NCBI RefSeq assembly: GCF_000733845.1
Contig: NZ_JPOI01000001.1
Location: forward strand, 1,155,501 to 1,219,500
Origin: Geobacillus vulcani PSS1
Lineage (GTDB): Bacteria; Bacillota; Bacilli; Bacillales; Anoxybacillaceae
Length of the DNA: 64,000 nucleotides
Direction: 5' to 3'
Position 1 is the stretch's first letter. Every line of letters starts with the position of its first letter. The notes below the pieces were generated by a model. The model was not told the origin of the DNA and made no database searches. It worked only from the letters and a program-made list of their open reading frames with translations. A program made the position numbers and the translations under genes. Positions 1-64,000 of the stretch are shown piece by piece.

Positions 1-1
1 G

Positions 2-190
2 CCGGCCGTCTTGCAGTTTGACCTTGGCCGCTACAAAGCGCTCATGAACACGCCACTGGTGGTGGACGGACGCAATTGCTATGACGTCAAACAAGCAGCG
101 GCCGCCGGCTTGATCTACGAGTCGATCGGGCGGCCGCCGGCGGGTGGAGGGCGACAACCGGTGAAGGAAACAATGGAATATTGTGAATGA
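2..190 (+). CDS. UDP-glucose 6-dehydrogenase, C-terminal end (partial)
   Basis: The frame is open from the window edge to TGA at 188-190. It encodes 62 residues containing LVVDGRNCYD and GLIYESIGRPP, the typical C-terminal signature of UDP-glucose/GDP-mannose dehydrogenases (VDGRN..., SIGRP). The family oxidises UDP-glucose to UDP-glucuronate with NAD for teichuronic acid or surface polysaccharides. The N-terminal Rossmann domain and catalytic cysteine lie outside the window. A Ugd/TuaD-type role is inferred from the tail alone. Confidence 0.8.
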   Translation, partial: PAVLQFDLGRYKALMNTPLVVDGRNCYDVKQAAAAGLIYESIGRPPAGGGRQPVKETMEYCE

Positions 191-310
191 TGTTTGAGAA
201 AGCAGCCACTCATGAAACAAACGGGGGTTGCTTGTCTTTTAAACGAATTGAAGTGAAAATTCGGAAATTTTATTTTATAATATTCATAAGAGGAAAAGAG
301 GGGGAACGTG

Positions 311-1495
311 ATGACAAGGGAAGAGATCAAACGACTCGTCGATGAAGTGAAAGCGGACGTCATCGCCTGGCGCCGCCATCTGCACGCCCATCCTGAATTG
401 TCATTCCGAGAGGAGAAAACGGCGCAGTTTGTTTACGAGACGCTGCAATCGTTCGGCCACCTTGAGCTTTCGCGGCCGACGAAAACGAGCGTGATGGCGC
501 GGCTTGTCGGCAAGCAGCCCGGGCGGGTCGTCGCCATTCGCGCCGATATGGACGCCCTGCCGATTCAAGAGGAAAACACGTTTGAATTTGCGTCAAAACA
601 TCCCGGCGTCATGCATGCGTGCGGCCATGACGGCCATACGGCGATGCTGCTTGGGACGGCGAAAATTTTTTCCCAGCTGCGCGATGCCATCCGCGGCGAG
701 ATCCGCTTTTTGTTCCAACATGCGGAAGAACTGTTCCCGGGCGGGGCGGAAGAGATGGTGCAAGCGGGCGTCATGGACGGGGTCGATGTCGTCATCGGCA
801 CACACCTTTGGTCGCCGCTGGAGCGCGGAAAAGTCGGCATTGTGTACGGACCGATGATGGCTGCACCAGACCGCTTTTTCATTCGCATTATCGGCAAAGG
901 CGGCCACGGGGCCATGCCGCATCAAACGATCGATGCCATCGCCATCGGGGCGCAAGTCGTGACGAACTTGCAGCACATCGTCTCGCGCTACGTCGACCCG
1001 CTCGAGCCGCTCGTCGTATCCGTGACGCAATTTGTCGCCGGCACGGCGGACAACGTTCTGCCCGGAAAAGTTGAAATCCAAGGGACGGTGCGCACGTTTG
1101 ACGACACGTTGCGTCGCACGGTGCCGCAATGGATGGAGCGCATTGTCAAAGGCATTACCGAAGCGCACGGCGCCTCGTACGAGTTCCAGTTTGACTACGG
1201 CTATCGCCCGGTGATCAACCATGACGAAGTGACCCGCGTCATTGAGGAAACAGCGCGCGAACTGTTGGGCGACGAAGCCGTCGCCCGCTTGAAACCGAAC
1301 ATGGGCGGCGAAGATTTCTCCGCCTTCTTGCAAAAAGCGCCGGGCAGCTTCTTTTACGTCGGCGCCCGAAACGAAGAAAAAGGCATCGTGTACCCGCATC
1401 ACCACCCGCGCTTTACGATTGACGAAGACGCGCTTGAGATCGGCGTGCAGCTGTTTATCGGCGCAACGTTGAAATTGTTGGCGGAAGCGGAATAA
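311..1495 (+). CDS. amaA: N-acyl-L-amino acid amidohydrolase (M20 family)
   Basis: A 394-residue M20/IAP-type amidohydrolase. The metal-binding motif HACGHDGH is at about residues 102-109, the acidic HAEELFPGG segment at about 137, and the C-terminal GGEDFSAF and HHHPRF motifs are present. The family releases amino acids from N-acyl derivatives with divalent metal ions in the cytoplasm. The sequence reads like the thermostable aminoacylase AmaA of Geobacillus, recognised from memory. A GTG lies at 308 directly before the ATG; either could be the start behind the GAGGGGG ribosome-binding site. Confidence 0.9.
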   Translation: MTREEIKRLVDEVKADVIAWRRHLHAHPELSFREEKTAQFVYETLQSFGHLELSRPTKTSVMARLVGKQPGRVVAIRADMDALPIQEENTFEFASKHPGVMHACGHDGHTAMLLGTAKIFSQLRDAIRGEIRFLFQHAEELFPGGAEEMVQAGVMDGVDVVIGTHLWSPLERGKVGIVYGPMMAAPDRFFIRIIGKGGHGAMPHQTIDAIAIGAQVVTNLQHIVSRYVDPLEPLVVSVTQFVAGTADNVLPGKVEIQGTVRTFDDTLRRTVPQWMERIVKGITEAHGASYEFQFDYGYRPVINHDEVTRVIEETARELLGDEAVARLKPNMGGEDFSAFLQKAPGSFFYVGARNEEKGIVYPHHHPRFTIDEDALEIGVQLFIGATLKLLAEAE

Positions 1496-1555
1496 CCGGT
1501 TCCGCCTTTCGCCCATTAGGAAGTGAGAAGGGATGATATGCTTTCGTGCAATTCT

Positions 1556-1693
1556 CTAGAAGGTTGGTGAAAAATCGCTGTTTGCCTTGATCGATGATGG
1601 AACGCGCGAACATAGCGGCTGATGCAACAAGCTTTTTCTACTTGAGAAACGGTTCCGGGAAGCGGTTGCGCGAGTAAATCACCGGCCTTCTAG
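1556..1693 (-). repeat. CTAG-ended ~140-bp repeat, copy a (reverse orientation)
   Basis: The element begins CTAGAAGGTTGGTGA and ends TCACCGGCCTTCTAG, so its ends are inverted copies of each other. The interior has the family's GATGCAACAAG and TTGAGAAA segments. Five other copies lie in this window. This copy ends inside the PIN-domain gene and truncates it. Confidence 0.75.
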
Positions 1694-1988
1694 GGAGATG
1701 GTTGTGATGAGATGCCAAAGGCCGATGGGATTGACTGCGGTGATAAGTTTCTAGCGGCAACAATACCTCTTGAATGAATAAGTTATGCAACACCTCTCCA
1801 AATACATGGGTGCTTATCCCTAATTTATGAATCCCTTCATGATCCCACTTTTGGAGAATCTCACATACCTTATCTCCCCTTGGGTCATCAGAGTCCATAT
1901 AGGACAAAATAAAACAAGCATCAATGTAGATAGACGCTTGTCCAAAATTTTCATTTAAAACTTCTTGATAGGTCATGACAAACGACAT
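1638..1988 (-). pseudogene. PIN-domain (VapC-like) toxin, 3' truncated
   Basis: The open frame encodes 116 residues. The first ~80 look like the N-terminal half of a PIN ribonuclease: YIDACFILSYMD with the first acidic residue near position 23, then THVFGEVLHNLF with the conserved Glu. Full PIN proteins are usually 130-150 residues. From about residue 98 onward the frame runs into repeat copy a, so the normal C-terminus with its last acidic residues is lost. It overlaps the upstream small gene by 16 bases, the usual toxin-antitoxin layout. It is probably inactive. Confidence 0.6.
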
Positions 1989-2164
1989 GCGAAACTACCT
2001 TCCTTGTTTGTATATGTCCACCAATTTTTCCCAAATGGAGCAGGTTTGGCCAGCTTTTTTCGTAACTCAGCAAAAGAAAGGTTCTTGTCCGGCTGATTGT
2101 TCATATGTTGAGAACAAGACAATGACACGTTCATTTTCTCTAAAGCAGGGGGCACGCGAATCAC
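1973..2164 (-). CDS. Small protein upstream of PIN gene, candidate antitoxin
   Basis: This 63-residue gene has a GTG start preceded by AGAAGG. It overlaps the start of the PIN-domain frame, so the two are translationally coupled. I do not recognise a DNA-binding fold; the middle segment NLSFAELRKKLAKPAP is a basic helix. The antitoxin role is inferred only from position, size and overlap. Confidence 0.45.
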   Translation of the reverse strand: MIRVPPALEKMNVSLSCSQHMNNQPDKNLSFAELRKKLAKPAPFGKNWWTYTNKEGSFACRLS

Positions 2165-2187
2165 CTCACTTCGCCTTCTTTCTAAAA

Positions 2188-2216
2188 ATTATAGTACTGG
2201 CTCGAAAGAATGTACA
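2188..2216 (-). promoter_or_regulatory. Putative sigma-A promoter of the PIN toxin-antitoxin relic
   Basis: On the minus strand TGTACA is followed after 17 bases by TATAAT. This lies about 20 bases upstream of the candidate antitoxin start. The -10 is perfect and the -35 matches four of six. Confidence 0.5.
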
Positions 2217-2343
2217 GATTTTTCTTTTACTACTATACCCGCGTTGAGCCCAACATAAACGGGGGAAATTTTCTCTTGAGGAAGGACTTCGCTGGATGGA
2301 GGGAATTTTTTAAACGGAGAAGGTCCCTTCTTTAGGTTCAAAC

Positions 2344-2484
2344 CTAGGAGGCTGGTGATTTAGTGTAAAATGTTACTGATCCCATCAATTTCCCAATTAG
2401 AGAAACTTTGTAGAATCCACTTTCTTTTCTGAATGAAAATGCCGCCGATCGGGGTGTGACAGCGGTTTTTCACCGGCTTTCTAG
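2344..2484 (+). repeat. CTAG-ended ~140-bp repeat, copy b
   Basis: It starts CTAGGAGGCTGGTGATTT and ends CACCGGCTTTCTAG. The interior keeps CAATTAGAGAAAC and AGCGGTTTTTCACC but is otherwise diverged. Its last CTAG is shared with copy c, which lies head to head with it. Confidence 0.7.
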
Positions 2485-2620
2485 AAGGTTGGTGAAAAAC
2501 GCTGATCTCCCCTTCATCAATGGGAGAGTGAGTGGAAAACAGAACCGATGCAACAAGGGTTTTCTAATTGAGAAATGACATGATAGAACCGTATACATGA
2601 TTAAATTACCCTTCTCCTAG
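2481..2620 (-). repeat. CTAG-ended ~140-bp repeat, copy c (reverse orientation)
   Basis: It runs from CTAGAAGGTTGGTGAAAAA to CTTCTCCTAG and contains GATGCAACAAGGG and CTAATTGAGAAATG. It is inverted relative to copy b, so 2344-2620 is a compound inverted pair. No gene lies in 2217-2774; this stretch holds only the two repeats. Confidence 0.7.
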
Positions 2621-2774
2621 GTGATTTTCCAACCAACCCCGTTATCCCCGCTTTGAAAAAAGAAAATGGAAAACTATCGCCATCCTTGTTATGATGGTAA
2701 AGGATTTCGCGGACAAGGCGCCTGCTTTCGTTGGTTCGCTTTGTCGGCAACAAGGTGGTTGGCAGGTGAAAACG

Positions 2775-3227
2775 ATGAGAGAACTTCTCTCCCGCTGGCT
2801 CCCCGTCATGCTTTGGTGTCTCGTCATTTATATGTTTAGCGAGTCTTCGTGGTTCACCGGAGCGAATACCGCTCACGTCTTGCAAGTGATTCTCTCGTAT
2901 TGGCCGTTTGGCGGCGGGGAGGAGGAAGGTCCTTCGTTCTTGAACTTCCTCATTCGCAAAGCGGCGCATTTGACCGAATTCGGCATTTTGGCTGTGTTGG
3001 TCTGGCGGGCGCTGTTCCCGAGGCGGGCATCGTATATCGGCGCCTGGCTGTTTGCGACCGCTTATGCCGCAACCGATGAATGGCATCAATCGTTTGAGCC
3101 AGGGCGGACGGCGACGCCGAAAGATGTGGCGATCGACTCATGTGGGGCGCTGATCGCTTTAGTCATCGTGTTTTTTTGCTGCCGTTGGCGGAAAGCGAGG
3201 CATCGTTCGCTCCAGCGCGGCGTATGA
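2775..3227 (+). CDS. VanZ-like family membrane protein
   Basis: The 150-residue product has the VanZ-type pattern: an N-terminal helix (MLWCLVIYMFSESSWF), a central FLIRKAAHLTEFGILAVLVWRALF with the conserved KxxHxxEFG core, then ATDEWHQSFEPGRTATPKDVAIDSCGALI. Four hydrophobic segments suggest a polytopic membrane protein. The family's biochemical role is not well defined; VanZ gives low-level teicoplanin resistance. The ATG at 2775 follows GGCAGGTGA; an ATG at 2691 is in frame but has no comparable ribosome-binding site. Confidence 0.75.
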   Translation: MRELLSRWLPVMLWCLVIYMFSESSWFTGANTAHVLQVILSYWPFGGGEEEGPSFLNFLIRKAAHLTEFGILAVLVWRALFPRRASYIGAWLFATAYAATDEWHQSFEPGRTATPKDVAIDSCGALIALVIVFFCCRWRKARHRSLQRGV

Positions 3228-3310
3228 TATGATAACAAACTCTCCCAACGTATAGGCCGGGGCGAAAAAGGAAAGAATGGCAAATAACTAGTTTCAAAGA
3301 AAAGGGAGAG

Positions 3311-3433
3311 ATGGCCATGGTCGCGTTTATCGCCGGAATGTTTGTCGGTTCGTCTGTGATGCTTGTCATCATGAGTATGATGGCGGCGGCCAAACAGGCG
3401 GATGAAGCGAGCGAGCGGTGGAAAAAAGAATAG
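3311..3433 (+). CDS. DUF3789-like 40-aa membrane peptide
   Basis: AAAGGGAGAG stands directly before ATGGCCATGG. The product has one hydrophobic helix (VAFIAGMFVGSSVMLVIMSMM) and a charged tail DEASERWKKE, the layout of the short DUF3789 proteins common in Bacillaceae and their phages. The function is unknown. A strong terminator follows at once, so it is probably a one-gene transcript. Confidence 0.7.
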   Translation: MAMVAFIAGMFVGSSVMLVIMSMMAAAKQADEASERWKKE

Positions 3434-3441
3434 CGAACAAC

Positions 3442-3469
3442 ACTCCTTGCGGCGGGCAAGGAGTTTTTT
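3442..3469 (+). terminator. Rho-independent terminator
   Basis: ACTCCTTGC and GCAAGGAGT form a perfect 9-bp stem around a 5-base loop, followed by a T run. It terminates the 40-aa peptide gene. Confidence 0.85.
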
Positions 3470-3507
3470 GTGTGATGGAAAAACATCCTCAATTTGCCAA
3501 GATCTAT

Positions 3508-3535
3508 TTGTGGGTTGCATCGAGCATGGTATAAT
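3508..3535 (+). promoter_or_regulatory. Promoter of the holin-like toxin gene
   Basis: TTGTGG at 3508 and TATAAT at 3530 are separated by 16 bases. They lie about 70 bases upstream of the toxin start. Confidence 0.6.
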
Positions 3536-3603
3536 ACAAATGCACGGTTTACGCAGGGTGGGCAGTGGCGACTCCCTTGATGAAAGGGGGTGCTGCTGGA
3601 TTG

Positions 3604-3687
3604 ATGACTGTTGCGGAGGCGTTGTCCTTAATGATTTCTTTTGCGTCGCTTGTCGTGGCAGTCATTGCGGTGTCAAAAGAGAAGTAA
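3604..3687 (+). CDS. Putative holin-like toxin (27 aa, type I toxin-antitoxin)
   Basis: The peptide begins MTVAEALSLMISFASLVVAV and ends in a lysine-rich tail. This matches the short MTVxEALxLMIxFA family annotated as putative holin-like toxins in Bacillales, related in style to TxpA/BsrG-type membrane toxins. It is one hydrophobic helix. AAAGGGGG lies 13 bases upstream, a wide spacing that may mean weak or regulated translation. The downstream structures and an opposing promoter fit a type I system with antisense RNA. Family assignment is by motif and membrane activity is inferred. Confidence 0.75.
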   Translation: MTVAEALSLMISFASLVVAVIAVSKEK

Positions 3688-3822
3688 CCCACCCTGCTCG
3701 GCCTAGGTGAGGGTGGGTTGCTCCTGCTCGCTTCCGGGCCACTGCACTTCTTGCAGCAGCCGTGCGTGTCGATCAGGACATTGGTGGCTACCAATGTCCT
3801 GCTTTTATCGTATGGTTTTTTC
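3676..3822 (-). ncRNA. Predicted antisense RNA to the holin-like toxin mRNA
   Basis: A minus-strand promoter at 3829-3857 would start an RNA near 3822. Reading leftward, that RNA passes the 12-bp hairpin and reaches the stem formed by AACCCACCCT and AGGGTGGGTT at 3686-3718, followed by CTTCTCTTTTG as a plausible terminator. The product of about 145 nt would pair with the toxin mRNA 3' region, as RatA does with txpA. Ends are approximate; the RNA is inferred. Confidence 0.55.
3774..3808 (+). terminator. Terminator of the toxin mRNA
   Basis: CAGGACATTGGT and ACCAATGTCCTG make a perfect 12-bp stem with loop GGCT, followed by CTTTTAT. Confidence 0.75.
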
Positions 3823-3828
3823 ACTCTT

Positions 3829-3857
3829 ATTATAACCGTAGGAGGGGAAAATCACAA
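3829..3857 (-). promoter_or_regulatory. Minus-strand promoter of the antisense RNA
   Basis: On the minus strand TTGTGA is followed after exactly 17 bases by TATAAT. It points into the 3' end of the toxin gene and serves no minus-strand protein gene. Confidence 0.6.
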
Positions 3858-3914
3858 TATGACTGACCTCCATGTTTAAAAGGAGCCTCGGGGTGAGAAG
3901 GGATAGGAAAATGC

Positions 3915-3960
3915 TTGATGGCTTCGCCAAAATCATGTATACTATCTGTAACCGGTTACA
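3915..3960 (+). promoter_or_regulatory. rbs promoter with LacI-type operator
   Basis: TTGATG (3915) and TATACT (3938) are 17 bases apart. The perfect palindrome TGTAACCGGTTACA at 3947-3960 follows directly, covering the expected transcription start. Its central CG and symmetry are typical LacI/RbsR operator features. RbsR binding here would block transcription in the absence of ribose. Confidence 0.8.
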
Positions 3961-3984
3961 TCAACGAAAGAGAAGGAATCGACA

Positions 3985-4974
3985 ATGGCAACGATTCGTG
4001 ATGTCGCAAAGCGTGCGGGTGTCTCCGTCGCCACCGTGTCGCGGGTGTTGAATCAAAACGGGTACGTGAATGAAGAAACGGAGAAGCGCGTCAGACAGGC
4101 GATGAAGGAGCTGAATTACAAGCCGAGTGAAGTGGCGAGGGCGCTGTTTAAAAAAACATCCAAAACGGTTGGATTGATTGTCCCTGATATTACCAACCCA
4201 TTCTTTCCGGAACTCGTGCGCGCGGTGGAAGATGTGATGAATATTTATGACTATACGGTTATTCTATGCAATTCCGATGAAAAAGCCGAAAAAGAACGGG
4301 AATACATCGAAGTGTTAAAACAAAAATATGTGGACGGTGTCATTTTGACAACGAACCAATTGACGCCGGATGAAGTGGATGAATGGGATGTTCCGATTGT
4401 TGTGCTGGACCGTCCGTTCCATGAGCGGTATCCGTCTGTGGTCGCTGATAACTATGGGGGTGCGCGGTTGGCGACTAGACATTTGTATGAAATGGGGTGT
4501 CGGCGCATCGCTCATATTCAAGGTCCGATGCATGTGGTCAACGCGGTTGAGCGCTTTCGTGGTTACCAGGATGAAATGATGGAACTGGGGATTTGGGAGC
4601 AGCGGTTAGTGATTCAGGGGAACTACCAGCTCAAGCAGGCCAAAGAAGCGGTGATGGCGGCTTTGACCGATCATGAGATCGATGGCATTTTTGCCGGCAA
4701 TGACGCGATGGCGGTCGGTGCGTTGAAAGCGGTTCAGCAGTGCGGATTGAGAGTTCCTGATGATATTGCGATTATCGGTTACGACGGCATCCCGTTGACG
4801 GAAATGACCACCCCTGAGCTGTCGACGGTGTCTCAGCCCATTTATGAAATGGGGGCCATCGCGGCCAGAATTTTAATCAAACAAATCGAAGGAAAGCCAC
4901 TGGAAAAAATTCATTATCAGCTTCCGGTTCAATTAATGGTGCGGCAATCGACGTCAAGGAGGGAACAAACGTGA
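3985..4974 (+). CDS. rbsR: Ribose operon repressor, LacI family
   Basis: A 329-residue LacI-family regulator. The N-terminal helix-turn-helix and hinge (ATIRDVAKRAGVSVATVSRVL, residues 2-22, and YKPSEVARAL) are followed by a periplasmic-binding-like effector domain with GLIVPDITNPFFPEL, DRP and GNDAMAVGAL. It is the first gene of the ribose operon and its stop overlaps the rbsK start (GTGA). The operator just upstream indicates autoregulation. The operon it once controlled is now reduced to rbsK and a fragment of rbsB. Confidence 0.88.
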   Translation: MATIRDVAKRAGVSVATVSRVLNQNGYVNEETEKRVRQAMKELNYKPSEVARALFKKTSKTVGLIVPDITNPFFPELVRAVEDVMNIYDYTVILCNSDEKAEKEREYIEVLKQKYVDGVILTTNQLTPDEVDEWDVPIVVLDRPFHERYPSVVADNYGGARLATRHLYEMGCRRIAHIQGPMHVVNAVERFRGYQDEMMELGIWEQRLVIQGNYQLKQAKEAVMAALTDHEIDGIFAGNDAMAVGALKAVQQCGLRVPDDIAIIGYDGIPLTEMTTPELSTVSQPIYEMGAIAARILIKQIEGKPLEKIHYQLPVQLMVRQSTSRREQT

Positions 4975-5864
4975 ACAAGCCTGTCATTACCGTGATCGGT
5001 AGTATCAACATGGACTTAGTCACCGTGGCGGCACGCTTTCCAAACCAAGGGGAGACCATCTTGGGCGAGCGGTTTCTCACCACTCCCGGCGGCAAGGGAG
5101 CGAACCAGGCGGTGGCGGCCGCCCGTCTTGGCGCCGACGTGCGAATGATTGGTGCGGTGGGGGATGATGCGTTTGGTCAAGAGCTCATCCGTTCGTTGCA
5201 AAATGAAGGCGTTTCCGTCGATTGTGTGAAATCGGTTACACATCAACGTACCGGCATTGCTGCGATTACGATTTCGCAACAGGACAACCGCATTATTGTC
5301 GTCCCTGGGGCGAATCATGCGCTGACGCCGGAGGATCTGGATCCATATGAATCCGTGATCGCCGAAAGCGATGTGTGCTTACTGCAGCTGGAAATCCCGC
5401 TTCCTGTTGTGGAGCGGGCCGTTTCGATCGCGCATCGCCACGGCGTGCGCGTCATCGTGAACCCAGCTCCAGCCCAGCCGCTGCCGCTCGTGGTGCTCGA
5501 GCAGGCGAGTTTCTTGACGCCGAATGAACATGAACGGGGCATTTTGTTTGACAAGATGGATGAAGAATCGTTTGTCGATCAGCTCATTGTCACCGAAGGG
5601 GCCAAAGGGGTGCGCATTTGGCAAGATGGACAAGAACGGCTCATTCCAAGTTTCCACGTTCCCGTCGTGGATACGACGGGCGCGGGCGATACGTTTAACG
5701 GGGCACTTGCCGTGGCGCTGGCGGAAGGGAAGGCGCTTCATGAAGCGTGCCGATTTGCCAATGCGGCTGCGGCTCTGTCCGTGACAAAAATCGGGGCGCA
5801 GGCTGGGATGCCGAGACGAGAGGAGGTGGAATCATTTTTGGCCGAACAGGAACGAAGTCAATGA
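4971..5864 (+). CDS. rbsK: Ribokinase
   Basis: A 297-residue PfkB-family kinase. N-terminal GSINMDLV and PGGKGANQAVAAARLGA (about 36-52) are the ribose-binding signature; DTTGAGDTFNGAL at about 234-246 carries the catalytic Asp and anion hole. It phosphorylates D-ribose to ribose 5-phosphate with ATP. The GTG start overlaps the rbsR stop. The last codons overlap the ATG of the rbsB remnant (ATGA), which suggests a deletion of rbsD, rbsA and rbsC with its junction at this point. The kinase itself looks intact. Confidence 0.88.
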   Translation: MNKPVITVIGSINMDLVTVAARFPNQGETILGERFLTTPGGKGANQAVAAARLGADVRMIGAVGDDAFGQELIRSLQNEGVSVDCVKSVTHQRTGIAAITISQQDNRIIVVPGANHALTPEDLDPYESVIAESDVCLLQLEIPLPVVERAVSIAHRHGVRVIVNPAPAQPLPLVVLEQASFLTPNEHERGILFDKMDEESFVDQLIVTEGAKGVRIWQDGQERLIPSFHVPVVDTTGAGDTFNGALAVALAEGKALHEACRFANAAAALSVTKIGAQAGMPRREEVESFLAEQERSQ

Positions 5865-6154
5865 GGCAAAAAGTCGATGTGCTACTGGTCAACCCGACGG
5901 ACTCAAGCGCTGTCACGTCTGCGATTGAATCCGCCAACAGCGCCAACATCCCGGTCATTACCGTCGACCGCAGCGCGGACGGCGGGAAAGTGGTCACCCA
6001 TATCGCTTCTGACAATGTGGCAGGAGGAAAAATGGCGGCGCAATTTATCGTCGACCACTTGAAAAACGGCGGAAACATTGTGGAATTGGAAGGGATTCCG
6101 GGCTCCTCGGCCGCACGTGAACGGGGAGAAGGATTCCACCAAGTGATCGACAAA
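5861..6154 (+). pseudogene. rbsB: Ribose ABC transporter binding protein, internal fragment
   Basis: The frame reads MRQKVDVLLVNPTDSSAVTS, then PVITVDRSADGGKVVTHIASDN and GIPGSSAARERGEGF. These are central RbsB segments. The signal peptide and first ~70 residues are missing on the left, and the protein is cut by the transposon at 6155 on the right. No continuation is found beyond the transposon at 9256. Ribose uptake through this locus must therefore be lost. Confidence 0.85.
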
Positions 6155-6290
6155 TGTAAATTATCACTTTATTTCGGAACAAAAGAGCCATTTTTTTGCA
6201 CATTCCTTCAGAAAGCCCTCTCCCCTTTTCTGAAAGAATGTGCTAAATTTTTTGTGAATTATTTCGGAAGAGAAAATCCATCGATTCAGA
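6155..6290 (+). repeat. Left end of the element with repeated transposase-binding motifs
   Basis: Besides the terminal repeat, TGCACATTCCTTCAGAAA near 6197, its inverted form TTCTGAAAGAATGTGC near 6228, and TGTGAATTATTTCGGAAG near 6253 are visible. The mixed orientation and spacing suggest an ordered transposase array. Confidence 0.65.
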
Positions 6291-6306
6291 GGAGGGGGAG
6301 GAGGAC

Positions 6307-6864
6307 GTGATTCAATTTCATGACTTTGGCATTGACGTCCAAACGTATGCAGAGCGTGGAAAAGAAAACGACTTCCCTCTTCTGACACAGTGTCCGCATT
6401 GCCGGGCCAAGCGCTCGTTGCACCGCCACGGCTACTATGAGCGAAACGCATTGACCCCACATGGTGATTATCGCATTTGGATTGTCCGGTATCGCTGTCG
6501 GGAATGCTTGAAGACGGTGAGTGTGCTGCCTTCCTTTCTCCTCCCGTATTTTCAGTATACGTTGTCCGCCATATGGCAAGTCGTGAAAGAGCAGTTGGGA
6601 TTGACCGAGGGGACGAACCGGGCTCCGTTTCTCCCGACAAAGGACGGCATCATCTTTTATGTCCGGCGGTTCTGCCGAAACCTATCAAACCTTCACAGCT
6701 TTTTTGCGAGGCGGTGGAGGATCATAGGCCCTATCGTGAAAAAAGAAAAGGAACGGGCTTCCTGGTGGATCCGGACGTTGGAGAAACACGGTCTCTATTC
6801 GGTCATCAGAGACATGTGGAAGGACGGATTCCGACACCCTTTTGCGAATCAAATGGGATCCTGA
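6307..6864 (+). CDS. DUF6431-like zinc-finger protein of the insertion element
   Basis: GTG start after GGGAGGAGGAC; 185 residues. Two CxxC pairs, CPHC near residue 29 and CRECL near 58, resemble the zinc ribbon of the DUF6431 proteins that accompany this transposase/ATPase pair in Bacillota. The C-terminal half is basic and helical. A DNA-binding or target-selection role is inferred from position only. It precedes the transposase by about 140 bases. Confidence 0.6.
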   Translation: MIQFHDFGIDVQTYAERGKENDFPLLTQCPHCRAKRSLHRHGYYERNALTPHGDYRIWIVRYRCRECLKTVSVLPSFLLPYFQYTLSAIWQVVKEQLGLTEGTNRAPFLPTKDGIIFYVRRFCRNLSNLHSFFARRWRIIGPIVKKEKERASWWIRTLEKHGLYSVIRDMWKDGFRHPFANQMGS

Positions 6865-7003
6865 TTTTACATACATATCCTAAATTGGAATGGTTGAGGT
6901 TCCCACAAACCTTTCCTATCGACGGAGAAAAAGCGATCCGGTACGATAAGGGCAGACGGACCGGAACGGTCCTGATTCCAAGTGAGACAAGGAGGAGATT
7001 CGA

Positions 7004-8255
7004 ATGGATGAGTCGATGAGACACGACATTGCCCTGTTTCGGTACGGGCTAATCGCTCCGTTGGTGAATGGGCAGGTGGAACCGAAGGCGTATCTGAAAG
7101 AGGTGAGCGAGCGAGTGCACCATGTTCCCCACCAAGGCGACAAACGAATCGCAGCCAAGACGATCCTCGATTGGTGCACCCGATACAAAAAAGGGGGCTT
7201 TGACGCCTTAAAGCCGAAGCGCCGTTCGGACCGCGGCCACTCAAGGCGTCTGTCGCCCGATGATGAGGATCATATTTTAGCCCTAAGAAAAGAACATCCC
7301 ACCATGCCCGTGACGGTGTTCTACGAACACCTGATCGAGCAGGGGGAAATCCCAAAAAACCATATCTCTTACTTTACTATATACCGATTGTTGAAAAAAC
7401 ACAACCTTGTCGGGAAAGAAATCTTGCCCATGCCGGAGCGAAAGCGCTTTGCGTATGACCAGATCAATGAGCTTTGGCAAGGGGACTTATCCCATGGACC
7501 AACGATTCGAGTCAATGGGAAAGCCCAGAAAACGTTTTTGATCGCCTATATCGATGACTGCTCGCGGTTTGTGCCGTACGTATAGTTTCCCTTCGGAGAA
7601 GTTTGACGGGCTGCGGATCGTCACGAAGGAAGCGGTGCTTCGTTGCGGGAAGCCGAAGCGCATTTACTCGGACAACGGGAAAATTTATCGATCCGAGGTG
7701 CTGCAGTATGCGTGCGCCGAGATGGGAATTACGCTCATCCACACCCAGCCGTATGACCCGCAAAGCAAAGGGAAAATCGAACGGTTCTTCCGCACCGTAC
7801 AGACGCGGTTTTATCCGCTGCTGGAGTTGGATCCCCCGAAGTCGCTCGAAGAGCTGAACGAGCGTTTTTGGAGGTGGCTTGAAGAGGAGTATCATCGAAA
7901 ACCGCACGCCTCGCTGGACGGAAAAACGCCGCATGAGGTGTTTCAATCGCAAGTGCATCTCGTGTCGTTCATCGAAGATGGCGATTGGCTGGATGCGATT
8001 TTTCTGAAGCGGGAGCAACGCAAGGTCAAAGCCGATGGAACGATCACCTTGAACAAGCAGCTGTATGAAGTGCCGCCCCGGTTCATTGGGCAATCGATTG
8101 AACTCCGCTATGACGAACGGGGCGTCTATGTGTACGAAGATGGAAGGAAGGTGGCGGAGGCCGTTCGGGTTCGTTTGGAGGACAACGCCTATGTAAAACG
8201 CCATCGGTCCCCGTTTGCGGCGATTCCGGCGAAGGAGGGAGAACACGGTGTATAA
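7004..8255 (+). pseudogene. DDE (rve-type) transposase, frameshifted
   Basis: The first frame (7004-7585) has a helix-turn-helix region followed by the start of the integrase core, ELWQGDLSHGP with the first catalytic Asp, and stops after DDCSRFVPYV. The protein continues one base further on in another frame with SEKFDGLRIVTKEA, YSDNGKIY (second Asp) and GKIERFFRT (Glu), then a C-terminal domain up to 8255. All three catalytic residues exist but sit in two frames. The shift needed is +1 without an obvious slippery site, so I read it as a mutation. It overlaps the ATPase start. Confidence 0.8.
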
Positions 8256-9048
8256 ATCGTTTTACTCCCTTTCGCGGGAGCCGTTTGCGAAAGAAACAGA
8301 CCCGTCCGAGGCGTATCAAGGGGCGCCGTTTCAGGAAGCGTTGCGGGCGCTGGAGTACGTGAAACGAACCCGGGGGATCGGGCTGTTGATCGGAGAGCCG
8401 GGGGCGGGCAAGACGTTCGCCCTTCGGGCGCTGAAAGAATCATTGAATCCATCATTGTATCATGTCGTCTACTTTCCGTTATCCACCGGAGGCGTGATGG
8501 ATTTTTACCGTGGTTTGGCCTTGGGATTAGGAGAGGAACCGAAGTACCGCAAGGTAGACCTCTTCCGCCAAATCCAGCAGGCGATCGAGCGATTGTATCA
8601 TGAACGGCGGATCACGCCGGTGTTCATTTTGGACGAGATGCATTTAGCGAAGGATGCATTTTTACAGGACATCGCGATCTTGTTCAACTTTGAGATGGAT
8701 TCGACCAACCCATTTGTCTTGATTTTGGCCGGGCTGCCCCATTTACAGGGGAAGCTGCGGCTCAATCAGCACCGCCCTCTCGACCAGCGGATCATCATGC
8801 GATACCGGATGGGGCCGCTGGAGAAGGAAGAGGTGGCGGGCTACATCAAGCATCGGATGAAACAGGCCGGGGCGAAGCATCCGATCTTCACCCCATCGGC
8901 GTTAGAGGCGATTGCCCTGCAGTCGCGGGGATGGCCTCGGGTGATCAACACGTTGGCCACGACGTGCCTGTTATACGGGTATCAGCTGAAAAAGGACGCC
9001 ATTGACGAAGAAATGGTGCGCATGGCCGCAGAGGAAATGGGGTATTAG
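8248..9048 (+). CDS. AAA ATPase (ExeA/TniB-like) of the insertion element
   Basis: GTG start eight bases after GAAGGAGGG; 266 residues. Walker A GEPGAGKT is at residues 49-56, Walker B VFILDEMH at about 125-132, and the arginine-containing sensor region LDQRIIMRYRMGPL follows. This is the transposition-helper ATPase type (TniB/TnsC/MuB/ExeA-like) that selects targets and activates the transposase. It overlaps the transposase 3' end by 8 bases and looks intact. Confidence 0.8.
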   Translation: MYKSFYSLSREPFAKETDPSEAYQGAPFQEALRALEYVKRTRGIGLLIGEPGAGKTFALRALKESLNPSLYHVVYFPLSTGGVMDFYRGLALGLGEEPKYRKVDLFRQIQQAIERLYHERRITPVFILDEMHLAKDAFLQDIAILFNFEMDSTNPFVLILAGLPHLQGKLRLNQHRPLDQRIIMRYRMGPLEKEEVAGYIKHRMKQAGAKHPIFTPSALEAIALQSRGWPRVINTLATTCLLYGYQLKKDAIDEEMVRMAAEEMGY

Positions 9049-9114
9049 CACGAAAGGGGCCGAATCGGCCTCTTTTGTGCTTTCTCTTTTCCATAGGTCC
9101 ATCAGGCGCGCTGG

Positions 9115-9255
9115 AAATCTTCATCTGAAAGAGCGTGCAAACGTTCCGAAAGAATGTGCAAAATCCGGAACAATCCGCAAAAATTTTGCACATTATTTCC
9201 GAATCCGCCTGAAATAATTTGAAAAAGGGATTCTGAAATAATGTGCTAATTTACA
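9115..9255 (+). repeat. Right end of the element with repeated motifs
   Basis: From left to right, TCTGAAAGAGCGTGCAA, TTCCGAAAGAATGTGCAA, TTTTGCACATTATTTCCGAA (opposite orientation), CCTGAAATAATTTG and the terminal TTCTGAAATAATGTGC are visible. The multiplicity is typical of Tn7-like ends. Confidence 0.65.
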
Positions 9256-9504
9256 ATAGAGAAACATTCGCATGTACTATGTTGTGGGCGATTTGGCTCT
9301 AGCCATGAAAAAAGCCATTTCATGAGCGTGTTCAGGGGCTGTGCATAGGGTTGATTCTTTTCACGTGAAGCCTTCCGCAGCTAATTTTTCTCCCATAGCT
9401 CGGCTTGCAGATTGAGCCCACAGGATCTTTGCCGGAAGTGCCGCAACGCCTACGGTGTGCAGGATGTGTTGTATGTATAGTATTATTTTTAAAAAAATTT
9501 TATA
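9256..9504 (+). other. Gene-free junction between transposon and RiPP-like operon
   Basis: No supported coding sequence. It does not continue rbsB, so the right flank of the transposon differs from the left. The last 40 bases become strongly AT-rich and lead into the operon promoter. Confidence 0.5.
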
Positions 9505-9534
9505 TTGACAATATATAATATATATATATATAAT
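9505..9534 (+). promoter_or_regulatory. Consensus sigma-A promoter of the RiPP-like operon
   Basis: TTGACA (9505-9510) and TATAAT (9529-9534) are both perfect and separated by 18 bases. Transcription would begin near 9541, about 30 bases before the peptide gene. This is one of the best promoters in the window. Confidence 0.85.
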
Positions 9535-9572
9535 TGGTAATGTATACGATTTTTAGTAGAAAGGGGGGAAAC

Positions 9573-9638
9573 ATGCGAGTAAAAGTGATCAAGAAGTCTA
9601 GGAAAAAACCAGCTAAAGCAACTTGTTATGACTGGTAA
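9573..9638 (+). CDS. 21-aa candidate RiPP precursor peptide
   Basis: A near-perfect ribosome-binding site (AAAGGGGGGAA) is followed by ATG and 21 codons. The peptide has a basic N-terminal part (MRVKVIKKSRKKPAK) and ends ATCYDW, with a single cysteine four residues from the C-terminus. It is the first gene behind a consensus promoter and precedes an unknown protein, an exporter and a DUF692-type enzyme. DUF692/MNIO enzymes modify Cys (MbnB, TglH) or Asp (ApyH) in small precursor peptides; both residues occur in this tail. No homologue is known to me, so the precursor role is inferred from context, ribosome-binding site and composition. Confidence 0.75.
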   Translation: MRVKVIKKSRKKPAKATCYDW

Positions 9639-9644
9639 GTTAAA

Positions 9645-9686
9645 CCTCCATGGCTACGCCTACATAAAGGTGCTAGCCATGGGGGG
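9645..9686 (+). promoter_or_regulatory. Intercistronic hairpin covering the next ribosome-binding site
   Basis: CCTCCATGGCTA (9645-9656) pairs over 12 bp, with one G-T wobble, with TAGCCATGGGGG (9674-9685). The 17-base loop holds AAAGGTG, the likely ribosome-binding site of the next gene, and its ATG (9679) lies in the right arm. CTTTTACTT follows. It could lower expression of the downstream genes relative to the peptide, protect the peptide mRNA, or act as a leaky terminator. Confidence 0.65.
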
Positions 9687-10131
9687 CTTTTACTTGCATG
9701 TGTACTCAATGTATATTTATTCTAGGGATGAAATTTTCGAAAAATTTGTCATTCAATCTCTCGATCGATTTATGATTATATTTAAAGAGTATTTACCTAA
9801 GAATGTCGAACTCCCTCGAAATGTTCAAGCTGACATACTTCGAATCTACTTTGAAAGGGATTGTTCGTTTTCTTTCTTTTTTTTCTTAGAAGTCGTTAAG
9901 TATACTTATCAGATTCATATGTATGACATAGTAAGGTCTATTTTAGAAACAATGGTTAGTTACTTTAGAGATTTTAATTATGGAATATTAGTAAAATTCA
10001 AGGATGGTTATGAGCTATATGTTTCGGAAGATGGGGAGGACGCATCTGTCTTTTTTTTCAGTCACATACTAGAGTACGAAGAATTCAAAAAAACACAAGA
10101 AGTGGAAAGAGTGTATTATGAGATATGTTAA
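9679..10131 (+). CDS. Unknown protein, candidate partner of the DUF692 enzyme
   Basis: A 150-residue protein when started at ATG 9679, six bases after AAAGGTG; GTG 9700 and ATG 9709 are alternatives. I do not recognise a family. It is rich in aromatic residues (FFFFLEVVKYTYQIHMYD), appears alpha-helical first and then beta-like (ILVKFKDGYELYVSEDGEDASVFFF), and ends in cysteine. MNIO enzymes normally work with a small partner that binds the precursor (MbnC, TglI). This gene stands where such a partner would be expected but does not resemble DUF2063. Codons are AT-rich. The stop overlaps the exporter start. Confidence 0.6.
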   Translation: MGGFYLHVYSMYIYSRDEIFEKFVIQSLDRFMIIFKEYLPKNVELPRNVQADILRIYFERDCSFSFFFFLEVVKYTYQIHMYDIVRSILETMVSYFRDFNYGILVKFKDGYELYVSEDGEDASVFFFSHILEYEEFKKTQEVERVYYEIC

Positions 10132-11215
10132 GGAAATTCAATTTATTGCTTTACTATACTTATTTTTAATTTTGTTATCTGGTATTCTTTATTCCTACAC
10201 GATAACTAGAATTGTATCTATTTCCCATATCTCCCCTTTTTGGGTTATAATTACAAACTCAATTATTAGCATGTTCATTTTTATTGACTTTTCTTATATA
10301 AAGAAAATTTCAACTTTACATTCTCGGCTTATTAGTGCAGTGACAAGCTTTCTTTTATTGATACTATTTTTTTTGTCATTTATTCTAAAAGATCAAGGAA
10401 TGATCTTATTAGCTGTATACGCCATTTCAGTTTTCTCTTCTTCGTATGTCGGAAGAAGTTTGGAAAGAAAAATATTCGAAGAGGAGAAACGCTTATTTGG
10501 CGGTATGGTGAAAATTAGTATAGTTGGGAATTTAGCGAAACTTATAGGATTTGGAGTAGGGGCTATCATTTTCAGTATTCCTTTAAGTATATACATTTTC
10601 TTATCATTCATTTTGTTTTTAGTCATGGCAAGTGTAAATGTTGAACACGGTTTTTCATATAGCAAGGCTTCTATTGCCGGTAAAAAGAAAGTAAATAGTT
10701 TATTTTTGTTACTATTTGTTGGGCTTATATCATCCATTCCCATTCTATGGATACCATCTTTAGTAGAAAGATTTAATGAGGCAGGCATGATCAAGTTATC
10801 TTTTATTCCATTTGTATTACCGGGAACAATGAACATTTTATTTCTGAGATATCTGAAGGATAGGATTTGGAGTAAGTATATTCCTCTCTTTTACTTTATA
10901 TTAACTGTGTTTTTCATGGTGATATATTATGTTGATGTCTCCCTTATTTTTCAAGTTATAGTACTGAGTACTATTATCACTCTAGGTGTGAGCATAAATG
11001 TTTATATAAATACGATTTTTCTTCAGAAAAATAAAACAAGGGACAAGAGGGAGCTAATGCAATTAATTAATGTTGTTACATCCGTCTCTACTTTATTATT
11101 TAGTTTTTTCGCCATGTACATTTCCCTTACTGTTCATCTGATGTTATTAATAAACGCTACGTTAAGTTTGTTTATTTTTGTATTTTTTGCGCGAATAAGG
11201 GGAGAAGATGAATGA
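10118..11215 (+). CDS. MFS-like membrane exporter of the RiPP-like operon
   Basis: A 365-residue polytopic membrane protein with about eleven hydrophobic segments in two groups split by a charged loop around residues 180-195 (YSKASIAGKKKVNS). The layout resembles a short MFS transporter, although I see no strong MFS signature motif. It overlaps the preceding gene by 14 bases and the DUF692 gene by four (ATGA), so the three are translationally coupled. Export of the modified peptide, or import of a metal complex, is inferred from context. Confidence 0.65.
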   Translation: MRYVKEIQFIALLYLFLILLSGILYSYTITRIVSISHISPFWVIITNSIISMFIFIDFSYIKKISTLHSRLISAVTSFLLLILFFLSFILKDQGMILLAVYAISVFSSSYVGRSLERKIFEEEKRLFGGMVKISIVGNLAKLIGFGVGAIIFSIPLSIYIFLSFILFLVMASVNVEHGFSYSKASIAGKKKVNSLFLLLFVGLISSIPILWIPSLVERFNEAGMIKLSFIPFVLPGTMNILFLRYLKDRIWSKYIPLFYFILTVFFMVIYYVDVSLIFQVIVLSTIITLGVSINVYINTIFLQKNKTRDKRELMQLINVVTSVSTLLFSFFAMYISLTVHLMLLINATLSLFIFVFFARIRGEDE

Positions 11216-12015
11216 AAATAGGATTATGTTACAGAGATTCTATTCACGAGGAATTTATTGATGAATTAATTAAATACGTAGATTTTCTCGAACTCATGCC
11301 CGATATAACTGGATATAAGGAGACTAAAAGGTTATTGAAACTATGTAAGGAAAATAATGTTGATATAGGTATACATTGTTTACGATCCTCCTTGGGTTCA
11401 AAAGAAGGAATATACAGACCGGCAATTGAACAGTATGCTTTCTACAGTGATTATGTAAATGCAAAATATTATTCAGATCATGTCGCCTATTCCCATATAC
11501 ATGGCATTTATTTATCGAAGGTTTTTCCGATAGAGTATACTGTGGAAAATGTACAGATAATGAGAAGGAATCTGGAAATTACATCAAGCTTTTTTTCTAA
11601 TCCGATCTTAATAGAGAATATTACACAAAATAAGTTGTCTAATAAGAATGTCTTAAGTGAAGGAAGGTTCTTTAAAGAATTACTGAAGGATGTGAATCCT
11701 CGTATAAAAATTTTGTTTGATGTAACAAATGCGTATGTAACAGCTTTAAATAATAACTATTCTTTTGAAGAATATACATCAGAATATCCTTTTGAAAGAA
11801 TTGAATGTATTCATGTTTCTGGATTTGAGAGGGATCGTGGAGGAGTGCTAAGAGATACACATTCTAATTCTATCAATAACGAGATTTTGACATCAACAGA
11901 ATGGATATTGCAACGCACGAATCCAAAGTACATACTTATAGAAAGAGATTTTAATATTCAATCAATTGATGATGTGCTAGAGGACATTTGTAAAATTAGA
12001 TGCATCGTTCGATGA
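11212..12015 (+). CDS. DUF692/MNIO-type iron oxidase of a RiPP pathway
   Basis: 267 residues with the TIM-barrel DUF692 pattern: VDFLELMPD (23-31), GIHCLRSSLGS (H55), SDH at 88-90, IENIT with E135-N136, FDVTNAYVTALNN (D170, N173), IHVSGFE (H201), DTH (D215, H217) and IERD (E244, D246). These correspond to the conserved metal ligands of multinuclear non-heme iron oxidases such as MbnB and TglH. Two positions deviate from the usual DVNN and HLAGH. The sequence is far from the characterised members, so the chemistry cannot be named. No other metal enzyme is nearby. Confidence 0.8.
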   Translation: MKIGLCYRDSIHEEFIDELIKYVDFLELMPDITGYKETKRLLKLCKENNVDIGIHCLRSSLGSKEGIYRPAIEQYAFYSDYVNAKYYSDHVAYSHIHGIYLSKVFPIEYTVENVQIMRRNLEITSSFFSNPILIENITQNKLSNKNVLSEGRFFKELLKDVNPRIKILFDVTNAYVTALNNNYSFEEYTSEYPFERIECIHVSGFERDRGGVLRDTHSNSINNEILTSTEWILQRTNPKYILIERDFNIQSIDDVLEDICKIRCIVR

Positions 12016-12097
12016 GCATCCTGTCAATATTATACTTCACATTTCGCACCTTAACAGGGTCAAAAAAAAGATTTTTTATTTTTAGAACCCATGGTGC

Positions 12098-12339
12098 TAT
12101 ATAGATGCAATTTGAAGCTTTACCATTTGCAGCTTTTACCGAGTATTTGATCGACTGTCGGGCGACCGAACAACGCCGCTTCCAGACCCATATATAGGTC
12201 TGTGAAACAGGCGGTTGTTCGGTCTTCCGTCACGCCTTGGTGTGACGGAGGCAAGCCTGTGGCTTGCCTTCGACAGTCGAAAATGGACAAACCGCTTTTC
12301 CGTCAAGGATGTGTTAGACTTCTTCGTTGCATCTATATA
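12098..12339 (+). repeat. 242-bp inverted-repeat element, copy 1 (MITE-like)
   Basis: The ends TATATAGATGCAA and TTGCATCTATATA are perfect inverted repeats. Inside are long complementary arms: CGACTGTCGGGCGACCGAAC pairs with GTTCGGTC and CGACAGTCG further on, so the whole element can fold. It encodes no protein. TA at both outer borders could be a target duplication of the IS630/mariner type. Confidence 0.8.
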
Positions 12340-12406
12340 TAGGTTCATAACGAAGCGCTTCTTGGTTCATACTAAAGGAAAAGCTCGCAAAAGAAAGGGA
12401 CTCGCC

Positions 12407-12790
12407 ATGCTTCGTGAACTCGACTGGATGACGTACATCATGATCATTTTGGCCAGCTATCGGTTCACCCACTTGATCGTCTTTGATAAGATCACGGAGT
12501 TTATTCGCAATCCGTTTATGAAAAAAGAGACAATCCAACACGAAGACGGGAGTACGGAAATCAAGAAGGTGCCGAAATCGAAATTCGGCTATTTGTTGAA
12601 CTGTTACTGGTGTGCGGGAGTGTGGAGCGCGGTTTTTCTCGCGCTTGGGTATTTATTCATCCCAAAGATCGCCATGCCGTTGATTTTTATCTTTTCGATC
12701 GCCGGGGCGCAGGCGATTCTCGAGACGTTTGTCGGAGTCGGGACGAAGGCGGTCGATCTGTTGTCGGCGGCGAAAAAGCGGATGGACTGA
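12407..12790 (+). CDS. DUF1360 family membrane protein
   Basis: A 127-residue protein with GAAAGGGA before ATG 12407. It has an N-terminal helix (MTYIMIILASYRFTHLIVFD), a charged loop, the NCYWCAGVWSAVFLALGYLF segment with paired cysteines typical of DUF1360, and a third helix. The B. subtilis relative is a sporulation-associated small membrane protein, but the role here is unknown. Copy 1 of the MITE-like repeat lies just upstream and may supply or disrupt its promoter. Confidence 0.75.
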   Translation: MLRELDWMTYIMIILASYRFTHLIVFDKITEFIRNPFMKKETIQHEDGSTEIKKVPKSKFGYLLNCYWCAGVWSAVFLALGYLFIPKIAMPLIFIFSIAGAQAILETFVGVGTKAVDLLSAAKKRMD

Positions 12791-12795
12791 CATTG

Positions 12796-12834
12796 GCGGG
12801 CGTGCGGCGGAAACATGCGGCACGCTCGCTTTTC
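12796..12834 (+). terminator. Terminator after the DUF1360 gene
   Basis: GCGGGCGTGC pairs with GCACGCTCGC (one wobble), followed by TTTTCTTGCTTTT. Confidence 0.75.
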
Positions 12835-12857
12835 TTGCTTTTGTCGATACATCATGG

Positions 12858-12887
12858 TTGACTTATATAATTATTTAATTATATACT
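12858..12887 (+). promoter_or_regulatory. ars promoter with embedded ArsR-type operator
   Basis: TTGACT (12858) and TATACT (12882) are 18 bases apart. The spacer and part of the -10 are occupied by TATATAATTA-TT-TAATTATATA (12864-12885), a 10+10 perfect inverted repeat. ArsR bound here would exclude RNA polymerase until As(III) releases it. Confidence 0.75.
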
Positions 12888-12987
12888 GATTGACGGAAAC
12901 CATTTCATTGGTCGGCGTGGCCGTTTCATGATGGATGTTCGTTTTTATATAAGCAAATCATGATATGATGATGAATGGAGGGGTGAT

Positions 12988-13335
12988 ATGCCGCAACTCG
13001 CAATGGAGATAGGAGCAGCCGCTCGGGTGTTGAAGCTGCTCGGCGATCCGACGCGGCTGACGATTTTGGCGATTTTGAATCAGCGGGAGTGCTGTGTGTG
13101 CGAGCTGCTTGAGGTGTTTTCGTCAAGCCAGCCGGCGATCAGCCAGCATCTTCGCAAGTTGAAAGACGCCGGGCTGATCCAAGAGGAGCGGAGGGGGCAA
13201 TGGGTGTATTATTCGCTCCGGCCGCAAAGCGAATACTACTCCCTGCTGCAAGCGGTGTTGTCATACGTTCCGGACCAAGACGAAAACATTCGCAAAATCG
13301 AGACAGCGAATCCCGCGGCCCGCTGCGGGTGCTGA
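12988..13335 (+). CDS. arsR: ArsR-family arsenic-responsive repressor
   Basis: 115 residues with a winged helix (DPTRLTILAILNQRECCVCELLEVF, SSSQPAISQHLRKLKDAGLI). The cysteines at 35, 36 and 38 match the alpha-3 ECCVCEL As(III) site. The protein ends with another CGC cluster. It is the first gene of an arsR-acr3-arsC operon and very likely autoregulates through the palindrome at 12864-12885. AATGGAGGGGTGAT precedes the ATG. Confidence 0.88.
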   Translation: MPQLAMEIGAAARVLKLLGDPTRLTILAILNQRECCVCELLEVFSSSQPAISQHLRKLKDAGLIQEERRGQWVYYSLRPQSEYYSLLQAVLSYVPDQDENIRKIETANPAARCGC

Positions 13336-13359
13336 CTTTAAACAACGAGGTGAAGAACG

Positions 13360-14424
13360 GTGGATTGTTGTGAACCGAAGCGGTTGTCGTTTTTAGACCG
13401 CTTTTTGACGGTATGGATTTTTTTAGCGATGGCGGCTGGGATTGGAATCGGGATTTGGGCTCCGGGGCTGGTGGATGGGTTGAACCGTCTGCAAGTGGGG
13501 ACAACGTCGATTCCGATTGCGATCGGCTTGATGTTGATGATGTATCCGCCGCTCGCAAAAGTGCGCTACGAGGAAATGGGACGCGTGTTCAAAGATGTGA
13601 AGGTACTCGTCTTATCCCTCGTGCAAAACTGGGTGATCGGTCCGCTGCTTATGTTCATATTGGCGGTCGTCTTTTTGCCTGACAAGTCGGAGTATATGAT
13701 TGGTTTGATTTTAATCGGGCTCGCCCGCTGTATCGCCATGGTCATCGTCTGGAATGACCTGGCGCGCGGTGACACAGAGTACGCAGCGGGTCTTGTCGCC
13801 TTCAATTCACTGTTTCAAGTATTGTTTTTCTCGCTGTATGCGTACGTGTTTGTGACAGTCATTCCGGAATGGCTCGGGTTGGAGGGGGCGATTGTTGAGA
13901 TCACGATGGCGGAAGTGGCGAAATCGGTGTTTATTTATTTGGGAATTCCGTTTTTCGCCGGCATGGCGACAAGGTTTACGCTGGTGAAAGTGAAAGGCCG
14001 GTCATGGTATGACACGGTATTCGTTCCGAAAATCAGCCCGCTGACGCTCGTTGCGCTTTTGTTTACGATCATCGTAATGTTTTCGCTCAAAGGCGATATG
14101 ATCGTCAACTTGCCGTTTGATGTCGTCCGGATTGCCATTCCGTTGCTTCTTTATTTTGTTATCATGTTTTTTGTGTCGTTCTTTTTGGCGAGAAAATGGG
14201 GGGCTGGCTATCCGGTGTCGACGACGCTGGCGTTTACAGCAGGAAGCAATAACTTTGAGCTGGCCATTGCCGTCGCCATTGGGGTGTTTGGCATTCATTC
14301 GGGTGCGGCGTTTGCGGCGGTGATCGGCCCGCTTATTGAAGTGCCGGTGATGCTCGCGCTTGTCAACGTCGCCTTGGCGTTTCAGCGAAAGTATTTTTCC
14401 TCAGCTGCTCCAGAATCAAAATAA
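13360..14424 (+). CDS. acr3: Arsenite efflux transporter, ACR3 type
   Basis: 354 residues, GTG start after GAGGTGAAGAACG. About ten membrane helices contain [35 protein letters not shown] with the conserved Cys at 124, and [19 protein letters not shown] with [10 protein letters not shown] near the end, all ACR3/bile-acid:Na+ symporter family features. It pumps arsenite out of the cell using the proton gradient. The gene lies between arsR and arsC and is often labelled arsB. Confidence 0.92.
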
Positions 14425-14439
14425 AGGTGGGAATCAACG

Positions 14440-14859
14440 ATGAAGAAAAAAATCATTTATTTCTTATGCACGGGAAACTCATGCCGCAGCCAAATGGCGG
14501 AAGGCTGGGCCAAGCAACTGTTAGGCGATGAATGGGACGTGTACAGCGCCGGGATTGAAGCGCATGGGCTCAATCCGAATGCCGTCAAGGTGATGAAGGA
14601 AGTCGGCATTGATATTGCGAAGCAAACGTCTGATGTCATCGACCCGGACTTGCTGAATCGCGCCGATTTGGTCGTGACGCTGTGCGGCCATGCGGCCGAC
14701 CATTGTCCGGTCACTCCGCCGCACGTGAAGCGCGTCCATTGGGGCTTTGATGATCCAGCGAAAGCGGAAGGGACAGAAGAGGAGAAACTCGGGGTGTTCC
14801 GCCGCGTGCGCGATGAAATTGGCGCGCGCCTCCGCCGTTTTGCCGAGACGGGTGAATAG
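14440..14859 (+). CDS. arsC: Arsenate reductase, thioredoxin-coupled
   Basis: 139 residues of the low-molecular-weight phosphatase fold: the loop CTGNSCRS holds nucleophile Cys10, and Cys82 and Cys89 (LCGHAADHC) complete the disulfide relay of thioredoxin-dependent ArsC. It reduces arsenate to arsenite, which Acr3 then exports. AAAGGTGGG stands before the ATG, 15 bases after acr3. Confidence 0.92.
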
Positions 14860-15078
14860 GAACGGGGCGGCAAGGCGCAGAAACTGCCGTGCATAGGGTG
14901 CGCGGCAGCTGCTCATCGAAGTGCGGACGGAAACAGGGAAGTGGCTGAACGGACGAAAACCGCTCGGCGCGAAAAAGATGGTGAGAAGCCATCTTGTCGA
15001 TCCATCGCACGTTCTGACAGACGAAATGAGCACACCAATGAAGGCGGTGCCACATCAGGTCACAGGGGGAGAAACCGA

Positions 15079-15516
15079 ATGGAGTTATTTCATCAGTTAG
15101 CTCGCCGAAACATAAAAATCAGCAAACAGTCCGGTTTCGGGGAGCAATTACGACAACAGTGGGAAAGGGTGTTTGCCGGCCATTTGACTGCGGAAGAAAA
15201 ACAACACATCCACCTTCATAATCGGAATGAAGTCAACGGCTACTTATGGCATGTGTTCAGCTATGAAATGAGAGACTGTTTAACGGGAGAAGAAGCGGAG
15301 ACGGCGTTTGATCAAGAAGAGAAAACGTGCTGCTATCTTTTCTTTCAACACAGCGACGATGCGTTCAAAGTGGAGGACGCTTCCGGTTTGAAAGCTGCCG
15401 ATCTGGCAATGGAAAACGACAAGGTCGATCTATACGTGGTGGACAGCGAGTTCAACTGGACGTTTGTCATTACGCACGAAAACGGATGGCTTGGCCCGTA
15501 TTTTAGCCGAAGGTGA
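15079..15516 (+). CDS. DUF4275-like cytoplasmic protein
   Basis: 145 residues starting at ATG 15079 behind AGGGGGAG. Segments such as YLWHVFSYEMRDCLTGEEAETAFDQ and CYLFFQHSDDAFKVED match the general look of DUF4275 proteins, whose role is unknown. The C-terminal part (LYVVDSEFNWTFVITHENGWLGPYF) resembles Imm-like or small enzyme-regulator folds; this is only an impression. It stands alone between arsC and a bidirectional terminator. The 220 bases upstream hold no gene. Confidence 0.55.
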   Translation: MELFHQLARRNIKISKQSGFGEQLRQQWERVFAGHLTAEEKQHIHLHNRNEVNGYLWHVFSYEMRDCLTGEEAETAFDQEEKTCCYLFFQHSDDAFKVEDASGLKAADLAMENDKVDLYVVDSEFNWTFVITHENGWLGPYFSRR

Positions 15517-15630
15517 CACCGTGGTTTCCAGTAAGGAGCTCGGTCCTCAGTCCTTGGTTAGTTGCACATACACGCTACTCGTTTTGCTTATCAACGGAAT
15601 CCGATGAGGCAAAAGAACCGCCTGAAAAAG

Positions 15631-15672
15631 AGTTCCAACCGGTCCTTACACAGACCCGGTTGGAACTTTTCG
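15631..15672. terminator. Bidirectional terminator
   Basis: AGTTCCAACCGG and CCGGTTGGAACT form a 12-bp stem with a T run on the plus strand and an AAAAAG run before the stem, giving TTTTT on the minus strand. It serves both converging genes. Confidence 0.8.
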
Positions 15673-15673
15673 T

Positions 15674-16660
15674 TTATCGCTCGTCGGCGGGAAAGAGGAT
15701 GCCGGTTTGTCTTCGCGCTTCGTCCATGATTTCCATCGTCCAAAGCGAATGGCGGTGCGAGTTGATGGCAGACTCCCGTTCCCCGCTTTCGATGAGACGG
15801 ATAAACTCTTTCGCCTCGTAATACATCGGCGGTTTGTCTTGCGGGACGGTGATGTCCTCGACGCGCCCGTCGCGGTAGCGAATGTCGATTTTCGCCGGCG
15901 TATGGATGGCGTCGATGATCATGTTTCCGTCTTCGCCTTGGATTTCTGAAGGCAAGTGCGAGTTTGTGATTTTGGAATAAAAGACGACTGCATCCATGTC
16001 CCCGTAATCCAACACGATCGCCCCCTCGCCGTCAACGCCGGATGCGAGCTTCACGCTTTGCGCCTTCACGCTGCGGGGCTTGCCGAACAAAACGACCATC
16101 GGGTACAGGCAGTAGACGCCAAGGTCCATGAGCGCCCCGTTCGAGAAAGCGGGGTTGAAGGCGTTCAGCACCGTCCCCTGTTTGTAGGCATCATAGCGCG
16201 ATGAATATTGGCAGTAGTTCGCCACATAGCGGCGGATGCGGCCGAGTTTCGGCAGGTGCTCGCGGATGGCTGCGAAGTTGGGCATGAGCGTTGACTTCAT
16301 CGCTTCCATCAGAACAACGCCGTTTCGTTCGGCCGCTGCGATCATCGCCTCGACTTCTTTCGCATTCGAGGCGAGCGGTTTTTCACATAGGACGTGTTTG
16401 CCGTGGTTCATCAACAAAATTGCTTGTTCAGCGTGGAACGCATTGGGGCTCGCGATGTAGACGGCATCAATGTCAGGGCTGCCTGCCAGTTCGTGTAAAT
16501 CGGTGAACGTGTGCGGCGCGCCAACCTTCTCGGCAAACCGCTTCGCTGTCTCGTCCGTCCGCGAGCAGACGGCGGCGAGTTCAAAGGAATCGATGAGCCG
16601 CGCGGCGTCAATAAACGCTTCGGTGATCCAGTTTGTGCCGATTGTTGCGAATCGAACCAT
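15674..16660 (-). CDS. Gfo/Idh/MocA family NAD(P)-dependent oxidoreductase
   Basis: 328 residues. An N-terminal Rossmann fold (MVRFATIGTNWITEAFIDAA), then YIASPNAFHAEQAILLMNHG, the signature GKHVLCEKPLASN with the catalytic-type EKP, and a C-terminal alpha/beta domain (FSNGALMDLGVYCLYP) define the family. Such enzymes oxidise or isomerise sugars, cyclitols or related alcohols; the substrate is unknown. The neighbouring VOC gene is in the same direction about 100 bases upstream. Confidence 0.85.
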   Translation of the reverse strand: MVRFATIGTNWITEAFIDAARLIDSFELAAVCSRTDETAKRFAEKVGAPHTFTDLHELAGSPDIDAVYIASPNAFHAEQAILLMNHGKHVLCEKPLASNAKEVEAMIAAAERNGVVLMEAMKSTLMPNFAAIREHLPKLGRIRRYVANYCQYSSRYDAYKQGTVLNAFNPAFSNGALMDLGVYCLYPMVVLFGKPRSVKAQSVKLASGVDGEGAIVLDYGDMDAVVFYSKITNSHLPSEIQGEDGNMIIDAIHTPAKIDIRYRDGRVEDITVPQDKPPMYYEAKEFIRLIESGERESAINSHRHSLWTMEIMDEARRQTGILFPADER

Positions 16661-16759
16661 GTTGTTTGGCCTCCTTCATTTGTATCGATCCCCATTGTAC
16701 CATAAACCAATGGAGAGGCTTCGTTTTGTCATCGTCATTGAGCAGGTGCGCTTTTCTCT

Positions 16760-17152
16760 CTAGTTTTCATACAGCTCAATCGGCAGCCCGTCCGGATCTT
16801 GGAAGAAGGTGAACCGTTTGCCGGTCGCTTCATCGATGCGAACTGGTTCGGGATTGATGCCATGGCGGCGCAAGTAGGCAATGGCTTCATCAATGTCATC
16901 GACGGCCAACGCGAGATGGCGTAAGCCGCACGCTTCCGGGTAGCTTGGGCGTTTGGGCGGGTTTGCAAATGAGAACAGCTCAAGTTGAATGCCGCCGTCC
17001 GCTTCTAAATCAAGTTTGTATGAGCGACGGGCGGCGCGATATTGCTCACGGAGGGGCCGAAAGCCAAGAATGTCGGTGTAAAACCGTTTGGACCGCTCAT
17101 AGTCGGAGCAAATGACAGCGATATGATGAATGGTCGCAAGGCGCATGTTCAC
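16760..17152 (-). CDS. VOC-family glyoxalase-like protein
   Basis: 130 residues with two beta-alpha-beta-beta-beta modules: IHHIAVICSDYERSKRFYTDILGF at the N-terminus, GLRHLALAVDDIDEAI in the middle and FFQDPDGLPIELYE at the end. The paired His and Glu residues could hold a divalent metal. It resembles the YaeR/SMU1112c lactoylglutathione-lyase-like group, for which the substrate is not established. A second Met at residue 3 is an equally good start. Confidence 0.8.
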   Translation of the reverse strand: MNMRLATIHHIAVICSDYERSKRFYTDILGFRPLREQYRAARRSYKLDLEADGGIQLELFSFANPPKRPSYPEACGLRHLALAVDDIDEAIAYLRRHGINPEPVRIDEATGKRFTFFQDPDGLPIELYEN

Positions 17153-17700
17153 TCCTCCCTTGTGTATGACGTCTTTTCCCTTCGGTCAACGAAGCGGGAA
17201 GGTCAATAGTCAACAGCCATGTCCTCCAACAATAAGATTCTTCCATCGAGAAGCCGTGTCCCCTACCGCGTTGGATGACTAGCGAGGAGGGGATGGTTGG
17301 TTTTTCCTATTCCTCTAAAAAGGTTTCCGAATGCGACTGTTTTCTTTGGCAGCGGTCGATGGGGATCATCGTCGCTTTTTCAACGATGCGCTTTGACTTT
17401 GGCGCACAGGCAAGAAGTTGTTATGTTGCGATAATGACAACGTTCATCGAGAGTTGTCGAAGCTAGCGAAAAATGTCGGTCCTCCTTATATTGACAGGTC
17501 GACAATCTATATACTATCATAAACCTTGTAGGTTGAAAAATTTAGAATATTCATTTTCTATTTTCGTAGAAAAAGATTCTCACCACGAATTTTGTAAGCG
17601 CTTCACCGCTGCACTGCCTCATAATCGCAACATCATCGATGCTGCACCATTGTGTTTGTTTCCAATCGCAACACGAGAAGAAGAGGAAGGGGATATCGCT
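17153..17700 (+). other. Long upstream region of the 2-oxoacid dehydrogenase genes
   Basis: No convincing gene. TTGACA at 17491 with TATCAT 18 bases later is a plausible promoter. TGTAAGCGCTT at 17593-17603 matches the first 11 positions of a CcpA cre site but not the last three. The resulting leader of about 180 bases holds no riboswitch I recognise. Confidence 0.45.
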
Positions 17701-18993
17701 ATGATCTATGAATTTAAGTTGCCTGATATTGGCGAAGGGCTGCATGAAGCCGAAATTATTCGCTGGCTCGTCCGTGAAGGGGATGTCGTCAACGCCGATC
17801 AGCCGATTGCGGAAATACAGACTGATAAGGCCATGGTCGAAATGACGACGCCGGTGGCGGGGAAAGTGGTGGCGCTTGCTGGGCCGGAAGGGGCGACGGT
17901 CAAGGTGGGAGAGCCGTTGATTGTCGTGGAAACCGAGGCGGCGGTCGCGGGGGAAGCGGCGCCGACTGAAGATTCGGTTCGGGAGCCTGTGCCTGCTGCT
18001 CATGGAGAAGCGTTGCGTCCAGCCCGCAAACGGGCGATTGCGGCGCCGTCGGTGCGCAAGCGGGCGCGGGAGTTGGGCGTTCCGATCGATGAGGTGGAAG
18101 GAACGGGCGAAGGCGGCCGGGTGACGCTCGCCGATGTGGAGCGGTATGTCAGGGAGCGGGAGGCGGCCGCGACGGTGGCGGCAAGGGACGAAGCGAAGAA
18201 AGATGCCCTGCCGACCGGCGGCGCGGCTGGAGGACGGCAGGCGAGTATAGCCACATGGACATCCATCGCGGGCTTGGATGCCTTGTTTGAGGAAGAAGAG
18301 CGCGTTCCACTCCGCGGTTTGCGCAAAAAAATTGCCGAAAAAATGGTGAAATCGGTGTATACGGCGCCGCATGCGACCGGGATGGACGAAATCGACGTGA
18401 CGAAGCTCGTCGAGATTCGAAAAAGCCTTGCCAGCGAGCTGGCGAAGGAGCAGATCAAGCTGACGTATTTGCCGTTTATCATTAAGGCGGTGACAAGGGC
18501 GCTGAAGGAATATCCGATGTTTAACGCTTCGCTTGATGAAGAGACGAATGAAATCGTGTTGAAGAAACGGTATCACATCGGCATCGCGACGGCGACGAAG
18601 GCGGGACTGTTGGTGCCTGTCATCCGCGACGCCGATCAAAAATCGATTCGCGAGTTGGCCGTTGAAATCGCCGAACTTTCCGAGAAAGCGCACCGCCAGG
18701 CGCTTCGCCTTGAGGAGCTGCAAGGAAGCACGTTCACGATCACGAGCACCGGCGCGGGCGGGGGATGGTTTGCGACGCCGATCATCAATTACCCGGAAGT
18801 GGCGATTTTCGGGGCGCATGCCATCAAGCGGAAACCGGTCGTGATCGACGATGAGATTGTCATTCGCGACATGATGGGGATCTCGCTCACGTTTGATCAC
18901 CGTGTCATTGACGGTGAGCCGGCCGGACGGTTTATGCGGACGGTGGCGCACTATTTGAGCCATCCGGAAGTGCTGCTGCTGGATGTTCGGTAG
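17701..18993 (+). CDS. Dihydrolipoamide acyltransferase E2 of a 2-oxoacid dehydrogenase
   Basis: 430 residues. The lipoyl domain is N-terminal (EIQTDKAMVEMTTP, lipoyl-Lys near 43). An Ala/Glu-rich linker, the E3/E1-binding domain (APSVRKRARELGVPIDEVEGTGEGGRV, about 116-145) and the catalytic domain ending FDHRVIDGEPAGRFM follow. It transfers the acyl group made by E1 to CoA. E2 comes before E1alpha and E1beta here, opposite to the usual order, and no E3 gene is present. Start chosen at ATG 17701 behind GAGGAAGGGG; the open frame extends upstream without homology. Confidence 0.9.
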   Translation: MIYEFKLPDIGEGLHEAEIIRWLVREGDVVNADQPIAEIQTDKAMVEMTTPVAGKVVALAGPEGATVKVGEPLIVVETEAAVAGEAAPTEDSVREPVPAAHGEALRPARKRAIAAPSVRKRARELGVPIDEVEGTGEGGRVTLADVERYVREREAAATVAARDEAKKDALPTGGAAGGRQASIATWTSIAGLDALFEEEERVPLRGLRKKIAEKMVKSVYTAPHATGMDEIDVTKLVEIRKSLASELAKEQIKLTYLPFIIKAVTRALKEYPMFNASLDEETNEIVLKKRYHIGIATATKAGLLVPVIRDADQKSIRELAVEIAELSEKAHRQALRLEELQGSTFTITSTGAGGGWFATPIINYPEVAIFGAHAIKRKPVVIDDEIVIRDMMGISLTFDHRVIDGEPAGRFMRTVAHYLSHPEVLLLDVR

Positions 18994-19060
18994 TCTCATT
19001 TGTTGAGCGGCATCAAGAGGCCGCGATGGTCATGGGGAAAACAATGGGGGAGGGGATTCG

Positions 19061-20140
19061 ATGTTCGATCCAAATGAGCTGTCCATCGAGATGGTGCAAA
19101 TTCTCGATGAACATGGGAATGGCGATGAACAGAAGCTGGCGGCGTTTTCCGATGGGTGGCTGCTTGATGCTTATCGGGCGATGCGGCGGGCGCGCGTCAT
19201 CGATGAGCGGCTGTTGCGCATGCAGCGGCAAGGACGGATCGGAACGTATGCGCCGTTCAGCGGCCAAGAGGCGGCGCAAGTCGGCAGCGCTCTTGCGCTC
19301 CGAAACGACGACTGGATTTTCCCGAGCTACCGTGAAGTGGCGGTCTGTTTGTTGCAGGGCATGCCGCTTGAACAGTTTTTCCATTACGTGCAGGGCCGCC
19401 TGTCGGGAAAGCGGATGCCGGATGGGGTGAACATTTTTCCGACGCAAATCATCATTGCCGCTCAGACGCTGCATGCCGTCGGCTGCGCGTGGGCATCGAA
19501 ATTGAAAGGCGAGCCGCACGTATCGGTGGCTTATTTCGGCGACGGAGCGACATCGGAAGGCGATTTTCATGAAGCGATGAACTTTGCCGCGGTATACAAC
19601 GTGCCGGTCATCTTTTTCTGTCAAAACAACCAGTATGCGATTAGCGTTCCGTACGCCAAGCAGACGGCGAGCCGAACGATCGCGCAAAAGGCGCTTGCCT
19701 ACGGGATGAAAGGAGTGCTGGTTGACGGCAACGACGTGTTGGCGGTGTATGAAACGATGAAACAGGCGGTCGATGCGGCGCGCCGCGGGGAAGGGCCGAT
19801 GTTGATCGAGGCGCTCACGTATCGGCTTGGGCCGCATACAACGGCGGACGACCCGACGAAGTACCGGCGGCCGGAAGAAGTCGAAGCGTGGCGGCGGAAA
19901 GATCCGCTCCACCGCTTGCGTGTGCTGCTGGAGCGGCGCGGGTTGTGGACGGAGGCGCAGGAAGAAGCATTCGTTGCGGAAGTGAACGCGGAAGTGACAG
20001 CGGCGTATGAGGCCGCCATTGCCAGCCCATCCGGTTCCATTGCCGATGTATTCGATCATGTGTACAGCGAGGCGCCGAAATTGCTCGCCGAACAAAAAGC
20101 GGAAGTGATGCGGCGCAAGCAGGCAAAAGGGGTGAAATAA
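19061..20140 (+). CDS. 2-oxoacid dehydrogenase E1 component, alpha subunit
   Basis: 359 residues. The thiamine diphosphate motif GDGATSEGDFHEAMNFAAVYN begins at about residue 163 and continues into VPVIFFCQNNQYAIS; TYRLGPHTTADDPTKYR is the conserved phosphorylation-loop region. With E1beta it decarboxylates a 2-oxoacid (pyruvate or branched-chain) and passes the acyl group to E2. AGGGGATTCG precedes the ATG. The stop is adjacent to the E1beta start. Confidence 0.9.
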   Translation: MFDPNELSIEMVQILDEHGNGDEQKLAAFSDGWLLDAYRAMRRARVIDERLLRMQRQGRIGTYAPFSGQEAAQVGSALALRNDDWIFPSYREVAVCLLQGMPLEQFFHYVQGRLSGKRMPDGVNIFPTQIIIAAQTLHAVGCAWASKLKGEPHVSVAYFGDGATSEGDFHEAMNFAAVYNVPVIFFCQNNQYAISVPYAKQTASRTIAQKALAYGMKGVLVDGNDVLAVYETMKQAVDAARRGEGPMLIEALTYRLGPHTTADDPTKYRRPEEVEAWRRKDPLHRLRVLLERRGLWTEAQEEAFVAEVNAEVTAAYEAAIASPSGSIADVFDHVYSEAPKLLAEQKAEVMRRKQAKGVK

Positions 20141-21118
20141 ATGGCTGAATTGACGATGATCGAAGCGATCAATGAAGCGATGCGCCAAGAGATGGAGCGC
20201 AACTCGCGCGTCATCGTGCTTGGCGAGGATGTCGGCGAAAACGGGGGCGTCTTCCGGGCGACGGATGGGTTGCTTGAGCAGTTTGGTCCTGACCGTGTGT
20301 TTGATACGCCGCTGGCTGAATCCGGCATCATCGGCACGTCGATCGGGTTGGCGGTCAATGGCATGCGGCCGATTGCCGAAATCCAATTTCTTGGGTTTGT
20401 GTATCAAGCGATGGACCAGCTCGCTGCGCAGGCGGCGCGCATTCGCTTCCGCTCCGGCGGGCGGTTTTCGTGCCCGATCGTCGTGCGCAGCCCATACGGC
20501 GGCGGGGTGCGGACGCCGGAGCTGCACTCCGATGCGCTGGAGGCACTGTTTACCCATTCTCCGGGCTTGAAAGTCGTGATGCCATCCAATCCGTACGATG
20601 CGAAAGGATTGCTCATTTCCGCCATTCGCGACGATGATCCGGTGCTGTTTTTGGAGCCGATGAAGCTGTATCGGGCGTTTCGGATGGAGGTGCCGGAAGA
20701 ACCGTACACGATTCCGCTCGGCCAAGCGCGGGTTGTGAAAGAAGGAGAAGATTTGACGATCATTACGTGGGGGGCAACCGTGCCGCTTGTCGCCAAACTG
20801 GCCGATGAGATGCGGACGAAAGGGATTGACGCGGAAGTGATCGATCTGCGCTGCCTTCAGCCGCTCGATATCGATGCCATCCTCGCCTCGGTCGAAAAAA
20901 CGGGGCGGGTGATGATCGTCCATGAAGCGGTGAAAACGAGCGGATTCGGCGCCGAAGTGGCGGCCTTGATCAGCGAGCGGGCGCTATTCGCCCTCTCGGC
21001 CCCCATCGTGCGCGTCGCCGGGTATGACACGCCATACCCGGTGCCGTCGGTGGAAGATGATTGGCTGCCGAATCCAGCCCGTATCGCGGAAGGAATCGAA
21101 ACGTTGCTGCGCTACTGA
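20141..21118 (+). CDS. 2-oxoacid dehydrogenase E1 component, beta subunit
   Basis: 325 residues with the transketolase-type pyrimidine domain (VIVLGEDVGENGGVFRATDG, PLAESGIIGTSIGLAVNGMRP) and C-terminal domain (DLRCLQPLDIDAI, VHEAVKTSGFGAEVAALI). It forms the alpha2beta2 E1 with the preceding gene, immediately after whose stop it starts. The D-lactate/glycolate oxidase downstream would supply pyruvate, so pyruvate is the favoured substrate, although branched-chain oxoacids or acetoin are possible. Confidence 0.9.
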   Translation: MAELTMIEAINEAMRQEMERNSRVIVLGEDVGENGGVFRATDGLLEQFGPDRVFDTPLAESGIIGTSIGLAVNGMRPIAEIQFLGFVYQAMDQLAAQAARIRFRSGGRFSCPIVVRSPYGGGVRTPELHSDALEALFTHSPGLKVVMPSNPYDAKGLLISAIRDDDPVLFLEPMKLYRAFRMEVPEEPYTIPLGQARVVKEGEDLTIITWGATVPLVAKLADEMRTKGIDAEVIDLRCLQPLDIDAILASVEKTGRVMIVHEAVKTSGFGAEVAALISERALFALSAPIVRVAGYDTPYPVPSVEDDWLPNPARIAEGIETLLRY

Positions 21119-21196
21119 CGGATGGGCTGCCCAGCGCCCGGTGATGGAAGGGGGCTGGTGCGGCCGGGCCATTCGATAGACAAAAGGGGGAGAGCG

Positions 21197-22564
21197 ATGG
21201 GTGTATATGAATCGCTGCTGGAACTGATCGGCGACCGAGAGCGGGTGAGCCAAAACGAAACGGTGCTTGAGCACCATAGTAAAGGCATCGCCTACCATGC
21301 GCCGCGCCAACCGGATGTCGTCGTGTTTCCAAAAACGGCGGAGGAAGTGAGTCGGGTGTTGGCGTTTGCCAACGAGCACCGCATCCCTGTGACGCCGTTT
21401 GGCGCCGGCACGAGTTTGGAAGGGCATGTCATTCCGGTTGAAGGCGGCATCAGCCTCGATATGACGCAAATGAATCACATTGTTGACATCCGACCCGACG
21501 ATTTCCTCGCCATCGTTGAGCCGGGGGTGACGCGGCTGCAACTCAACCAGGCGCTCAAGCCATACGGGCTGTTTTTCCCTGTCGATCCAGGGGCGGACGC
21601 GACGATCGGCGGCATGGCGGCAACGAATGCCAGTGGCACGAACAGCGTCAAATACGGCGTCATGCGCGATCACGTGCTCGGCCTTGACGTGGTGCTTGCC
21701 GACGGGTCGGTCATCCAAACGGGCAGCTTGGCGGTCAAATCGTCCGCCGGCTATCATCTTACCGGCTTGTTCGTCGGATCGGAAGGGACGCTAGGGATTT
21801 TTACCCGTCTCATCGTCCGCCTGCACGGCATTCCGGAGGCGACAACGGCCATCAAAGCGTGCTTTCCGACGCTTGAGGCCGCGGCGCAGGCGGCGTTTGC
21901 CGTGTTGAAAGCGGGCGTTGAGCCCGGAAAAATTGAGCTCGTGGACGAGGCGACGATCGCCGCGGTCAACGCATACAAAAAGACGGATTATCCGGTAAAG
22001 CCGACGCTGTTTATCGAATTGAGCGGCAGCCGCGCGAGCGTGGACGATGGGACGGAACTCGTCAAAGAATTGTGCGAGTCCGAAGGCGCGGTTTCCTTTG
22101 TGGTCGAGACCGACTCGCTCGCCCGCGCCAAGCTGTGGGAAGCGCGCCACCATGCGGCGTTCGCCATTCAAGCCGCCTATCCAGGCAAGGCGATGCTCTC
22201 GACCGATGTGTGCGTGCCGTTGTCCGAGCTGCCGGGGGCGATCGCCGATACGCGTCGGCTTGTCAACGAGCAGAACATGACCGCCGCCATTTTCGGCCAT
22301 GTCGGCGATGGCAACTACCATACCGTGCTTGCTTTTGACCCGAACGATGCCGAGGAGATGGCGCGAATCGAGCAAGTGCATGCTCATATCGTCCGCTACG
22401 CCCTATCGCGCGGCGGCACGTGCACGGGCGAGCACGGCATCGGCATCGGCAAACGGACGTTTTTGCGCGAGGAAAAGGGCGATGCCGTAGGATGGATGAA
22501 GCGGCTGAAACAATTGTTTGACCCAAACGGCATTCTTAATCCGGGGAAAATTTTTTTGCCATAG
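21197..22564 (+). CDS. FAD-linked oxidase, D-lactate dehydrogenase/GlcD type
   Basis: 455 residues starting at ATG 21197 after AAAGGGGGAGAG. The PCMH FAD-binding half contains VTPFGAGTSLEGHVIP and DPGADATIGGMAATNASGTN; the C-terminal half has HVGDGNYH and the HGIGIGKR stretch of the D-lactate/glycolate oxidase family. The enzyme oxidises a 2-hydroxyacid and passes electrons to the membrane or a quinone. No separate FeS subunit (GlcF) is encoded beside it. Clustered with E1/E2 it suggests lactate to pyruvate to acetyl-CoA. Confidence 0.85.
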   Translation: MGVYESLLELIGDRERVSQNETVLEHHSKGIAYHAPRQPDVVVFPKTAEEVSRVLAFANEHRIPVTPFGAGTSLEGHVIPVEGGISLDMTQMNHIVDIRPDDFLAIVEPGVTRLQLNQALKPYGLFFPVDPGADATIGGMAATNASGTNSVKYGVMRDHVLGLDVVLADGSVIQTGSLAVKSSAGYHLTGLFVGSEGTLGIFTRLIVRLHGIPEATTAIKACFPTLEAAAQAAFAVLKAGVEPGKIELVDEATIAAVNAYKKTDYPVKPTLFIELSGSRASVDDGTELVKELCESEGAVSFVVETDSLARAKLWEARHHAAFAIQAAYPGKAMLSTDVCVPLSELPGAIADTRRLVNEQNMTAAIFGHVGDGNYHTVLAFDPNDAEEMARIEQVHAHIVRYALSRGGTCTGEHGIGIGKRTFLREEKGDAVGWMKRLKQLFDPNGILNPGKIFLP

Positions 22565-22576
22565 CGGACGCTCTGC

Positions 22577-22605
22577 ATCCCTGCCTGTTGGCGGGGATTT
22601 TTCTT
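22577..22605 (+). terminator. Terminator after the lactate/pyruvate oxidation genes
   Basis: ATCCCTGCC and GGCGGGGAT pair around TGTT and are followed by a T-rich run. Confidence 0.75.
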
Positions 22606-22893
22606 TTGATCGGCGGGCGGTGCAAAGGAGAAATCCGCTAAGTGTGCCTCAAACAACACAACAGTGTCAAGGCTGAGTTGAAAAAACAAACGCATTGTCC
22701 GCTAAACCTTGTATGCACAGCCCATTTTCGTCCTTGTAACATAGTGTTACAACATAGAAACAGTTGTTTTTCGTTTTCCTTTTGTTACAACAGGGCGCCA
22801 TGCCCTTTACTTTTGCCCTCAGGCGCGGTTTAGTAATAGTAGATGGAGCCAAACAACAAGGCGATGGCGTTGCCGCAATCAGCAGAGTTGGGC
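22606..22893 (+). other. Gene-free intergenic region with a 19-bp palindrome
   Basis: TTGTAACA-TAG-TGTTACAA at 22734-22752 is a perfect 8+8 inverted repeat, and TTGTTACAACAG occurs again about 40 bases on. It could be a regulator site, but no gene starts nearby. No coding sequence is supported. Confidence 0.4.
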
Positions 22894-23661
22894 TCAAACG
22901 GTTGGGTTGCTGTCCTTTCCGATCGTTTCCGTCTCTCTCCCTAGCAGTCGATACATTTCTTTCGCTAACCGTTCGAGCAAGTAGATGACCGGGAGCTGGG
23001 TTGTGACATCCGTCTGTCCGATCCGCTCCGGTGTGGTGTAGTATGTCAAGTTGTAGTCCGAGATGTTCGCGAGTGTGCAATGTTTCCGGTTGGTGATGCT
23101 GATGATCGTGCTGCCGTTTTCCTTGAACCGGTGCACTTGGGCGAGCGTATATGACGTCTCTCCAGACACCGACAAGGCGATCACGGCGCAGTTGTGGAAA
23201 TAATGGCCGTAAATCGGAAAAAACGGGTCCTTGATGTAGACGGAAAACTTTTGAAAGGCGGAAAAGTAGCGCGAGCCGTATTCAGCCAAAATGCCGGAGC
23301 TGCCCGATCCGACGAAAATGACGTGATCCGCCCGGGCGATCGCGGCTGCTGCATCCAGAATGGTCCGCTCGTAATCGGCGGTCAGCGTCCGTTCGAAAAA
23401 TTCCTTAAGCGCCTCTTGACTGCTGATGATCGCGGTTCGCTTTGTCTCGCGCAAATACAGCTTCCATTTCGTTTTAAATTCACTGAACCCTTCGCATCCG
23501 ACCTTTTTGCAAAAGCGGAGCACGGTCGGCGGCGAGACATGGACGGCTTCGGCAAGTTCGCGGATGCGCATGTACGCGACTTCATGCGGATGTTTCATCA
23601 CATAGTCGTAAATGGCGTAGTCGAGCTCGGAGAACTGGGCGATTTGTTCAGGAGTGAACAT
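22894..23661 (-). CDS. RpiR/MurR-family sugar-phosphate regulator
   Basis: 255 residues: N-terminal HTH_6 domain (SELDYAIYDYVMKHPHEVAYM...LAEAVHVSPPTVLRFCKKVGCEGFSEFK) and C-terminal SIS domain (ADHVIFVGSGSSGILAEYGSRYF, ALSVSGETSYTLAQVHRFKENGSTIISITN). It is divergent from the adjacent 6-phospho-glycosidase gene and most likely controls it, sensing a phosphorylated disaccharide or its product. Confidence 0.85.
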   Translation of the reverse strand: MFTPEQIAQFSELDYAIYDYVMKHPHEVAYMRIRELAEAVHVSPPTVLRFCKKVGCEGFSEFKTKWKLYLRETKRTAIISSQEALKEFFERTLTADYERTILDAAAAIARADHVIFVGSGSSGILAEYGSRYFSAFQKFSVYIKDPFFPIYGHYFHNCAVIALSVSGETSYTLAQVHRFKENGSTIISITNRKHCTLANISDYNLTYYTTPERIGQTDVTTQLPVIYLLERLAKEMYRLLGRETETIGKDSNPTV

Positions 23662-23707
23662 TGGGACACCTCGCTTTCATGGGACGGAACGTGCGATAGC
23701 TGGGAAA

Positions 23708-23721
23708 GGATGGCGCTTTCA
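23708..23721 (-). promoter_or_regulatory. Candidate CcpA (cre) site between rpiR and the GH4 gene
   Basis: The minus-strand sequence TGAAAGCGCCATCC matches the cre consensus TGWAANCGNTNWCA at 12 of 14 positions. Its position between the divergent genes fits glucose repression of glycoside use. Confidence 0.5.
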
Positions 23722-23785
23722 AGCCCATTGGTTGATTCCTACATTGATTATACCATGCCCAACAGGGCGAAAGGGGAAGAGGAAT

Positions 23786-25129
23786 ATGGATAAACGATTG
23801 AAAATTGCGACGATTGGCGGCGGGTCGAGCTACACGCCGGAATTGGTCGAAGGGTTGATCAAGCGTTATCATGAATTGCCAGTCGGGGAATTGTGGCTTG
23901 TCGATATTCCGGAAGGCAAAGAAAAACTCGAAATCGTCGGCGCACTGGCCAAACGGATGGTCGAAAAAGCCGGCGTGCCGATCGAGATTCATTTGACGCT
24001 CGACCGTCGCCGGGCTTTGGAAGGTGCAGACTTTGTTACGACGCAGTTTCGCGTCGGCGGCCTAGAGGCGCGGGCGAAAGACGAGCGCATCCCGCTCAAA
24101 TACGGGGTGATCGGCCAGGAGACAAACGGGCCGGGCGGATTGTTTAAGGGATTGCGGACGATTCCGGTCATTTTGGACATCATTCGCGATATGGAAGAGC
24201 TTTGCCCCGATGCGTGGCTGATCAACTTCACAAACCCGGCTGGGATGGTGACGGAAGCCGTCTTGCGCTACACGAAGCAGGAAAAAGTCGTCGGCTTGTG
24301 CAACGTGCCGATCGGCATGCGCATGGGCGTTGCCAAGCTGCTTGGCGTTGATGCCGACCGCGTGCACATCGATTTCGCCGGACTGAACCATATGGTGTTT
24401 GGCTTGCATGTTTATCTCGACGGCGTCGAGGTGACCGACAAGGTGATTGATCTCGTCGCCCATCCAGACCGCTCCGGTGTGACGATGAAAAACATCGTTG
24501 ACCTTGGCTGGGAGCCGGACTTTTTGAAAGGGTTAAACGTATTGCCGTGCCCGTACCACCGCTACTACTTCCAAACGGACAAAATGTTGGCTGAAGAGCT
24601 CGAGGCGGCGAAAACGAAAGGGACGCGCGCCGAGGTTGTGCAGCAGCTTGAAAAAGAGCTGTTCGAGCTGTACAAAGATCCGAACTTGGCCATCAAGCCG
24701 CCGCAGCTCGAGAAACGGGGCGGGGCGTACTACAGCGACGCCGCTTGCAGCTTGATCAGCTCCATTTACAACGATAAGCGCGACATTCAGCCGGTCAACA
24801 CGAGAAACAACGGCGCCATTGCGAGCATTCCGCCAGAATCGGCCGTTGAGGTCAACTGTGTCATCACGAAAGACGGACCCAAGCCGATCGCTGTCGGCGA
24901 CTTGCCGGTCGCCGTGCGCGGCCTCGTCCAGCAAATCAAGTCGTTCGAGCGCGTCGCTGCTGAAGCGGCCGTGACCGGTGACTACCAAACCGCGCTCGTC
25001 GCCATGACGATCAACCCGCTTGTCCCGTCTGACACCATCGCCAAACAAATGTTGGACGAAATGCTTGAAGCGCATAAAGAATACTTGCCGCAGTTTTTCA
25101 AACAGACCAAAGCAGCGGCCGGGAGCTAA
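23786..25129 (+). CDS. 6-phospho-beta-glucosidase, glycoside hydrolase family 4
   Basis: 447 residues. N-terminal NAD site IATIGGGSSYTPELVEGLI, then LINFTNPAGMVTEAV, the metal/cysteine motif GLCNVPIGMRMG and GLNHMVFG define GH4 of the CelF/LicH type. These enzymes split phosphorylated beta-glucosides by an NAD- and Mn-dependent redox mechanism. They normally work with a PTS permease, and none is encoded here, so the substrate must come from elsewhere. The ATG at 23786 follows AAGAGGAAT. Confidence 0.88.
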   Translation: MDKRLKIATIGGGSSYTPELVEGLIKRYHELPVGELWLVDIPEGKEKLEIVGALAKRMVEKAGVPIEIHLTLDRRRALEGADFVTTQFRVGGLEARAKDERIPLKYGVIGQETNGPGGLFKGLRTIPVILDIIRDMEELCPDAWLINFTNPAGMVTEAVLRYTKQEKVVGLCNVPIGMRMGVAKLLGVDADRVHIDFAGLNHMVFGLHVYLDGVEVTDKVIDLVAHPDRSGVTMKNIVDLGWEPDFLKGLNVLPCPYHRYYFQTDKMLAEELEAAKTKGTRAEVVQQLEKELFELYKDPNLAIKPPQLEKRGGAYYSDAACSLISSIYNDKRDIQPVNTRNNGAIASIPPESAVEVNCVITKDGPKPIAVGDLPVAVRGLVQQIKSFERVAAEAAVTGDYQTALVAMTINPLVPSDTIAKQMLDEMLEAHKEYLPQFFKQTKAAAGS

Positions 25130-25150
25130 ACGGCCGCTTGGAAAACGATG

Positions 25151-25184
25151 GACAAAGCCGCCCGCCGTTGGCGGCTTTGTCATT
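25151..25184 (+). terminator. Terminator after the GH4 gene
   Basis: GACAAAGCCGCC and GGCGGCTTTGTC form a perfect 12-bp stem with a 7-base loop; the T run is weak (ATTTC). Confidence 0.7.
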
Positions 25185-25342
25185 TCATCGTGAAAAGCCA
25201 CACAATACAAGGGCTTTTTCCCATTCATATTCCCCTTATTTTAGACCAAAATCAATGCTTTTCACCAGCCTTTTCGGCAGGATTTTGCCCAAGGCGCGGT
25301 GAAGAAAATAAAAGAAGTTCAAATATCACAAGGAGGGAGACT

Positions 25343-26233
25343 GTGTCCGAAACGCGAATCGACCATGACCGGCTGTTCAAGGAGCTGTTGTCGACGTTTT
25401 TTGAAGAGTTTTTGCTTCTGTTTTTCCCGCACGTGTATGAACAAGTCGACTTCCGCCACGTCACCTTTTTGTCGGAAGAGGTGTTTACGGATGTGGCAGT
25501 CGGCGAAAAGCACCGTGTGGATCTATTGGTGGAAACGAAGTTGAAGGGGGAAGACGGGCTGATCATCGTCCATATTGAGCACCAAAGCTATACGCAGCCG
25601 GCGTTTCCCGAGCGCATGTTCCTTTATCTCAGCCGTTTGTTTCAAAAATACCGCCGCCGCATTCTGCCCATTGCCATCTTCAGCTATGACGCCATCCGCG
25701 ATGAACCGTCCTCGTTCACCATCCAGTTTCCGTTCCTAACCGTTGTTGATTTCCGTTTTCTGACCGTTGAACTGCGCAAGTTGCCATGGCGCGAGTACAT
25801 TCGCCGCGACAACCCGGTCGCTGCCGCTCTGTTAAGCAAAATGGGGTATAATGAAAGTGAAAGAGTGGCAGTGAAAAAAGAATTTTTGCGCATGCTCGTC
25901 CGCTTGGAGCTTGACGAAGCGAAACAGCGGCTGTTGTTTGGCTTTTTTGAGACGTACTTGCGGTTGTCCGAACAAGAGGAACTCGAATTGCGAAACGAGG
26001 TGAACGAAATGGAAACGAAGGAAGCGAAAAAAGTGATGGATCTCATCGTGTCGTACGAGCAACGGGGGATGGAAAAGGGGATTGAAAAAGGAATGGAAAA
26101 AGGGATGGAAAAAGGAATCGAAAAAGGCAGGATGGACGTTGCGAAACGGATGCTAGAGAAAGGATATGACGTGCCAACGATTTGTGAGTTGACCGGACTG
26201 CCAGTGGAAGTGGTGGAAAAGTTGAAAGAGTAA
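25343..26233 (+). CDS. Rpn/PD-(D/E)XK nuclease-like protein
   Basis: GTG start behind AGGAGGGAGA; 296 residues. The N-terminal half shows the PD-(D/E)XK pattern: FTDVAVGEKHRVDLLVETKLKG and IIVHIEHQSYTQPAFPERMF, with Asp and the Glu-x-Lys/Glu-x-Gln arrangement of Rpn-type recombination-promoting nucleases. The C-terminus has a run of MEKG/IEKG repeats and a short helical tail, typical of the family. Such genes multiply in Geobacillus genomes. A broken second copy lies at 34719-34966. Confidence 0.8.
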   Translation: MSETRIDHDRLFKELLSTFFEEFLLLFFPHVYEQVDFRHVTFLSEEVFTDVAVGEKHRVDLLVETKLKGEDGLIIVHIEHQSYTQPAFPERMFLYLSRLFQKYRRRILPIAIFSYDAIRDEPSSFTIQFPFLTVVDFRFLTVELRKLPWREYIRRDNPVAAALLSKMGYNESERVAVKKEFLRMLVRLELDEAKQRLLFGFFETYLRLSEQEELELRNEVNEMETKEAKKVMDLIVSYEQRGMEKGIEKGMEKGMEKGIEKGRMDVAKRMLEKGYDVPTICELTGLPVEVVEKLKE

Positions 26234-26370
26234 AAATCGGAGGGGACGCCGTTCCAATGCAGCCAATCTGTTTCGGAACGGCGTTTTTTTTCGCTCTGCA
26301 CTTGATGATGGCCATGGCCATCGCCGCATGGCGAACGGGGACGGCCGGACTGACCTCTATTTGGATTTCA

Positions 26371-26582
26371 TATAGATGCAATTTGAAGATTGACCATTTG
26401 CCGCTTTTATCGACTGTCAGGCGACCGAACAACGCCGCTGCCAGATCCATAGAAAGGTCTGTGAAGCAGGTGGTTGTTCGGTCTTCCGTCACGCGGGCAA
26501 GCCTATGATTGACTTTCGACAGTTGAAAATGGACTAACCGCTTTTCCTTCAAGGATCCCGACCTTCTTCGTTGCATCGATAC
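26371..26582 (+). repeat. MITE-like inverted-repeat element, copy 2
   Basis: It begins TATAGATGCAATTTGAAG and ends CTTCGTTGCATCGATA, and contains CGACTGTCAGGCGACCGAAC and GTTGTTCGGTCTTCCGTCAC. It is about 30 bp shorter than copy 1, having lost part of the inner hairpin. Same orientation as copy 1. Confidence 0.75.
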
Positions 26583-26674
26583 CGCTTTTGCTTGTCATCG
26601 AGAAGCAGAGGAGAGCGATGTAGGGCCGCGGCAGGCGGGAAAAAGAGAGAGACACGGCATCCATTTTCGTTTGT

Positions 26675-26814
26675 CTAGGAGGCTGGTGATTTCATCGTGT
26701 ATATAGCTTTACAATGTCATTTCTCAATTAGAAAAACCTTGTTGTATCGGTCTTGTTTTTTCACTCATTCTCCCATTGATGAAGGGAATCAGCGGTTTTT
26801 CACGGGCCTTCTAG
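26675..26814 (+). repeat. CTAG-ended ~140-bp repeat, copy d
   Basis: It runs from CTAGGAGGCTGGTGATTTC to CACGGGCCTTCTAG with the internal TTTCTCAATTAGAAAAACC and TTGATGAAGGG-type segments. It ends about 45 bp before the sugar-binding protein gene, so it may carry or interrupt that gene's promoter. Confidence 0.75.
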
Positions 26815-26860
26815 GCTAGCGCCCCGACGTTCGTGTACAATGGCGGTAGGAGGGATCAAG

Positions 26861-27874
26861 ATGCGCCATTGGTGGAAACGGCTGTTTTACGGAGGCGGCA
26901 TCGCCGCGCTGCTTGCAAGCGCTTCCTTCACCGCCTATTGCGCTTGGAACGTGTATGCGTATCCGAAATCAGAGAAGGAACGGGTTCCGGAAACAACGAA
27001 AGAGGCCTATCATTTCGTGCTTGTGCCGGAGGAACTCGATAATGATTACTGGCGGCTCGTGGAAAAAGGAGCGAAAGCGGCGGCGAAAGAACTGGGGGTT
27101 GACCTCGAGTATATCGGCCCGCGGCAGGCGAATATTGATGAGCATTTGCGCATTTTGAAAAAAGCCGCGGCAGCGAAAGTCGATGGGATCATCACCCAAG
27201 GGTTGACGGAAGCGGAATTTGTCCCAGTGATTAACGAAATCACGGACAAAAATATTCCTGTGGTGACGATCGATACGGATGCCCCGACGAGCCGACGTGT
27301 CGCCTATGTGGGAACGGATAATTATTATGCCGGTTTTCTTGCGGGACGAGCGTTAGCTGAGGATACGAAGGGTAAGGCGACGGTCGCGATTATTACCGGC
27401 AGCTTGACGGCGGCGCACCAACAGCTGCGAGTGCGCGGATTTGAGGATGCGGTGAGACAGGAAAAAGGCATCCGCATCGTTGCCATCGAAGAGTCGCACA
27501 TTACGCGTGTGCAAGCCGCGGAAAAGGCGTATACGATTTTGAAGAAGCACCCGGATGTGAATGCGTTTTACGGCACGAGCGCGCTCGATGCGATTGGCGT
27601 TGCCAAGGTGGTCGAGCAGTTTCATCGGGAGCAAAAGACGTATATTATCGGTTTTGATACGCTTCCTGAGACGATCCGCTATTTGCAAAAAGGAACGATT
27701 GCGGCGACCGTGGTGCAGGAGCCGTATGAAATGGGATACAAGGCTGTCAAACTGATGGCCGAGATCGTCGCCGGGAAAGACGTGCCGGCGGTGACGAATA
27801 CGGAGACGAAAGTCATTCGGAAAAAAGACTTGCCGCTGCGCCCGGCGCGCAATTATGAGGTCAACACGCCATGA
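26861..27874 (+). CDS. Membrane-anchored sugar-binding sensor protein
   Basis: 337 residues. A single N-terminal hydrophobic segment (IAALLASASFTAYCAWNVYAY) without a lipobox is followed by a Peripla_BP_4 domain: YHFVLVPEELDNDYWRLVEKGAK, VDGIITQGLTEAEF, PVVTIDTDAP, FYGTSALDAIGVAK. It resembles RbsB/XylF-type proteins that present sugar to a LytS-type kinase (XylFII in Clostridium). The kinase and regulator genes follow directly. The start at 26861 is behind AGGAGGG; an ATG at 26840 lies before that ribosome-binding site. A sensing rather than transport role is inferred. Confidence 0.75.
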   Translation: MRHWWKRLFYGGGIAALLASASFTAYCAWNVYAYPKSEKERVPETTKEAYHFVLVPEELDNDYWRLVEKGAKAAAKELGVDLEYIGPRQANIDEHLRILKKAAAAKVDGIITQGLTEAEFVPVINEITDKNIPVVTIDTDAPTSRRVAYVGTDNYYAGFLAGRALAEDTKGKATVAIITGSLTAAHQQLRVRGFEDAVRQEKGIRIVAIEESHITRVQAAEKAYTILKKHPDVNAFYGTSALDAIGVAKVVEQFHREQKTYIIGFDTLPETIRYLQKGTIAATVVQEPYEMGYKAVKLMAEIVAGKDVPAVTNTETKVIRKKDLPLRPARNYEVNTP

Positions 27875-27960
27875 AGGTGCCTGCCAGGCCTCCGTCGGGA
27901 GGGGGGCTGAAAGCGGAGAAAGGTTGGCGAACGCCGCCAAAGCATGAGAGATGGCCGTCC

Positions 27961-28053
27961 TTGACGTTCGACCACGTTCGGATGGAAGTTTCCAGCGTCC
28001 CAGTCTCAGAAAGTAGGGTGATCTACTTGACGTTCGCCACGTTCGGCTGGAAG
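27961..28053 (+). repeat. Imperfect direct repeat between sensor and kinase genes
   Basis: TTGACGTTCG followed by CCACGTTCGG and TGGAAG occurs at 27961 and again at 28027, a 66-bp period. The 230 bases between the two genes encode nothing convincing. The repeat could be a regulatory or recombination trace. Confidence 0.4.
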
Positions 28054-28105
28054 CGGCAGGACGATGCAGGCGACAAAGCGCCGGTGACAGCGGGGTGGAA
28101 TTCAG

Positions 28106-29575
28106 ATGAACATTCGGACGAAGATGCTGCTTTGCTTTACCGTTTTTTTGCTTTTGCTGAACGGAGCGGTGTTTCTTTTGTATCAGACGAGCGAAGAGAT
28201 GATGAGCGATTATGATCAACGGATGCGTCGATTGTTGTTGCTCAATGAGGTGTCGCAGCGGGCAAACCGAATGATGGAACAGCTCAATGCGTACGTCTCG
28301 GAAAAAGAAGGACGGTATGCACGTGCTTATGAGCGGGAGTTCCGCTGGCTGCAGCAACGCCGCCGGCAGCTCGGCGCCATCTTGCCGGTGCTGTCCGACC
28401 GGCTGGCGGCGGAAAACTATGAACATATGATTGAAAGTTTGCTGGAGGAGGCGGCGCTGACGGTCTATCATTTTCAAGCTGGAAATATTGGCTTGTACTC
28501 GTCTCACTTGCATGAAACGATGAACATTGCGTCCTTTTTGCAAGAGGAAACGTTAAACTTGATTGACGATGAGCTGACGGCCTACCAACGGCGGTACGAT
28601 GAAGTGGAGCGGCGCAACCGCTATTTCCGCTATATGGGAATGGGATTGTTTGTCACGACGTTGTTGCTTGGCGCCTTGCTGGCGGTGTTCTTTTCCGGCC
28701 ACTTAACGAAGCCGATCATTCTTCTCTCGCGCGCTGCCCGATCCATCGCTGACGGGCGGCTGGACGGGCCGGATATTGAGCCGATGACCAACGATGAGCT
28801 GCGGCTGTTGACGATCACGTTTAATGACATGCGCCGCAATTTAAAGCAGCTGATAGCGGAGATGAAACAAAAGGCGGAGCTCGACCGGCTGGTGAAGGAG
28901 CTGGAACTCAAAAGCTTGCAAAGCCAAATCAATCCGCATTTTTTATTCAATACGCTGAACACAGTGGCGAAAATGGCGTACTTGGAGGACGCCCAGCAAA
29001 CGTCGCGGCTGATTGAAGCGGTGGCGGCCATTTTGCGCTACAACTTGGGCGATTTGCAGCGGACGGTGACGCTTGCCGATGAGGTGCGCATCGCCCGGGA
29101 ATATTTCTTCATCCAGCAGACGCGTTTTTTTGATCGGATCAAGTTTTCGTTAGAGGCGGAACCATCTTGCCTCGATCAACCGATTCCGCCGCTCACGTTG
29201 CAGCCGCTGATTGAAAATGCGTTCATCCATGGCATTGAGACGTACGAGCAGGGAGCCGAGCTGTCCGTGTCCGTTTTCGCCGAAAACGGGCGGGTCGTTG
29301 TGGAAGTGCGCGACAATGGCGTTGGCATGGATGAGCAGGTGAAAGCGGAGCTTGATGCGTTGATCCGCGGCGAAGAACCGCCGGCGCGCCGTGAGCAAGG
29401 GCGCGGCCATTCGACCGGCATCGGCTTGCGCAATGTCATTCGCCGGCTGCAGCTGTTTTACGGAGTGATGGATGTGGCCGAAATCGAATCTGCACCAAGA
29501 AAAGGAACGACGGTGCGGTTATGGCTGCCAAGATGGCAAGGGGGGATGAACGGTGAAAGTAGCGATCGTCGATGA
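28106..29575 (+). CDS. LytS/YesM-type sensor histidine kinase
   Basis: 489 residues. Transmembrane segments at about 8-26 and 178-198 enclose an extracytoplasmic helical domain of about 150 residues. A HAMP region ([22 protein letters not shown]), the His_kinase domain with [12 protein letters not shown] (His278) and an HATPase_c with [15 protein letters not shown] and STGIGLRN follow. It autophosphorylates and passes phosphate to the YesN-like regulator, whose gene overlaps its 3' end by 23 bases. The outside domain likely touches the anchored sugar-binding protein. Confidence 0.88.
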
Positions 29576-31094
29576 CGAGGCGTTGGAGCGAAGAGCGCTG
29601 TGCAAAATGATCAACGACCACCTTCCGGACGTCGAGGTGGTCGCCGAGGGCGCCAACGGGCGCGAGGCCATTGACATTGCCAAGCAATATTGTCCAGATG
29701 TGATGCTCATCGACATCAAAATGCCCGGTCTTGATGGACTGCAAGCGATCGAGGTCATTCGCCGGGAAGGTCTCGATATTGAGTTCATCATTGTGTCGGC
29801 GTTTGATTTGTTTGACTATGCCAAACAAGCGATGCGCTTTGGCGTCAAGGAGTATGTATTGAAACCGAGCCGGAAGGAAGAGATTCTTTCCGCGTTGGAA
29901 CGGGTCAGCCAAGAAATCGCCGTCAAGCGGCAGCACGAGGAACGAAACCGCCAATTGCACGAGCAAATTCGCCGGCTTCAGACATTTGTGGAAAATGAAT
30001 GGCTGTCCGTCCTCATGACGGAAGACGTCTCAGCGGAAGAATGGGAGCGGTGGAAGGAGCTGCTGCCGTTTTCGCTGGCTGTCGGCATGTTTATCGTCCT
30101 TCAGTTTCCCGATCCAGCGAAAAGTGACGAATGGAAATCATGGGCGAGCGAACAGCTCCAGGAACAGGCGCCAGCGCGTTATTTGATCGGACGGATGGCA
30201 AGCGGGCGTCTGCCGGTCTTGTTTTTCCAAAGTCCGGACGATGCGGAGTTGGCGTGGAAGTCGGCCGTTCAAGCCTTTGCCCTTGATTTGACGAGGCGGT
30301 TTTCCTCCCGGTACGGCGCCGCGCTCTATATCGGACTCGGCTCCCCGGTTTCTCGTTTGGATCAACTTCGTTCGTCATACTATGAGGCGCTGTCGGCCGC
30401 CCGCTATTACGCGGAACAGCAAAAAGCGCAAGTCGGGTTTCCGCCCGCCGAGGCGATGCGTGTTGGCCGGGCGGCGGAACGGGATCAGCAGCTGTTTGAG
30501 GCATTGCGTCTTGGCGACATCGAGCAGGCGCGGTTCGTGTGTCGGACCTATATCGATGAACTGACTTCCTCCTGCCCACTGCCGTCCGCCGCGCGCAAGG
30601 CGGAGGAGACGTTCATATGGATGGGGCGCCTGTTGGCGGAACTCGGGATTCGCTATGGGCGGATCGTTTCGTTTGCTTCTTGCCGATCGGCGGCACAATT
30701 GAAGCGAGCGGCGCTTGATGAACTGGACCGCATCGCCGCTGATCTCGAGGTTTGGCGCCAGCAGCATGCCCACGGCAAACTGGGGAAGGCGAAAGAGTAC
30801 ATTGACCGCCATTATGCCGAGCCGCTCACGCTCGAAGAAGTGGCGGAACAAGCCGGGATGAGCCCGTACTACTTCAGCAAACTGTTCAAAGAGCAGTTTG
30901 GCATCACGTTTATCGATTACGTGACGAACGTGCGCATCGAACGGGCGAAAGAAGCGCTCGCTCGCACGGACCTCAGCCTAAAAGAAATTTGTTTTTCGAT
31001 CGGCTACAACGACCCGAACTATTTCAGCCGCGTCTTTAAAAAGCAGACCGGCTTATCGCCGAGCGAATACCGGAAAAAAGTACAGGCGCGCTGA
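29553..31094 (+). CDS. YesN-like response regulator with AraC DNA-binding domain
   Basis: 513 residues. The receiver domain has VDDE (7-10), phospho-acceptor Asp54 (MLIDIKMPG) and Lys104 (YVLKPS). A long middle region precedes the C-terminal pair of AraC helix-turn-helix units ([63 protein letters not shown]). It should activate the sugar ABC genes downstream, where a 16-bp direct repeat stands upstream of a weak -35. Confidence 0.9.
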
Positions 31095-31252
31095 CAAAGG
31101 GAGTGCGGTCTTCACAACAAGGAAGGCAGCGACACGGGCAAGTCCCGCAAACGAAGCGGGCTGCCCCACCATTTTTTCGATGTCTGAACTATGAACCAGC
31201 TGGCAGCCCACAACCGAATGACTGCCCCGCCCTTCTTCCGGCGTCCGAACCG

Positions 31253-31286
31253 AAGCCCGCCCCCTGATGGGGAGCCGGGCTTTTTT
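31253..31286 (+). terminator. Terminator after the response regulator gene
   Basis: AAGCCCG and CGGGCTT plus an inner CCCC/GGGG pair form the stem, followed by TTTTTT. The remainder of 31095-31463 holds the ABC-operon control region and no gene. Confidence 0.75.
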
Positions 31287-31348
31287 CGCGCTATTAGGGC
31301 AAAACGCCCACCCGAGAGCTTTCGTTTGCTCGACAGAAGAACGGAAAA

Positions 31349-31384
31349 CAAAAAAGTGAAGAAAAACGCAAAAAAGTGAAGAAA
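31349..31384 (+). promoter_or_regulatory. Direct-repeat binding site for the YesN-like regulator
   Basis: CAAAAAAGTGAAGAAA occurs exactly at 31349-31364 and 31369-31384, a 20-bp period that puts both copies on one face of the helix. It ends about 8 bases before the -35 region. AraC-type regulators commonly bind such tandem sites to activate a weak promoter. Confidence 0.65.
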
Positions 31385-31392
31385 CGACGCCG

Positions 31393-31420
31393 TGGTCAGG
31401 CGAGCCGCGCATGATACAAT
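31393..31420 (+). promoter_or_regulatory. Promoter of the sugar ABC operon
   Basis: TGGTCA (31393-31398) is a poor -35 and TACAAT (31415-31420) a good -10, 16 bases apart. A weak -35 next to the direct repeat fits activator dependence. Confidence 0.5.
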
Positions 31421-31463
31421 CTTCACTGAAAGGGTTTTCAAAAAAGAATAAAGGGGGAGGAAC

Positions 31464-32759
31464 ATGAGAAAGAAAGCATCCGCATGGCTGGCGTTGGCGC
31501 TTGGCGTCGGAGTGGCGCTGTCCGGCTGCAGCTCGAACTCTTCTTCGTCCGATGACGCCAAACAAGGCAGCCAAAAAGCGGGAGAGAAACTCGAGATTTT
31601 CAGCTGGTGGACCGGAGCCGGTGAGGAAGACGGTCTAAAAGCGCTGATCAAACTGTTCCAAGAAAAATATCCGGATATTCAAGTCGAAAACGCCGCGGTG
31701 GCCGGCGGGGCGGGAACGAACGCCAAAGCGGTTCTAGCGAGCCGCATGCAAGGAAACGATCCGCCATCGACGTTCCAAGTGCACGGCGGGGCAGAACTCA
31801 ATGAAGGCTGGGTGGCCGCCGGCAAAATGGAGCCGCTCAACGATTTATATGAAAAAGAAGGCTGGATGGACAAATTCCCGAAAGCGTTGATTGACATGGT
31901 GAGCAAAGATGGCAACATTTACTCGGTGCCGGTCAACATTCACCGCGGCAACGTGCTGTGGTACAACAAGAAAATCTTTGCCGACAACGGGCTTCAGCCG
32001 CCCAAAACGTTCGACGAGTTTTTCCAAGTGGCGGACAAGCTGAAAGCGAAGGGCATTACGCCGCTCGCCTTGGGCGACAAAGAGCCGTGGGCAGCGACGC
32101 ACCTGTTTGAAAATGTGCTGCTTGGCACGCTCGGAACGGAAAACTACAAGAAACTTTGGACGGGAGAATTGTCGTTTAACGATCCGCAAGTGAAACAAGC
32201 CGTTGAGACGTTTAAGAAAATGCTTGGCTATATTAACGAAGACCATAGTTCGCGCAACTGGCAAGACGCCGCCCAGCTCGTCGCTGAAGGAAAGGCGGCC
32301 ATGTACGTGATGGGCGACTGGGTGAAGGGCTACTTTGTCAATGATTTGAAATTGAAAGTGAATCAAGACTTCGGTTATGTGCCGGTGCCGAATACGGAAG
32401 GCAAGTTTATGGTTATCACCGATACGTTCGGCCTGCCGAAAGGCGTGAAAAATCCGGACGATGTGAAGAAGTTTTTAGCGGTGCTTGGTTCGGTCGAAGG
32501 GCAAGATGCGTTTAATCCGCTGAAAGGCTCCATCCCGGCCCGCATTGACGCCGATCCGTCCAAGTACGATGAATACGGCAAGCAAACGATGCAAGACTTC
32601 AAGACAGCGGAGCTGGCGCCGAGCTTAGCGCACGGTTCGGCAGCACCGGAAGGGTTTGTCACGAAGGTGAATCAGGCCGTCAACATTTTCGTGACGCAAA
32701 AAGATGTGAAGACGTTCATCGACACGTTGGCATCGGCCGCCGCAGAACTGAAGAAGTAA
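31464..32759 (+). CDS. Sugar ABC transporter substrate-binding lipoprotein
   Basis: 431 residues. The signal peptide ends in LSGC with the lipid-anchored Cys22, followed by a Ser/Asp linker. The mature protein is a family-1 extracellular solute-binding protein (EIFSWWTGAGEEDGLKALIKLFQEKYPDI, NIHRGNVLWYNKKIF, AMYVMGDWVKGYF). It resembles glucose/mannose-binding proteins of the Thermus/Pseudomonas Gts group; the sugar is not certain. GGGGGAGG precedes the ATG. It is first in a three-gene transporter operon. Confidence 0.88.
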   Translation: MRKKASAWLALALGVGVALSGCSSNSSSSDDAKQGSQKAGEKLEIFSWWTGAGEEDGLKALIKLFQEKYPDIQVENAAVAGGAGTNAKAVLASRMQGNDPPSTFQVHGGAELNEGWVAAGKMEPLNDLYEKEGWMDKFPKALIDMVSKDGNIYSVPVNIHRGNVLWYNKKIFADNGLQPPKTFDEFFQVADKLKAKGITPLALGDKEPWAATHLFENVLLGTLGTENYKKLWTGELSFNDPQVKQAVETFKKMLGYINEDHSSRNWQDAAQLVAEGKAAMYVMGDWVKGYFVNDLKLKVNQDFGYVPVPNTEGKFMVITDTFGLPKGVKNPDDVKKFLAVLGSVEGQDAFNPLKGSIPARIDADPSKYDEYGKQTMQDFKTAELAPSLAHGSAAPEGFVTKVNQAVNIFVTQKDVKTFIDTLASAAAELKK

Positions 32760-32820
32760 TCGGGAAAAGGGGACGGGAGCCATTCTCTTCCCCTTTTCGT
32801 CATCATGAGGAGGGATCGTA

Positions 32821-33792
32821 GTGGAAACGGTCAACATCACGCCAGCCGAGAAGACAGCATATGTCCCCTCGGTGCGGAAAAAGCGGAAATGGACGGCCGA
32901 TCATTGGCTGGCAGCGGCGTTTTTGGCGCCGTCGGTCGTATTGATTTTCTTATTTGTGTACGGGTTTATCGGCTGGACGGGGTATGTGTCGTTAAGCAAC
33001 TGGAACTCCCTTGTGCCGGATTGGTCGTTTGCCGGGTTGAAAAACTATTTGTATTTGTTTCATGATTTCCGCTTTCAAGCCGACTTGCGCAATACGCTTG
33101 TGTTTACGGTGCTGTTTATCGCCGCCGTCATTGTGCTCGGCCAACTCCTTGCCATTCTGCTTGACCAAAAGCTGCGCGGCGAGTCGTTGTTTCGCAACAT
33201 TTTCTTTTTCCCGATGGCCTTGTCCTTTGTCGTCACCGGGGTCGTATGGCAATGGCTGTTCAATCCGTCAACGGGCGTCAACTTGTTTTTAAAACCACTT
33301 GGCTTGGATGGAAAATGGTATACGGATACAAACATCTTGTTCGGATTTCATTGGGGCAAGATTGAATTTGGCATCCCGGTCGCCATCATTGCGGTGGTCG
33401 TGGCGGCTGTTTGGCAAATGACTGGCTTTGCCGTCGCGATGTATCTCGCCGGCCTGCGCGCCATTCCGGATGAGGTGCGGGAAGCGGCGCGGATGGACGG
33501 GGCGACCGAGTTTCAATTGTATTGGAAAATCATCTTGCCGCTCCTCCGACCGATCACGGTCAGCGTCATCATCATTATGGCTCATATTTCGCTCAAAATT
33601 TTCGATTTGATTTACGCCATGACCGGGCCGGGGGCGAACTTTGTCACCGATGTGCCGGGCGTGTACATGTTTGAAACGACGTTCCGCGGCAACTATTATG
33701 CGAACGGAGCGGCGATCGCCATGGTGATGCTGCTATCGGTGGCCATCTTTATTGTTCCGTACCTCATTTCGAGCCGCAAGGGGGGATCGTGA
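32821..33792 (+). CDS. Sugar ABC transporter permease (MalF/UgpA type)
   Basis: 323 residues, GTG start after ATGAGGAGGG. About six to seven membrane helices; the EAA loop EVREAARMDGATEFQLYWKIILPLLRP contacts the ATPase. It pairs with the next permease. The stop overlaps the next start (TGATG). Confidence 0.9.
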   Translation: METVNITPAEKTAYVPSVRKKRKWTADHWLAAAFLAPSVVLIFLFVYGFIGWTGYVSLSNWNSLVPDWSFAGLKNYLYLFHDFRFQADLRNTLVFTVLFIAAVIVLGQLLAILLDQKLRGESLFRNIFFFPMALSFVVTGVVWQWLFNPSTGVNLFLKPLGLDGKWYTDTNILFGFHWGKIEFGIPVAIIAVVVAAVWQMTGFAVAMYLAGLRAIPDEVREAARMDGATEFQLYWKIILPLLRPITVSVIIIMAHISLKIFDLIYAMTGPGANFVTDVPGVYMFETTFRGNYYANGAAIAMVMLLSVAIFIVPYLISSRKGGS

Positions 33793-34613
33793 TGGCGAGA
33801 TCCGTATGGGCCCGGTCGTTTTTGTATGCGCTGGCCGTTGCCATGAGCGTGTTTTTCCTCATGCCGGTGTATGTCATGGTCACCACGAGCTTGAAGCCGC
33901 TTCATGAAGTGACATTGGCCGATATGTGGAAGCTCCCGTCGACCATCGATTGGAGCAGCTACGCCACAGCGTTTGACAAACTCGCCCCAAACTTTTGGAA
34001 TTCGCTGCTGCTCGTCGTGCCGGCGACGTTGTTGTCCGCGCTGCTGGGGGCGCTCAACGGCTACGTGCTTTCGAAATGGAAATTTAAAGGAGCGGATACG
34101 CTTTTTACGCTTATTTTGTTCGGAATGTTCATTCCGTATCAAAGCATTCTCATTCCGCTGATCCAATTTTTGCGCGAAATCGGGCTGTATAACACGATTC
34201 CGGGACTTGTGTTCGTTCATGTCGTCTACGGCATTCCGATCACCACGCTGATGTTTCGGAATTTCTACGCGGCGATCCCCGATGAAATGATTGAGTCGGC
34301 GAAAATCGACGGCGCTGGGTTTGTCCGCATTTTTCGTTATATTATGCTCCCCTTGTCCATCACTGGATTTGTCGTTGTGGCGATCTGGCAGTTTACAAAC
34401 ATTTGGAACGAGTTTTTGTTCGCCGTGACGATCACGACATCGGACAAACAGCCGATCATGGTCGCCTTGCAAAACTTATCTGGCAGCCAAATCGTGCAAT
34501 GGAACGTGCAAATGGCGGGAGCCCTGTTGGCGGCGCTGCCGACCTTGCTTGTGTACATCTTCCTTGGCAAATATTTTGTCCGTGGGTTGTTGGCTGGTTC
34601 GGTGAAGGGGTGA
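33792..34613 (+). CDS. Sugar ABC transporter permease (MalG/UgpE type)
   Basis: 273 residues with six helices and the EAA loop DEMIESAKIDGAGFVRIFRYIMLPLS. The TGATG overlap with the preceding gene shows translational coupling; GTG at 33789 is an alternative start. No ATPase gene is present, so the importer must borrow a shared MsmX/MsmK-type ATPase encoded elsewhere, as is common in Bacillaceae. Confidence 0.9.
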   Translation: MARSVWARSFLYALAVAMSVFFLMPVYVMVTTSLKPLHEVTLADMWKLPSTIDWSSYATAFDKLAPNFWNSLLLVVPATLLSALLGALNGYVLSKWKFKGADTLFTLILFGMFIPYQSILIPLIQFLREIGLYNTIPGLVFVHVVYGIPITTLMFRNFYAAIPDEMIESAKIDGAGFVRIFRYIMLPLSITGFVVVAIWQFTNIWNEFLFAVTITTSDKQPIMVALQNLSGSQIVQWNVQMAGALLAALPTLLVYIFLGKYFVRGLLAGSVKG

Positions 34614-34642
34614 ACGGGCGAAAAACGGAAAACGTCTCCGTC

Positions 34643-34672
34643 AAGCCGCCATCATGGCGGCTTTTCTATTTT
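34643..34672 (+). terminator. Terminator after the sugar ABC operon
   Basis: AAGCCGCC-ATCAT-GGCGGCTT followed by TTCTATTTTG. Confidence 0.8.
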
Positions 34673-34718
34673 GTCTTGTAGAATAGTTGAGCCTTGAGGG
34701 AGGCGATCGCTTCGCAGC

Positions 34719-34966
34719 GCTACACGCAGCCGGCGTTTCCCGAGCGCATGTTCCTTTATGTCAGCCGGCCATCTTCAGCTATGACGCCATCCGCGATGAA
34801 CCGTCCTCGTTCACCATCCAGTTTTCGTTCCTAACCGTTGTTGATTTCCGCTTTCTGACCGTTGAACTGCGCAAGTTGCCATGGCGTGAGTACATTCGCC
34901 GCGACAACCCGGTCGCGGCCGCTCTGGTAAGCAAAATGGGGTATAAATGAAAGTGAAAGAGTGGCC
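34719..34966 (+). pseudogene. Rpn-type nuclease gene fragment
   Basis: Nearly base-for-base copy of 25595-25866 inside the intact Rpn-like gene, beginning in the codons for YTQPAFPERMFLY. A deletion of about 40 bases removes the SRLFQKYRRRILPI region and shifts the frame. Both ends of the gene are absent. The remaining substitutions are few, so the duplication is young. Confidence 0.85.
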
Positions 34967-34971
34967 GCGGT

Positions 34972-35070
34972 GTCTTTGTTCCGGCCCTTGCGCGTATTGT
35001 ATTGGGAATGCTTGGTATTGCAGTCGGGGGTGTGATCTTTTCTCTTCCATGCATCCTGCTTGCCAGCTGA
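34972..35070 (+). pseudogene. C-terminal remnant of an unknown membrane protein
   Basis: The 32 codons before TGA 35068 read VFVPALARIVLGMLGIAVGG and so on, a membrane-helix pair without a start codon, fused to the end of the Rpn fragment. The family is not recognised. 35071-35196 holds no gene and is AT-rich before the hydrolase. Confidence 0.3.
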
Positions 35071-35196
35071 TTGATGGGTTAGGGCAGCGATGGGGAACGT
35101 TGACGGTCATGCAAAAGCGTGATAAGATAACATAAAAACATACTATTCATATTTATTTACTATGAATTAAAGGATGGGTGAAAGGGGAGAGAGCAG

Positions 35197-35982
35197 TTGA
35201 TTCGATTCCAGTATATTGAGAGCGGAGGGGAACGTTTGGCGGTTTCGATTCATGATCCAGCTGTGTCGGTTGATCGTGATGATGTGCCTGTTGTTGTCAT
35301 TTGTCATGGGTTTATCGGTACGAGGATTGGTGTGGATCGGTTGTTTGTCCAAGCAGCGGAACGATTTGCTTCGGCCGGAGTCGGAGTCGTCCGTTTTGAT
35401 TATGCTGGTTGTGGGGAGAGCAGTGGAGAATATGGAAAAAACCGATTTGATGATTTCATTCGACAAACGAGAGATGTCATTCGTACAGTGGAACAATTTC
35501 CGTCGTTTCAGCGTCGGCCGCTTGTGCTTCTCGGCCATAGTTTGGGAGGGGCGGTGGCGACGGTCACAGCTGCATTGGATCGGCGAGTCGAACGATTGGT
35601 GCTTTGGGCGCCTGTTGCGTATCCACATGCAGATATTGTCCGCATTGCCACAGATGGGTATGGCCGCTCGGATGGTGAAACGATTGAGTACCGCGGATAT
35701 CGATTGTCCCCTTCCTTTTTCACTTCGCTCGTTGATATCGACCCGTTGCAGGCGGCGAAACAGTTTCCGGGTGATGTCCTCCTTGTCCATGGAATAGCCG
35801 ATCAAGAAATTCCTGTCACGTATGCAGATGTCTATGGGGAAGCATTCGGGCAACGAGCTGATTCACGATTTGCCAAACATGTCATCTCTAAAGCGGATCA
35901 CACGTTTTCTTCCGTCTCCGCGCGAGAACAGTTGCTGCAGATCACGACGTCTTGGCTTTTCCAACGTGCGGTGGTCGTCTAG
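35197..35982 (+). CDS. Alpha/beta hydrolase, esterase-like
   Basis: TTG start behind AAAGGGGAGAG; 261 residues. Oxyanion HGFIG at 37-41, nucleophile elbow GHSLGG with Ser115, Asp202 in HGIADQEIP and His235 in SKADHTF form a full catalytic triad. The sequence is of the cinnamoyl/feruloyl-esterase-like or BAAT-type group of small intracellular hydrolases. The substrate is unknown. It stands alone and ends in its own terminator-like hairpin, converging with the sulfur cluster. Confidence 0.8.
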   Translation: MIRFQYIESGGERLAVSIHDPAVSVDRDDVPVVVICHGFIGTRIGVDRLFVQAAERFASAGVGVVRFDYAGCGESSGEYGKNRFDDFIRQTRDVIRTVEQFPSFQRRPLVLLGHSLGGAVATVTAALDRRVERLVLWAPVAYPHADIVRIATDGYGRSDGETIEYRGYRLSPSFFTSLVDIDPLQAAKQFPGDVLLVHGIADQEIPVTYADVYGEAFGQRADSRFAKHVISKADHTFSSVSAREQLLQITTSWLFQRAVVV

Positions 35983-35988
35983 CAAGGG

Positions 35989-36022
35989 AAGGTGCCCACG
36001 AAGGAGCGGGCACCTTATCATT
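35989..36022 (+). terminator. Terminator-like hairpin after the hydrolase
   Basis: AAGGTGCCC and GGGCACCTT form a 9-bp stem followed by ATCATTTC; the T run is poor. Confidence 0.5.
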
Positions 36023-36095
36023 TCGAATGTCTGTGGTGTCGTTATTCTGATGTTCTCGTTGAAGCGGCGGACTTGTTCGGTGATCGCGAAAGAAG

Positions 36096-36122
36096 ACGGC
36101 TGTCCTAGGGCTAGCCGTCTGT
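36096..36122 (-). terminator. Terminator of the organosulfur cluster
   Basis: On the minus strand AGACGGCTAG pairs with the later AGCCGTCT and is followed by TCTTTC. It overlaps the stop codon of the last gene. Confidence 0.55.
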
Positions 36123-37502
36123 TCGTGAGCCGATCGGGCGGAACGCGGCAGCGGGATGATCATGCGACAGGCGCGGGCCGTTCCCGAATAGCTTCTCCCG
36201 CATGGTTCCAGGGGTGTAGGCGGTTTTGTATAGACCGCGTCGTTGCAGGATGGGAACGACATATTCAATGAAATCGTCCAAATCTTTGGGCGTGATCAGA
36301 TGGGTTAAATTGAATCCATCCACCCCCGAGCGCCGAGCTCGCTCTTCGATGGCGTCGGCGACCTGTATCGGGTTGCCGATTATGACGGATTCCCGTGTGA
36401 GCGTTCCGGCTTTTTGAAGCGCCTCACCGATCGTTAGCGGTTTTGTGGCGTCTTTTGTTAATGAAGCAGCTTTGTAGTGTCCATGATCCGTGGCGCGGAA
36501 CAAGAACGGTTCATCGGCTGGCTTTGCTTCATATTCAGCCAAGTCATAGCCGCTCGCCCCGCTGAATTGGGCTTTGGCGGCGTCCATGCTCCATAGGCGG
36601 CGCAATTGTTCATATTTTGCTTCCGCTTGCTCCGTCGTTTTGGCGACAATGACCGTCAAAAAGGTGAAAAATTTCAGTTGTTGCGGATCTCTTCCGTATC
36701 GCTCGGCTCGTTGGCGAATGTCTTGAATGTAGAATGACAGCCGTTCGGGGGACGGAGCGCCGACGAAAACACACTCCGCATGTTTGGCCGCGAACGCCCT
36801 CCCGCGTTCGGATGAACCAGCTTGGTACAACACTGGCGTGCGTTGCGGGGAAGGCTCGCATAAATGCGGACCTTCGACAGAGAAAAAGGCGCCGTGATGG
36901 TTGATCGGATGAATTTTGGCAGGATCAATCAACACGCCTGTCTCTCGATCTTCGAGGAAGGCACCTTCTTCCCAGCTTCCCTCCCACAACTTATAAGTCA
37001 CTTCCAAACACTCATCCGCGATCTCATATCTCTGATCATGGGCGATCATCCTCTCCAATCCAAAGTTTTTGGCCGCATTGGGCAAATAAGAGGTGACAAT
37101 ATTCCACGCGATGCGGCCGTTTGTCAGATGGTCAAGCGTGGAAAATCGTCTTGCGATATGGAACGGGTGCTCATAAGTGGTGCTTGCCGTTAACACGAAT
37201 GAAAGATGGGTCGTGACGCTCGCCATGACTGGAATGATTAAGGAAGCGTCGTTTAGTGGAAACTGCATCCCGTCGCGAATCGATGGATCTTTGCTTTGTC
37301 GATACGTGTCGTACACCCCGAGCACATCAGCAAAGAAAACAGCGTCAAACAGCCCGGCTTCGAGGCGCTTAGCCATTTCGATCCAGTAATGGAGCTCTTT
37401 GTAGCGGCGGTGGCGCTCGCTGTCGGGATGCTTCCATAAACCGTGGGCATTATGCATCGCGCTTGCCATCTCAAAGGCATTGAATAATAGGGGTTGATCC
37501 AT
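36111..37502 (-). CDS. FMN-dependent monooxygenase, NtaA/SnaA/DszA family
   Basis: 463 residues of the luciferase-like TIM-barrel fold. Characteristic stretches are TTHLSFVLTASTTYEHPFHIARRFSTLDHLTNGRIAWNIVTSYLP, NHHGAFFSVEGPHLCEPSPQRTPVLYQAGSS and VIIGNPIQVADAIEERA. The family oxidises sulfones, EDTA-like chelators or similar compounds with FMNH2 from a separate reductase, here probably SsuE. It is the last gene of a minus-strand cluster for organic sulfur use. Confidence 0.85.
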   Translation of the reverse strand: MDQPLLFNAFEMASAMHNAHGLWKHPDSERHRRYKELHYWIEMAKRLEAGLFDAVFFADVLGVYDTYRQSKDPSIRDGMQFPLNDASLIIPVMASVTTHLSFVLTASTTYEHPFHIARRFSTLDHLTNGRIAWNIVTSYLPNAAKNFGLERMIAHDQRYEIADECLEVTYKLWEGSWEEGAFLEDRETGVLIDPAKIHPINHHGAFFSVEGPHLCEPSPQRTPVLYQAGSSERGRAFAAKHAECVFVGAPSPERLSFYIQDIRQRAERYGRDPQQLKFFTFLTVIVAKTTEQAEAKYEQLRRLWSMDAAKAQFSGASGYDLAEYEAKPADEPFLFRATDHGHYKAASLTKDATKPLTIGEALQKAGTLTRESVIIGNPIQVADAIEERARRSGVDGFNLTHLITPKDLDDFIEYVVPILQRRGLYKTAYTPGTMREKLFGNGPRLSHDHPAAAFRPIGSRTDG

Positions 37503-37525
37503 GAATTTGCCCTCCTTTCAAGACT

Positions 37526-37551
37526 GGCGGCTCTCATGATGACGAGCCGCC
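37526..37551 (-). promoter_or_regulatory. Intercistronic hairpin between metQ and the monooxygenase gene
   Basis: GGCGGCTC and GAGCCGCC form an 8-bp stem with no T run on either side. It probably stabilises or separates mRNA segments. Confidence 0.4.
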
Positions 37552-37563
37552 GGCTGTTATGGG

Positions 37564-38394
37564 TCATTGTTTTTGGAACCAATCGGGCCATACGTATCCT
37601 TTGTACTTCGGATCTTCTTTGATCAATTTAGCGAATTCTTTCGATTTATAAGCGGCGATCAAATCTTTGACAAAAGGTTTGTCTTTGTCCTCCGGACGGA
37701 TGGTGACGACAATCAAATAGTAATCAGGCGTTTTTTCTAAGGCGACGGCTTCGGTTAATTTTAACCCAGACGATAAGGCGAAGTTGCCGTTGATCAAGGC
37801 GTAGTCCACATCGCCCAACGCCCGCGGCAGTTGAGCGGGATCCAATGGTTTGAGAATGATGTTTTTGTGAAATTTGGCAATATCTTTTTCCGATGCTTTT
37901 GTCGGTTCGACATCTTTCTTTAGTTCTAAGAGGCCGAGCTGCTGCAGCATCGTCAGCGCCCGCGCTTGATTGACCGGTTCGTTCGGCAAGGCGATTGTCG
38001 TTCCGTCCCGAATGTCATCGAGGGACGTATGTTTTTTTGAATATAAACCGATTGGAACAGTCGGAATCGAGATCAGCGGATGCAATTTCATTTGATGTGT
38101 TTTGGCGAAGTTTTCAAGATACATTTGGTTTTGAAACACGTTGGCGTCAATTTCTTTCTGATCTAGTGCGATATTGGGCTGCACGTAATCATTGAATTCA
38201 ATTAATTTCACTTTGTATCCTTTCTTTTCTAGATAAGGCTGAATGGCTTCGCGGATTTGATCGCTGTATGGACCGGCGGTGGCGCCGATCGTGATCGTTT
38301 TCTTTTCCTCTTGTGCCGAGGAAGAGGATGATGAGCAGCCTGTTGCTCCGAAGATCAATACAATAAGGGCGAATAGAAAAGAAAAACGCTTCAT
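37564..38394 (-). CDS. metQ: Methionine-type ABC transporter substrate-binding lipoprotein
   Basis: 276 residues; GAGGAGG lies upstream of the ATG at 38394. The lipobox is FGATGC. The mature part (ITIGATAGPYSDQIREAIQPYLEKKGY, EFNDYVQPNIALDQKEIDANVFQNQMYLENF, ALGDVDYALINGNFA) is NlpA/MetQ family. With the adjacent MetI and MetN it forms a complete importer for methionine or a related organosulfur compound. Its placement among FMN monooxygenases suggests a ligand other than plain methionine. Confidence 0.88.
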   Translation of the reverse strand: MKRFSFLFALIVLIFGATGCSSSSSSAQEEKKTITIGATAGPYSDQIREAIQPYLEKKGYKVKLIEFNDYVQPNIALDQKEIDANVFQNQMYLENFAKTHQMKLHPLISIPTVPIGLYSKKHTSLDDIRDGTTIALPNEPVNQARALTMLQQLGLLELKKDVEPTKASEKDIAKFHKNIILKPLDPAQLPRALGDVDYALINGNFALSSGLKLTEAVALEKTPDYYLIVVTIRPEDKDKPFVKDLIAAYKSKEFAKLIKEDPKYKGYVWPDWFQKQ

Positions 38395-38510
38395 GAACGA
38401 TTCCTCCTCATAAAAAGGTTGGTCAATGCCGCAAAAAAGGCAGCCCATTATCGGTTGAAAGCGAGGCTAGTGTTGCTTGACGGGACAGGCGCTTCGCTCA
38501 TGCGAAACGT

Positions 38511-39167
38511 TTATCGCTTATCGATCCAGCGGGCGATCGAGTCGCCGACAAACTGGACGACCTGCACTAAGCAGAGAAGAATGATAATCGTTGTGATCAT
38601 CACCGTGTTGTCGTATCGATAATAACCAAAACGAATGGCTAGATCCCCCACACCGCCACCTCCGACAATGCCGGCCATCGCTGAGTAGCCGATCAAGCTG
38701 ATCGCCGTAATGGTGAGTCCATGGATGATGCCGGGAAGAGCATCGGACAGCAGAACATCTTTGATAATCATCCACGGAGTGGCTCCTACGGCGGTAGCAG
38801 CTTCAATCACGCCTTTATCGACTTCCCGCAAAGCGGTTTCCACAATGCGGGCGAAAAATGGCGTGGCGGCCACGGACAGCGAGACGGCCGCTGCTGTTGG
38901 ACCAATGGTGGTGCCAACGAGCAGTTTTGTCAACGGCAGCAAGGCGACTAGCAAAATGATAAATGGGATCGAACGGACGATGTTGATTAGAAAACCGAGA
39001 ATGGTTTGCAGTGGTTTGTTTTCCCAAAACAAACCGCGATCTGTCACAAATAAGAGCACACCAAGCGGAAGCCCGGCGATGACGGCGGCTAACAGAGAAA
39101 TGCCCACCATGTACAACGTATCCCAGAACGCTTTTAATAGTTCTGGAGCCAGCGCTTCAAGCGGCAC
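38511..39167 (-). CDS. metI: Methionine-type ABC transporter permease
   Basis: 218 residues with five membrane helices. The EAA loop reads VDKGVIEAATAVGATPWMIIKDVLLSDALPG. It overlaps the end of metN by 11 bases. Confidence 0.9.
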   Translation of the reverse strand: MPLEALAPELLKAFWDTLYMVGISLLAAVIAGLPLGVLLFVTDRGLFWENKPLQTILGFLINIVRSIPFIILLVALLPLTKLLVGTTIGPTAAAVSLSVAATPFFARIVETALREVDKGVIEAATAVGATPWMIIKDVLLSDALPGIIHGLTITAISLIGYSAMAGIVGGGGVGDLAIRFGYYRYDNTVMITTIIILLCLVQVVQFVGDSIARWIDKR

Positions 39168-40170
39168 GATCGATCACCTCGACTCCTTTTGTCCGTTCGG
39201 CCATGTAGCGAATGGCGCGCTCGACTTCCTCTTCATCTCCGCTCAATTCTAACAGTAGCACCCCAAGCGGTGTGTCGTTGATGTACTCAATTTTTCCGTG
39301 CAAAATGTTCCCGCGCACACGGAATGTTTGCAGCGTGTCGGATAGGATGGCTTGTTCAGCGGCAGGCCCTTGGAACAAAATTCGCACTAACGTTCCGGTT
39401 CGCGCTTGAAGCAGACGTTCTGGAACATCTAGGCGCAGCACATGCTCAACGAACGAGCGGGTCAACGGCTGCTGCGGTTGGGTAAACAGATCGTATACGT
39501 GGCCGATTTCGACAATGCGGCCGTTTTGCATCACAGCGACACGGTCGCAAATTTCTTTAATGACTTCCATTTCATGCGTAATGACGACAATGGTAATGCC
39601 GAGTTCGCGATTAATTTGCTTGAGCAACTGCAAAATAGAAGACGTTGTCGCTGGATCGAGGGCGGATGTCGCCTCGTCGCACAACAGGACGGTCGGATTG
39701 TTGGCTAAGGCGCGGGCGATGCCGACGCGCTGTTTTTGCCCTCCGCTTAATTGAGACGGATAAGCGTCACGTTTATCCAAAAGTCCAACCATTTCTAGCA
39801 GCTCGTGGACGCGAGTTTCGATTTCGGTTTTTGTCTTGCCTGCCGCCCGCAAGGCAAAGGCGATGTTTTCAAACACCGTTTTGGAACGAATTAAGCAAAA
39901 TTGTTGAAAAATCATACCGATCTTCAATCGCGCTTCGCGCAATGCGGCTCCAGACAAGGCGGTGATGTCGGTGTCATCGACGATGATGCGGCCGGATGTC
40001 GGTCGTTCTAATAAATTGATGCACCGGAGCAAGGTGCTTTTCCCAGCGCCGCTATGTCCAATGATGCCAAAGATTTCTCCGCTTTGGATGGAAAGGGAAA
40101 CATGATCGACGCCGACCACTTCTTTCCGATGGACGTTGTAGATTTTCGTCAACTGTTCAATGTCAATCAT
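39157..40170 (-). CDS. metN: Methionine-type ABC transporter ATP-binding protein
   Basis: 337 residues. Walker A GHSGAGKS at 38-45, signature LSGGQKQRVGIARAL, Walker B VLLCDEATSALD and the switch His in VITHEM are intact. The C-terminal ~75 residues form the NIL ligand-sensing domain of MetN (inhibition by internal substrate). Start taken at ATG 40170 behind GAAAGGAGG; the open frame extends further without homology. It starts just beyond the end of the acyl-CoA dehydrogenase-like gene. Confidence 0.9.
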   Translation of the reverse strand: MIDIEQLTKIYNVHRKEVVGVDHVSLSIQSGEIFGIIGHSGAGKSTLLRCINLLERPTSGRIIVDDTDITALSGAALREARLKIGMIFQQFCLIRSKTVFENIAFALRAAGKTKTEIETRVHELLEMVGLLDKRDAYPSQLSGGQKQRVGIARALANNPTVLLCDEATSALDPATTSSILQLLKQINRELGITIVVITHEMEVIKEICDRVAVMQNGRIVEIGHVYDLFTQPQQPLTRSFVEHVLRLDVPERLLQARTGTLVRILFQGPAAEQAILSDTLQTFRVRGNILHGKIEYINDTPLGVLLLELSGDEEEVERAIRYMAERTKGVEVIDRAA

Positions 40171-40183
40171 GTCGTTCCTCCTT

Positions 40184-41437
40184 TCAAATGGTTGGAGAAG
40201 GATGTGGATTTGTGTTTGCTTTTTTGTCGGTTGTCGTTCCATTGGAAATGGCTTGGGACGCAAACAATTCCAAGACAGCGTCTTCCATCGGCGGATTATG
40301 CAATCCCGCCCGAACGTCGCGGTAATATTGTTGCAACGGGTTGGAAAGCTGCAAGCTTTTGGCGCCGACGATGCGCATGGCCAAATCGACGACTCGGTTG
40401 GCGCTGTTTAAGGCGATATATTTGGCTGCTGCCAATTCCCGATCCATGGATGGGCGTTTTTCTGGAAGCGTATCCCATCGTTCGGCCACAAAATAAAGAA
40501 AATGTCGAGCTTGAAACAATTCCATGTCCATTTCCGCGATTTTTTGCCGAACGTGCGATAGATGGATGATCGGTTCGGATACGCTGTTCGGTTGATAGTG
40601 TAAGGCAAACGAAATGGCGTAATTTCTCGCCGCGATGGCCGTCCCTAAATAGCAGGCTGGAATATGCAAAAGCCACGCTCGGCTTCCCCCTCCTTTGACG
40701 AATTCCAATTGATCGAGTTCGACTAAAGCATCTGCAGGCAGTTCGACATGGTCGAAAATGACGTCATCGCTTCTTGTCCCGCGCATGGCGATCATGTTCC
40801 ATGTTTGTTCAATGCGAATGCCGTCGAGTCGATGATCGACGAGGAAAAATCCGACTTTTCCCGTATCGGCGATCGTTGCGGTCACCAATGAGTAGTCCAA
40901 GGCTTCTGCCATCGAAGCAAATGATTTTCTTCCGGTGAGAATCCATTTTCCATCGCGTTTCACTGCCGTCGTGACCGGCTTTCCTCCGCGCGTCGGGCTT
41001 CCCGTTGCTTCTTCGGTGGCGAGCCGGTTGATGACCGCTTTTCGTTCGACAATTTCGCGGCAAAGCCATTCAAAGGTGCGCCGATTCCATGTGTTGCGTT
41101 CGCGAATGTCGTAGACAAGTCCCAAATGCCAACCGGCGCACAACCCGGTGGAAGCATCCCCTTGGCTAAGCCGTTCTTGAATGAGAATCAATTCATATAA
41201 GGACAACTCTTGCCCGCCGAATTGTTTGGGCACGGTCAACGACAAATAGTTCGTTTCTTTCAAACGGTTGAAATGCTCAAACGGAAACATCGCTTCTTCA
41301 TCGATTTGCCGCATGTTCTGGCGAAATTGTTCTGCAAGCAGGGCAGCCTGGTGCAACAGTTGTTCGTGACGTTCCGTTTTCACAAACAGTCGTGATAAAT
41401 CATTGGCTAATTGTGGGATGACATCGGGAAACGACAA
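40184..41437 (-). CDS. Acyl-CoA dehydrogenase-like flavoprotein (DszC/SfnB type)
   Basis: 417 residues. The sequence has the ACAD fold order: helical N-terminus, middle beta domain (LATEEATGSPTRGGKPVTTAV, ILTGRKSFASMAEALDYSLVTA, MRGTRSDDVIFDHVELP) and C-terminal helices (VGAKSLQLSNPLQQYYRDVRAG). In sulfur clusters this group (DszC, SfnB) acts as an FMNH2-dependent monooxygenase, not a dehydrogenase. Its start is 56 bases after the second NtaA-like gene. The substrate is unknown. Confidence 0.82.
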   Translation of the reverse strand: MSFPDVIPQLANDLSRLFVKTERHEQLLHQAALLAEQFRQNMRQIDEEAMFPFEHFNRLKETNYLSLTVPKQFGGQELSLYELILIQERLSQGDASTGLCAGWHLGLVYDIRERNTWNRRTFEWLCREIVERKAVINRLATEEATGSPTRGGKPVTTAVKRDGKWILTGRKSFASMAEALDYSLVTATIADTGKVGFFLVDHRLDGIRIEQTWNMIAMRGTRSDDVIFDHVELPADALVELDQLEFVKGGGSRAWLLHIPACYLGTAIAARNYAISFALHYQPNSVSEPIIHLSHVRQKIAEMDMELFQARHFLYFVAERWDTLPEKRPSMDRELAAAKYIALNSANRVVDLAMRIVGAKSLQLSNPLQQYYRDVRAGLHNPPMEDAVLELFASQAISNGTTTDKKANTNPHPSPTI

Positions 41438-41492
41438 TGGAATCTCTCCTTTTCGATCGATGTTCGACGATTTGTCTTGATTTTCCTATTCC

Positions 41493-42806
41493 TCACACGC
41501 GGATCGACTTTGGCACCGGCAATCCTAAGTGGTCTCTCAATGTTGTTCCTTCATAGTCGCGACGGAATAACCCGCGTTTTTGCAAAATCGGGATCACATG
41601 CTCGACGAATGGCTGCAGTCCGTTCGGATAGTACGGGAACATGAGATTAAACCCGTCAGCTGCCCCTTGGAGAAACCAGTATTCGAGTTGGTCCGCGACT
41701 TGTTCGGGAGTGCCAATGATCGTAAAGTGCCCTCGCGCCCCGGCGATTCGTTGGTACAATTGGCGAATCGTCAATCGTTCGCGGCGCGCTAGATCAATGA
41801 TGAGTTGACGCCGGCTTTGGTTTCCATTTGTTTCTGGAATGTCGTCGGGAAGCGGATCATCCAGTGAATAACCCGAAAAGTCGATGCCGCCTAAGTAGTC
41901 GGATAAAAACGCCAGCCCGACCTCTGGCACGATCAGCTCCTGCAATTGTTCATATTGCTCCCTTGCTTCCTGTTCGGTTCGGCCAATGTAAGGTGCTACG
42001 CCAGGCATGATCAACATATGGTCAGGGTTGCGTCCGGCGCGTGCGGCTTCCTGTTTCACAGTTTGGTAAAACCGCTGGGCGTCAGTCAACGTCGATTGGG
42101 CGGTAAACACCACTTCTGCAACATGGGCGGCGAAACGGATGCCGTCTTGTGATGAGCCGGCTTGAATCAAGACGGGTTTTCCTTGCGGCGGACGCGAAGA
42201 GTTCAGCGGTCCGCGCACAGAAAAATGTGTTCCATGATGGTTCAATGGCCGCCACTTTTCTGCATGAAAGTAGATTCCGGATGATTGATCGCGAATCAGT
42301 GCCTCTTCGTCCCAACTTTCCCACAGACCGTTGACGACATCGACAAATTCACGCGCACGCTCGTAGCGCAGCCGATGTTCCAAATGAGCCGTTTGGCTGA
42401 AGTTGTACGCTTCTTCCTCATAGTAAGACGTTACGATGTTCCAAGCTGCTCGCCCGCGGCTAATATGATCGAGCGAGGAAAATTTTCGCGCGATGTGAAA
42501 TGGTTCATTGTATGTGGTTGAAGCAGTGCCAGCCAACCCGATGCGATGGGTCACAGCTGCTAAAGCGGCGAGCAGTGTGAACGGCTCGAGCCGGACGATC
42601 TCGGCAGGGTGAGACAACGGCTCAATAGCGAGCCCGTCGCTGACAAACAGCATGTCCAGCTTCCCTTGTTCCGCTATTTCAGCAATGCGGCGAAAAAATG
42701 TGAAATCTTCGCACCATTCCGGCCGCACATCGGGGTGTCGCCATGCGGCGATATGATGGCCGACGCCCATGAGAAACAGCCCGAATTTCATTTGCCGCAC
42801 ACTCAT
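41493..42806 (-). CDS. Second FMN-dependent monooxygenase, NtaA/SnaA/DszA family
   Basis: 437 residues with the same signatures as the gene at 36111: IGLAGTASTTYNEPFHIARKFSSLDHISRGRAAWNIVTSYYEEEAYNF, LNHHGTHFSVRGPLN and PVLIQAGSSQDG. The two are related but clearly diverged, implying different substrates. Its ATGA overlaps the stop of an ssuA remnant, so the translational coupling of the old operon is still visible. Confidence 0.85.
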   Translation of the reverse strand: MSVRQMKFGLFLMGVGHHIAAWRHPDVRPEWCEDFTFFRRIAEIAEQGKLDMLFVSDGLAIEPLSHPAEIVRLEPFTLLAALAAVTHRIGLAGTASTTYNEPFHIARKFSSLDHISRGRAAWNIVTSYYEEEAYNFSQTAHLEHRLRYERAREFVDVVNGLWESWDEEALIRDQSSGIYFHAEKWRPLNHHGTHFSVRGPLNSSRPPQGKPVLIQAGSSQDGIRFAAHVAEVVFTAQSTLTDAQRFYQTVKQEAARAGRNPDHMLIMPGVAPYIGRTEQEAREQYEQLQELIVPEVGLAFLSDYLGGIDFSGYSLDDPLPDDIPETNGNQSRRQLIIDLARRERLTIRQLYQRIAGARGHFTIIGTPEQVADQLEYWFLQGAADGFNLMFPYYPNGLQPFVEHVIPILQKRGLFRRDYEGTTLRDHLGLPVPKSIRV

Positions 42807-42917
42807 GCCATTGACTCTCCTTTCGTAGATGACGGTGTCCAGACGTGGTTTGCAATAGGAACCTCTTTGTTGATCAAGCCGATAGCGCGCAAATCATCGG
42901 CTTGTTGTTGCAAATCA
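42803..42917 (-). pseudogene. ssuA: C-terminal remnant of alkanesulfonate-binding protein SsuA
   Basis: Reading leftward directly after the ssuD stop, the frame gives RDLQQQADDLRAIGLINKEV and then PIANHVWTP before TGA at 42805-42803. That is the usual end of aliphatic sulfonate binding proteins (L...QADDLxxLGLI...VxxxVW.P). No start codon or upstream part exists. ssuA, ssuB and ssuC have been deleted, leaving about 38 codons. Confidence 0.75.
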
Positions 42918-42920
42918 CGA

Positions 42921-44039
42921 TTAGATCCATACTTCCGTTTGTCGAAGGCGCTCGCGAACAAGAGGGATCACGGAAGTTCCTACTTGCTCGATCGTCTCTA
43001 AGTGAGGAAAGCCGCGCAACAATACGTAATCAAAGCCGAGGCCGATGAATTCAATCAGCCGATCAGCCACCTGCTCGGGAGTACCGACGAGTGCAATCGA
43101 GTTGCCCGACAGCACTTGAGTGAGCCCGGCCCATAAGTTCGGACCGATTTGGAAACGCCGCTCGGCGCTCGTTTTCATCAATTCGTGCAATCGTTTCGCA
43201 CCAACCGAATCTCCCTTTTGAATCAGCTCGTCCTTTTTTCGTTTCGCTGACTCCGACAGATGGCTGACCAACGCATCGGCCTGCTCCCATGCTTCTTTTT
43301 CCGTTTCGCCCAACACGACTTGAAACGAGATGCTGTAACGCAGCGTCCGACCATAATGCGCTGCTTTTTGCTTCATTTCCTCGATTCGTTCTTTCATCCG
43401 TTCGAACGTCTCGCCCCACATCATGTACACGTCCGCTTCTTTCGCCGCTACTTCTTTGGCAATGTCCGAGGCGCCTCCGAAATAAATGGGTGGGCGCTGT
43501 GCGGGTTTCGGAAACAGTGAGGCGTTTTCGAGACGGTAAAACCGTCCTTCATACGTGACGGAAGGGAGAGTAAACAGTTGCTTCAACAGATGGATGTATT
43601 CCCTCGTCCGTTCATATCGCGTATCATGGTCAAGAAAGTCCCCCTCAGCCGCTAATTCTTCTGGTGAACCGCCTGTCACGATATTGGGCAATGCCCGCCC
43701 ATGTGTCCAACAATTGATCGTCGCCAATTGTTTGGCAAAAATAGCAGGTGAAGTGGCGCCAGGACGGGCGGCGAACAGAAGGTGCAATTTAGTCGTCCGC
43801 GCTGCCAGATAAGCAGCGACGGCCAACGAATCGAGGCAACCTGCGCCTGTCGGCAACAGCAGCGTGGAAAAGCCATGGGCTTCCGCTGCTTTCGCAATCG
43901 CCTCAATGTACTCGACTGTCGGTGGACGCTCTGGATTCTCGTCCGTTCCGGTCCAACTGTTCAAGTTCGTCGAATTGCTGCCAAGACCGACGAATGTGCT
44001 GTCTCCAGATGTCGGGGCCATCGTAATAAATTCAACCAT
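42921..44039 (-). CDS. ssuD: FMNH2-dependent alkanesulfonate monooxygenase
   Basis: 372 residues of the SsuD type: HGFSTLLLPTGAGCLDSLAVAAYLA, FAARPGATSPAIFAKQLATINCWTHGRALPNIVTGG with the conserved cysteine, DHDTRYERTREY and PIYFGGAS. It cleaves C1-C8 alkanesulfonates to aldehyde and sulfite with FMNH2 supplied by SsuE. The end RLRQTEVWI abuts the ssuA remnant, so the deletion junction may lie at this stop codon. Confidence 0.9.
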   Translation of the reverse strand: MVEFITMAPTSGDSTFVGLGSNSTNLNSWTGTDENPERPPTVEYIEAIAKAAEAHGFSTLLLPTGAGCLDSLAVAAYLAARTTKLHLLFAARPGATSPAIFAKQLATINCWTHGRALPNIVTGGSPEELAAEGDFLDHDTRYERTREYIHLLKQLFTLPSVTYEGRFYRLENASLFPKPAQRPPIYFGGASDIAKEVAAKEADVYMMWGETFERMKERIEEMKQKAAHYGRTLRYSISFQVVLGETEKEAWEQADALVSHLSESAKRKKDELIQKGDSVGAKRLHELMKTSAERRFQIGPNLWAGLTQVLSGNSIALVGTPEQVADRLIEFIGLGFDYVLLRGFPHLETIEQVGTSVIPLVRERLRQTEVWI

Positions 44040-44149
44040 GTTTCCTCCTCCTTGTGGTCGGGATGGATCATCATCACGGGATCGTCTTCAAAAAGAGAAA
44101 AGAGAACAGAGCGCTTTTCGCTTTGACCGTTGTTCGTGAACGGTCCTTG

Positions 44150-44509
44150 TCAGCTGGCGACAATCATTTCCGCCGGCAGCCGATCACTTGATGAAAGCAG
44201 ACCATTCCGCCACCGCTTTTCGAATTCTCGGAACGGAATCGGCTGTTCCAACAAATAAAATTTGACTTGTTGCTCGACTGCTTGAGCGTAGGAGCGTTCA
44301 CAAAACATATTTGGCGGGGAAGCGAAGGCGTCGGCTCCTTTTTCTTTGGCGAAACGGAGAACCGCGCTTCGGCGTCCCCCTTGCAACTGCTTGGCGATAT
44401 TCGGATAGTCTTCGTACGTTTGCGAACTCGTGTGATAAAGGCGAATGGTCGCTCCTTCAATGATGGGGACAACGTTTTCCTGCTCATCGAGAACAAGGGC
44501 AATGATCAT
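44150..44509 (-). CDS. Small protein of the sulfur cluster, possibly NifX/AnfO-like
   Basis: 119 residues; ATG 44509 follows GGAGGG by seven bases and is preferred to the ATG at 44524. It starts MIIALVLDEQENVVPIIEGA and contains TIRLYHTSSQTYEDYPNIAKQ, a pattern reminiscent of the AnfO/NifX cofactor-binding fold, but the match is from memory and weak. It is the first gene after the LysR regulator and before ssuD. Its role in sulfur use is unknown. Confidence 0.5.
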   Translation of the reverse strand: MIIALVLDEQENVVPIIEGATIRLYHTSSQTYEDYPNIAKQLQGGRRSAVLRFAKEKGADAFASPPNMFCERSYAQAVEQQVKFYLLEQPIPFREFEKRWRNGLLSSSDRLPAEMIVAS

Positions 44510-44609
44510 CAATGTTCCCTCCATATCATTTCCTAGTAATTTTATAGGTTTAATAAAAATATAAAGGAGCTACTTCCATTTGTAAAATTGAAAAAATAGA
44601 AGTGATCGT

Positions 44610-45518
44610 TCAAAAAATATGAAGATCAGTAGAGCATCTGCCAGCACATTGATCAAGCAAAAAGCGAATCCATTTTTCCGTTGCGGGGTGGCTCGCTTCA
44701 CTCGTAAACATCCGTAAGATGCCAACGGTCAGTCCATCGCAAAAATCGGCGATCGGTTGTGCCACCGTTCCTGCAGGAGGAGGAGTGACAGCAATCTTCG
44801 GCACGACAGCGATGCCAAGCGAAGCATGGACATAATATTTCAGCGCCAACATGTTGCTAATCTCGGTTTTGTATAAAGGTTGAATGCCTAACTCCACCAG
44901 GCGTTTTTCCAAATTGCGTCGAAATGGGCAGGCGGCGCTCGTTACAAGCAGCGGCTCATCGGCCAAATCGCGAAGATAAACGACGGATCGTTTCGCTAAT
45001 GGGTGAGAGGCGGGAGAAAGCAACACCACTTCTTCGGAAAACAACGGTTCAAAGCTCGCTCCTGCCATGGTTTCCGGTGTTGCACAAATGGCTGCATCGA
45101 TGTCTCCCCGCTCTACCATGTCCACAAGCATTTGGTTGCTATGAATTTGGATTGTAAACAGAATGTTCGGATGCTTGTCCCGAAAGGCGCTGAGCCATGC
45201 AGGAAGACGGTGACTGGCTGTCGGCTCCATCACCCCGATGCGGACGACGCCTCTTTCGCCATCAATGCATTCTTTCAATGTTTTTTGTAAATGGTCGAAG
45301 CTTTTGAGCAAAAATTCCCCTTTCTCACTTAACAATTTGCCTGCCTCGGTCAATTGGAACGGTTTTCCTCGCTTAATGAGCGTGATGCCAAGCTCTGCTT
45401 CTAAGTTTTTGATATGAGTCGTCACAGTCGATTGCGCGTAGTTCAACTCTTCAGCAGCTCGCTGGAAGCTTTTGTGTTTGACAACCGTTTGGAACGTTTT
45501 AATGGTGCGTAAATCCAT
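44610..45518 (-). CDS. LysR-family regulator of the organosulfur cluster
   Basis: 302 residues. The N-terminal winged helix reads MDLRTIKTFQTVVKHKSFQRAAEELNYAQSTVTTHIKNLE; the effector domain contains RIGVMEPTASHRLP and GDIDAAICATPE. Its sequence style and neighbours resemble YtlI/CysL-type sulfur regulators. It is in the same direction as the enzymes and about 100 bases before them, and probably activates them when sulfate or cysteine is short. The regulated promoter is not identified. Confidence 0.85.
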   Translation of the reverse strand: MDLRTIKTFQTVVKHKSFQRAAEELNYAQSTVTTHIKNLEAELGITLIKRGKPFQLTEAGKLLSEKGEFLLKSFDHLQKTLKECIDGERGVVRIGVMEPTASHRLPAWLSAFRDKHPNILFTIQIHSNQMLVDMVERGDIDAAICATPETMAGASFEPLFSEEVVLLSPASHPLAKRSVVYLRDLADEPLLVTSAACPFRRNLEKRLVELGIQPLYKTEISNMLALKYYVHASLGIAVVPKIAVTPPPAGTVAQPIADFCDGLTVGILRMFTSEASHPATEKWIRFLLDQCAGRCSTDLHIF

Positions 45519-45576
45519 AGGGTTTCCTTCCCTTCTTGTTCCATCTTGATGAACAGTCTTTTTCTTGTCCGATCAC

Positions 45577-45614
45577 AAAAAAGGCAGATTGTCCTTCATC
45601 TGAAGTCAATCTGC
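45577..45614 (-). terminator. Terminator after ssuE
   Basis: On the minus strand GCAGATTG and CAATCTGC pair around a 15-base loop and are followed by CTTTTTT. Confidence 0.75.
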
Positions 45615-45648
45615 TTTCATCATGACAGGAAGAGTAGGTGGGATGGGG

Positions 45649-46203
45649 TTAGTTTGTGAAACTTGGAATAGCAAGGCGCCGAATGGCAGAACCCAACTCT
45701 GATATGCTTTCATCGAGCCGACGCGTCAGTTCTTCGGGCAACGAGTATCCGCCTTCATGGAGGCGTTTCACCCATTGATCGACAGCGTACACGCCGCTCA
45801 AAATATAGCGTGCACCCAAGGCGGACAGAACGGGTTTCAATCCGTAGTCAATGGCTAACAGGTGAGCGAGAGAGCCGCCAATAAACAACGGAAGAACGAC
45901 TTTGTGTTGTAGCCCTTTTTGCGGCAGCAAATCCAAATACGCTTTCAATACTCCCGTGTAGGCCGCTTTGTAAACCGGACTAGCAATGATCACGCCTTGA
46001 GCCTTCTCCACTTTTTGATTGGCCGCGACAATGGCGGGACCGTCAAATCGAGCCCGCAACAAATCCTCAGCGGGCAAATCGGTCACACGAATCTGTTCAG
46101 TCGTGAATCCCGCTTGATGCAAAGCATGTTCCGCATAGTCAATGAGTCCATTGAGTCGCGATGTAGGCGATGGGTTTCCGTTAAGGATGATGATATCGGG
46201 CAT
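45649..46203 (-). CDS. ssuE: NAD(P)H-dependent FMN reductase
   Basis: 184 residues of the flavodoxin-like SsuE type: IILNGNPSPTSRLNGLIDYAEHAL, GVIIASPVYKAAYTGVLKAYLDLLPQKGL and VLPLFIGGSLAHLLAIDYGLKPVL. It supplies FMNH2 to SsuD and very likely to the other monooxygenases of the cluster. It has its own promoter and terminator. Confidence 0.9.
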   Translation of the reverse strand: MPDIIILNGNPSPTSRLNGLIDYAEHALHQAGFTTEQIRVTDLPAEDLLRARFDGPAIVAANQKVEKAQGVIIASPVYKAAYTGVLKAYLDLLPQKGLQHKVVLPLFIGGSLAHLLAIDYGLKPVLSALGARYILSGVYAVDQWVKRLHEGGYSLPEELTRRLDESISELGSAIRRLAIPSFTN

Positions 46204-46264
46204 GATGTCACATTCCTTTCCTTCTATTTTTTAAATTCATATAGGAATACTATGTTTTTTTGTC

Positions 46265-46294
46265 ATCGTATCACGGTTGCATGAGATATGTCAA
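46265..46294 (-). promoter_or_regulatory. Promoter of ssuE
   Basis: On the minus strand a perfect TTGACA is followed after 18 bases by TACGAT, about 65 bases upstream of ssuE. Confidence 0.6.
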
Positions 46295-46446
46295 TCATCG
46301 AATGTATATTTTTTCTAAAAGGGAAGGGGAAGACAGTTTTAAGAAAATGATTGAACGGAAACTGAGAAAAAAAGAGGATTTTCTCTGAAAGGAAAGCTAA
46401 AATAAAAGTGGAACATGACAGAACAATATAAGGAAGGGAAAGTTTT

Positions 46447-47322
46447 ATGATTCTAGGAGCCATTGAAGCCGGAGGAACAAAATTTGTCTGTGCCATCGGC
46501 GATGAACAGGGGAACATCCATGAACGGGCGGTGTTTCCGACGACGACGCCGGAAGAGACGATGGCGCACGTCATTGACTTTTTCCGTCCGCACAACGTTG
46601 AGGCGATCGGCATCGGGTCGTTCGGCCCGGTCGATTTGCGTCCGGACAGTCCAACGTACGGGCACATTACGAGTACGCCAAAACAGGCGTGGGCGAATTT
46701 CAACTTTGTCGGCACGCTAAAACAAGCGTTCCCGGTGCCGATCGGTTTTGACACGGATGTCAACGCCGCGGCGCTTGGCGAGCAGCGCTGGGGGGCGGCG
46801 CAAGGGCTTGACAGTTGCCTGTATATGACGGTCGGGACGGGCATTGGTGTCGGCGCCGTCGTGGAAGGGCGTCTGCTTCACGGAATGCTTCATCCAGAAA
46901 TGGGACATATGTTCGTCCGCCGCCATCCGGATGACGCGTTTGCCGGCATCTGCCCGTATCATGGCGACTGTTTGGAAGGCATGGCGTCCGGCCCCGCGAT
47001 TGAGCGGCGTTGGGGGAAAAAGGGGGCGGAGCTGGCCGACCGAAAGGAGGTCTGGGAGCTCGAGGCGTTTTATCTCGCCCAAGCCATCGCCAACTATATC
47101 CTCATTTTATCACCGAAAAAGGTGATCACGGGCGGGGGCGTCATGAAACAGACGCACGTGTTGCCGCTTGTGCGCCGACATGTGCAGGAGTTGCTCAATG
47201 GGTATGTTCAGCACGAAGCGATTCTCGAGAAGATCGATGAGTACATCGTTCTTCCAGGGCTTGGCGACAACGCCGGTGTTGCGGGTGCCCTGGCGCTGGC
47301 GGTTGCAGCGTCATGCGAATAA
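46447..47322 (+). CDS. Fructokinase, ROK family
   Basis: 291 residues. ATP site GAIEAGGTKFVCAIGDEQG, GIGSFGPVDL, TDVNAAALGEQRWG and the zinc-containing GICPYHGDCLEGMASGPAIE are typical of Bacillus ScrK/GmuE-type fructokinases. It phosphorylates fructose (often also mannose) at position 6. It stands alone between two terminators, so its inducing sugar system lies elsewhere. Confidence 0.88.
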   Translation: MILGAIEAGGTKFVCAIGDEQGNIHERAVFPTTTPEETMAHVIDFFRPHNVEAIGIGSFGPVDLRPDSPTYGHITSTPKQAWANFNFVGTLKQAFPVPIGFDTDVNAAALGEQRWGAAQGLDSCLYMTVGTGIGVGAVVEGRLLHGMLHPEMGHMFVRRHPDDAFAGICPYHGDCLEGMASGPAIERRWGKKGAELADRKEVWELEAFYLAQAIANYILILSPKKVITGGGVMKQTHVLPLVRRHVQELLNGYVQHEAILEKIDEYIVLPGLGDNAGVAGALALAVAASCE

Positions 47323-47330
47323 TGGAAACG

Positions 47331-47374
47331 GCTGTCCACAGCTTTTGCGTGAAGTTGCGGACAGCTGTTTTTTT
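47331..47374 (+). terminator. Terminator after fructokinase
   Basis: GCTGTCC and GGACAGC form the stem with a 21-base loop, followed by a seven-T run. Confidence 0.7.
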
Positions 47375-47420
47375 GTGGAAGACAGAATGACTAATTGTTC
47401 AATGGACGAGAATAAATAAA

Positions 47421-47502
47421 TGACTTATTGGTCAAAAAAACATCGTTTTTTAGTTGCATAAGTTTGTAACGATAGTTTATAATGTCTTTGACTGTTTGGT
47501 CA
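47421..47502 (+). promoter_or_regulatory. TetR promoter flanked by two operators
   Basis: TGACTTATTGGTCA (47421-47434) and TGACTGTTTGGTCA (47489-47502) share the form TGACT-N4-GGTCA. Between them lie TTGCAT (47454) and TATAAT (47478), 18 bases apart. The second site covers the transcription start, giving an autoregulation layout. Confidence 0.7.
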
Positions 47503-47510
47503 TATAGGAT

Positions 47511-47666
47511 GTGGAGGGGAGGACAAGGGCCGATGTTCAGCGGCTGATGGAATGGCTGCGGCGGTGCGGCGTGCGCGCTGATTTGGTGAAACCGCGCATA
47601 TTGTTGCCGTCTTATCTGCAGTGGATGGAGAGGAATGGGAAAGGAAGGAGACGCTGTCATGGATGA
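47511..47666 (+). CDS. Possible 51-aa leader peptide before the TetR gene
   Basis: An open frame from GTG 47511 reads DVQRLMEWLRRCGVRADLVK and continues into the TetR start, overlapping it by 8 bases. The composition is protein-like and the overlap suggests coupling, but the ribosome-binding site is weak and I know no homologue. Confidence 0.3.
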   Translation: MEGRTRADVQRLMEWLRRCGVRADLVKPRILLPSYLQWMERNGKGRRRCHG

Positions 47667-48582
47667 ACGGCGTGTTCGATTTATTGAAACCGCGATGAAA
47701 CTATTTGCGGAAAAAGGGTATCATGCCACCTCGATTCAAGATTTGGTTGAGGCGTGGGGCATTTCCAAAGGGGCGTTTTACCATCATTTCGCTTCGAAGG
47801 AAGAATTGCTGCTCGCTGTACTTCGCCACTACAGTGAAAAAATGGTGGCCGATTTCACGGCGGCTGGCGGGGATGGCCCGGAAAAGGAGCGGTTCATCCG
47901 CCAGTTGGCAGCCCATTTCTCCCATGTCCGCGAGTATAAGGAATTTTTGCGTATGGTGATGGTGGAACAATTGCCGAGAGTGAACCCCGAAGTAGGGCAA
48001 TATATGTTCCGCCAGCATGGGCGCATGTTTTTATGGTATTGCACGCGCCTAACGGAGGTATATGGCGAGGTGGTGAAGCCATATGTGTATGATGTGGCCA
48101 TGATGACGAACGGCATGATTCGGCAATATTTGTTTTACTTCTTTTTCCGCGAGGAGGCGTTTGATGCGGATGCAGTGGCTCGTTTTCTCGTGCGCCGCAT
48201 TGATGCGATTGTTGCTAGCTTTGCGGCCGGCGAGCGCCCGTTGTTGACCGAGGAGGCGCTCGTGCCATGGATAGAACTCGAAGAGCGCGAGCGTGAGCGC
48301 CAGCGGGAGCGGTTGGTTTCGGCGTTTGCGGCCGTGCGGGAGGCCGCAAACGGGCTCGATCCGAAGCGGGCGAACGATGTGGTGGAGGCAACAGCAGCGC
48401 TGGAGGAGGAAGTGCTCGGGCGCCGTGAACCGCCGCGGGCGTATATGATCGAAGCGTTGCTGTTGTATTTGCGACAGCAGCAGGCGCCTCCGCTTGCAGC
48501 GGCCTTGGACGCGCTTAGCCAAGAGATTGAAGCGTATCAACGACTCAATGAATGGGAGAGAGAACCATGGAAAAAGCGTTAA
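47659..48582 (+). CDS. TetR-family regulator of the adjacent efflux pump
   Basis: 307 residues, long for the family. The N-terminal helix-turn-helix (FIETAMKLFAEKGYHATSIQDLVEAWGISKGAFYHHFASKEELL) is standard. The C-terminal ~100 residues are extra and helical (ELEERERERQRERLVSAFAAVREAA). AAGGAGACGCTGTC precedes the ATG. It overlaps the MFS start, so the two are one operon, repressed through the two operators upstream. Confidence 0.85.
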   Translation: MDERRVRFIETAMKLFAEKGYHATSIQDLVEAWGISKGAFYHHFASKEELLLAVLRHYSEKMVADFTAAGGDGPEKERFIRQLAAHFSHVREYKEFLRMVMVEQLPRVNPEVGQYMFRQHGRMFLWYCTRLTEVYGEVVKPYVYDVAMMTNGMIRQYLFYFFFREEAFDADAVARFLVRRIDAIVASFAAGERPLLTEEALVPWIELEERERERQRERLVSAFAAVREAANGLDPKRANDVVEATAALEEEVLGRREPPRAYMIEALLLYLRQQQAPPLAAALDALSQEIEAYQRLNEWEREPWKKR

Positions 48583-50174
48583 CAGTGCCAGCGAGCACCA
48601 TTCGTCATCGCCCGTTGCTCATTACCGGGCTGATCATTGCCATGCTGTTTGCGGCGTTGGACGGGACGATTGTCGGAACAGCCATGCCGCGCATCGTCGG
48701 GGAGCTGCACGGACTGGGGATTATGACGTGGCTGACGACAGCGTACATGCTCACGTCGACGACGGTCGTACCGATCGCCGGCAAGCTTGCTGACTTATTG
48801 GGCCGTCGGCTTGTGTATGTGAGCGGGTTGGTCATTTTTATGGCCGGTTCGGCGCTTTGCGGCATGGCGAACGATATGACCCAACTGATCATTTACCGTG
48901 GTATTCAAGGGTTGGGCGGTGGCATTATGATGCCGATGGCGATGATTGTCATCGGTGACGTGTTCACCGGCAAGGAGCGGGCCAAATGGCAAGGGGTGTT
49001 CGGCGGCCTGTACGGCCTCGCTTCGGTGCTGGGCCCGCAAATCGGCGGCTTTATCGTCGACCATTTGAACTGGCGCTGGGTGTTTTACATCAACTTGCCG
49101 GTCGGCATTGTCGCCACGGTGCTGATTGCGATGGGATTAAGCAAATATAAAGCGGAAGGGCCGGTCAAATTCGACATCGCTGGGATGGCGACCTTGACGG
49201 CGGGCGTCGTCAGCCTGCTGTTGGGGTTGACGTTTGGCGGCGACCGATATCCATGGGGGTCGTGGCAAATCCTCTCGCTGTTTGCGGCAGCCGTTGTCTT
49301 TTTCGCTTTGTTTGTTTGGGCGGAAAAGCGGGCGGAGGAGCCGATCATTCCGCTCTGGTTGTTCCGCAATCGGACATTTACGCTCCTCAATGGCATCGGC
49401 TTTTTTATGAGCGTCGGCATGTTTGGCGCGATTATGTTTGTGCCGTTTTTTATGCAAGGCATTGTCGGTGTGAGCGCCACCCAATCCGGGACGATTATGA
49501 CGCCGATGATGATCACGATGATCATCAGCAGTGTCATCGGCGGTCGGCTCGTCTATCGGATTGGCGTCAAACCGCAGTTGATCATAGGCATGGCCGTGAT
49601 GGCCGCCGCGTTTGGACTGCTTGGCACGATGGGGGTTGACACGTCGAAATGGACAGCGACGCTGTATATGATGATTATTGGGCTTGGCACCGGCTTGGTC
49701 ATGCCGATTTTGACGCTTGCTTTGCAAGAAAGCTTCCCGAAATCGGAACTTGGCGTTGTCACCTCTTCGAGCCAGTTTTTCCGTTCCATTGGCGGAACGT
49801 TTGGGATGACCGTGCTGGGTGCCATCATGAACCATCGTTCGAGCTCCTTGCTCGATGAGCGGCTCATGCCAAAGCTCGAAGCGCTGCCGGCGCAAGCGAA
49901 AGGGCTTGTCGACCGCTTTGCCGGCATGATCCATGATGATCCGCAAGGGCTGTATTCCGTTCTGCTCAGTCCGGAAGCGATGGCCAAGATTCCAGCGCCG
50001 CTGCGCGACATGTTCGTGCCGGTGCTGAAGCAATCGCTTGTCGATTCCCTGCAATCCGTCTTTTGGTTCGGGCTCGCGTTTATCGCGGTCGGCTTGCTGT
50101 TAGTGTTCGGCTTGAAACGGATTGTCTTGTCTGATCGGGCAGAGGCGATGAAGCAGGCAAAAGAGACTGAGTAA
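48567..50174 (+). CDS. MFS multidrug efflux transporter, EmrB/QacA (DHA2) type
   Basis: 535 residues from ATG 48567 (behind AATGGGAGAG; ATG 48552 is in frame but lacks a site). Fourteen hydrophobic segments; motif-A region GKLADLLGRRLVY, LDGTIVGTAMPRIVGEL and GLGGGIMMPMAMIVIGD are typical DHA2 signatures. It should export hydrophobic drugs or dyes with protons. Its operon partner TetR probably senses the same compounds. Confidence 0.9.
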   Translation: MEKALTVPASTIRHRPLLITGLIIAMLFAALDGTIVGTAMPRIVGELHGLGIMTWLTTAYMLTSTTVVPIAGKLADLLGRRLVYVSGLVIFMAGSALCGMANDMTQLIIYRGIQGLGGGIMMPMAMIVIGDVFTGKERAKWQGVFGGLYGLASVLGPQIGGFIVDHLNWRWVFYINLPVGIVATVLIAMGLSKYKAEGPVKFDIAGMATLTAGVVSLLLGLTFGGDRYPWGSWQILSLFAAAVVFFALFVWAEKRAEEPIIPLWLFRNRTFTLLNGIGFFMSVGMFGAIMFVPFFMQGIVGVSATQSGTIMTPMMITMIISSVIGGRLVYRIGVKPQLIIGMAVMAAAFGLLGTMGVDTSKWTATLYMMIIGLGTGLVMPILTLALQESFPKSELGVVTSSSQFFRSIGGTFGMTVLGAIMNHRSSSLLDERLMPKLEALPAQAKGLVDRFAGMIHDDPQGLYSVLLSPEAMAKIPAPLRDMFVPVLKQSLVDSLQSVFWFGLAFIAVGLLLVFGLKRIVLSDRAEAMKQAKETE

Positions 50175-50184
50175 AGAAAAGGAA

Positions 50185-50237
50185 ATGGCGGACCGCGCCT
50201 CGTTTGGTCAGGTGGCGGACCGCCATTTTTTTGCTGC
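50185..50237 (+). terminator. Terminator after the efflux gene
   Basis: ATGGCGGACCGC and GCGGACCGCCAT pair with one central mismatch, followed by TTTTTTT. Confidence 0.7.
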
Positions 50238-50376
50238 GACGAACAAACCGCTCCGAAGGGGATAAAGCATCTGGGAACGGGGGCGAGTGGGAGCGGGCGG
50301 GCTCCGTGCTTTTCATTGGCCAAGCGATTCATGCATCGCACATGGCGGGTTCACAGCAGCGTCCCGCAATGGGCGG

Positions 50377-50736
50377 CTACGGCGCGCCTGCATCCGCGCT
50401 TTGGCCGAAGACGCGCGAGCGGGTGAGAAAGCGAACACCTTCCGGGCCTTCAAGCGAAAACATGCCGCCGCGCCCGGGAACAACATCGATAATCAGTTGT
50501 GTATGCTTCCAATATTCGTATTGCGCTTTGGCGATGTAAAACGGGCAGCCGCCGATTTCGCCAAGCAATACGTCGGAATCGCCGACGATCAACTCGCCGA
50601 GCGGATAGCACATCGGCGAGCTCCCATCGCAACAGCCGCCGGATTGATGGAACATAAGTGGGCCGTATTTCGCCTTCAGCTTTTCGATTAATGCCAGTGC
50701 GGCTTCCGTGGCGGTGACTTTCGGTTCCTCGGCCAT
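50377..50736 (-). CDS. DUF779 family protein associated with aldehyde dehydrogenase
   Basis: 119 residues: VTATEAALALIEKLKAKYGPLMFHQSGGCCDGSSPMCYP and GEIGGCPFYIAKAQYEYWKHTQLIIDVVPGRGGMFSLEGPEGVRFLTRSR. DUF779 genes regularly follow AcoD-like aldehyde dehydrogenases; the cysteine cluster hints at metal or thiol chemistry, unproven. Here a MITE-like element lies between it and the dehydrogenase gene. Confidence 0.85.
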   Translation of the reverse strand: MAEEPKVTATEAALALIEKLKAKYGPLMFHQSGGCCDGSSPMCYPLGELIVGDSDVLLGEIGGCPFYIAKAQYEYWKHTQLIIDVVPGRGGMFSLEGPEGVRFLTRSRVFGQSADAGAP

Positions 50737-50773
50737 CAGTTTCCCTCCTTTGCATGTCTGGTCATTTTGGGGC

Positions 50774-51012
50774 TATATAGATGCAACGAAGACGTTGAAC
50801 AGATCCTTGACGGAAAAGCGATTGGACCATTTTCGACTGTCAAAGCAAGCCTGTGGCTTGCCTCCGTCACGCCAAGGCGTGACGGAAGACTGAACCACTG
50901 CCTGCTTCACAGCCCCATCGATGGGCCTGGAAGCGGTGTGGTTCGGTCGCCCGACAGTCGATCCCATCCTCGGTAAAAGCTGCAAATGGGAAAACTTCCA
51001 ATGGCATCTATC
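50774..51012 (-). repeat. MITE-like inverted-repeat element, copy 3 (reverse orientation)
   Basis: It starts TATATAGATGCAACGAAGA, the complement of the right end of copy 1, and ends TTCCAATGGCATCTATC, a decayed left end. The inner arms (GACTGTC, CCGTCACGCCAAGGCGTGACGG, GGTTCGGTCGCCCGACAGTC) are preserved. It separates the DUF779 gene from the aldehyde dehydrogenase; the rest of 50737-51244 holds only the terminator. Confidence 0.75.
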
Positions 51013-51148
51013 TCGAAAATACCCGAATTCGAAAATGTGCAAAATTATAGAGGGGGATTTTCATCCTCCCGTTGGTGACGAATTTTTCCGTCAAGGGAGT
51101 CTATATAGATCGTGCTAGCCGTTTGTCGAACGACGATGTTGTCAAGGG

Positions 51149-51181
51149 CAAAAGAGGGTGTCCCGAAGAGCGGGACACCTC
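51149..51181 (-). terminator. Terminator after the aldehyde dehydrogenase gene
   Basis: On the minus strand GAGGTGTCCCG and CGGGACACCCTC form the stem and CTTTTGC follows. Confidence 0.65.
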
Positions 51182-51244
51182 GTCAAAACAGGTGGCCGTC
51201 TCGCCTCCAAACCGAAGAGGCGAAGGAGAGCGGCTGGATGAATA

Positions 51245-52765
51245 TTAGAACAAGCCGAGCTTTTTCGGTGAATAGCTGACGAGCAAGTTTTTCGTTTGTT
51301 GATAATGGTCGAGCATCATTTTGTGCGTTTCGCGGCCGATGCCGGACATTTTGTAGCCGCCGAACGCCGCGTGAGCCGGGTAGACGTGGTAGCAGTTCGT
51401 CCAAACGCGGCCGGCTTGAATGCCGCGGCCGAACCGGTACGCCGTGTTGATGTCGCGCGTCCAGACGCCGGCGCCGAGGCCATACAGCGTCTCATTGGCG
51501 ATGGCGAGCGCTTCATCGTTGTCTTTGAACGTCGTGACGGCCAACACCGGCCCGAAAATTTCTTCTTGGAAAATGCGCATTTTGTTATGTCCTTTGAAAA
51601 TCGTCGGCTTGACATAATATCCGCCGGCGAGTTCCCCTTCCAGCATGTTCCGTTCGCCGCCGATCAAAAGTTCAGCGCCTTCTTGTTTGCCGATGTCGAT
51701 GTACGACAAAATTTTCTCAAGCTGTTCAGAGGAGGCTTGCGCGCCGATCATCGTTTCCGTATCAAGCGGATTGCCTTGCTTGATTTGTTTGACGCGCTCA
51801 AGCGCTCGTTCCATAAAGGCATCGTAAATGGACTCGTGGATGAGGGCGCGCGACGGGCATGTGCACACTTCGCCTTGGTTGAGGGCGAACATCGTAAACC
51901 CTTCGAGCGCTTTATCGAGAAACTCGTCATCTTTGTCCATCACATCAGCGAAGAAAATGTTCGGGGATTTGCCGCCAAGTTCAAGCGTGACCGGCACGAT
52001 GTTTTGCGAGGCGTACTGCATGATGAGCCGTCCGGTCGTCGTTTCGCCGGTGAACGCCACTTTCGCCACGCGCGGATTCGAGGCGAGCGGCTTGCCGGCT
52101 TCTAAGCCAAAGCCGTTCACAACGTTGACGACTCCAGGTGGAAGCAAATCTTGGATGAGTTCGATGAGAACGAGGATCGACGTCGGCGTTTGCTCCGCCG
52201 GTTTCAACACGACGCAGTTGCCTGCAGCCAGCGCTGGAGCGAGTTTCCAGGCCGCCATTAAAATCGGGAAGTTCCACGGGATGATTTGTCCGACGACGCC
52301 GAGCGGTTCTTTGAAATGATAGGCGACCGTGTCGTGATCGATTTCCGAAATCGTGCCTTCTTGTGCGCGAATGCAGCTGGCGAAATAGCGGAAATGGTCG
52401 ATGGCGAGCGGAATGTCAGCCGCGAGCGTCTCGCGGATTGGCTTGCCGTTTTCCCACGTTTCCGCGACCGCGAGCATTTCCAAGTTTTCTTCCATCCGAT
52501 CGGCGATTTGGTTCAGCAAACGGGCGCGCTTTGCTGGAGACGTGCGTCCCCATGCGTCTTTTGCCGCATGGGCGGCGTCAAGCGCCAGCTCGATGTCCGC
52601 CGCTTTTGAACGCGGCACTTCGCAATACGGCTGCCCGGTGATCGGCGTAATGTTTTCAAAATACTCGCCGTCAACCGGCGGCACCCATTTGCCGCCAATA
52701 AAGTTTTCGTAGCGCTTCTTAAATGTGACAAGCGCGCCTGGCTGGCCTGGTTGTGCGTAGATCAT
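51245..52765 (-). CDS. AcoD-like NAD-dependent aldehyde dehydrogenase
   Basis: 506 residues from ATG 52765 behind GGAGGAG. General base Glu262 in LELGGKSP and nucleophile Cys301 in [11 protein letters not shown] are present, together with PWNFP and [12 protein letters not shown]. This is the class-2/AcoD-type enzyme oxidising acetaldehyde and other aliphatic aldehydes. A cre site and a strong promoter lie upstream. The frame is open for a further 230 codons, but that part has no homology and includes the promoter. Confidence 0.92.
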
Positions 52766-52788
52766 CCCCCGACTCCTCCTTTGTTTTT

Positions 52789-52802
52789 TGTACACGCTTT
52801 CA
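52789..52802 (-). promoter_or_regulatory. CcpA (cre) site in the aldehyde dehydrogenase leader
   Basis: Minus-strand TGAAAGCGTGTACA matches the cre consensus at 13 of 14 positions. It lies between the promoter and the gene, where bound CcpA would act as a roadblock. Confidence 0.7.
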
Positions 52803-52838
52803 ATGGTAGGAATATTTAAAAAATTCCTTCCGATGATT

Positions 52839-52867
52839 AGATTAGCATGGCTGGACAATATTGTCAA
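52839..52867 (-). promoter_or_regulatory. Aldehyde dehydrogenase promoter with overlapping palindrome
   Basis: Minus-strand TTGACA is followed after 17 bases by TAATCT. The perfect 12-bp palindrome GACAATATTGTC (52854-52865) overlaps the -35 and looks like an operator. 52868-53222 holds no supported gene. Confidence 0.65.
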
Positions 52868-53222
52868 ACAGGAAAGATGTCGCCTAGCCGGGAGTGTGGA
52901 GGGCGGCATCATGGACGGCGATGCGGTTTCATCGTTCATGGCCTGAGTTTCCCCCAGAAAGGGACTTGTTCCGTGACGATCCGTTGGGGAGCCAAAGCAG
53001 CAAGCCCCTTTTTCCACGGCCTTCATTCGATCGTTGTTGCGGCGCGGGAGGCGGACGATGTTTCGGGAAATGAATTGCCTTGTTTCACCATCCGTTTGCT
53101 TGGCGATGAAACAGAGCCATTCTTTGAAAATGGTCCGATCCATGCCGCGCTTCCCGCCGCCTAAGAATCCGCCGGTGTTTGAGGAAAGGGCTGGCTTTCG
53201 CCAATCCTCTGGCGCGGCCCGG

Positions 53223-53789
53223 TTAATCGACTTCAAGCCCTTCAAGCAAACGGCTGGCGTAGACGCTGCAAAGATGATGGAACACTTCGAGCGCCTCATT
53301 TGGATCGGCGGTGAAAAAGGCGCTCGCTGCCGTTTCGTTTTCTTCGCGGACGAACTCAAGCAAAAAGTCGGTGGCGATCCGGTTGAACAAAAGAAGCGCA
53401 CCGTAGGAGCGCTCAAGCTGGCGTTTCCGCTCGAGCGGGTCATCGATGGACAAAAACGGACGCTCATAGCGGGCAGTCATCTCTGACAGCCGGCGCTGGA
53501 TCTTGCGCTGGGCGTCAGCGAGCATCGCCTCGATCGTCTGTGGCGATAGAAAGGTTTGCTCGCGCAGCATATAGCCCCAAATTTGCTTGAGCGCATGGGC
53601 CGATTCGCTCGCAAATGCGATGTTGCTGAGCAGATCGGCCTCGTATTGTTCGCCGCCATCGGTTTGAATGCGCAGCTTCATAATGATTTCAAGCACATCT
53701 GAATGAACTTTTTCTTTCCGCCACGATTTCGTCAGTTCATAAAGCAGGACGGAAAGCGAGTGAGCGATTTCTTCCTTTGTCATGGCCAT
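53223..53789 (-). CDS. Unknown all-helical cytoplasmic protein
   Basis: 188 residues, almost entirely predicted helix, acidic and without membrane segments ([47 protein letters not shown]). I recognise no family or HTH. It lies upstream of the aldehyde dehydrogenase in the same direction but with its own 460-base gap, so co-transcription is unlikely. ATG at residue 1 or 3. Confidence 0.55.
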
Positions 53790-53858
53790 CCCGTCCTTTC
53801 CGGAGATGAGGTTTGTTCGCTTTTTTTATTGTAACATGCCATCTCGCATAATAAATAG

Positions 53859-54143
53859 ATGAAGCAGGGCTGCTATGACCGTCAAGCATGTTGTCCCCTG
53901 ATCCGTCAGTGGGTGTGTCCGAACTGCGGAGCCGAACATGACCGGGACCATCACGTTGCCCGGCATATCCTGAATGAAGGGCTTCATTTGCTGTTTTGGA
54001 AAGTAAAGCAGCCCAACCGTGGGACGCACGGGGCTGGCTTGGTGAACAGCCTGCCGTGGGGCGGTGGTTCCCAAGAATCTCCCCCCTCTAAGCGTACGCG
54101 TAGGCGGGAGAGTGTTCAAACCGGCGGATCTTTCCATTGCTGA
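53859..54143 (+). pseudogene. IS200/IS605 TnpB C-terminal remnant
   Basis: The segment QWVCPNCGAEHDRDHHVARH followed by ILNEGLHLL is the C-terminal zinc ribbon and end of TnpB (OrfB) proteins, with the catalytic-region DRDHxxAxxIL pattern. Only one of the two CxxC pairs is left and the RuvC part is missing. What follows is the non-coding right end. Relic only. Confidence 0.75.
54070..54120 (+). mobile_element. IS200/IS605-type right end
   Basis: AAGAATCTCCCCCCTCTAAG followed by CGTAGGCGGGAGAGTGTTCA has the subterminal hairpin and TTCA-like terminus of IS605-group right ends. It belongs to the TnpB remnant. Confidence 0.6.
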
Positions 54144-54237
54144 GGAGAGAAGCTTGGCGTATGATGGAAACAAAAGTGATTCAACATCATGGCGGCCGGT
54201 CGGCATAGAGTTGTATGAGGGAGAAAGGGGAGAGAAG

Positions 54238-54672
54238 ATGAAACCGTTGCGTTTGCGCGGCCATCATTTGCTTTGTGTGCATGGATTTCGCGGCATGGGC
54301 TACAGCCCGTCGTTTGTCGAGAAAATGTGGGAGATCGTCGCCCGCATTCGTGATGAAAATGACGATTTTCCGATTGAAGTCGTCGCGGCGCTCGATGAGG
54401 CGTGCCTCGTCTGCCCACACCATGGGGAAACGACATGCGAAGCCGGTCCTGATTCTGACGCTCATGTCCGTTCGCTCGATGGCAATGTCATTCGCCACTT
54501 AGGCTTAGAGCCGGGCAGTGTGTATTGGAAGTCCGAACTGATTCAGCGGACGGCGGAACGGGTCAAGCCGGATGATTTGGATGAGTTATGCCGCGGCTGT
54601 TCGTGGCTGCCGTACGGCGTCTGCAAAGAAGGGATCGCCAACGTCCGACGCGGCAATGTGGCGCAAACGTGA
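54238..54672 (+). CDS. DUF1284 family protein
   Basis: 144 residues starting MKPLRLRGHHLLCVHGFRGMGYSP, the typical DUF1284 opening. Cysteine pairs ACLVCPHHGETTC and ELCRGCSWLPYGVC could hold iron-sulfur or zinc. The function is not established. The ATG at 54238 follows AAAGGGGAGAGAAG. Confidence 0.8.
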   Translation: MKPLRLRGHHLLCVHGFRGMGYSPSFVEKMWEIVARIRDENDDFPIEVVAALDEACLVCPHHGETTCEAGPDSDAHVRSLDGNVIRHLGLEPGSVYWKSELIQRTAERVKPDDLDELCRGCSWLPYGVCKEGIANVRRGNVAQT

Positions 54673-54938
54673 GGAGACGAATGTCTTCGGAAAACATGAA
54701 GGAAGGCCGATGGAAAAACAGCGTGGTGCTGAACCATCGCCCGTTTGTCAAGGCGGAGGGAGTCTGTTGCATCGCCGTTTTTCCGACATCGTCTCATCTG
54801 TTTGATTGAGGATCATGGCCGGCGATGGCGGGGTTTTGGGCGTTCGCGGAAATTTCTAAAAAATGAATAGTTCCATGGGCGGAAAAATGTGATATGATAA
54901 ACAATTATAGAGACTTTCGACAGAAAGGGTCATGAACG

Positions 54939-56315
54939 ATGAAAGTAGCCAAATTCGGTGGAAGTTCGGTGGCGAGCGCCGCACAATTCCGCAAAGTGGC
55001 CGATATCATCAGCTCGGATATCGAACGCCGCATCGTCGTTGTGTCGGCGCCAGGAAAACGGTACAAAGACGATGTGAAAGTAACGGATATGCTCATCCAG
55101 CTGGCCGAACAAGTGGTGGCTGGCGAGCCGCATGAGAAAACGATGGAAGCGATTGTGAAACGGTATGCTGACATCGCCAATGAGCTGGGGCTGGAAGCCG
55201 ACGGCTTTTTGGCTGAGCTTGTCGATGACTTGCAGTCGAAAATCAGCGCCTATCGAAGCGAGCCGCCACGGTTGTTTGACGCCATTAAAGCGAGCGGCGA
55301 AGACCATAACGCAAGACTCATGGCCTTCTATCTGCACGATCGTGGGCTTGAGGCGAGCTACGTCAGCCCGCTTGAAGCCGGCATTATCGTTACCGATGAG
55401 CCGGGCAACGCCCAAGTGCTGTCGGAGTCGTATGACAAATTGAAACAGCTGCGCGAACGGCGGGGCGTTTTGGTCATCCCGGGATTTTTCGGCTATTCTC
55501 GGTCGGGCCATATCGTCACGTTCCCGCGCGGCGGGTCAGATATCACGGGCTCGATCGTCGCCGCGGGCGTCAAAGCGGACGTGTACGAAAACTTTACCGA
55601 CGTCGACTCGATTTATTGCGTCAACCCGTCGATCGTCGCTGATGCCCGCAAGTTGAAAGAAATCACGTACCGCGAGATGCGTGAGCTGTCGTATTCCGGA
55701 TTTTCCGTCTTTCATGACGAGGCGCTCGAGCCGGTCTATCGCGCCGGCATCCCCGTTTGCGTAAAAAACACAAACAACCCGGCCGCCCCAGGAACGTGGA
55801 TCGTCGCCAAGCGCAATCATATCGACGAACCAGTCGCCGGCATTGCAAGCGACACCGGCTTTTGCAGCATCAACATCAGCAAATACTTAATGAACCGTGA
55901 GATTGGCTTTGGCCGGCGTGTGCTGCAAATTTTAGAAGACGAAGGCATCTCCTACGAGCATACGCCGTCCGGCATCGACAACATGTCCATCATTTTGCGG
56001 GCGGATCAGCTTGCGGATGGGAAAGATGAGCGCATCCTCGCCCGCATCCGTGAAGAGCTTGCCGTCGATGAGGTGACCATTGAGTACGGCTTGGCGCTCA
56101 TTATGGTCGTCGGCGAAGGGATGGAAAAAACGATCGGGATGGCGGCGAAAGCGACTGCTGCGCTTGCCAACGCCAACATCAACTTGGAGATGATCAACCA
56201 AGGTTCGTCCGAAGTGAGCATGATGTTTGGCGTCAAAGAAGAAGTCGTCAACGAGGCGGTGCGCGCCTTGTACAACGCCTACTTCCAACAGGCAGCGGTA
56301 GGCCACCTGTCCTAA
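54939..56315 (+). CDS. Aspartate kinase
   Basis: 458 residues: kinase domain with VAKFGGSSVASAAQF, FPRGGSDITGSIVAAGV and ENFTDVDSIY, then two ACT domains (FCSINISKYLMNREIGFGRRVLQILEDEGI..., MVVGEGMEKTIGMAAKATAALANANINLEMINQGSSEVSMMFGV). It makes aspartyl phosphate for lysine, threonine and methionine. It corresponds to the aspartokinase III (YclM/ThrD) class, feedback regulated by lysine plus threonine in B. subtilis. TATGAT at 54893 is a likely -10. AGAAAGGGTC precedes the ATG. No lysine riboswitch was recognised upstream. Confidence 0.92.
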   Translation: MKVAKFGGSSVASAAQFRKVADIISSDIERRIVVVSAPGKRYKDDVKVTDMLIQLAEQVVAGEPHEKTMEAIVKRYADIANELGLEADGFLAELVDDLQSKISAYRSEPPRLFDAIKASGEDHNARLMAFYLHDRGLEASYVSPLEAGIIVTDEPGNAQVLSESYDKLKQLRERRGVLVIPGFFGYSRSGHIVTFPRGGSDITGSIVAAGVKADVYENFTDVDSIYCVNPSIVADARKLKEITYREMRELSYSGFSVFHDEALEPVYRAGIPVCVKNTNNPAAPGTWIVAKRNHIDEPVAGIASDTGFCSINISKYLMNREIGFGRRVLQILEDEGISYEHTPSGIDNMSIILRADQLADGKDERILARIREELAVDEVTIEYGLALIMVVGEGMEKTIGMAAKATAALANANINLEMINQGSSEVSMMFGVKEEVVNEAVRALYNAYFQQAAVGHLS

Positions 56316-56323
56316 TGCGAAAC

Positions 56324-56352
56324 AGGCGTCCGAAACTCGGGCGCCTATTTTT
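56324..56352 (+). terminator. Terminator after aspartokinase
   Basis: AGGCGTCCG and CGGGCGCCT pair (one wobble) and are followed by ATTTTTA. Confidence 0.75.
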
Positions 56353-56455
56353 ATGGGTTGAGAATCTCTCTTTACGTGATCAGTGGAGGAAGAATGAGTC
56401 AGCGTCTTTCATCATGGATGTCCTTCAACGCCGCTCAAAATGTCTTGAAAGACGG

Positions 56456-56550
56456 ACTTCGTTGGAACAGCCCAATTGCAGGGATTACGTACATCGGCAC
56501 GTACAGCTTTCTGGTGTTCAACTTCGTTGGAACAGTCCAATTGCGGGGAC
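56456..56550 (+). repeat. Two 29-bp direct repeats 65 bp apart
   Basis: ACTTCGTTGGAACAG followed by CCAATTGC and GGGA occurs at 56456 and at 56521 with two mismatches. TTGGA-ACAG-TCCAA inside the second copy is a perfect small hairpin. Repeat length and spacing are CRISPR-like, but there are only two units. No gene is supported in 56353-56590. Confidence 0.5.
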
Positions 56551-56590
56551 AGATGGGGATGGCCTGGCTGTTCGCGAGCTTCTCCCATCT

Positions 56591-56728
56591 CTAAAAAGAC
56601 CGGTGATTAAAGGACATGTTGCTTCACCGCCTTGTTTCTCAGATCGAGAAACCTTGCGGCATCGGCTCCTCGTTTCACGTTATCCGACGTCAGCTAGGAG
56701 CGATCGCTGTTTTTCACCAGCCTTCTAA
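56591..56728 (+). repeat. CTAG-family ~140-bp repeat, copy e
   Basis: It starts CTAAAAAGACCGGTGATT and ends TTTTTCACCAGCCTTCTAA, with TTTCTCAGATCGAGAAACC inside. The termini read CTAA instead of CTAG. Confidence 0.7.
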
Positions 56729-56736
56729 GCGTTTGC

Positions 56737-56874
56737 GTAGGAGGCTGGTGATTTACTCGCGCAACCGCTTCTCGGAATCGTTTCTCAAGTAGAAAAAACT
56801 TGTTGCATCAGCCTCTATGTTCACGCGTTCAATCATCGATCAAGGCAAACAGCGGTTTTTCACCAACCTTGTAG
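56737..56874 (+). repeat. CTAG-family ~140-bp repeat, copy f, next to an IS605-like end
   Basis: It runs from GTAGGAGGCTGGTGATTTAC to TTTTTCACCAACCTTGTAG and contains CGTTTCTCAAGTAGAAAAAA and GTTGCATCAGCC. It is in tandem with copy e. The sequence after it, GTAGGTGGGAGAGCGTTCAA, closely matches the right end of the TnpB relic at 54100-54120. Confidence 0.7.
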
Positions 56875-57001
56875 GTGGGAGAGCGTTCAAGCGCTCTCAG
56901 CCGAGCTTTCTTCTTTTTTCGCTGGTTGGCGTACATAAGAGAGGTATGTTCGGAAAATACTACCAATGTACGTCAAAGAAAGCGGAAGGGAGGAAGGACG
57001 C

Positions 57002-57901
57002 ATGCGGCAATGGCTAGGAATGGCTGTGCTTGTCGCTGTTTTCGCTTCGTTTCCGGTTGGGGCGGCGGCCATTAGTCGAAGCGAGCTTGAGCAGTACGCC
57101 GAGGATGTCGGCTGGACGGTGAGCGACCTGTTGGCTTATTTGCATCGATACGGCTTGACAGCGGCCGATTTTCGCACGATGGATGAACTGAAACACTGGC
57201 TTGGCACGCCCATCACCGATGAGCGGCTTCACGCCTTGTTGCGCCGGCACGGACTGACGGTCGAGGAGCTCGAGGCGCTGCTTGGCCAGTTTGGCGAAAC
57301 GGTGCAAGATTACACGTTTGTCGAAGATTTGGATCGGGCCATCCGTTTTTACTCGCAGCACAACGCCGCCATGCAGCAAATCAACGATTTGCTTGGGGCG
57401 CTCGGGATGACGGAACAAGAAGTGCGCGCGCTCACCCGCCATATTGCTTCCCTTGACACCCCGCAGTTAACTGAGCGTCTTTTGGCGCTTCGTGAGCGGC
57501 TGCGCCCGTTTGTGGAGACGGAAGGGCTGTGGACGGAAACAGAGCGACGCAAACTGCGGGCGATATGGGAAGAGGGGCTTCGCTTGCTTGAGCTTGAGGC
57601 GGACGTGCCGAGCATCAAGGCGGCCGGAGCGGAGCCGATCCACGTTCGATTGTACAACCGCCAAGGCGAAGAGGTCGCCGATATCGCCCTAACGCGGGAA
57701 CTGTTGACATCGGGCTACATCGTCCGAGCGGGGGAGAAAGGCATTGACGCCGGGCTGCTCGCTGTAGAGATGAAAGGAAAGATGTATGGGGACAGATTGC
57801 CGGAGACGGCGTCGCCGTATTTGACCTATACATTGGCCGGCCTGTTGCTTGCTTTCGCCGGTTTCCTTCTTTACCGGCGGGTTGGGCGGCTGAAAGGGTG
57901 A
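57002..57901 (+). CDS. Processed acidic surface protein
   Basis: 299 residues. Signal peptide (MRQWLGMAVLVAVFASFPVGAAA), a long helical acidic ectodomain with several EEL/DEL repeats, and a C-terminal membrane helix followed by Arg (YLTYTLAGLLLAFAGFLLYRRVGRLKG) preceded by LPETASPY at about 269. The LPETA-type motif, helix and basic tail make it a likely sortase substrate. Class D sortase follows six bases later. GGGAGGAAGGACGC precedes the ATG. Confidence 0.8.
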   Translation: MRQWLGMAVLVAVFASFPVGAAAISRSELEQYAEDVGWTVSDLLAYLHRYGLTAADFRTMDELKHWLGTPITDERLHALLRRHGLTVEELEALLGQFGETVQDYTFVEDLDRAIRFYSQHNAAMQQINDLLGALGMTEQEVRALTRHIASLDTPQLTERLLALRERLRPFVETEGLWTETERRKLRAIWEEGLRLLELEADVPSIKAAGAEPIHVRLYNRQGEEVADIALTRELLTSGYIVRAGEKGIDAGLLAVEMKGKMYGDRLPETASPYLTYTLAGLLLAFAGFLLYRRVGRLKG

Positions 57902-57907
57902 AGGAAA

Positions 57908-58537
57908 GTGGAGTGCAAGCCTGCCCGGTTGTTGTGGGGGCGCCGGGTCGCCCAGTGGGCGGCGCTGGCGGCGATCGTCATCGGGGGGGCGACGGCCGGC
58001 TGGAATGGCTATTGGTACACCGTCGGTCGGATGGCGGTCAAGCGAGACACCCCTGCGCCCTCCCCATCGCCGACAACAAGCTTTCCAGCGGAACGTTCGG
58101 GGCAACAAGACGCCCCGCTTGGCGTCTACCTTGGCGAACTTGCCATTCCGAAGCTCGGAGTGGCGATTCCGGTGTATGAAGGAGTTCGAGAACAAGAATT
58201 GCGCCGAGGCGTCGGCCATTATCCAGCGAGCGATTGGCCAGGGCAAAAAGGGCATGTCGTGTTGTCCGGGCACCGCGATACGGTGTTTCGCCGTTTCGGC
58301 GAGCTTGAGATCGGCGATGCGCTGATCATCCGGACGGATCGCGCTGCCATCCATTACCGCATCGTCAACATCCGCATCGTCGATGATGACGACCGAACCG
58401 TTTTGGTTGAGAAAGCGCGTCCGACGCTGACGGTGACGACGTGCTACCCGTTTCGCCTGATCGGCCGAGCTCCAAAACGCTGCATCGTCACGGCTCGCCC
58501 GGTACGGGTTGATGCCCTCGAGTTTTCAGGAGGATGA
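57908..58537 (+). CDS. Class D sortase
   Basis: GTG start; 209 residues. N-terminal membrane anchor (AALAAIVIGGATAGWNGYWY), then the sortase beta barrel with catalytic His in VVLSGHRDTVF, Cys in LTVTTCYPF and Arg in APKRCIVTA. It cleaves the sorting motif and attaches the preceding acidic surface protein to peptidoglycan or another acceptor. The two genes form a dedicated pair. Confidence 0.88.
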   Translation: MECKPARLLWGRRVAQWAALAAIVIGGATAGWNGYWYTVGRMAVKRDTPAPSPSPTTSFPAERSGQQDAPLGVYLGELAIPKLGVAIPVYEGVREQELRRGVGHYPASDWPGQKGHVVLSGHRDTVFRRFGELEIGDALIIRTDRAAIHYRIVNIRIVDDDDRTVLVEKARPTLTVTTCYPFRLIGRAPKRCIVTARPVRVDALEFSGG

Positions 58538-58589
58538 TCCACTTGCCTGAAGGCAAACCAAAAGGCTGGAAAGTGCGCTCTCCAGCCTT

Positions 58590-59030
58590 TTATCTTTTCC
58601 GTTCATGAGGTGCCTTGGCGTCGATTCGTTCATGCATTTGCTGGCGAAACTCTTGAAGCAAAGCCTCGCCTTGCAGCCCTTTCTTGACAAGGCCGGCCAG
58701 CACGACTTCCGCCAAATGGGTGCGCCGCGGGATCATCAGCCCTTCCATCAAGACGCTAATATGGCCGTTCATTTTCGTGATCGAACGGACGGCGACGAGC
58801 ATGTTGGCCGGATCGTTGCTCGTGTGGGTGATCGTCACTTGCAGTTGAAACTCCGAACGCTGCTGCAAGCTCACAAACATTGGCTCATAGTCGTCATCCA
58901 AATACGCCTCGACGAGCCAGCGGTTTTGTCCGTCTTCTTTGTTGATGATCAACCCGTCAATAAACGGGATGTCTTGGCGGTGCATGTCGTCGTCGATGAC
59001 CGAGAGCCCGACAAGCTTGAACGTTTTCAT
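58590..59030 (-). CDS. ywpF: YwpF-like protein
   Basis: 146 residues: [56 protein letters not shown] and [21 protein letters not shown] match B. subtilis YwpF, a protein of unknown function encoded next to ssbB. GAGGTGG lies before ATG 59030. The same divergent neighbour order supports the assignment. Confidence 0.75.
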
Positions 59031-59284
59031 CTCGTCCACCTCATTACCGTGGTCTTATCCAAAATTATAGCACAGGCGGACGAGGGAAGAAAAATGGTCT
59101 GTATTTTTTCCGTCAGAGGGCAAAAACGCCATTTTGCCCCGCCATTGTCGACGAAGATTTCACCTTTTCGTTGGATTGTATCCATAAGAGTGCGCAAAAA
59201 AATGCAAAAGTCGCGATTTTACGACCCGAAACGAGATTCGTTATCATAAAGGTGCGGTGGAGGAAAGGGGGGATGCGCCGACAC

Positions 59285-59632
59285 ATGATCAACCAAGTCG
59301 TGTTGGTCGGCCGGTTGACGAAAGATCCCGAGCTTCGCTACACGGCCGAAGGGGCTGCCGTCGCGACTGTCACGCTGGCGGTGGCGAGAAATTTCCGCAA
59401 CGCGGAAGGGGGGATTGACGCCGATTTCGTTCCATGCGTTTTATGGCGGAAAACGGCGGAACATACCGCCAATTATTGCCGAAAAGGATCGATGGTAGCG
59501 GTGATGGGGAGGATCCAAACGCGCCGCTACGAAAAAAAAGACGGTCAACGCGTCTATGTCACCGAAGTCGTCGCGGAGTCCGTCCAATTTCTTCACTCTG
59601 GAAAGAAACCCGAATGGCCAGAGCACGTATAG
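59285..59632 (+). CDS. ssbB: Single-stranded DNA-binding protein, competence type
   Basis: 115 residues: [89 protein letters not shown]. This is the OB fold alone without the acidic C-terminal tail of SsbA, as in B. subtilis SsbB of natural transformation. A start at 59273 (adding MRRH) is also possible. Confidence 0.85.
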
Positions 59633-59707
59633 TCGTTTCCTCATGCATGCCTTTCAAAGCGAATCCCCAAGAGAAAGAACGTGTCCCCAAACACTCCCCC
59701 AACAGAT

Positions 59708-59739
59708 GGCGCTAGCACGTCGCGGTTAGCGCTTTTTTT
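59708..59739 (+). terminator. Terminator after ssbB
   Basis: GCGCTA and TAGCGC pair with a 12-base loop and a seven-T run follows. Confidence 0.7.
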
Positions 59740-59750
59740 AGTATGGAGAG

Positions 59751-60158
59751 CTAAATGAGCTCGGAGCACTCTTTCACGATCGTTATGATCATCGTTTCGA
59801 CATGTTTCCGCTTTTTATCCGGCAGCTTCGCAAGCGCGTACACGACTTCGCTCATCTCCCGGTTCTGAAGCAAGTAATCCAACGCCGCGAGCGCTGTTTC
59901 GTGTACGTCCGCCGTTCCGTACATGTCCGTCACTTCGCGCAATAGCTCTCGTTGGCGCGTTTCGCCGCCAAGCAAAAAATCGGCGCTCACATCAAACAGC
60001 TGGCACAGCTTCTCAAGCGACTGCACATCCGGAAGCAAGCTGCCGTTTTCCCATTTGCTGATTTGTGAACGCGATACGTTCAACTGCTCGGCCAGCTCTT
60101 CCTGCGTCCAGCGCCGTTGTTTCCGCAGTTGTTTGAGCGTCTCTCCGAGGTTTGTCAT
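59751..60158 (-). CDS. XRE-family helix-turn-helix regulator
   Basis: 135 residues. HTH_3 domain at 5-60 (LKQLRKQRRWTQEELAEQLNVSRSQISKWENGSLLPDVQSLEKLCQLFDVSADFLL) and a helical C-terminal domain of unknown ligand. It is divergent from the hypothetical gene at 60367 across 208 bases; the target is unknown. Confidence 0.85.
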   Translation of the reverse strand: MTNLGETLKQLRKQRRWTQEELAEQLNVSRSQISKWENGSLLPDVQSLEKLCQLFDVSADFLLGGETRQRELLREVTDMYGTADVHETALAALDYLLQNREMSEVVYALAKLPDKKRKHVETMIITIVKECSELI

Positions 60159-60366
60159 CGTTTGTCACCACGCTTTTCATCATTACTCTTTAAAGATAGA
60201 AAAGCATGGAGTCAATGGTTGTTCCTTTTTAGCCCATTCCTCTTTTTGTTTCCAAATCAGAACGAATTTATCAACGATTCTGTCGTTCGGCCTCTTTTTT
60301 GTCCAGGAAAGACATAGTACAATCAGTTAAAAAATGGTAAAGATGAACTGAAAAGAGGGGGTCAAG

Positions 60367-60876
60367 GTGAACATCTATCTTGCCGATTTTGTCATTTGTG
60401 AACGAAACGAGAAGAAACACGCCCAAACCATGTACCATATTTATATTAAGGAAATGAAAAATCCGTTTTCCGTGCAGCTGAAAACGATCGCTCCGGCCAG
60501 TTTCACCGATTCATTGCGCTCGCTGAAAAACGAAGGGGAGCGGATGCGTTTTGCATCGGAGGGGGAGGCGCTGTTCCGCACGATCACCTGCTCCAAGGAA
60601 GCTCAACTCTATTTTGTATTTAAATGCACGAGCCAACTTTACATGTTTATTGTCAAGCTCGATCTTCGCCAAAAAAAGTTTACCGTCGCCCTTTATGAGT
60701 GGAATGAACTGAGGCAAAAATACGTCCCGATCCGCGCGGATGAATGGCTGGCGATGGAAAAACAGCTCATTTATGAAGTGCTGCAATCGATTTACCTTGT
60801 CGACGATCGACGCGTATCGTACTGGTTCGCGCATCCGTCGCCGCCGAAGCGAAGCGCGCCCCGTTCCGGTGCATAA
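60367..60876 (+). CDS. Hypothetical protein
   Basis: GTG start after GAGGGGGTCAAG; 169 residues. Soluble mixed alpha/beta sequence: FVICERNEKKHAQTMYHIYIKEM, FRTITCSKEAQLYFVFKCTSQLYMFIVKLDL, then a basic C-terminus. I do not recognise a family. TACAAT at 60309 is a possible -10. Confidence 0.55.
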   Translation: MNIYLADFVICERNEKKHAQTMYHIYIKEMKNPFSVQLKTIAPASFTDSLRSLKNEGERMRFASEGEALFRTITCSKEAQLYFVFKCTSQLYMFIVKLDLRQKKFTVALYEWNELRQKYVPIRADEWLAMEKQLIYEVLQSIYLVDDRRVSYWFAHPSPPKRSAPRSGA

Positions 60877-61050
60877 ACTTCTTCCTTCTTCCAATCAAAA
60901 AAATCGTTTCCTTTCATGGTTTTCATCCGTTATACTGAAAATATAAAACATTACGATTTTGGCTCCGGGACGTCAACCGGTCTGAAGGACCATCCCGCAT
61001 GAGCCCTTCAATGAAAAACGAAACAGACGGCGAAGGGAGAGGGCGCATCC

Positions 61051-62409
61051 GTGAAACCGAGCCATGTCATCTTCGCCGCCGCCATGGCTTCAGCTTTCTT
61101 TCTTGCACCGGATGACAGCCAGGCGGTGGAATGGAAAAAAGGCATGAGTTCCCCTGAAATCAAACAGCTCCAGCAGCGCTTGAAAGAAAAAGGCTTTTTC
61201 ACATATCCGCGAGCGACGGGCTACTTTGGCTCCATTACCGAAGAAGCGGTCAAAGCGTTCCAACGGGCGATGAACTTGCCGGTCACCGGCATTGTCGATG
61301 ACGCCACCTACACGAAGCTCAAAAGCGCGCCTGCCTCAAATGACATGCTCGCTCTCGGTTCCCGCGGGGCGGCCGTCAGTGATTTGCAGCGCTGGCTGAA
61401 GCGGCTCGGCTATTTTCACTACCCGCAAATCACCGGCTACTATGGCGCAGTGACAGCCGATGCCGTGAAGCGGTTTCAGCGGGCGAACGGGCTTCCCGCC
61501 ACCGGGCGGGCGGATCGGGCGACGCTTGAGCGGTTGAAGCAAAAAGCAACAAGTCAGCTGGCCGCGTCATCTGACGTGCTGACGATCGGTGACCGCGGCG
61601 ACGTCGTCCGCAAGCTGCAGCAACAGCTCCAGCAGCTCGGGTACTTTACTCATTCGGATATCACGGACTACTACGGGGTGCTGACGGCCGATGCTGTCCG
61701 CCGCCTTCAACGTGACAATGGTCTGCCCGTAACGGGGGTCTTGGACAATCAAACTGCCGCCCTCCTCGAGCGCGCGGTGAAAGCGAAAACAACCCCGCAT
61801 GCACCGATCGAGCGCGAACGCTCGGTGATTCGCCTCTCGATTGGCGCGCTCGGTGAAGACGTCAAGCGCATCCAGACGAAGCTGAAAGAGCTCGGCTACT
61901 TTCTCCATTCCGAGGCTACGGGATACTACGGCGTCGCCACCGCCGACGCCGTCCGCCGTTTCCAACAAGCGGCCAAACTCCCCGCGACCGGCGTCGTTGA
62001 CAGCGAAACATACGAGCGTCTGATCGGACAAGCCCCTGCGGCGAAACTGGACGTCATCGAACTCGTCGCCGATGCGGCTGAGTTGCTCGGTGCCCCATAC
62101 GTTTGGGGCGGCGATACGCCGGAAGAGGGATTTGACTGCAGCGGCTTCATTTTCTACCTTTTCCAGCAACAAGGCGTCACCGTGCCGCGCACCGTCGCTT
62201 TGATGTGGAATGCAGGCGCATCGGTTTCCGCCCCGGAAGTCGGCGACATCGTCTTTTTTGCCACGACAACCAACAGCCCATCGCACGCCGGCATCTATAT
62301 CGGAAACGGTCAGTTTATCCATAGCGGCGCCTCGACCGGCGTCACGATCAGCCGCCTCGACCAATCGTATTGGAAACAGCGGTACTTGGGGGCGAAGCGG
62401 TTGTTTTAG
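61051..62409 (+). CDS. NlpC/P60 peptidoglycan hydrolase with four peptidoglycan-binding repeats
   Basis: GTG start after GAAGGGAGAGGG; 452 residues. The signal peptide ends near SQA. Four PG_binding_1 units (about 31-92, 102-160, 172-238 and 270-330) share ATGYFGxxTxxAVKxFQRxxxLPxTG. The C-terminal NlpC/P60 domain has FDCSGFIFYL (catalytic Cys), SPSHAGIYIG (His) and FIHSG. It cleaves D-Glu-DAP or similar cell-wall peptide bonds outside the cell. It is upstream of a secreted hypothetical protein and the S-layer gene. Confidence 0.92.
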   Translation: MKPSHVIFAAAMASAFFLAPDDSQAVEWKKGMSSPEIKQLQQRLKEKGFFTYPRATGYFGSITEEAVKAFQRAMNLPVTGIVDDATYTKLKSAPASNDMLALGSRGAAVSDLQRWLKRLGYFHYPQITGYYGAVTADAVKRFQRANGLPATGRADRATLERLKQKATSQLAASSDVLTIGDRGDVVRKLQQQLQQLGYFTHSDITDYYGVLTADAVRRLQRDNGLPVTGVLDNQTAALLERAVKAKTTPHAPIERERSVIRLSIGALGEDVKRIQTKLKELGYFLHSEATGYYGVATADAVRRFQQAAKLPATGVVDSETYERLIGQAPAAKLDVIELVADAAELLGAPYVWGGDTPEEGFDCSGFIFYLFQQQGVTVPRTVALMWNAGASVSAPEVGDIVFFATTTNSPSHAGIYIGNGQFIHSGASTGVTISRLDQSYWKQRYLGAKRLF

Positions 62410-62454
62410 CATACTGGCACGACAACGATGACCAAAATGAGGAGGAAAACGAAG

Positions 62455-63234
62455 ATGAAACATGCATCCCAAATGGCAGCCGCCATCTGCCTCGCCGCCG
62501 CCGTCGCCCTCGGGGGAAATGGGCAAACGGTTGACGCCGCCGTCCAATGGGGGCACGTTCAATGGAAACAAGGCATGATCGGCAAAGTCGTCATTTTGCG
62601 CGACACGCCCCTATATCGCTTGAACGGAATGGCATGGCAGTCCGCCATGACGGCGAAACAAGGGCGCGAGTATCGCGTCTACAGCCAAAAGCGGGCAGGC
62701 GGCGCCGTCTATTACAGCCTGGGAGGGGGGCTGTATGCCAAACAAGGGGACGCCATCCAATACGTGCCGTTCACCAAGGATGAGCTTCTCTCTCTTGTCG
62801 CCCGCTCATTGAAAGGGCAGTACATTCTTCAGGCCGGGAATGAATCCGTTCCGTTCGTTATTGAGCAGAAAAAAGGCAGCCGCCTGTTCGGCTGGTACTT
62901 ATACGGCCAACATATGTCCTTGCCCGTTGAAGGGCGAATCGACGGTGCGACGGTGACGCTCTCCATTTTCTTCAACGACAACGTCGAAGCGATTGCCGAC
63001 TCGATCTCCTACTTAAAAGCATACAACGTGCCGAAGGAAGAGATCGAAAAAATTGCCGAACAGCTTGCCAACAGCGGGGATTACGCCATGCAGCTGCAAT
63101 TTTCCATCACCAACAGCCCGGAACAATTTTCAGGACAGTTCCGCTTTCTCGATCTGTACTTGAATGATCGCTATGACGTCGTCAAAATGACGCTGGGCCA
63201 ACCGATGGACGTCACGGTGAAGAAAAACGATTGA
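62455..63234 (+). CDS. Secreted hypothetical protein
   Basis: 259 residues, start at ATG 62455 behind GAGGAGGAAAACG. The signal peptide reads MKHASQMAAAICLAAAVALG and probably ends at VDAA. The mature part starts with an SH3-like segment (WKQGMIGKVVILRDTPLYRLNG, YRVYSQKRAGGAVYYSLGGGLYAKQGD), suggesting cell-wall contact, then a domain I cannot place. It is 45 bases after the NlpC/P60 gene, likely co-transcribed. Confidence 0.65.
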   Translation: MKHASQMAAAICLAAAVALGGNGQTVDAAVQWGHVQWKQGMIGKVVILRDTPLYRLNGMAWQSAMTAKQGREYRVYSQKRAGGAVYYSLGGGLYAKQGDAIQYVPFTKDELLSLVARSLKGQYILQAGNESVPFVIEQKKGSRLFGWYLYGQHMSLPVEGRIDGATVTLSIFFNDNVEAIADSISYLKAYNVPKEEIEKIAEQLANSGDYAMQLQFSITNSPEQFSGQFRFLDLYLNDRYDVVKMTLGQPMDVTVKKND

Positions 63235-63605
63235 TGTTTTTGTACAAAATGTTTGCCAACCAAAACCATCAAACAGCAAAAATATCGTTCTAAATTTCCA
63301 TTACCAGCATATTCATATCAATGTCGCCATCGATGGCAATAATTTCAATGGCATATTCTCTAAAAAATTTGTATTTAGGACTAGAATTTAGAAGAAAAAT
63401 GTATTATTATAGGAGACGTGGAGCATTGAGGAATTCTGCTCAAGTGCTAGCAATGGATGCTAGGTTTTCTAATCAGCCCAGCATCTAGCCATCAAGGATG
63501 ATATTGGTTGATGTTAGCACCTTTTGGACAATGAATCTACTAAACTGCCACGTTTAGTAGTCATTGTCTGGAGTTTTATAAAAACGAAGGGGGATTTTAG
63601 GCTTT
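63235..63605 (+). promoter_or_regulatory. Long structured leader of the S-layer gene
   Basis: No gene. CTAGCA-ATGGA-TGCTAG (63447-63463) is a small hairpin. GACAATGA...CTACTAAAC (63527-63545) pairs with GTTTAGTAG and TCATTGTC (63552-63568), giving 17 bp with a 2-base bulge and 6-base loop. Long stable leaders are typical of highly expressed S-layer mRNAs. TATTAT at 63402 is a possible -10. Confidence 0.6.
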
Positions 63606-64000
63606 ATGGACAAAAAGAAAGCAGTCAAACTCGCTACAGCCAGTGCTGTTGCAGCGAGCGCTTTCGTCGCAGCCAACCCGCATGCTTCCCAAGCAGCAAC
63701 GGACGTTGCGACGGTCGTGAGCCAAGCGAAAGCGCAAATGAAGCAAGCGTACTATACGTACAGCCACACGGTAACGGAAACGGGTAAACTCCCGAACATC
63801 AGCGACGTTTATGCCGCTTACAACAAAGCGAAGCAAGCGTATGCGGACGCTGTCGCTGTCGTAAACAAAGCCGGCGGCGCGAAAAAAGACGCGTATTTGG
63901 CTGACTTGCAAGCTACATACGAAACGTATGTATTCAAAGCCAACCCGAAATCGGGCGAAGCGCGTGTCGCTACGTACATTGACGCTTACAACTATGCCGT
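63606..64000 (+). CDS. S-layer protein, SbsC/SgsE type (partial)
   Basis: The first 131 codons are present. The signal peptide MDKKKAVKLATASAVAASAF is cleaved near SQA. The mature N-terminus (TDVATVVSQAKAQMKQAYYTYSHTVTETG, AYNKAKQAYADAVAVVNKAGGAKKDAYLADLQATYETYVFKANPKSGEARVATYIDAYNYA) matches the coiled, wall-polysaccharide-binding N-terminal region of SbsC/SgsE of G. stearothermophilus, recalled from memory. It forms the crystalline outer layer. The C-terminal lattice part lies beyond the window. Confidence 0.9.
   Translation, partial: MDKKKAVKLATASAVAASAFVAANPHASQAATDVATVVSQAKAQMKQAYYTYSHTVTETGKLPNISDVYAAYNKAKQAYADAVAVVNKAGGAKKDAYLADLQATYETYVFKANPKSGEARVATYIDAYNYA

Follow-up and report, generated by a model that had tools for sequence, protein, structure and literature searches.

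A gene cluster of Geobacillus vulcani PSS1 that probably encodes a compact MNIO-dependent RiPP pathway with a 21-residue precursor peptide

The window, by which we mean the whole 64-kb stretch of DNA analysed, carries a set of four genes, all on the + strand, that encode in order a 21-amino-acid peptide, a 140-amino-acid protein, a 12-segment membrane protein, and an MNIO (DUF692) enzyme. Overlaps are confined to the last three genes (10118 to 10131 and 11212 to 11215), where an earlier note on this DNA had placed overlapping starts. The GC content of the cluster is about 30%, versus about 44 to 59% in the surrounding DNA. Genes for transposition lie upstream.

A sigma-A-type promoter, TTGACA-18-TATAAT with a TA-repeat spacer, lies upstream of the peptide gene at 9505 to 9534 (+ strand) and matches the consensus at 12 of 12 positions, as had been claimed. 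It is the sole perfect box with a spacing of 16 to 18 on either strand of the window, no perfect box arose on the + strand in 2,000 dinucleotide shuffles of 9450 to 9649, and the promoter of the cluster in a related genome, G009, has identical hexamers and spacing. Looser promoter-like sites showed no enrichment between 9050 and 12300 (18 found versus 15.3 expected). The strong ribosome-binding site of the earlier note is likewise present: AAGGGGGGAAAC stands at 9562 to 9569 (+ strand, read from the sequence), ahead of the peptide ATG, and AGGAGG occupies the equivalent place in the G009 and G020 copies. The peptide gene itself, MRVKVIKKSRKKPAKATCYDW, runs on the + strand from an ATG at 9573 to a stop codon at 9636 to 9638, and its 21-residue product (pI 10.4) has the ATCYDW ending read before.

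Between the peptide gene and the gene for the 140-aa protein lies a hairpin (9645 to 9685, + strand), with a folding energy of −31.8 kcal/mol and a z score of −4.9 for positions 9636 to 9702. Hairpins are also found in G009 and G252, and when the stem of the window and G020 is compared with that of G009, both sides have changed in 3 of 12 pairs. A terminator scan did not list this hairpin, and a known RNA element was rejected when Rfam returned no family at gathering score for 8000 to 13500. The structure is probably an attenuating terminator or an mRNA stability stem.

The second gene (9709 to 10131, + strand) encodes an acidic protein with a calculated pI of 4.7. Its start is most likely the ATG at 9709, since alignments with the G009 and G252 homologues begin at this codon and the stable hairpin lies just upstream; a start at 9628 (167 aa) was rejected because the hairpin would be in the way and the homologues begin at 9709. 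The protein of about 150 aa reported earlier is thus present, with 140 aa its most likely length. In Pfam, the protein and its relatives matched nothing better than an E value of 0.15, the best rows being chance-level hits to DUF5580_M (0.21, with the 167-aa frame) and NifT (0.15, with the G009 protein). NCBIfam and PHROGs gave no match, nor did PDB sequences at E ≤ 5, and a profile comparison was negative for three proteins, themselves members of no Pfam family, whose genes adjoin those of other Bacillota MNIOs. No sequence match ties the protein to the DUF2063/PME-type partners, so the proposal that the partner is not DUF2063-like stands at the level of Pfam, NCBIfam, and PDB sequence matches and applies to sequence only; MNIO partner proteins that escape the DUF2063 signature are on record in PMC12452194. 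Its gene position and charge make it a candidate partner or leader recognition protein for the MNIO enzyme.

In a Kyte-Doolittle window analysis the membrane protein (10118 to 11215, + strand) shows 12 hydrophobic segments, the number of the MFS class, and in this respect it agrees with the exporter-like protein first described. It had no match in Pfam or NCBIfam at E ≤ 1, the MFS profile included; among its relatives, the G252 protein had no Pfam match and the G009 protein had two chance rows above an E value of 2, neither of them MFS. We regard it as an MFS-like candidate exporter.

The fourth gene (11212 to 12015, + strand) encodes a member of the DUF692 family, as proposed, with a PF05114 score of 205.2 bits against a cut-off of 25 (E value of 1.4e-60). 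When aligned with the iron ligands named for TglH in PMC10880893, the enzyme keeps all nine positions (H55, H90, E135, D170, N173, H201, D215, H217, and E244), which predicts a metal site, the feature on which the earlier note had asked for a check; the divergence that the note saw at two conserved motifs would leave this site unaffected. In a tree of 13 sequences the cluster enzymes form a branch of their own, and none of five matching NCBIfam MNIO models reaches its equivalog cut-off. The best matches are to the bufferin (BufB) and HvfB-type models, at 130 and 126.9 bits against cut-offs of 310 and 360, followed by MbnB (53 against 325), ChrH (52.1 against 600), and ApyH (50.9 against 400). 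In the most distant clade member, the G465 enzyme (41% identity), ligand position 90 is occupied by Tyr; neither the peptide nor the 140-aa protein was found in the G465 genome, where the contig breaks off 413 bases ahead of the enzyme. The reaction of the enzyme is not predictable from its sequence, and PMC12257519 describes MNIO chemistry as not yet predictable in this way without a close characterised relative.

Intact clusters occur in two other genomes, G009 and G252, whose enzymes are 83% and 53% identical to that of the window, and broken clusters occur in two more, G017 and G020. The peptide gene lies upstream in three of these four relatives (G009, G252, and the broken G020 copy). Because it recurs ahead of the same genes in three relatives, its association with them exceeds chance, and the conservation beside homologues on which the earlier note had made its proposal depend is found. 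Peptide matches at E ≤ 0.003 were obtained in 4 of 49 genomes (G000, G020, G009, and G252; a weak G027 row at 0.47 was left out of the counts), and a search of the 49 with the 140-aa protein picked out exactly these four. A search of 397 genomes with the 140-aa protein gave six weak genomes (E values of 6e-4 to 0.009), also left out; in five of them stops fall inside the match, and G337 is free of stops. A scan of genome contigs turned up a single locus, in Geobacillus icigianus, where the copy is broken. Identity to G252 is 70 to 75% for the peptide, 53% for the enzyme, 34% for the 140-aa protein, and 28% for the transporter; by this measure the peptide and the enzyme are the most tightly conserved parts of the cluster. 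Reading frames of at least 40 aa common to all three intact loci are those of the cluster proteins and other-frame echoes of the same stretches. The surroundings of the window and G009 copies share a DUF1360 protein, about 4 kb off in G009.

Origins on phages and plasmids were each considered and rejected. The enzyme, searched alone in phage records, matched nothing there or in viral contigs; plasmid records carry distant MNIOs alone (321 records, none at ≥60% identity) and no match for the peptide, the 140-aa protein, or the transporter.

Cys, Tyr, and Asp are confined to the extreme C terminus of the peptide, and the tail residues Thr, Cys, Tyr, and Asp are invariant across the peptide copies. 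Of the 20 positions that these copies share, 13 are invariant, and I-K-K-S forms another invariant four-residue run. G252 carries two tandem peptide genes ahead of one hairpin, both products ending in ETCYD without Trp; in the first, the codons for Cys, Tyr, and Asp all differ from those of the window, every change being silent. Codon differences between the window and G009 are not one-sided (4 silent, 4 changed). We infer a division into a basic leader of about 16 aa and a T-C-Y-D-W tail, and the T-C-Y-D residues are likely the site of chemistry, a choice made for what these residues are and not for conservation alone. The modified residue would most likely be Cys or Asp, although Thr and Tyr of the tail are equally invariant and the targets of MNIOs described in PMC12257519 include Phe, Asn, and Asp. 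Trp was rejected as the target because it is missing from both G252 peptides. ETCYD also closes rio77, a small reading frame of pneumococcus (PMC9426450), a likeness that we take, unproved, for coincidence, since its leader looks different and its start is CTG.

A short gene-encoded precursor conserved beside a modifying enzyme is the arrangement of a RiPP pathway, which supports the RiPP assignment first suggested. We consider it likely (probability of roughly 0.84), as judged from sequence, that the cluster is a compact MNIO-dependent RiPP pathway making a modified peptide from the 21-aa precursor; the pathway is most likely genuine and rare. The strong promoter and ribosome-binding site would supply the precursor in excess over the enzymes, and the hairpin would admit only a fraction of the transcription into the genes that follow. 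The 140-aa protein, which is acidic, would hold the basic leader and present the C-terminal tail for modification; the MNIO enzyme, using bound iron and O2, would then oxidise a residue of T-C-Y-D. The MFS-like protein would export the product. We infer removal of the leader by a host protease, since Pfam recognised no peptidase among the cluster genes, and a biological role likewise; since G017 and G020 carry broken copies, the trait is dispensable.

Known systems resemble the cluster in part. ApyHI, the aminopyruvatide enzyme, acts on a C-terminal Asp and requires a precursor Cys (PMC11117315), and in the G252 peptides Asp is likewise the last residue, with Cys two places earlier; however, the enzyme falls far below the ApyH cut-off, the shared unit has no B12-radical-SAM, P450, or methyltransferase, and Trp follows Asp in the window. 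PesHI, of the nitrilobacillins, is an MNIO in a Bacillus relative that hydroxylates Asp one before the C terminus (PMC13060819), which is also where Asp stands in the window peptide, but the tail there is R(V/T)DN against TCYD(W) here, and the shared unit lacks a nitrile synthetase, an HExxH enzyme, and M16 peptidases. The biphenomycin-like PbsCD pathway combines an MNIO, a partner, and an MFS transporter (PMC12257519); its FHAFRF motif, arginase, B12-radical-SAM, and protease are missing here. The BufB and HvfB systems differ in that the 140-aa protein has no DUF2063 match and the precursor is short, with one Cys. The enzyme family is known, and for the cluster form and the partner protein we found no described match. 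In a literature search that had most subscription journals outside its scope, there was no MNIO report for Geobacillus or Anoxybacillus and no MNIO RiPP report for Bacillaceae; for DUF692 in Geobacillus there was nothing beyond work on another organism. It is a tentative thought that the cluster might represent a separate, minimal class of MNIO system, with a new kind of 140-aa recognition protein that has no relationship to DUF2063/RRE partners, a precursor of 20 to 21 residues, and conversion of T-C-Y-D to an undescribed C-terminal group; if so, the final Trp, by being present or absent, would naturally switch the target between an internal Asp and a terminal one.

Alternatively, the peptide might serve as a scaffold, as in 3-thiaglutamate (pearlin) biosynthesis, its C-terminal residue or residues being remodelled by the enzyme, then released and exported as a small molecule resembling an amino acid. 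TglHI has an MNIO with the same nine ligand positions, and its target is a Cys at the C terminus; TglA-Cys fragments remain substrates down to a length of 19 residues (PMC10880893). The very short, strongly conserved peptide, with Cys, Tyr, and Asp only at its extreme C terminus, and a 12-segment exporter in place of an ABC peptide exporter fit this idea. In that pathway, however, a tRNA-dependent step attaches Cys to TglA, which is a scaffold of 50 residues (PMC9016710), whereas no tRNA-dependent ligase or protease is recognised among the shared genes here and the 140-aa protein matched no PDB chain at E ≤ 5. We think this unlikely; it is a variant of the RiPP pathway, and the confidences in the two overlap. 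A mobile remnant in decay, functionless in this strain, would account for the low GC content of the cluster, the transposition genes upstream, and the broken relatives, but the intact G009 and G252 copies and the four intact frames, promoter, and ribosome-binding site of the window make this reading very improbable. Least probable is a regulatory leader peptide whose Cys-Tyr-Asp-Trp codons control the hairpin by attenuation and so MNIO and transporter expression, the MNIO acting on something else: the short gene does directly precede a stable hairpin and the 140-aa gene and ends in codons for rare amino acids, but its N-terminal half is also conserved as protein (I-K-K-S, K-K), G252 has lost the Trp codon and duplicated the gene before a single hairpin, Rfam gives no family at gathering score here, and the MNIO enzymes known so far have peptide substrates.

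Under the RiPP pathway, the enzyme sits apart from the other MNIOs compared here, keeps the nine ligand positions, perhaps needs a single partner, and would act on a peptide short enough for synthesis, which together would make the cluster an accessible model for studying new peptide chemistry and MNIO substrate finding. Judged by its genus, the host is presumably a thermophile, which may help crystallisation of the proteins.

The four-gene arrangement and promoter that the earlier note had described were confirmed on the forward strand: a sigma-A box (9505-9534) and a ribosome-binding site precede a 21-codon peptide gene (9573-9638), which is followed by a hairpin (9645-9685) and by genes for a 140-aa protein (9709-10131), a 365-aa, MFS-like membrane protein (10118-11215), and a 267-aa MNIO/DUF692 enzyme (11212-12015). 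The note's reading of these genes as an MNIO RiPP pathway has good support from the enzyme family, from agreement at nine of nine ligand positions, and from conservation of the peptide beside the enzyme; the chemistry and the partner protein may, as the note proposed, be new. We therefore treat the cluster as a candidate MNIO RiPP pathway; it probably works like a RiPP pathway, and its class membership is putative. In the proposed scheme, the precursor would be produced in excess, its basic leader would be gripped by the 140-aa protein, and its C-terminal tail, T-C-Y-D(-W), would be oxidized by the MNIO; the product would then be exported by the MFS-like protein and trimmed by a host protease.

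The enzyme belongs to PF05114 (MbnB/TglH/ChrH; Pfam E value of 1.4e-60). The iron ligands listed for the TglHI structure in PMC10880893 are His71, His107, Glu151, Asp184, Asn187, His216, Asp229, His231, and Glu258, and in a sequence alignment the window enzyme matches TglH at all nine (H55, H90, E135, D170, N173, H201, D215, H217, and E244). All nine residues are present in 11 of 13 aligned sequences, the exceptions being those from comparison genomes G465 (Tyr at 90) and G572 (two differences). Five MNIO equivalogs in NCBIfam were matched, all far under their cutoffs (the best, BufB, at 130 bits versus 310), and by those cutoffs the window enzyme lies outside these five. In a tree of the 13 sequences, a long branch with 100/100 support sets the enzymes of the window, G009, G252, and G465 apart from the rest; with so small a sample and no characterized enzyme in it, the tree shows separateness from those nine others only.

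Enzymes of this clade are rare within the genomes searched. Matches were found in 4 of 41 genomes of the family (the window genome, G009 at 83% over its full length, and fragments in G017 and G020), 3 of 397 in the order (the window genome, G017, and G252 at 53%), 8 of 398 in the class (the window genome, G017, G465 at 41%, and five at 22 to 38%), and 2 of 398 in the phylum, the second one distant; these draws overlap and their counts are not additive. The families of G252 and G465 gave 1 of 34 and 1 of 196, respectively. G465, the most distant clade member (locus L017, 5551-6776; Tyr at ligand position 90), lies on a contig that ends in or just before an upstream membrane-protein-like frame.

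The peptide is MRVKVIKKSRKKPAKATCYDW in the window and in G020 and MQVKVIKKSGKKLAKETCYDW in G009; G252 carries two tandem copies, MRVKTIKKSNKKFANETCYD and MRVRTIKKSNKKFANETCYD, both stopping at TGA where the other copies carry TGG. Thirteen of 20 shared positions are invariant, including I-K-K-S in the leader and T-C-Y-D in the tail. The first G252 copy differs from the window at all three of the Cys, Tyr, and Asp codons, each silently; overall codon counts are less one-sided (7 silent and 5 changed codons for this pair, and 4 of each between the window and G009). The 21-codon gene is real and under selection. A protein search of 49 genomes (the family's 41 plus eight more in which the enzyme was matched) returned the peptide at E values of ≤0.003 in four, and the same four carry the 140-aa protein. 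G465 and G017 yielded neither; their contigs end 413 and 219 bases, respectively, upstream of the enzyme start. Identity between the window peptide and the G252 copies is 70 to 75%, a rough percentage for so short a peptide, compared with 53% for the enzyme, 34% for the 140-aa protein, and 28% for the transporter. Conservation of the peptide in step with the enzyme, while the other proteins drift, fits a putative substrate-enzyme pair. The most serious rival is a pearlin-like scaffold, which overlaps with the RiPP reading; less likely alternatives are that the 21-codon gene encodes a regulatory leader peptide and that the cluster is a dead remnant.

Because Thr, Cys, Tyr, and Asp are invariant in the tail and Trp is not, Trp is an unlikely target. 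Recorded MNIO targets include Cys, Asn, Asp, and Phe (PMC12257519); in ApyA, Asp is altered and Cys is needed yet unmodified (PMC11117315), and PesA is hydroxylated at the Asp in the penultimate position (PMC13060819). The window tail would be compatible with ApyA-like or PesA-like Asp chemistry or with a Cys reaction. PMC12257519 describes the outcome as unpredictable unless an MNIO is highly homologous to one already studied, and by NCBIfam score there was no highly homologous studied MNIO among the five models matched.

Searches of Pfam, NCBIfam, and PHROG gave nothing meaningful for either the 140-aa protein or the transporter; the best E values for the 140-aa protein and its relatives were 0.15 and 0.21, part of the Pfam and NCBIfam searches using a longer, 167-aa frame as the query. 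The 140-aa protein had no match among PDB sequences at E values of ≤5. Profile comparison, with shallow alignments, also failed to link it to three proteins whose genes neighbor other Bacillota MNIOs and which lack a Pfam family themselves. Hits to the 140-aa protein came only from cluster genomes: 4 of 49 and, as strong matches in the order draw, 2 of 397, where six further weak rows were taken as chance. Its calculated pI is 4.7, versus 10.4 for the peptide. Since some partner proteins escape the DUF2063 signature (PMC12452194), the 140-aa protein is possibly a distant relative of DUF2063-type partners.

Frames of at least 40 aa were compared over window positions 5000 to 20000, 11 kb of G009, and 16 kb of G252. 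Apart from other-frame echoes of the same stretches, the proteins common to all three were the 140-aa protein, the transporter, and the enzyme. The peptide, below the size limit, was located by the separate protein search, and the conserved unit is therefore the peptide gene plus these three. A DUF1360 protein is also common to the window and G009. In G009 (locus L006, 5926-6279 and 10065-10394), the cluster adjoins a CotO-like spore coat gene and lies about 4 kb from the DUF1360 gene, which adjoins the window cluster too. G020 (locus L008, 6501-8420) holds a broken copy: the enzyme match ends after about 47 codons beside a transposase-like frame, and other sequence has taken the place of the promoter's −35 side, beside a second such frame (both named from reading alone), while the peptide, 140-aa protein, and transporter frames are still open.

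Apart from the box at 9505-9534, neither strand of the 64-kb window has another perfect sigma-A box with 16- to 18-nt spacing; no perfect plus-strand box arose in 2,000 dinucleotide shuffles of 9450-9649. Looser promoter-like sites near the cluster were not enriched (18 seen versus 15.3 expected). A TA repeat, 18 nt long in both the window and G009 (L006, about 3249-3278), forms the spacer; slippage in it could act as an on/off switch, with spacer lengths so far identical.

In the window, G009, and G252, a stable hairpin separates the 140-aa protein gene from the last peptide gene before it (z scores of −4.9, −4.4, and −5.2). Among only three sequences (window and G020 versus G009), 3 of 12 stem pairs carry changes in both partners, and G009 has lost 2 of 12; three double changes were reached in 15 of 500 shuffles, sliding the partner strand gave at most one, and the number of further pair types was not above shuffles (398 of 500). 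Because the following T-run is short and the hairpin is absent from the terminator scan's list, we infer a leaky terminator or a stability stem favoring the peptide.

GC content over 9500-12000 is about 30 to 31%, versus 44 to 59% in most surrounding 500-base steps, so the cluster looks acquired. Transposition genes (an integrase core with a Mu-type C terminus and an AAA ATPase) lie 5′ of it, and the DUF1360 protein and an ArsR-type regulator are encoded 3′. The latter, an SBF-family transporter, and then an arsenate-reductase-like frame, the last identified by reading alone, make up an apparent arsenic-resistance set (12988-14859).
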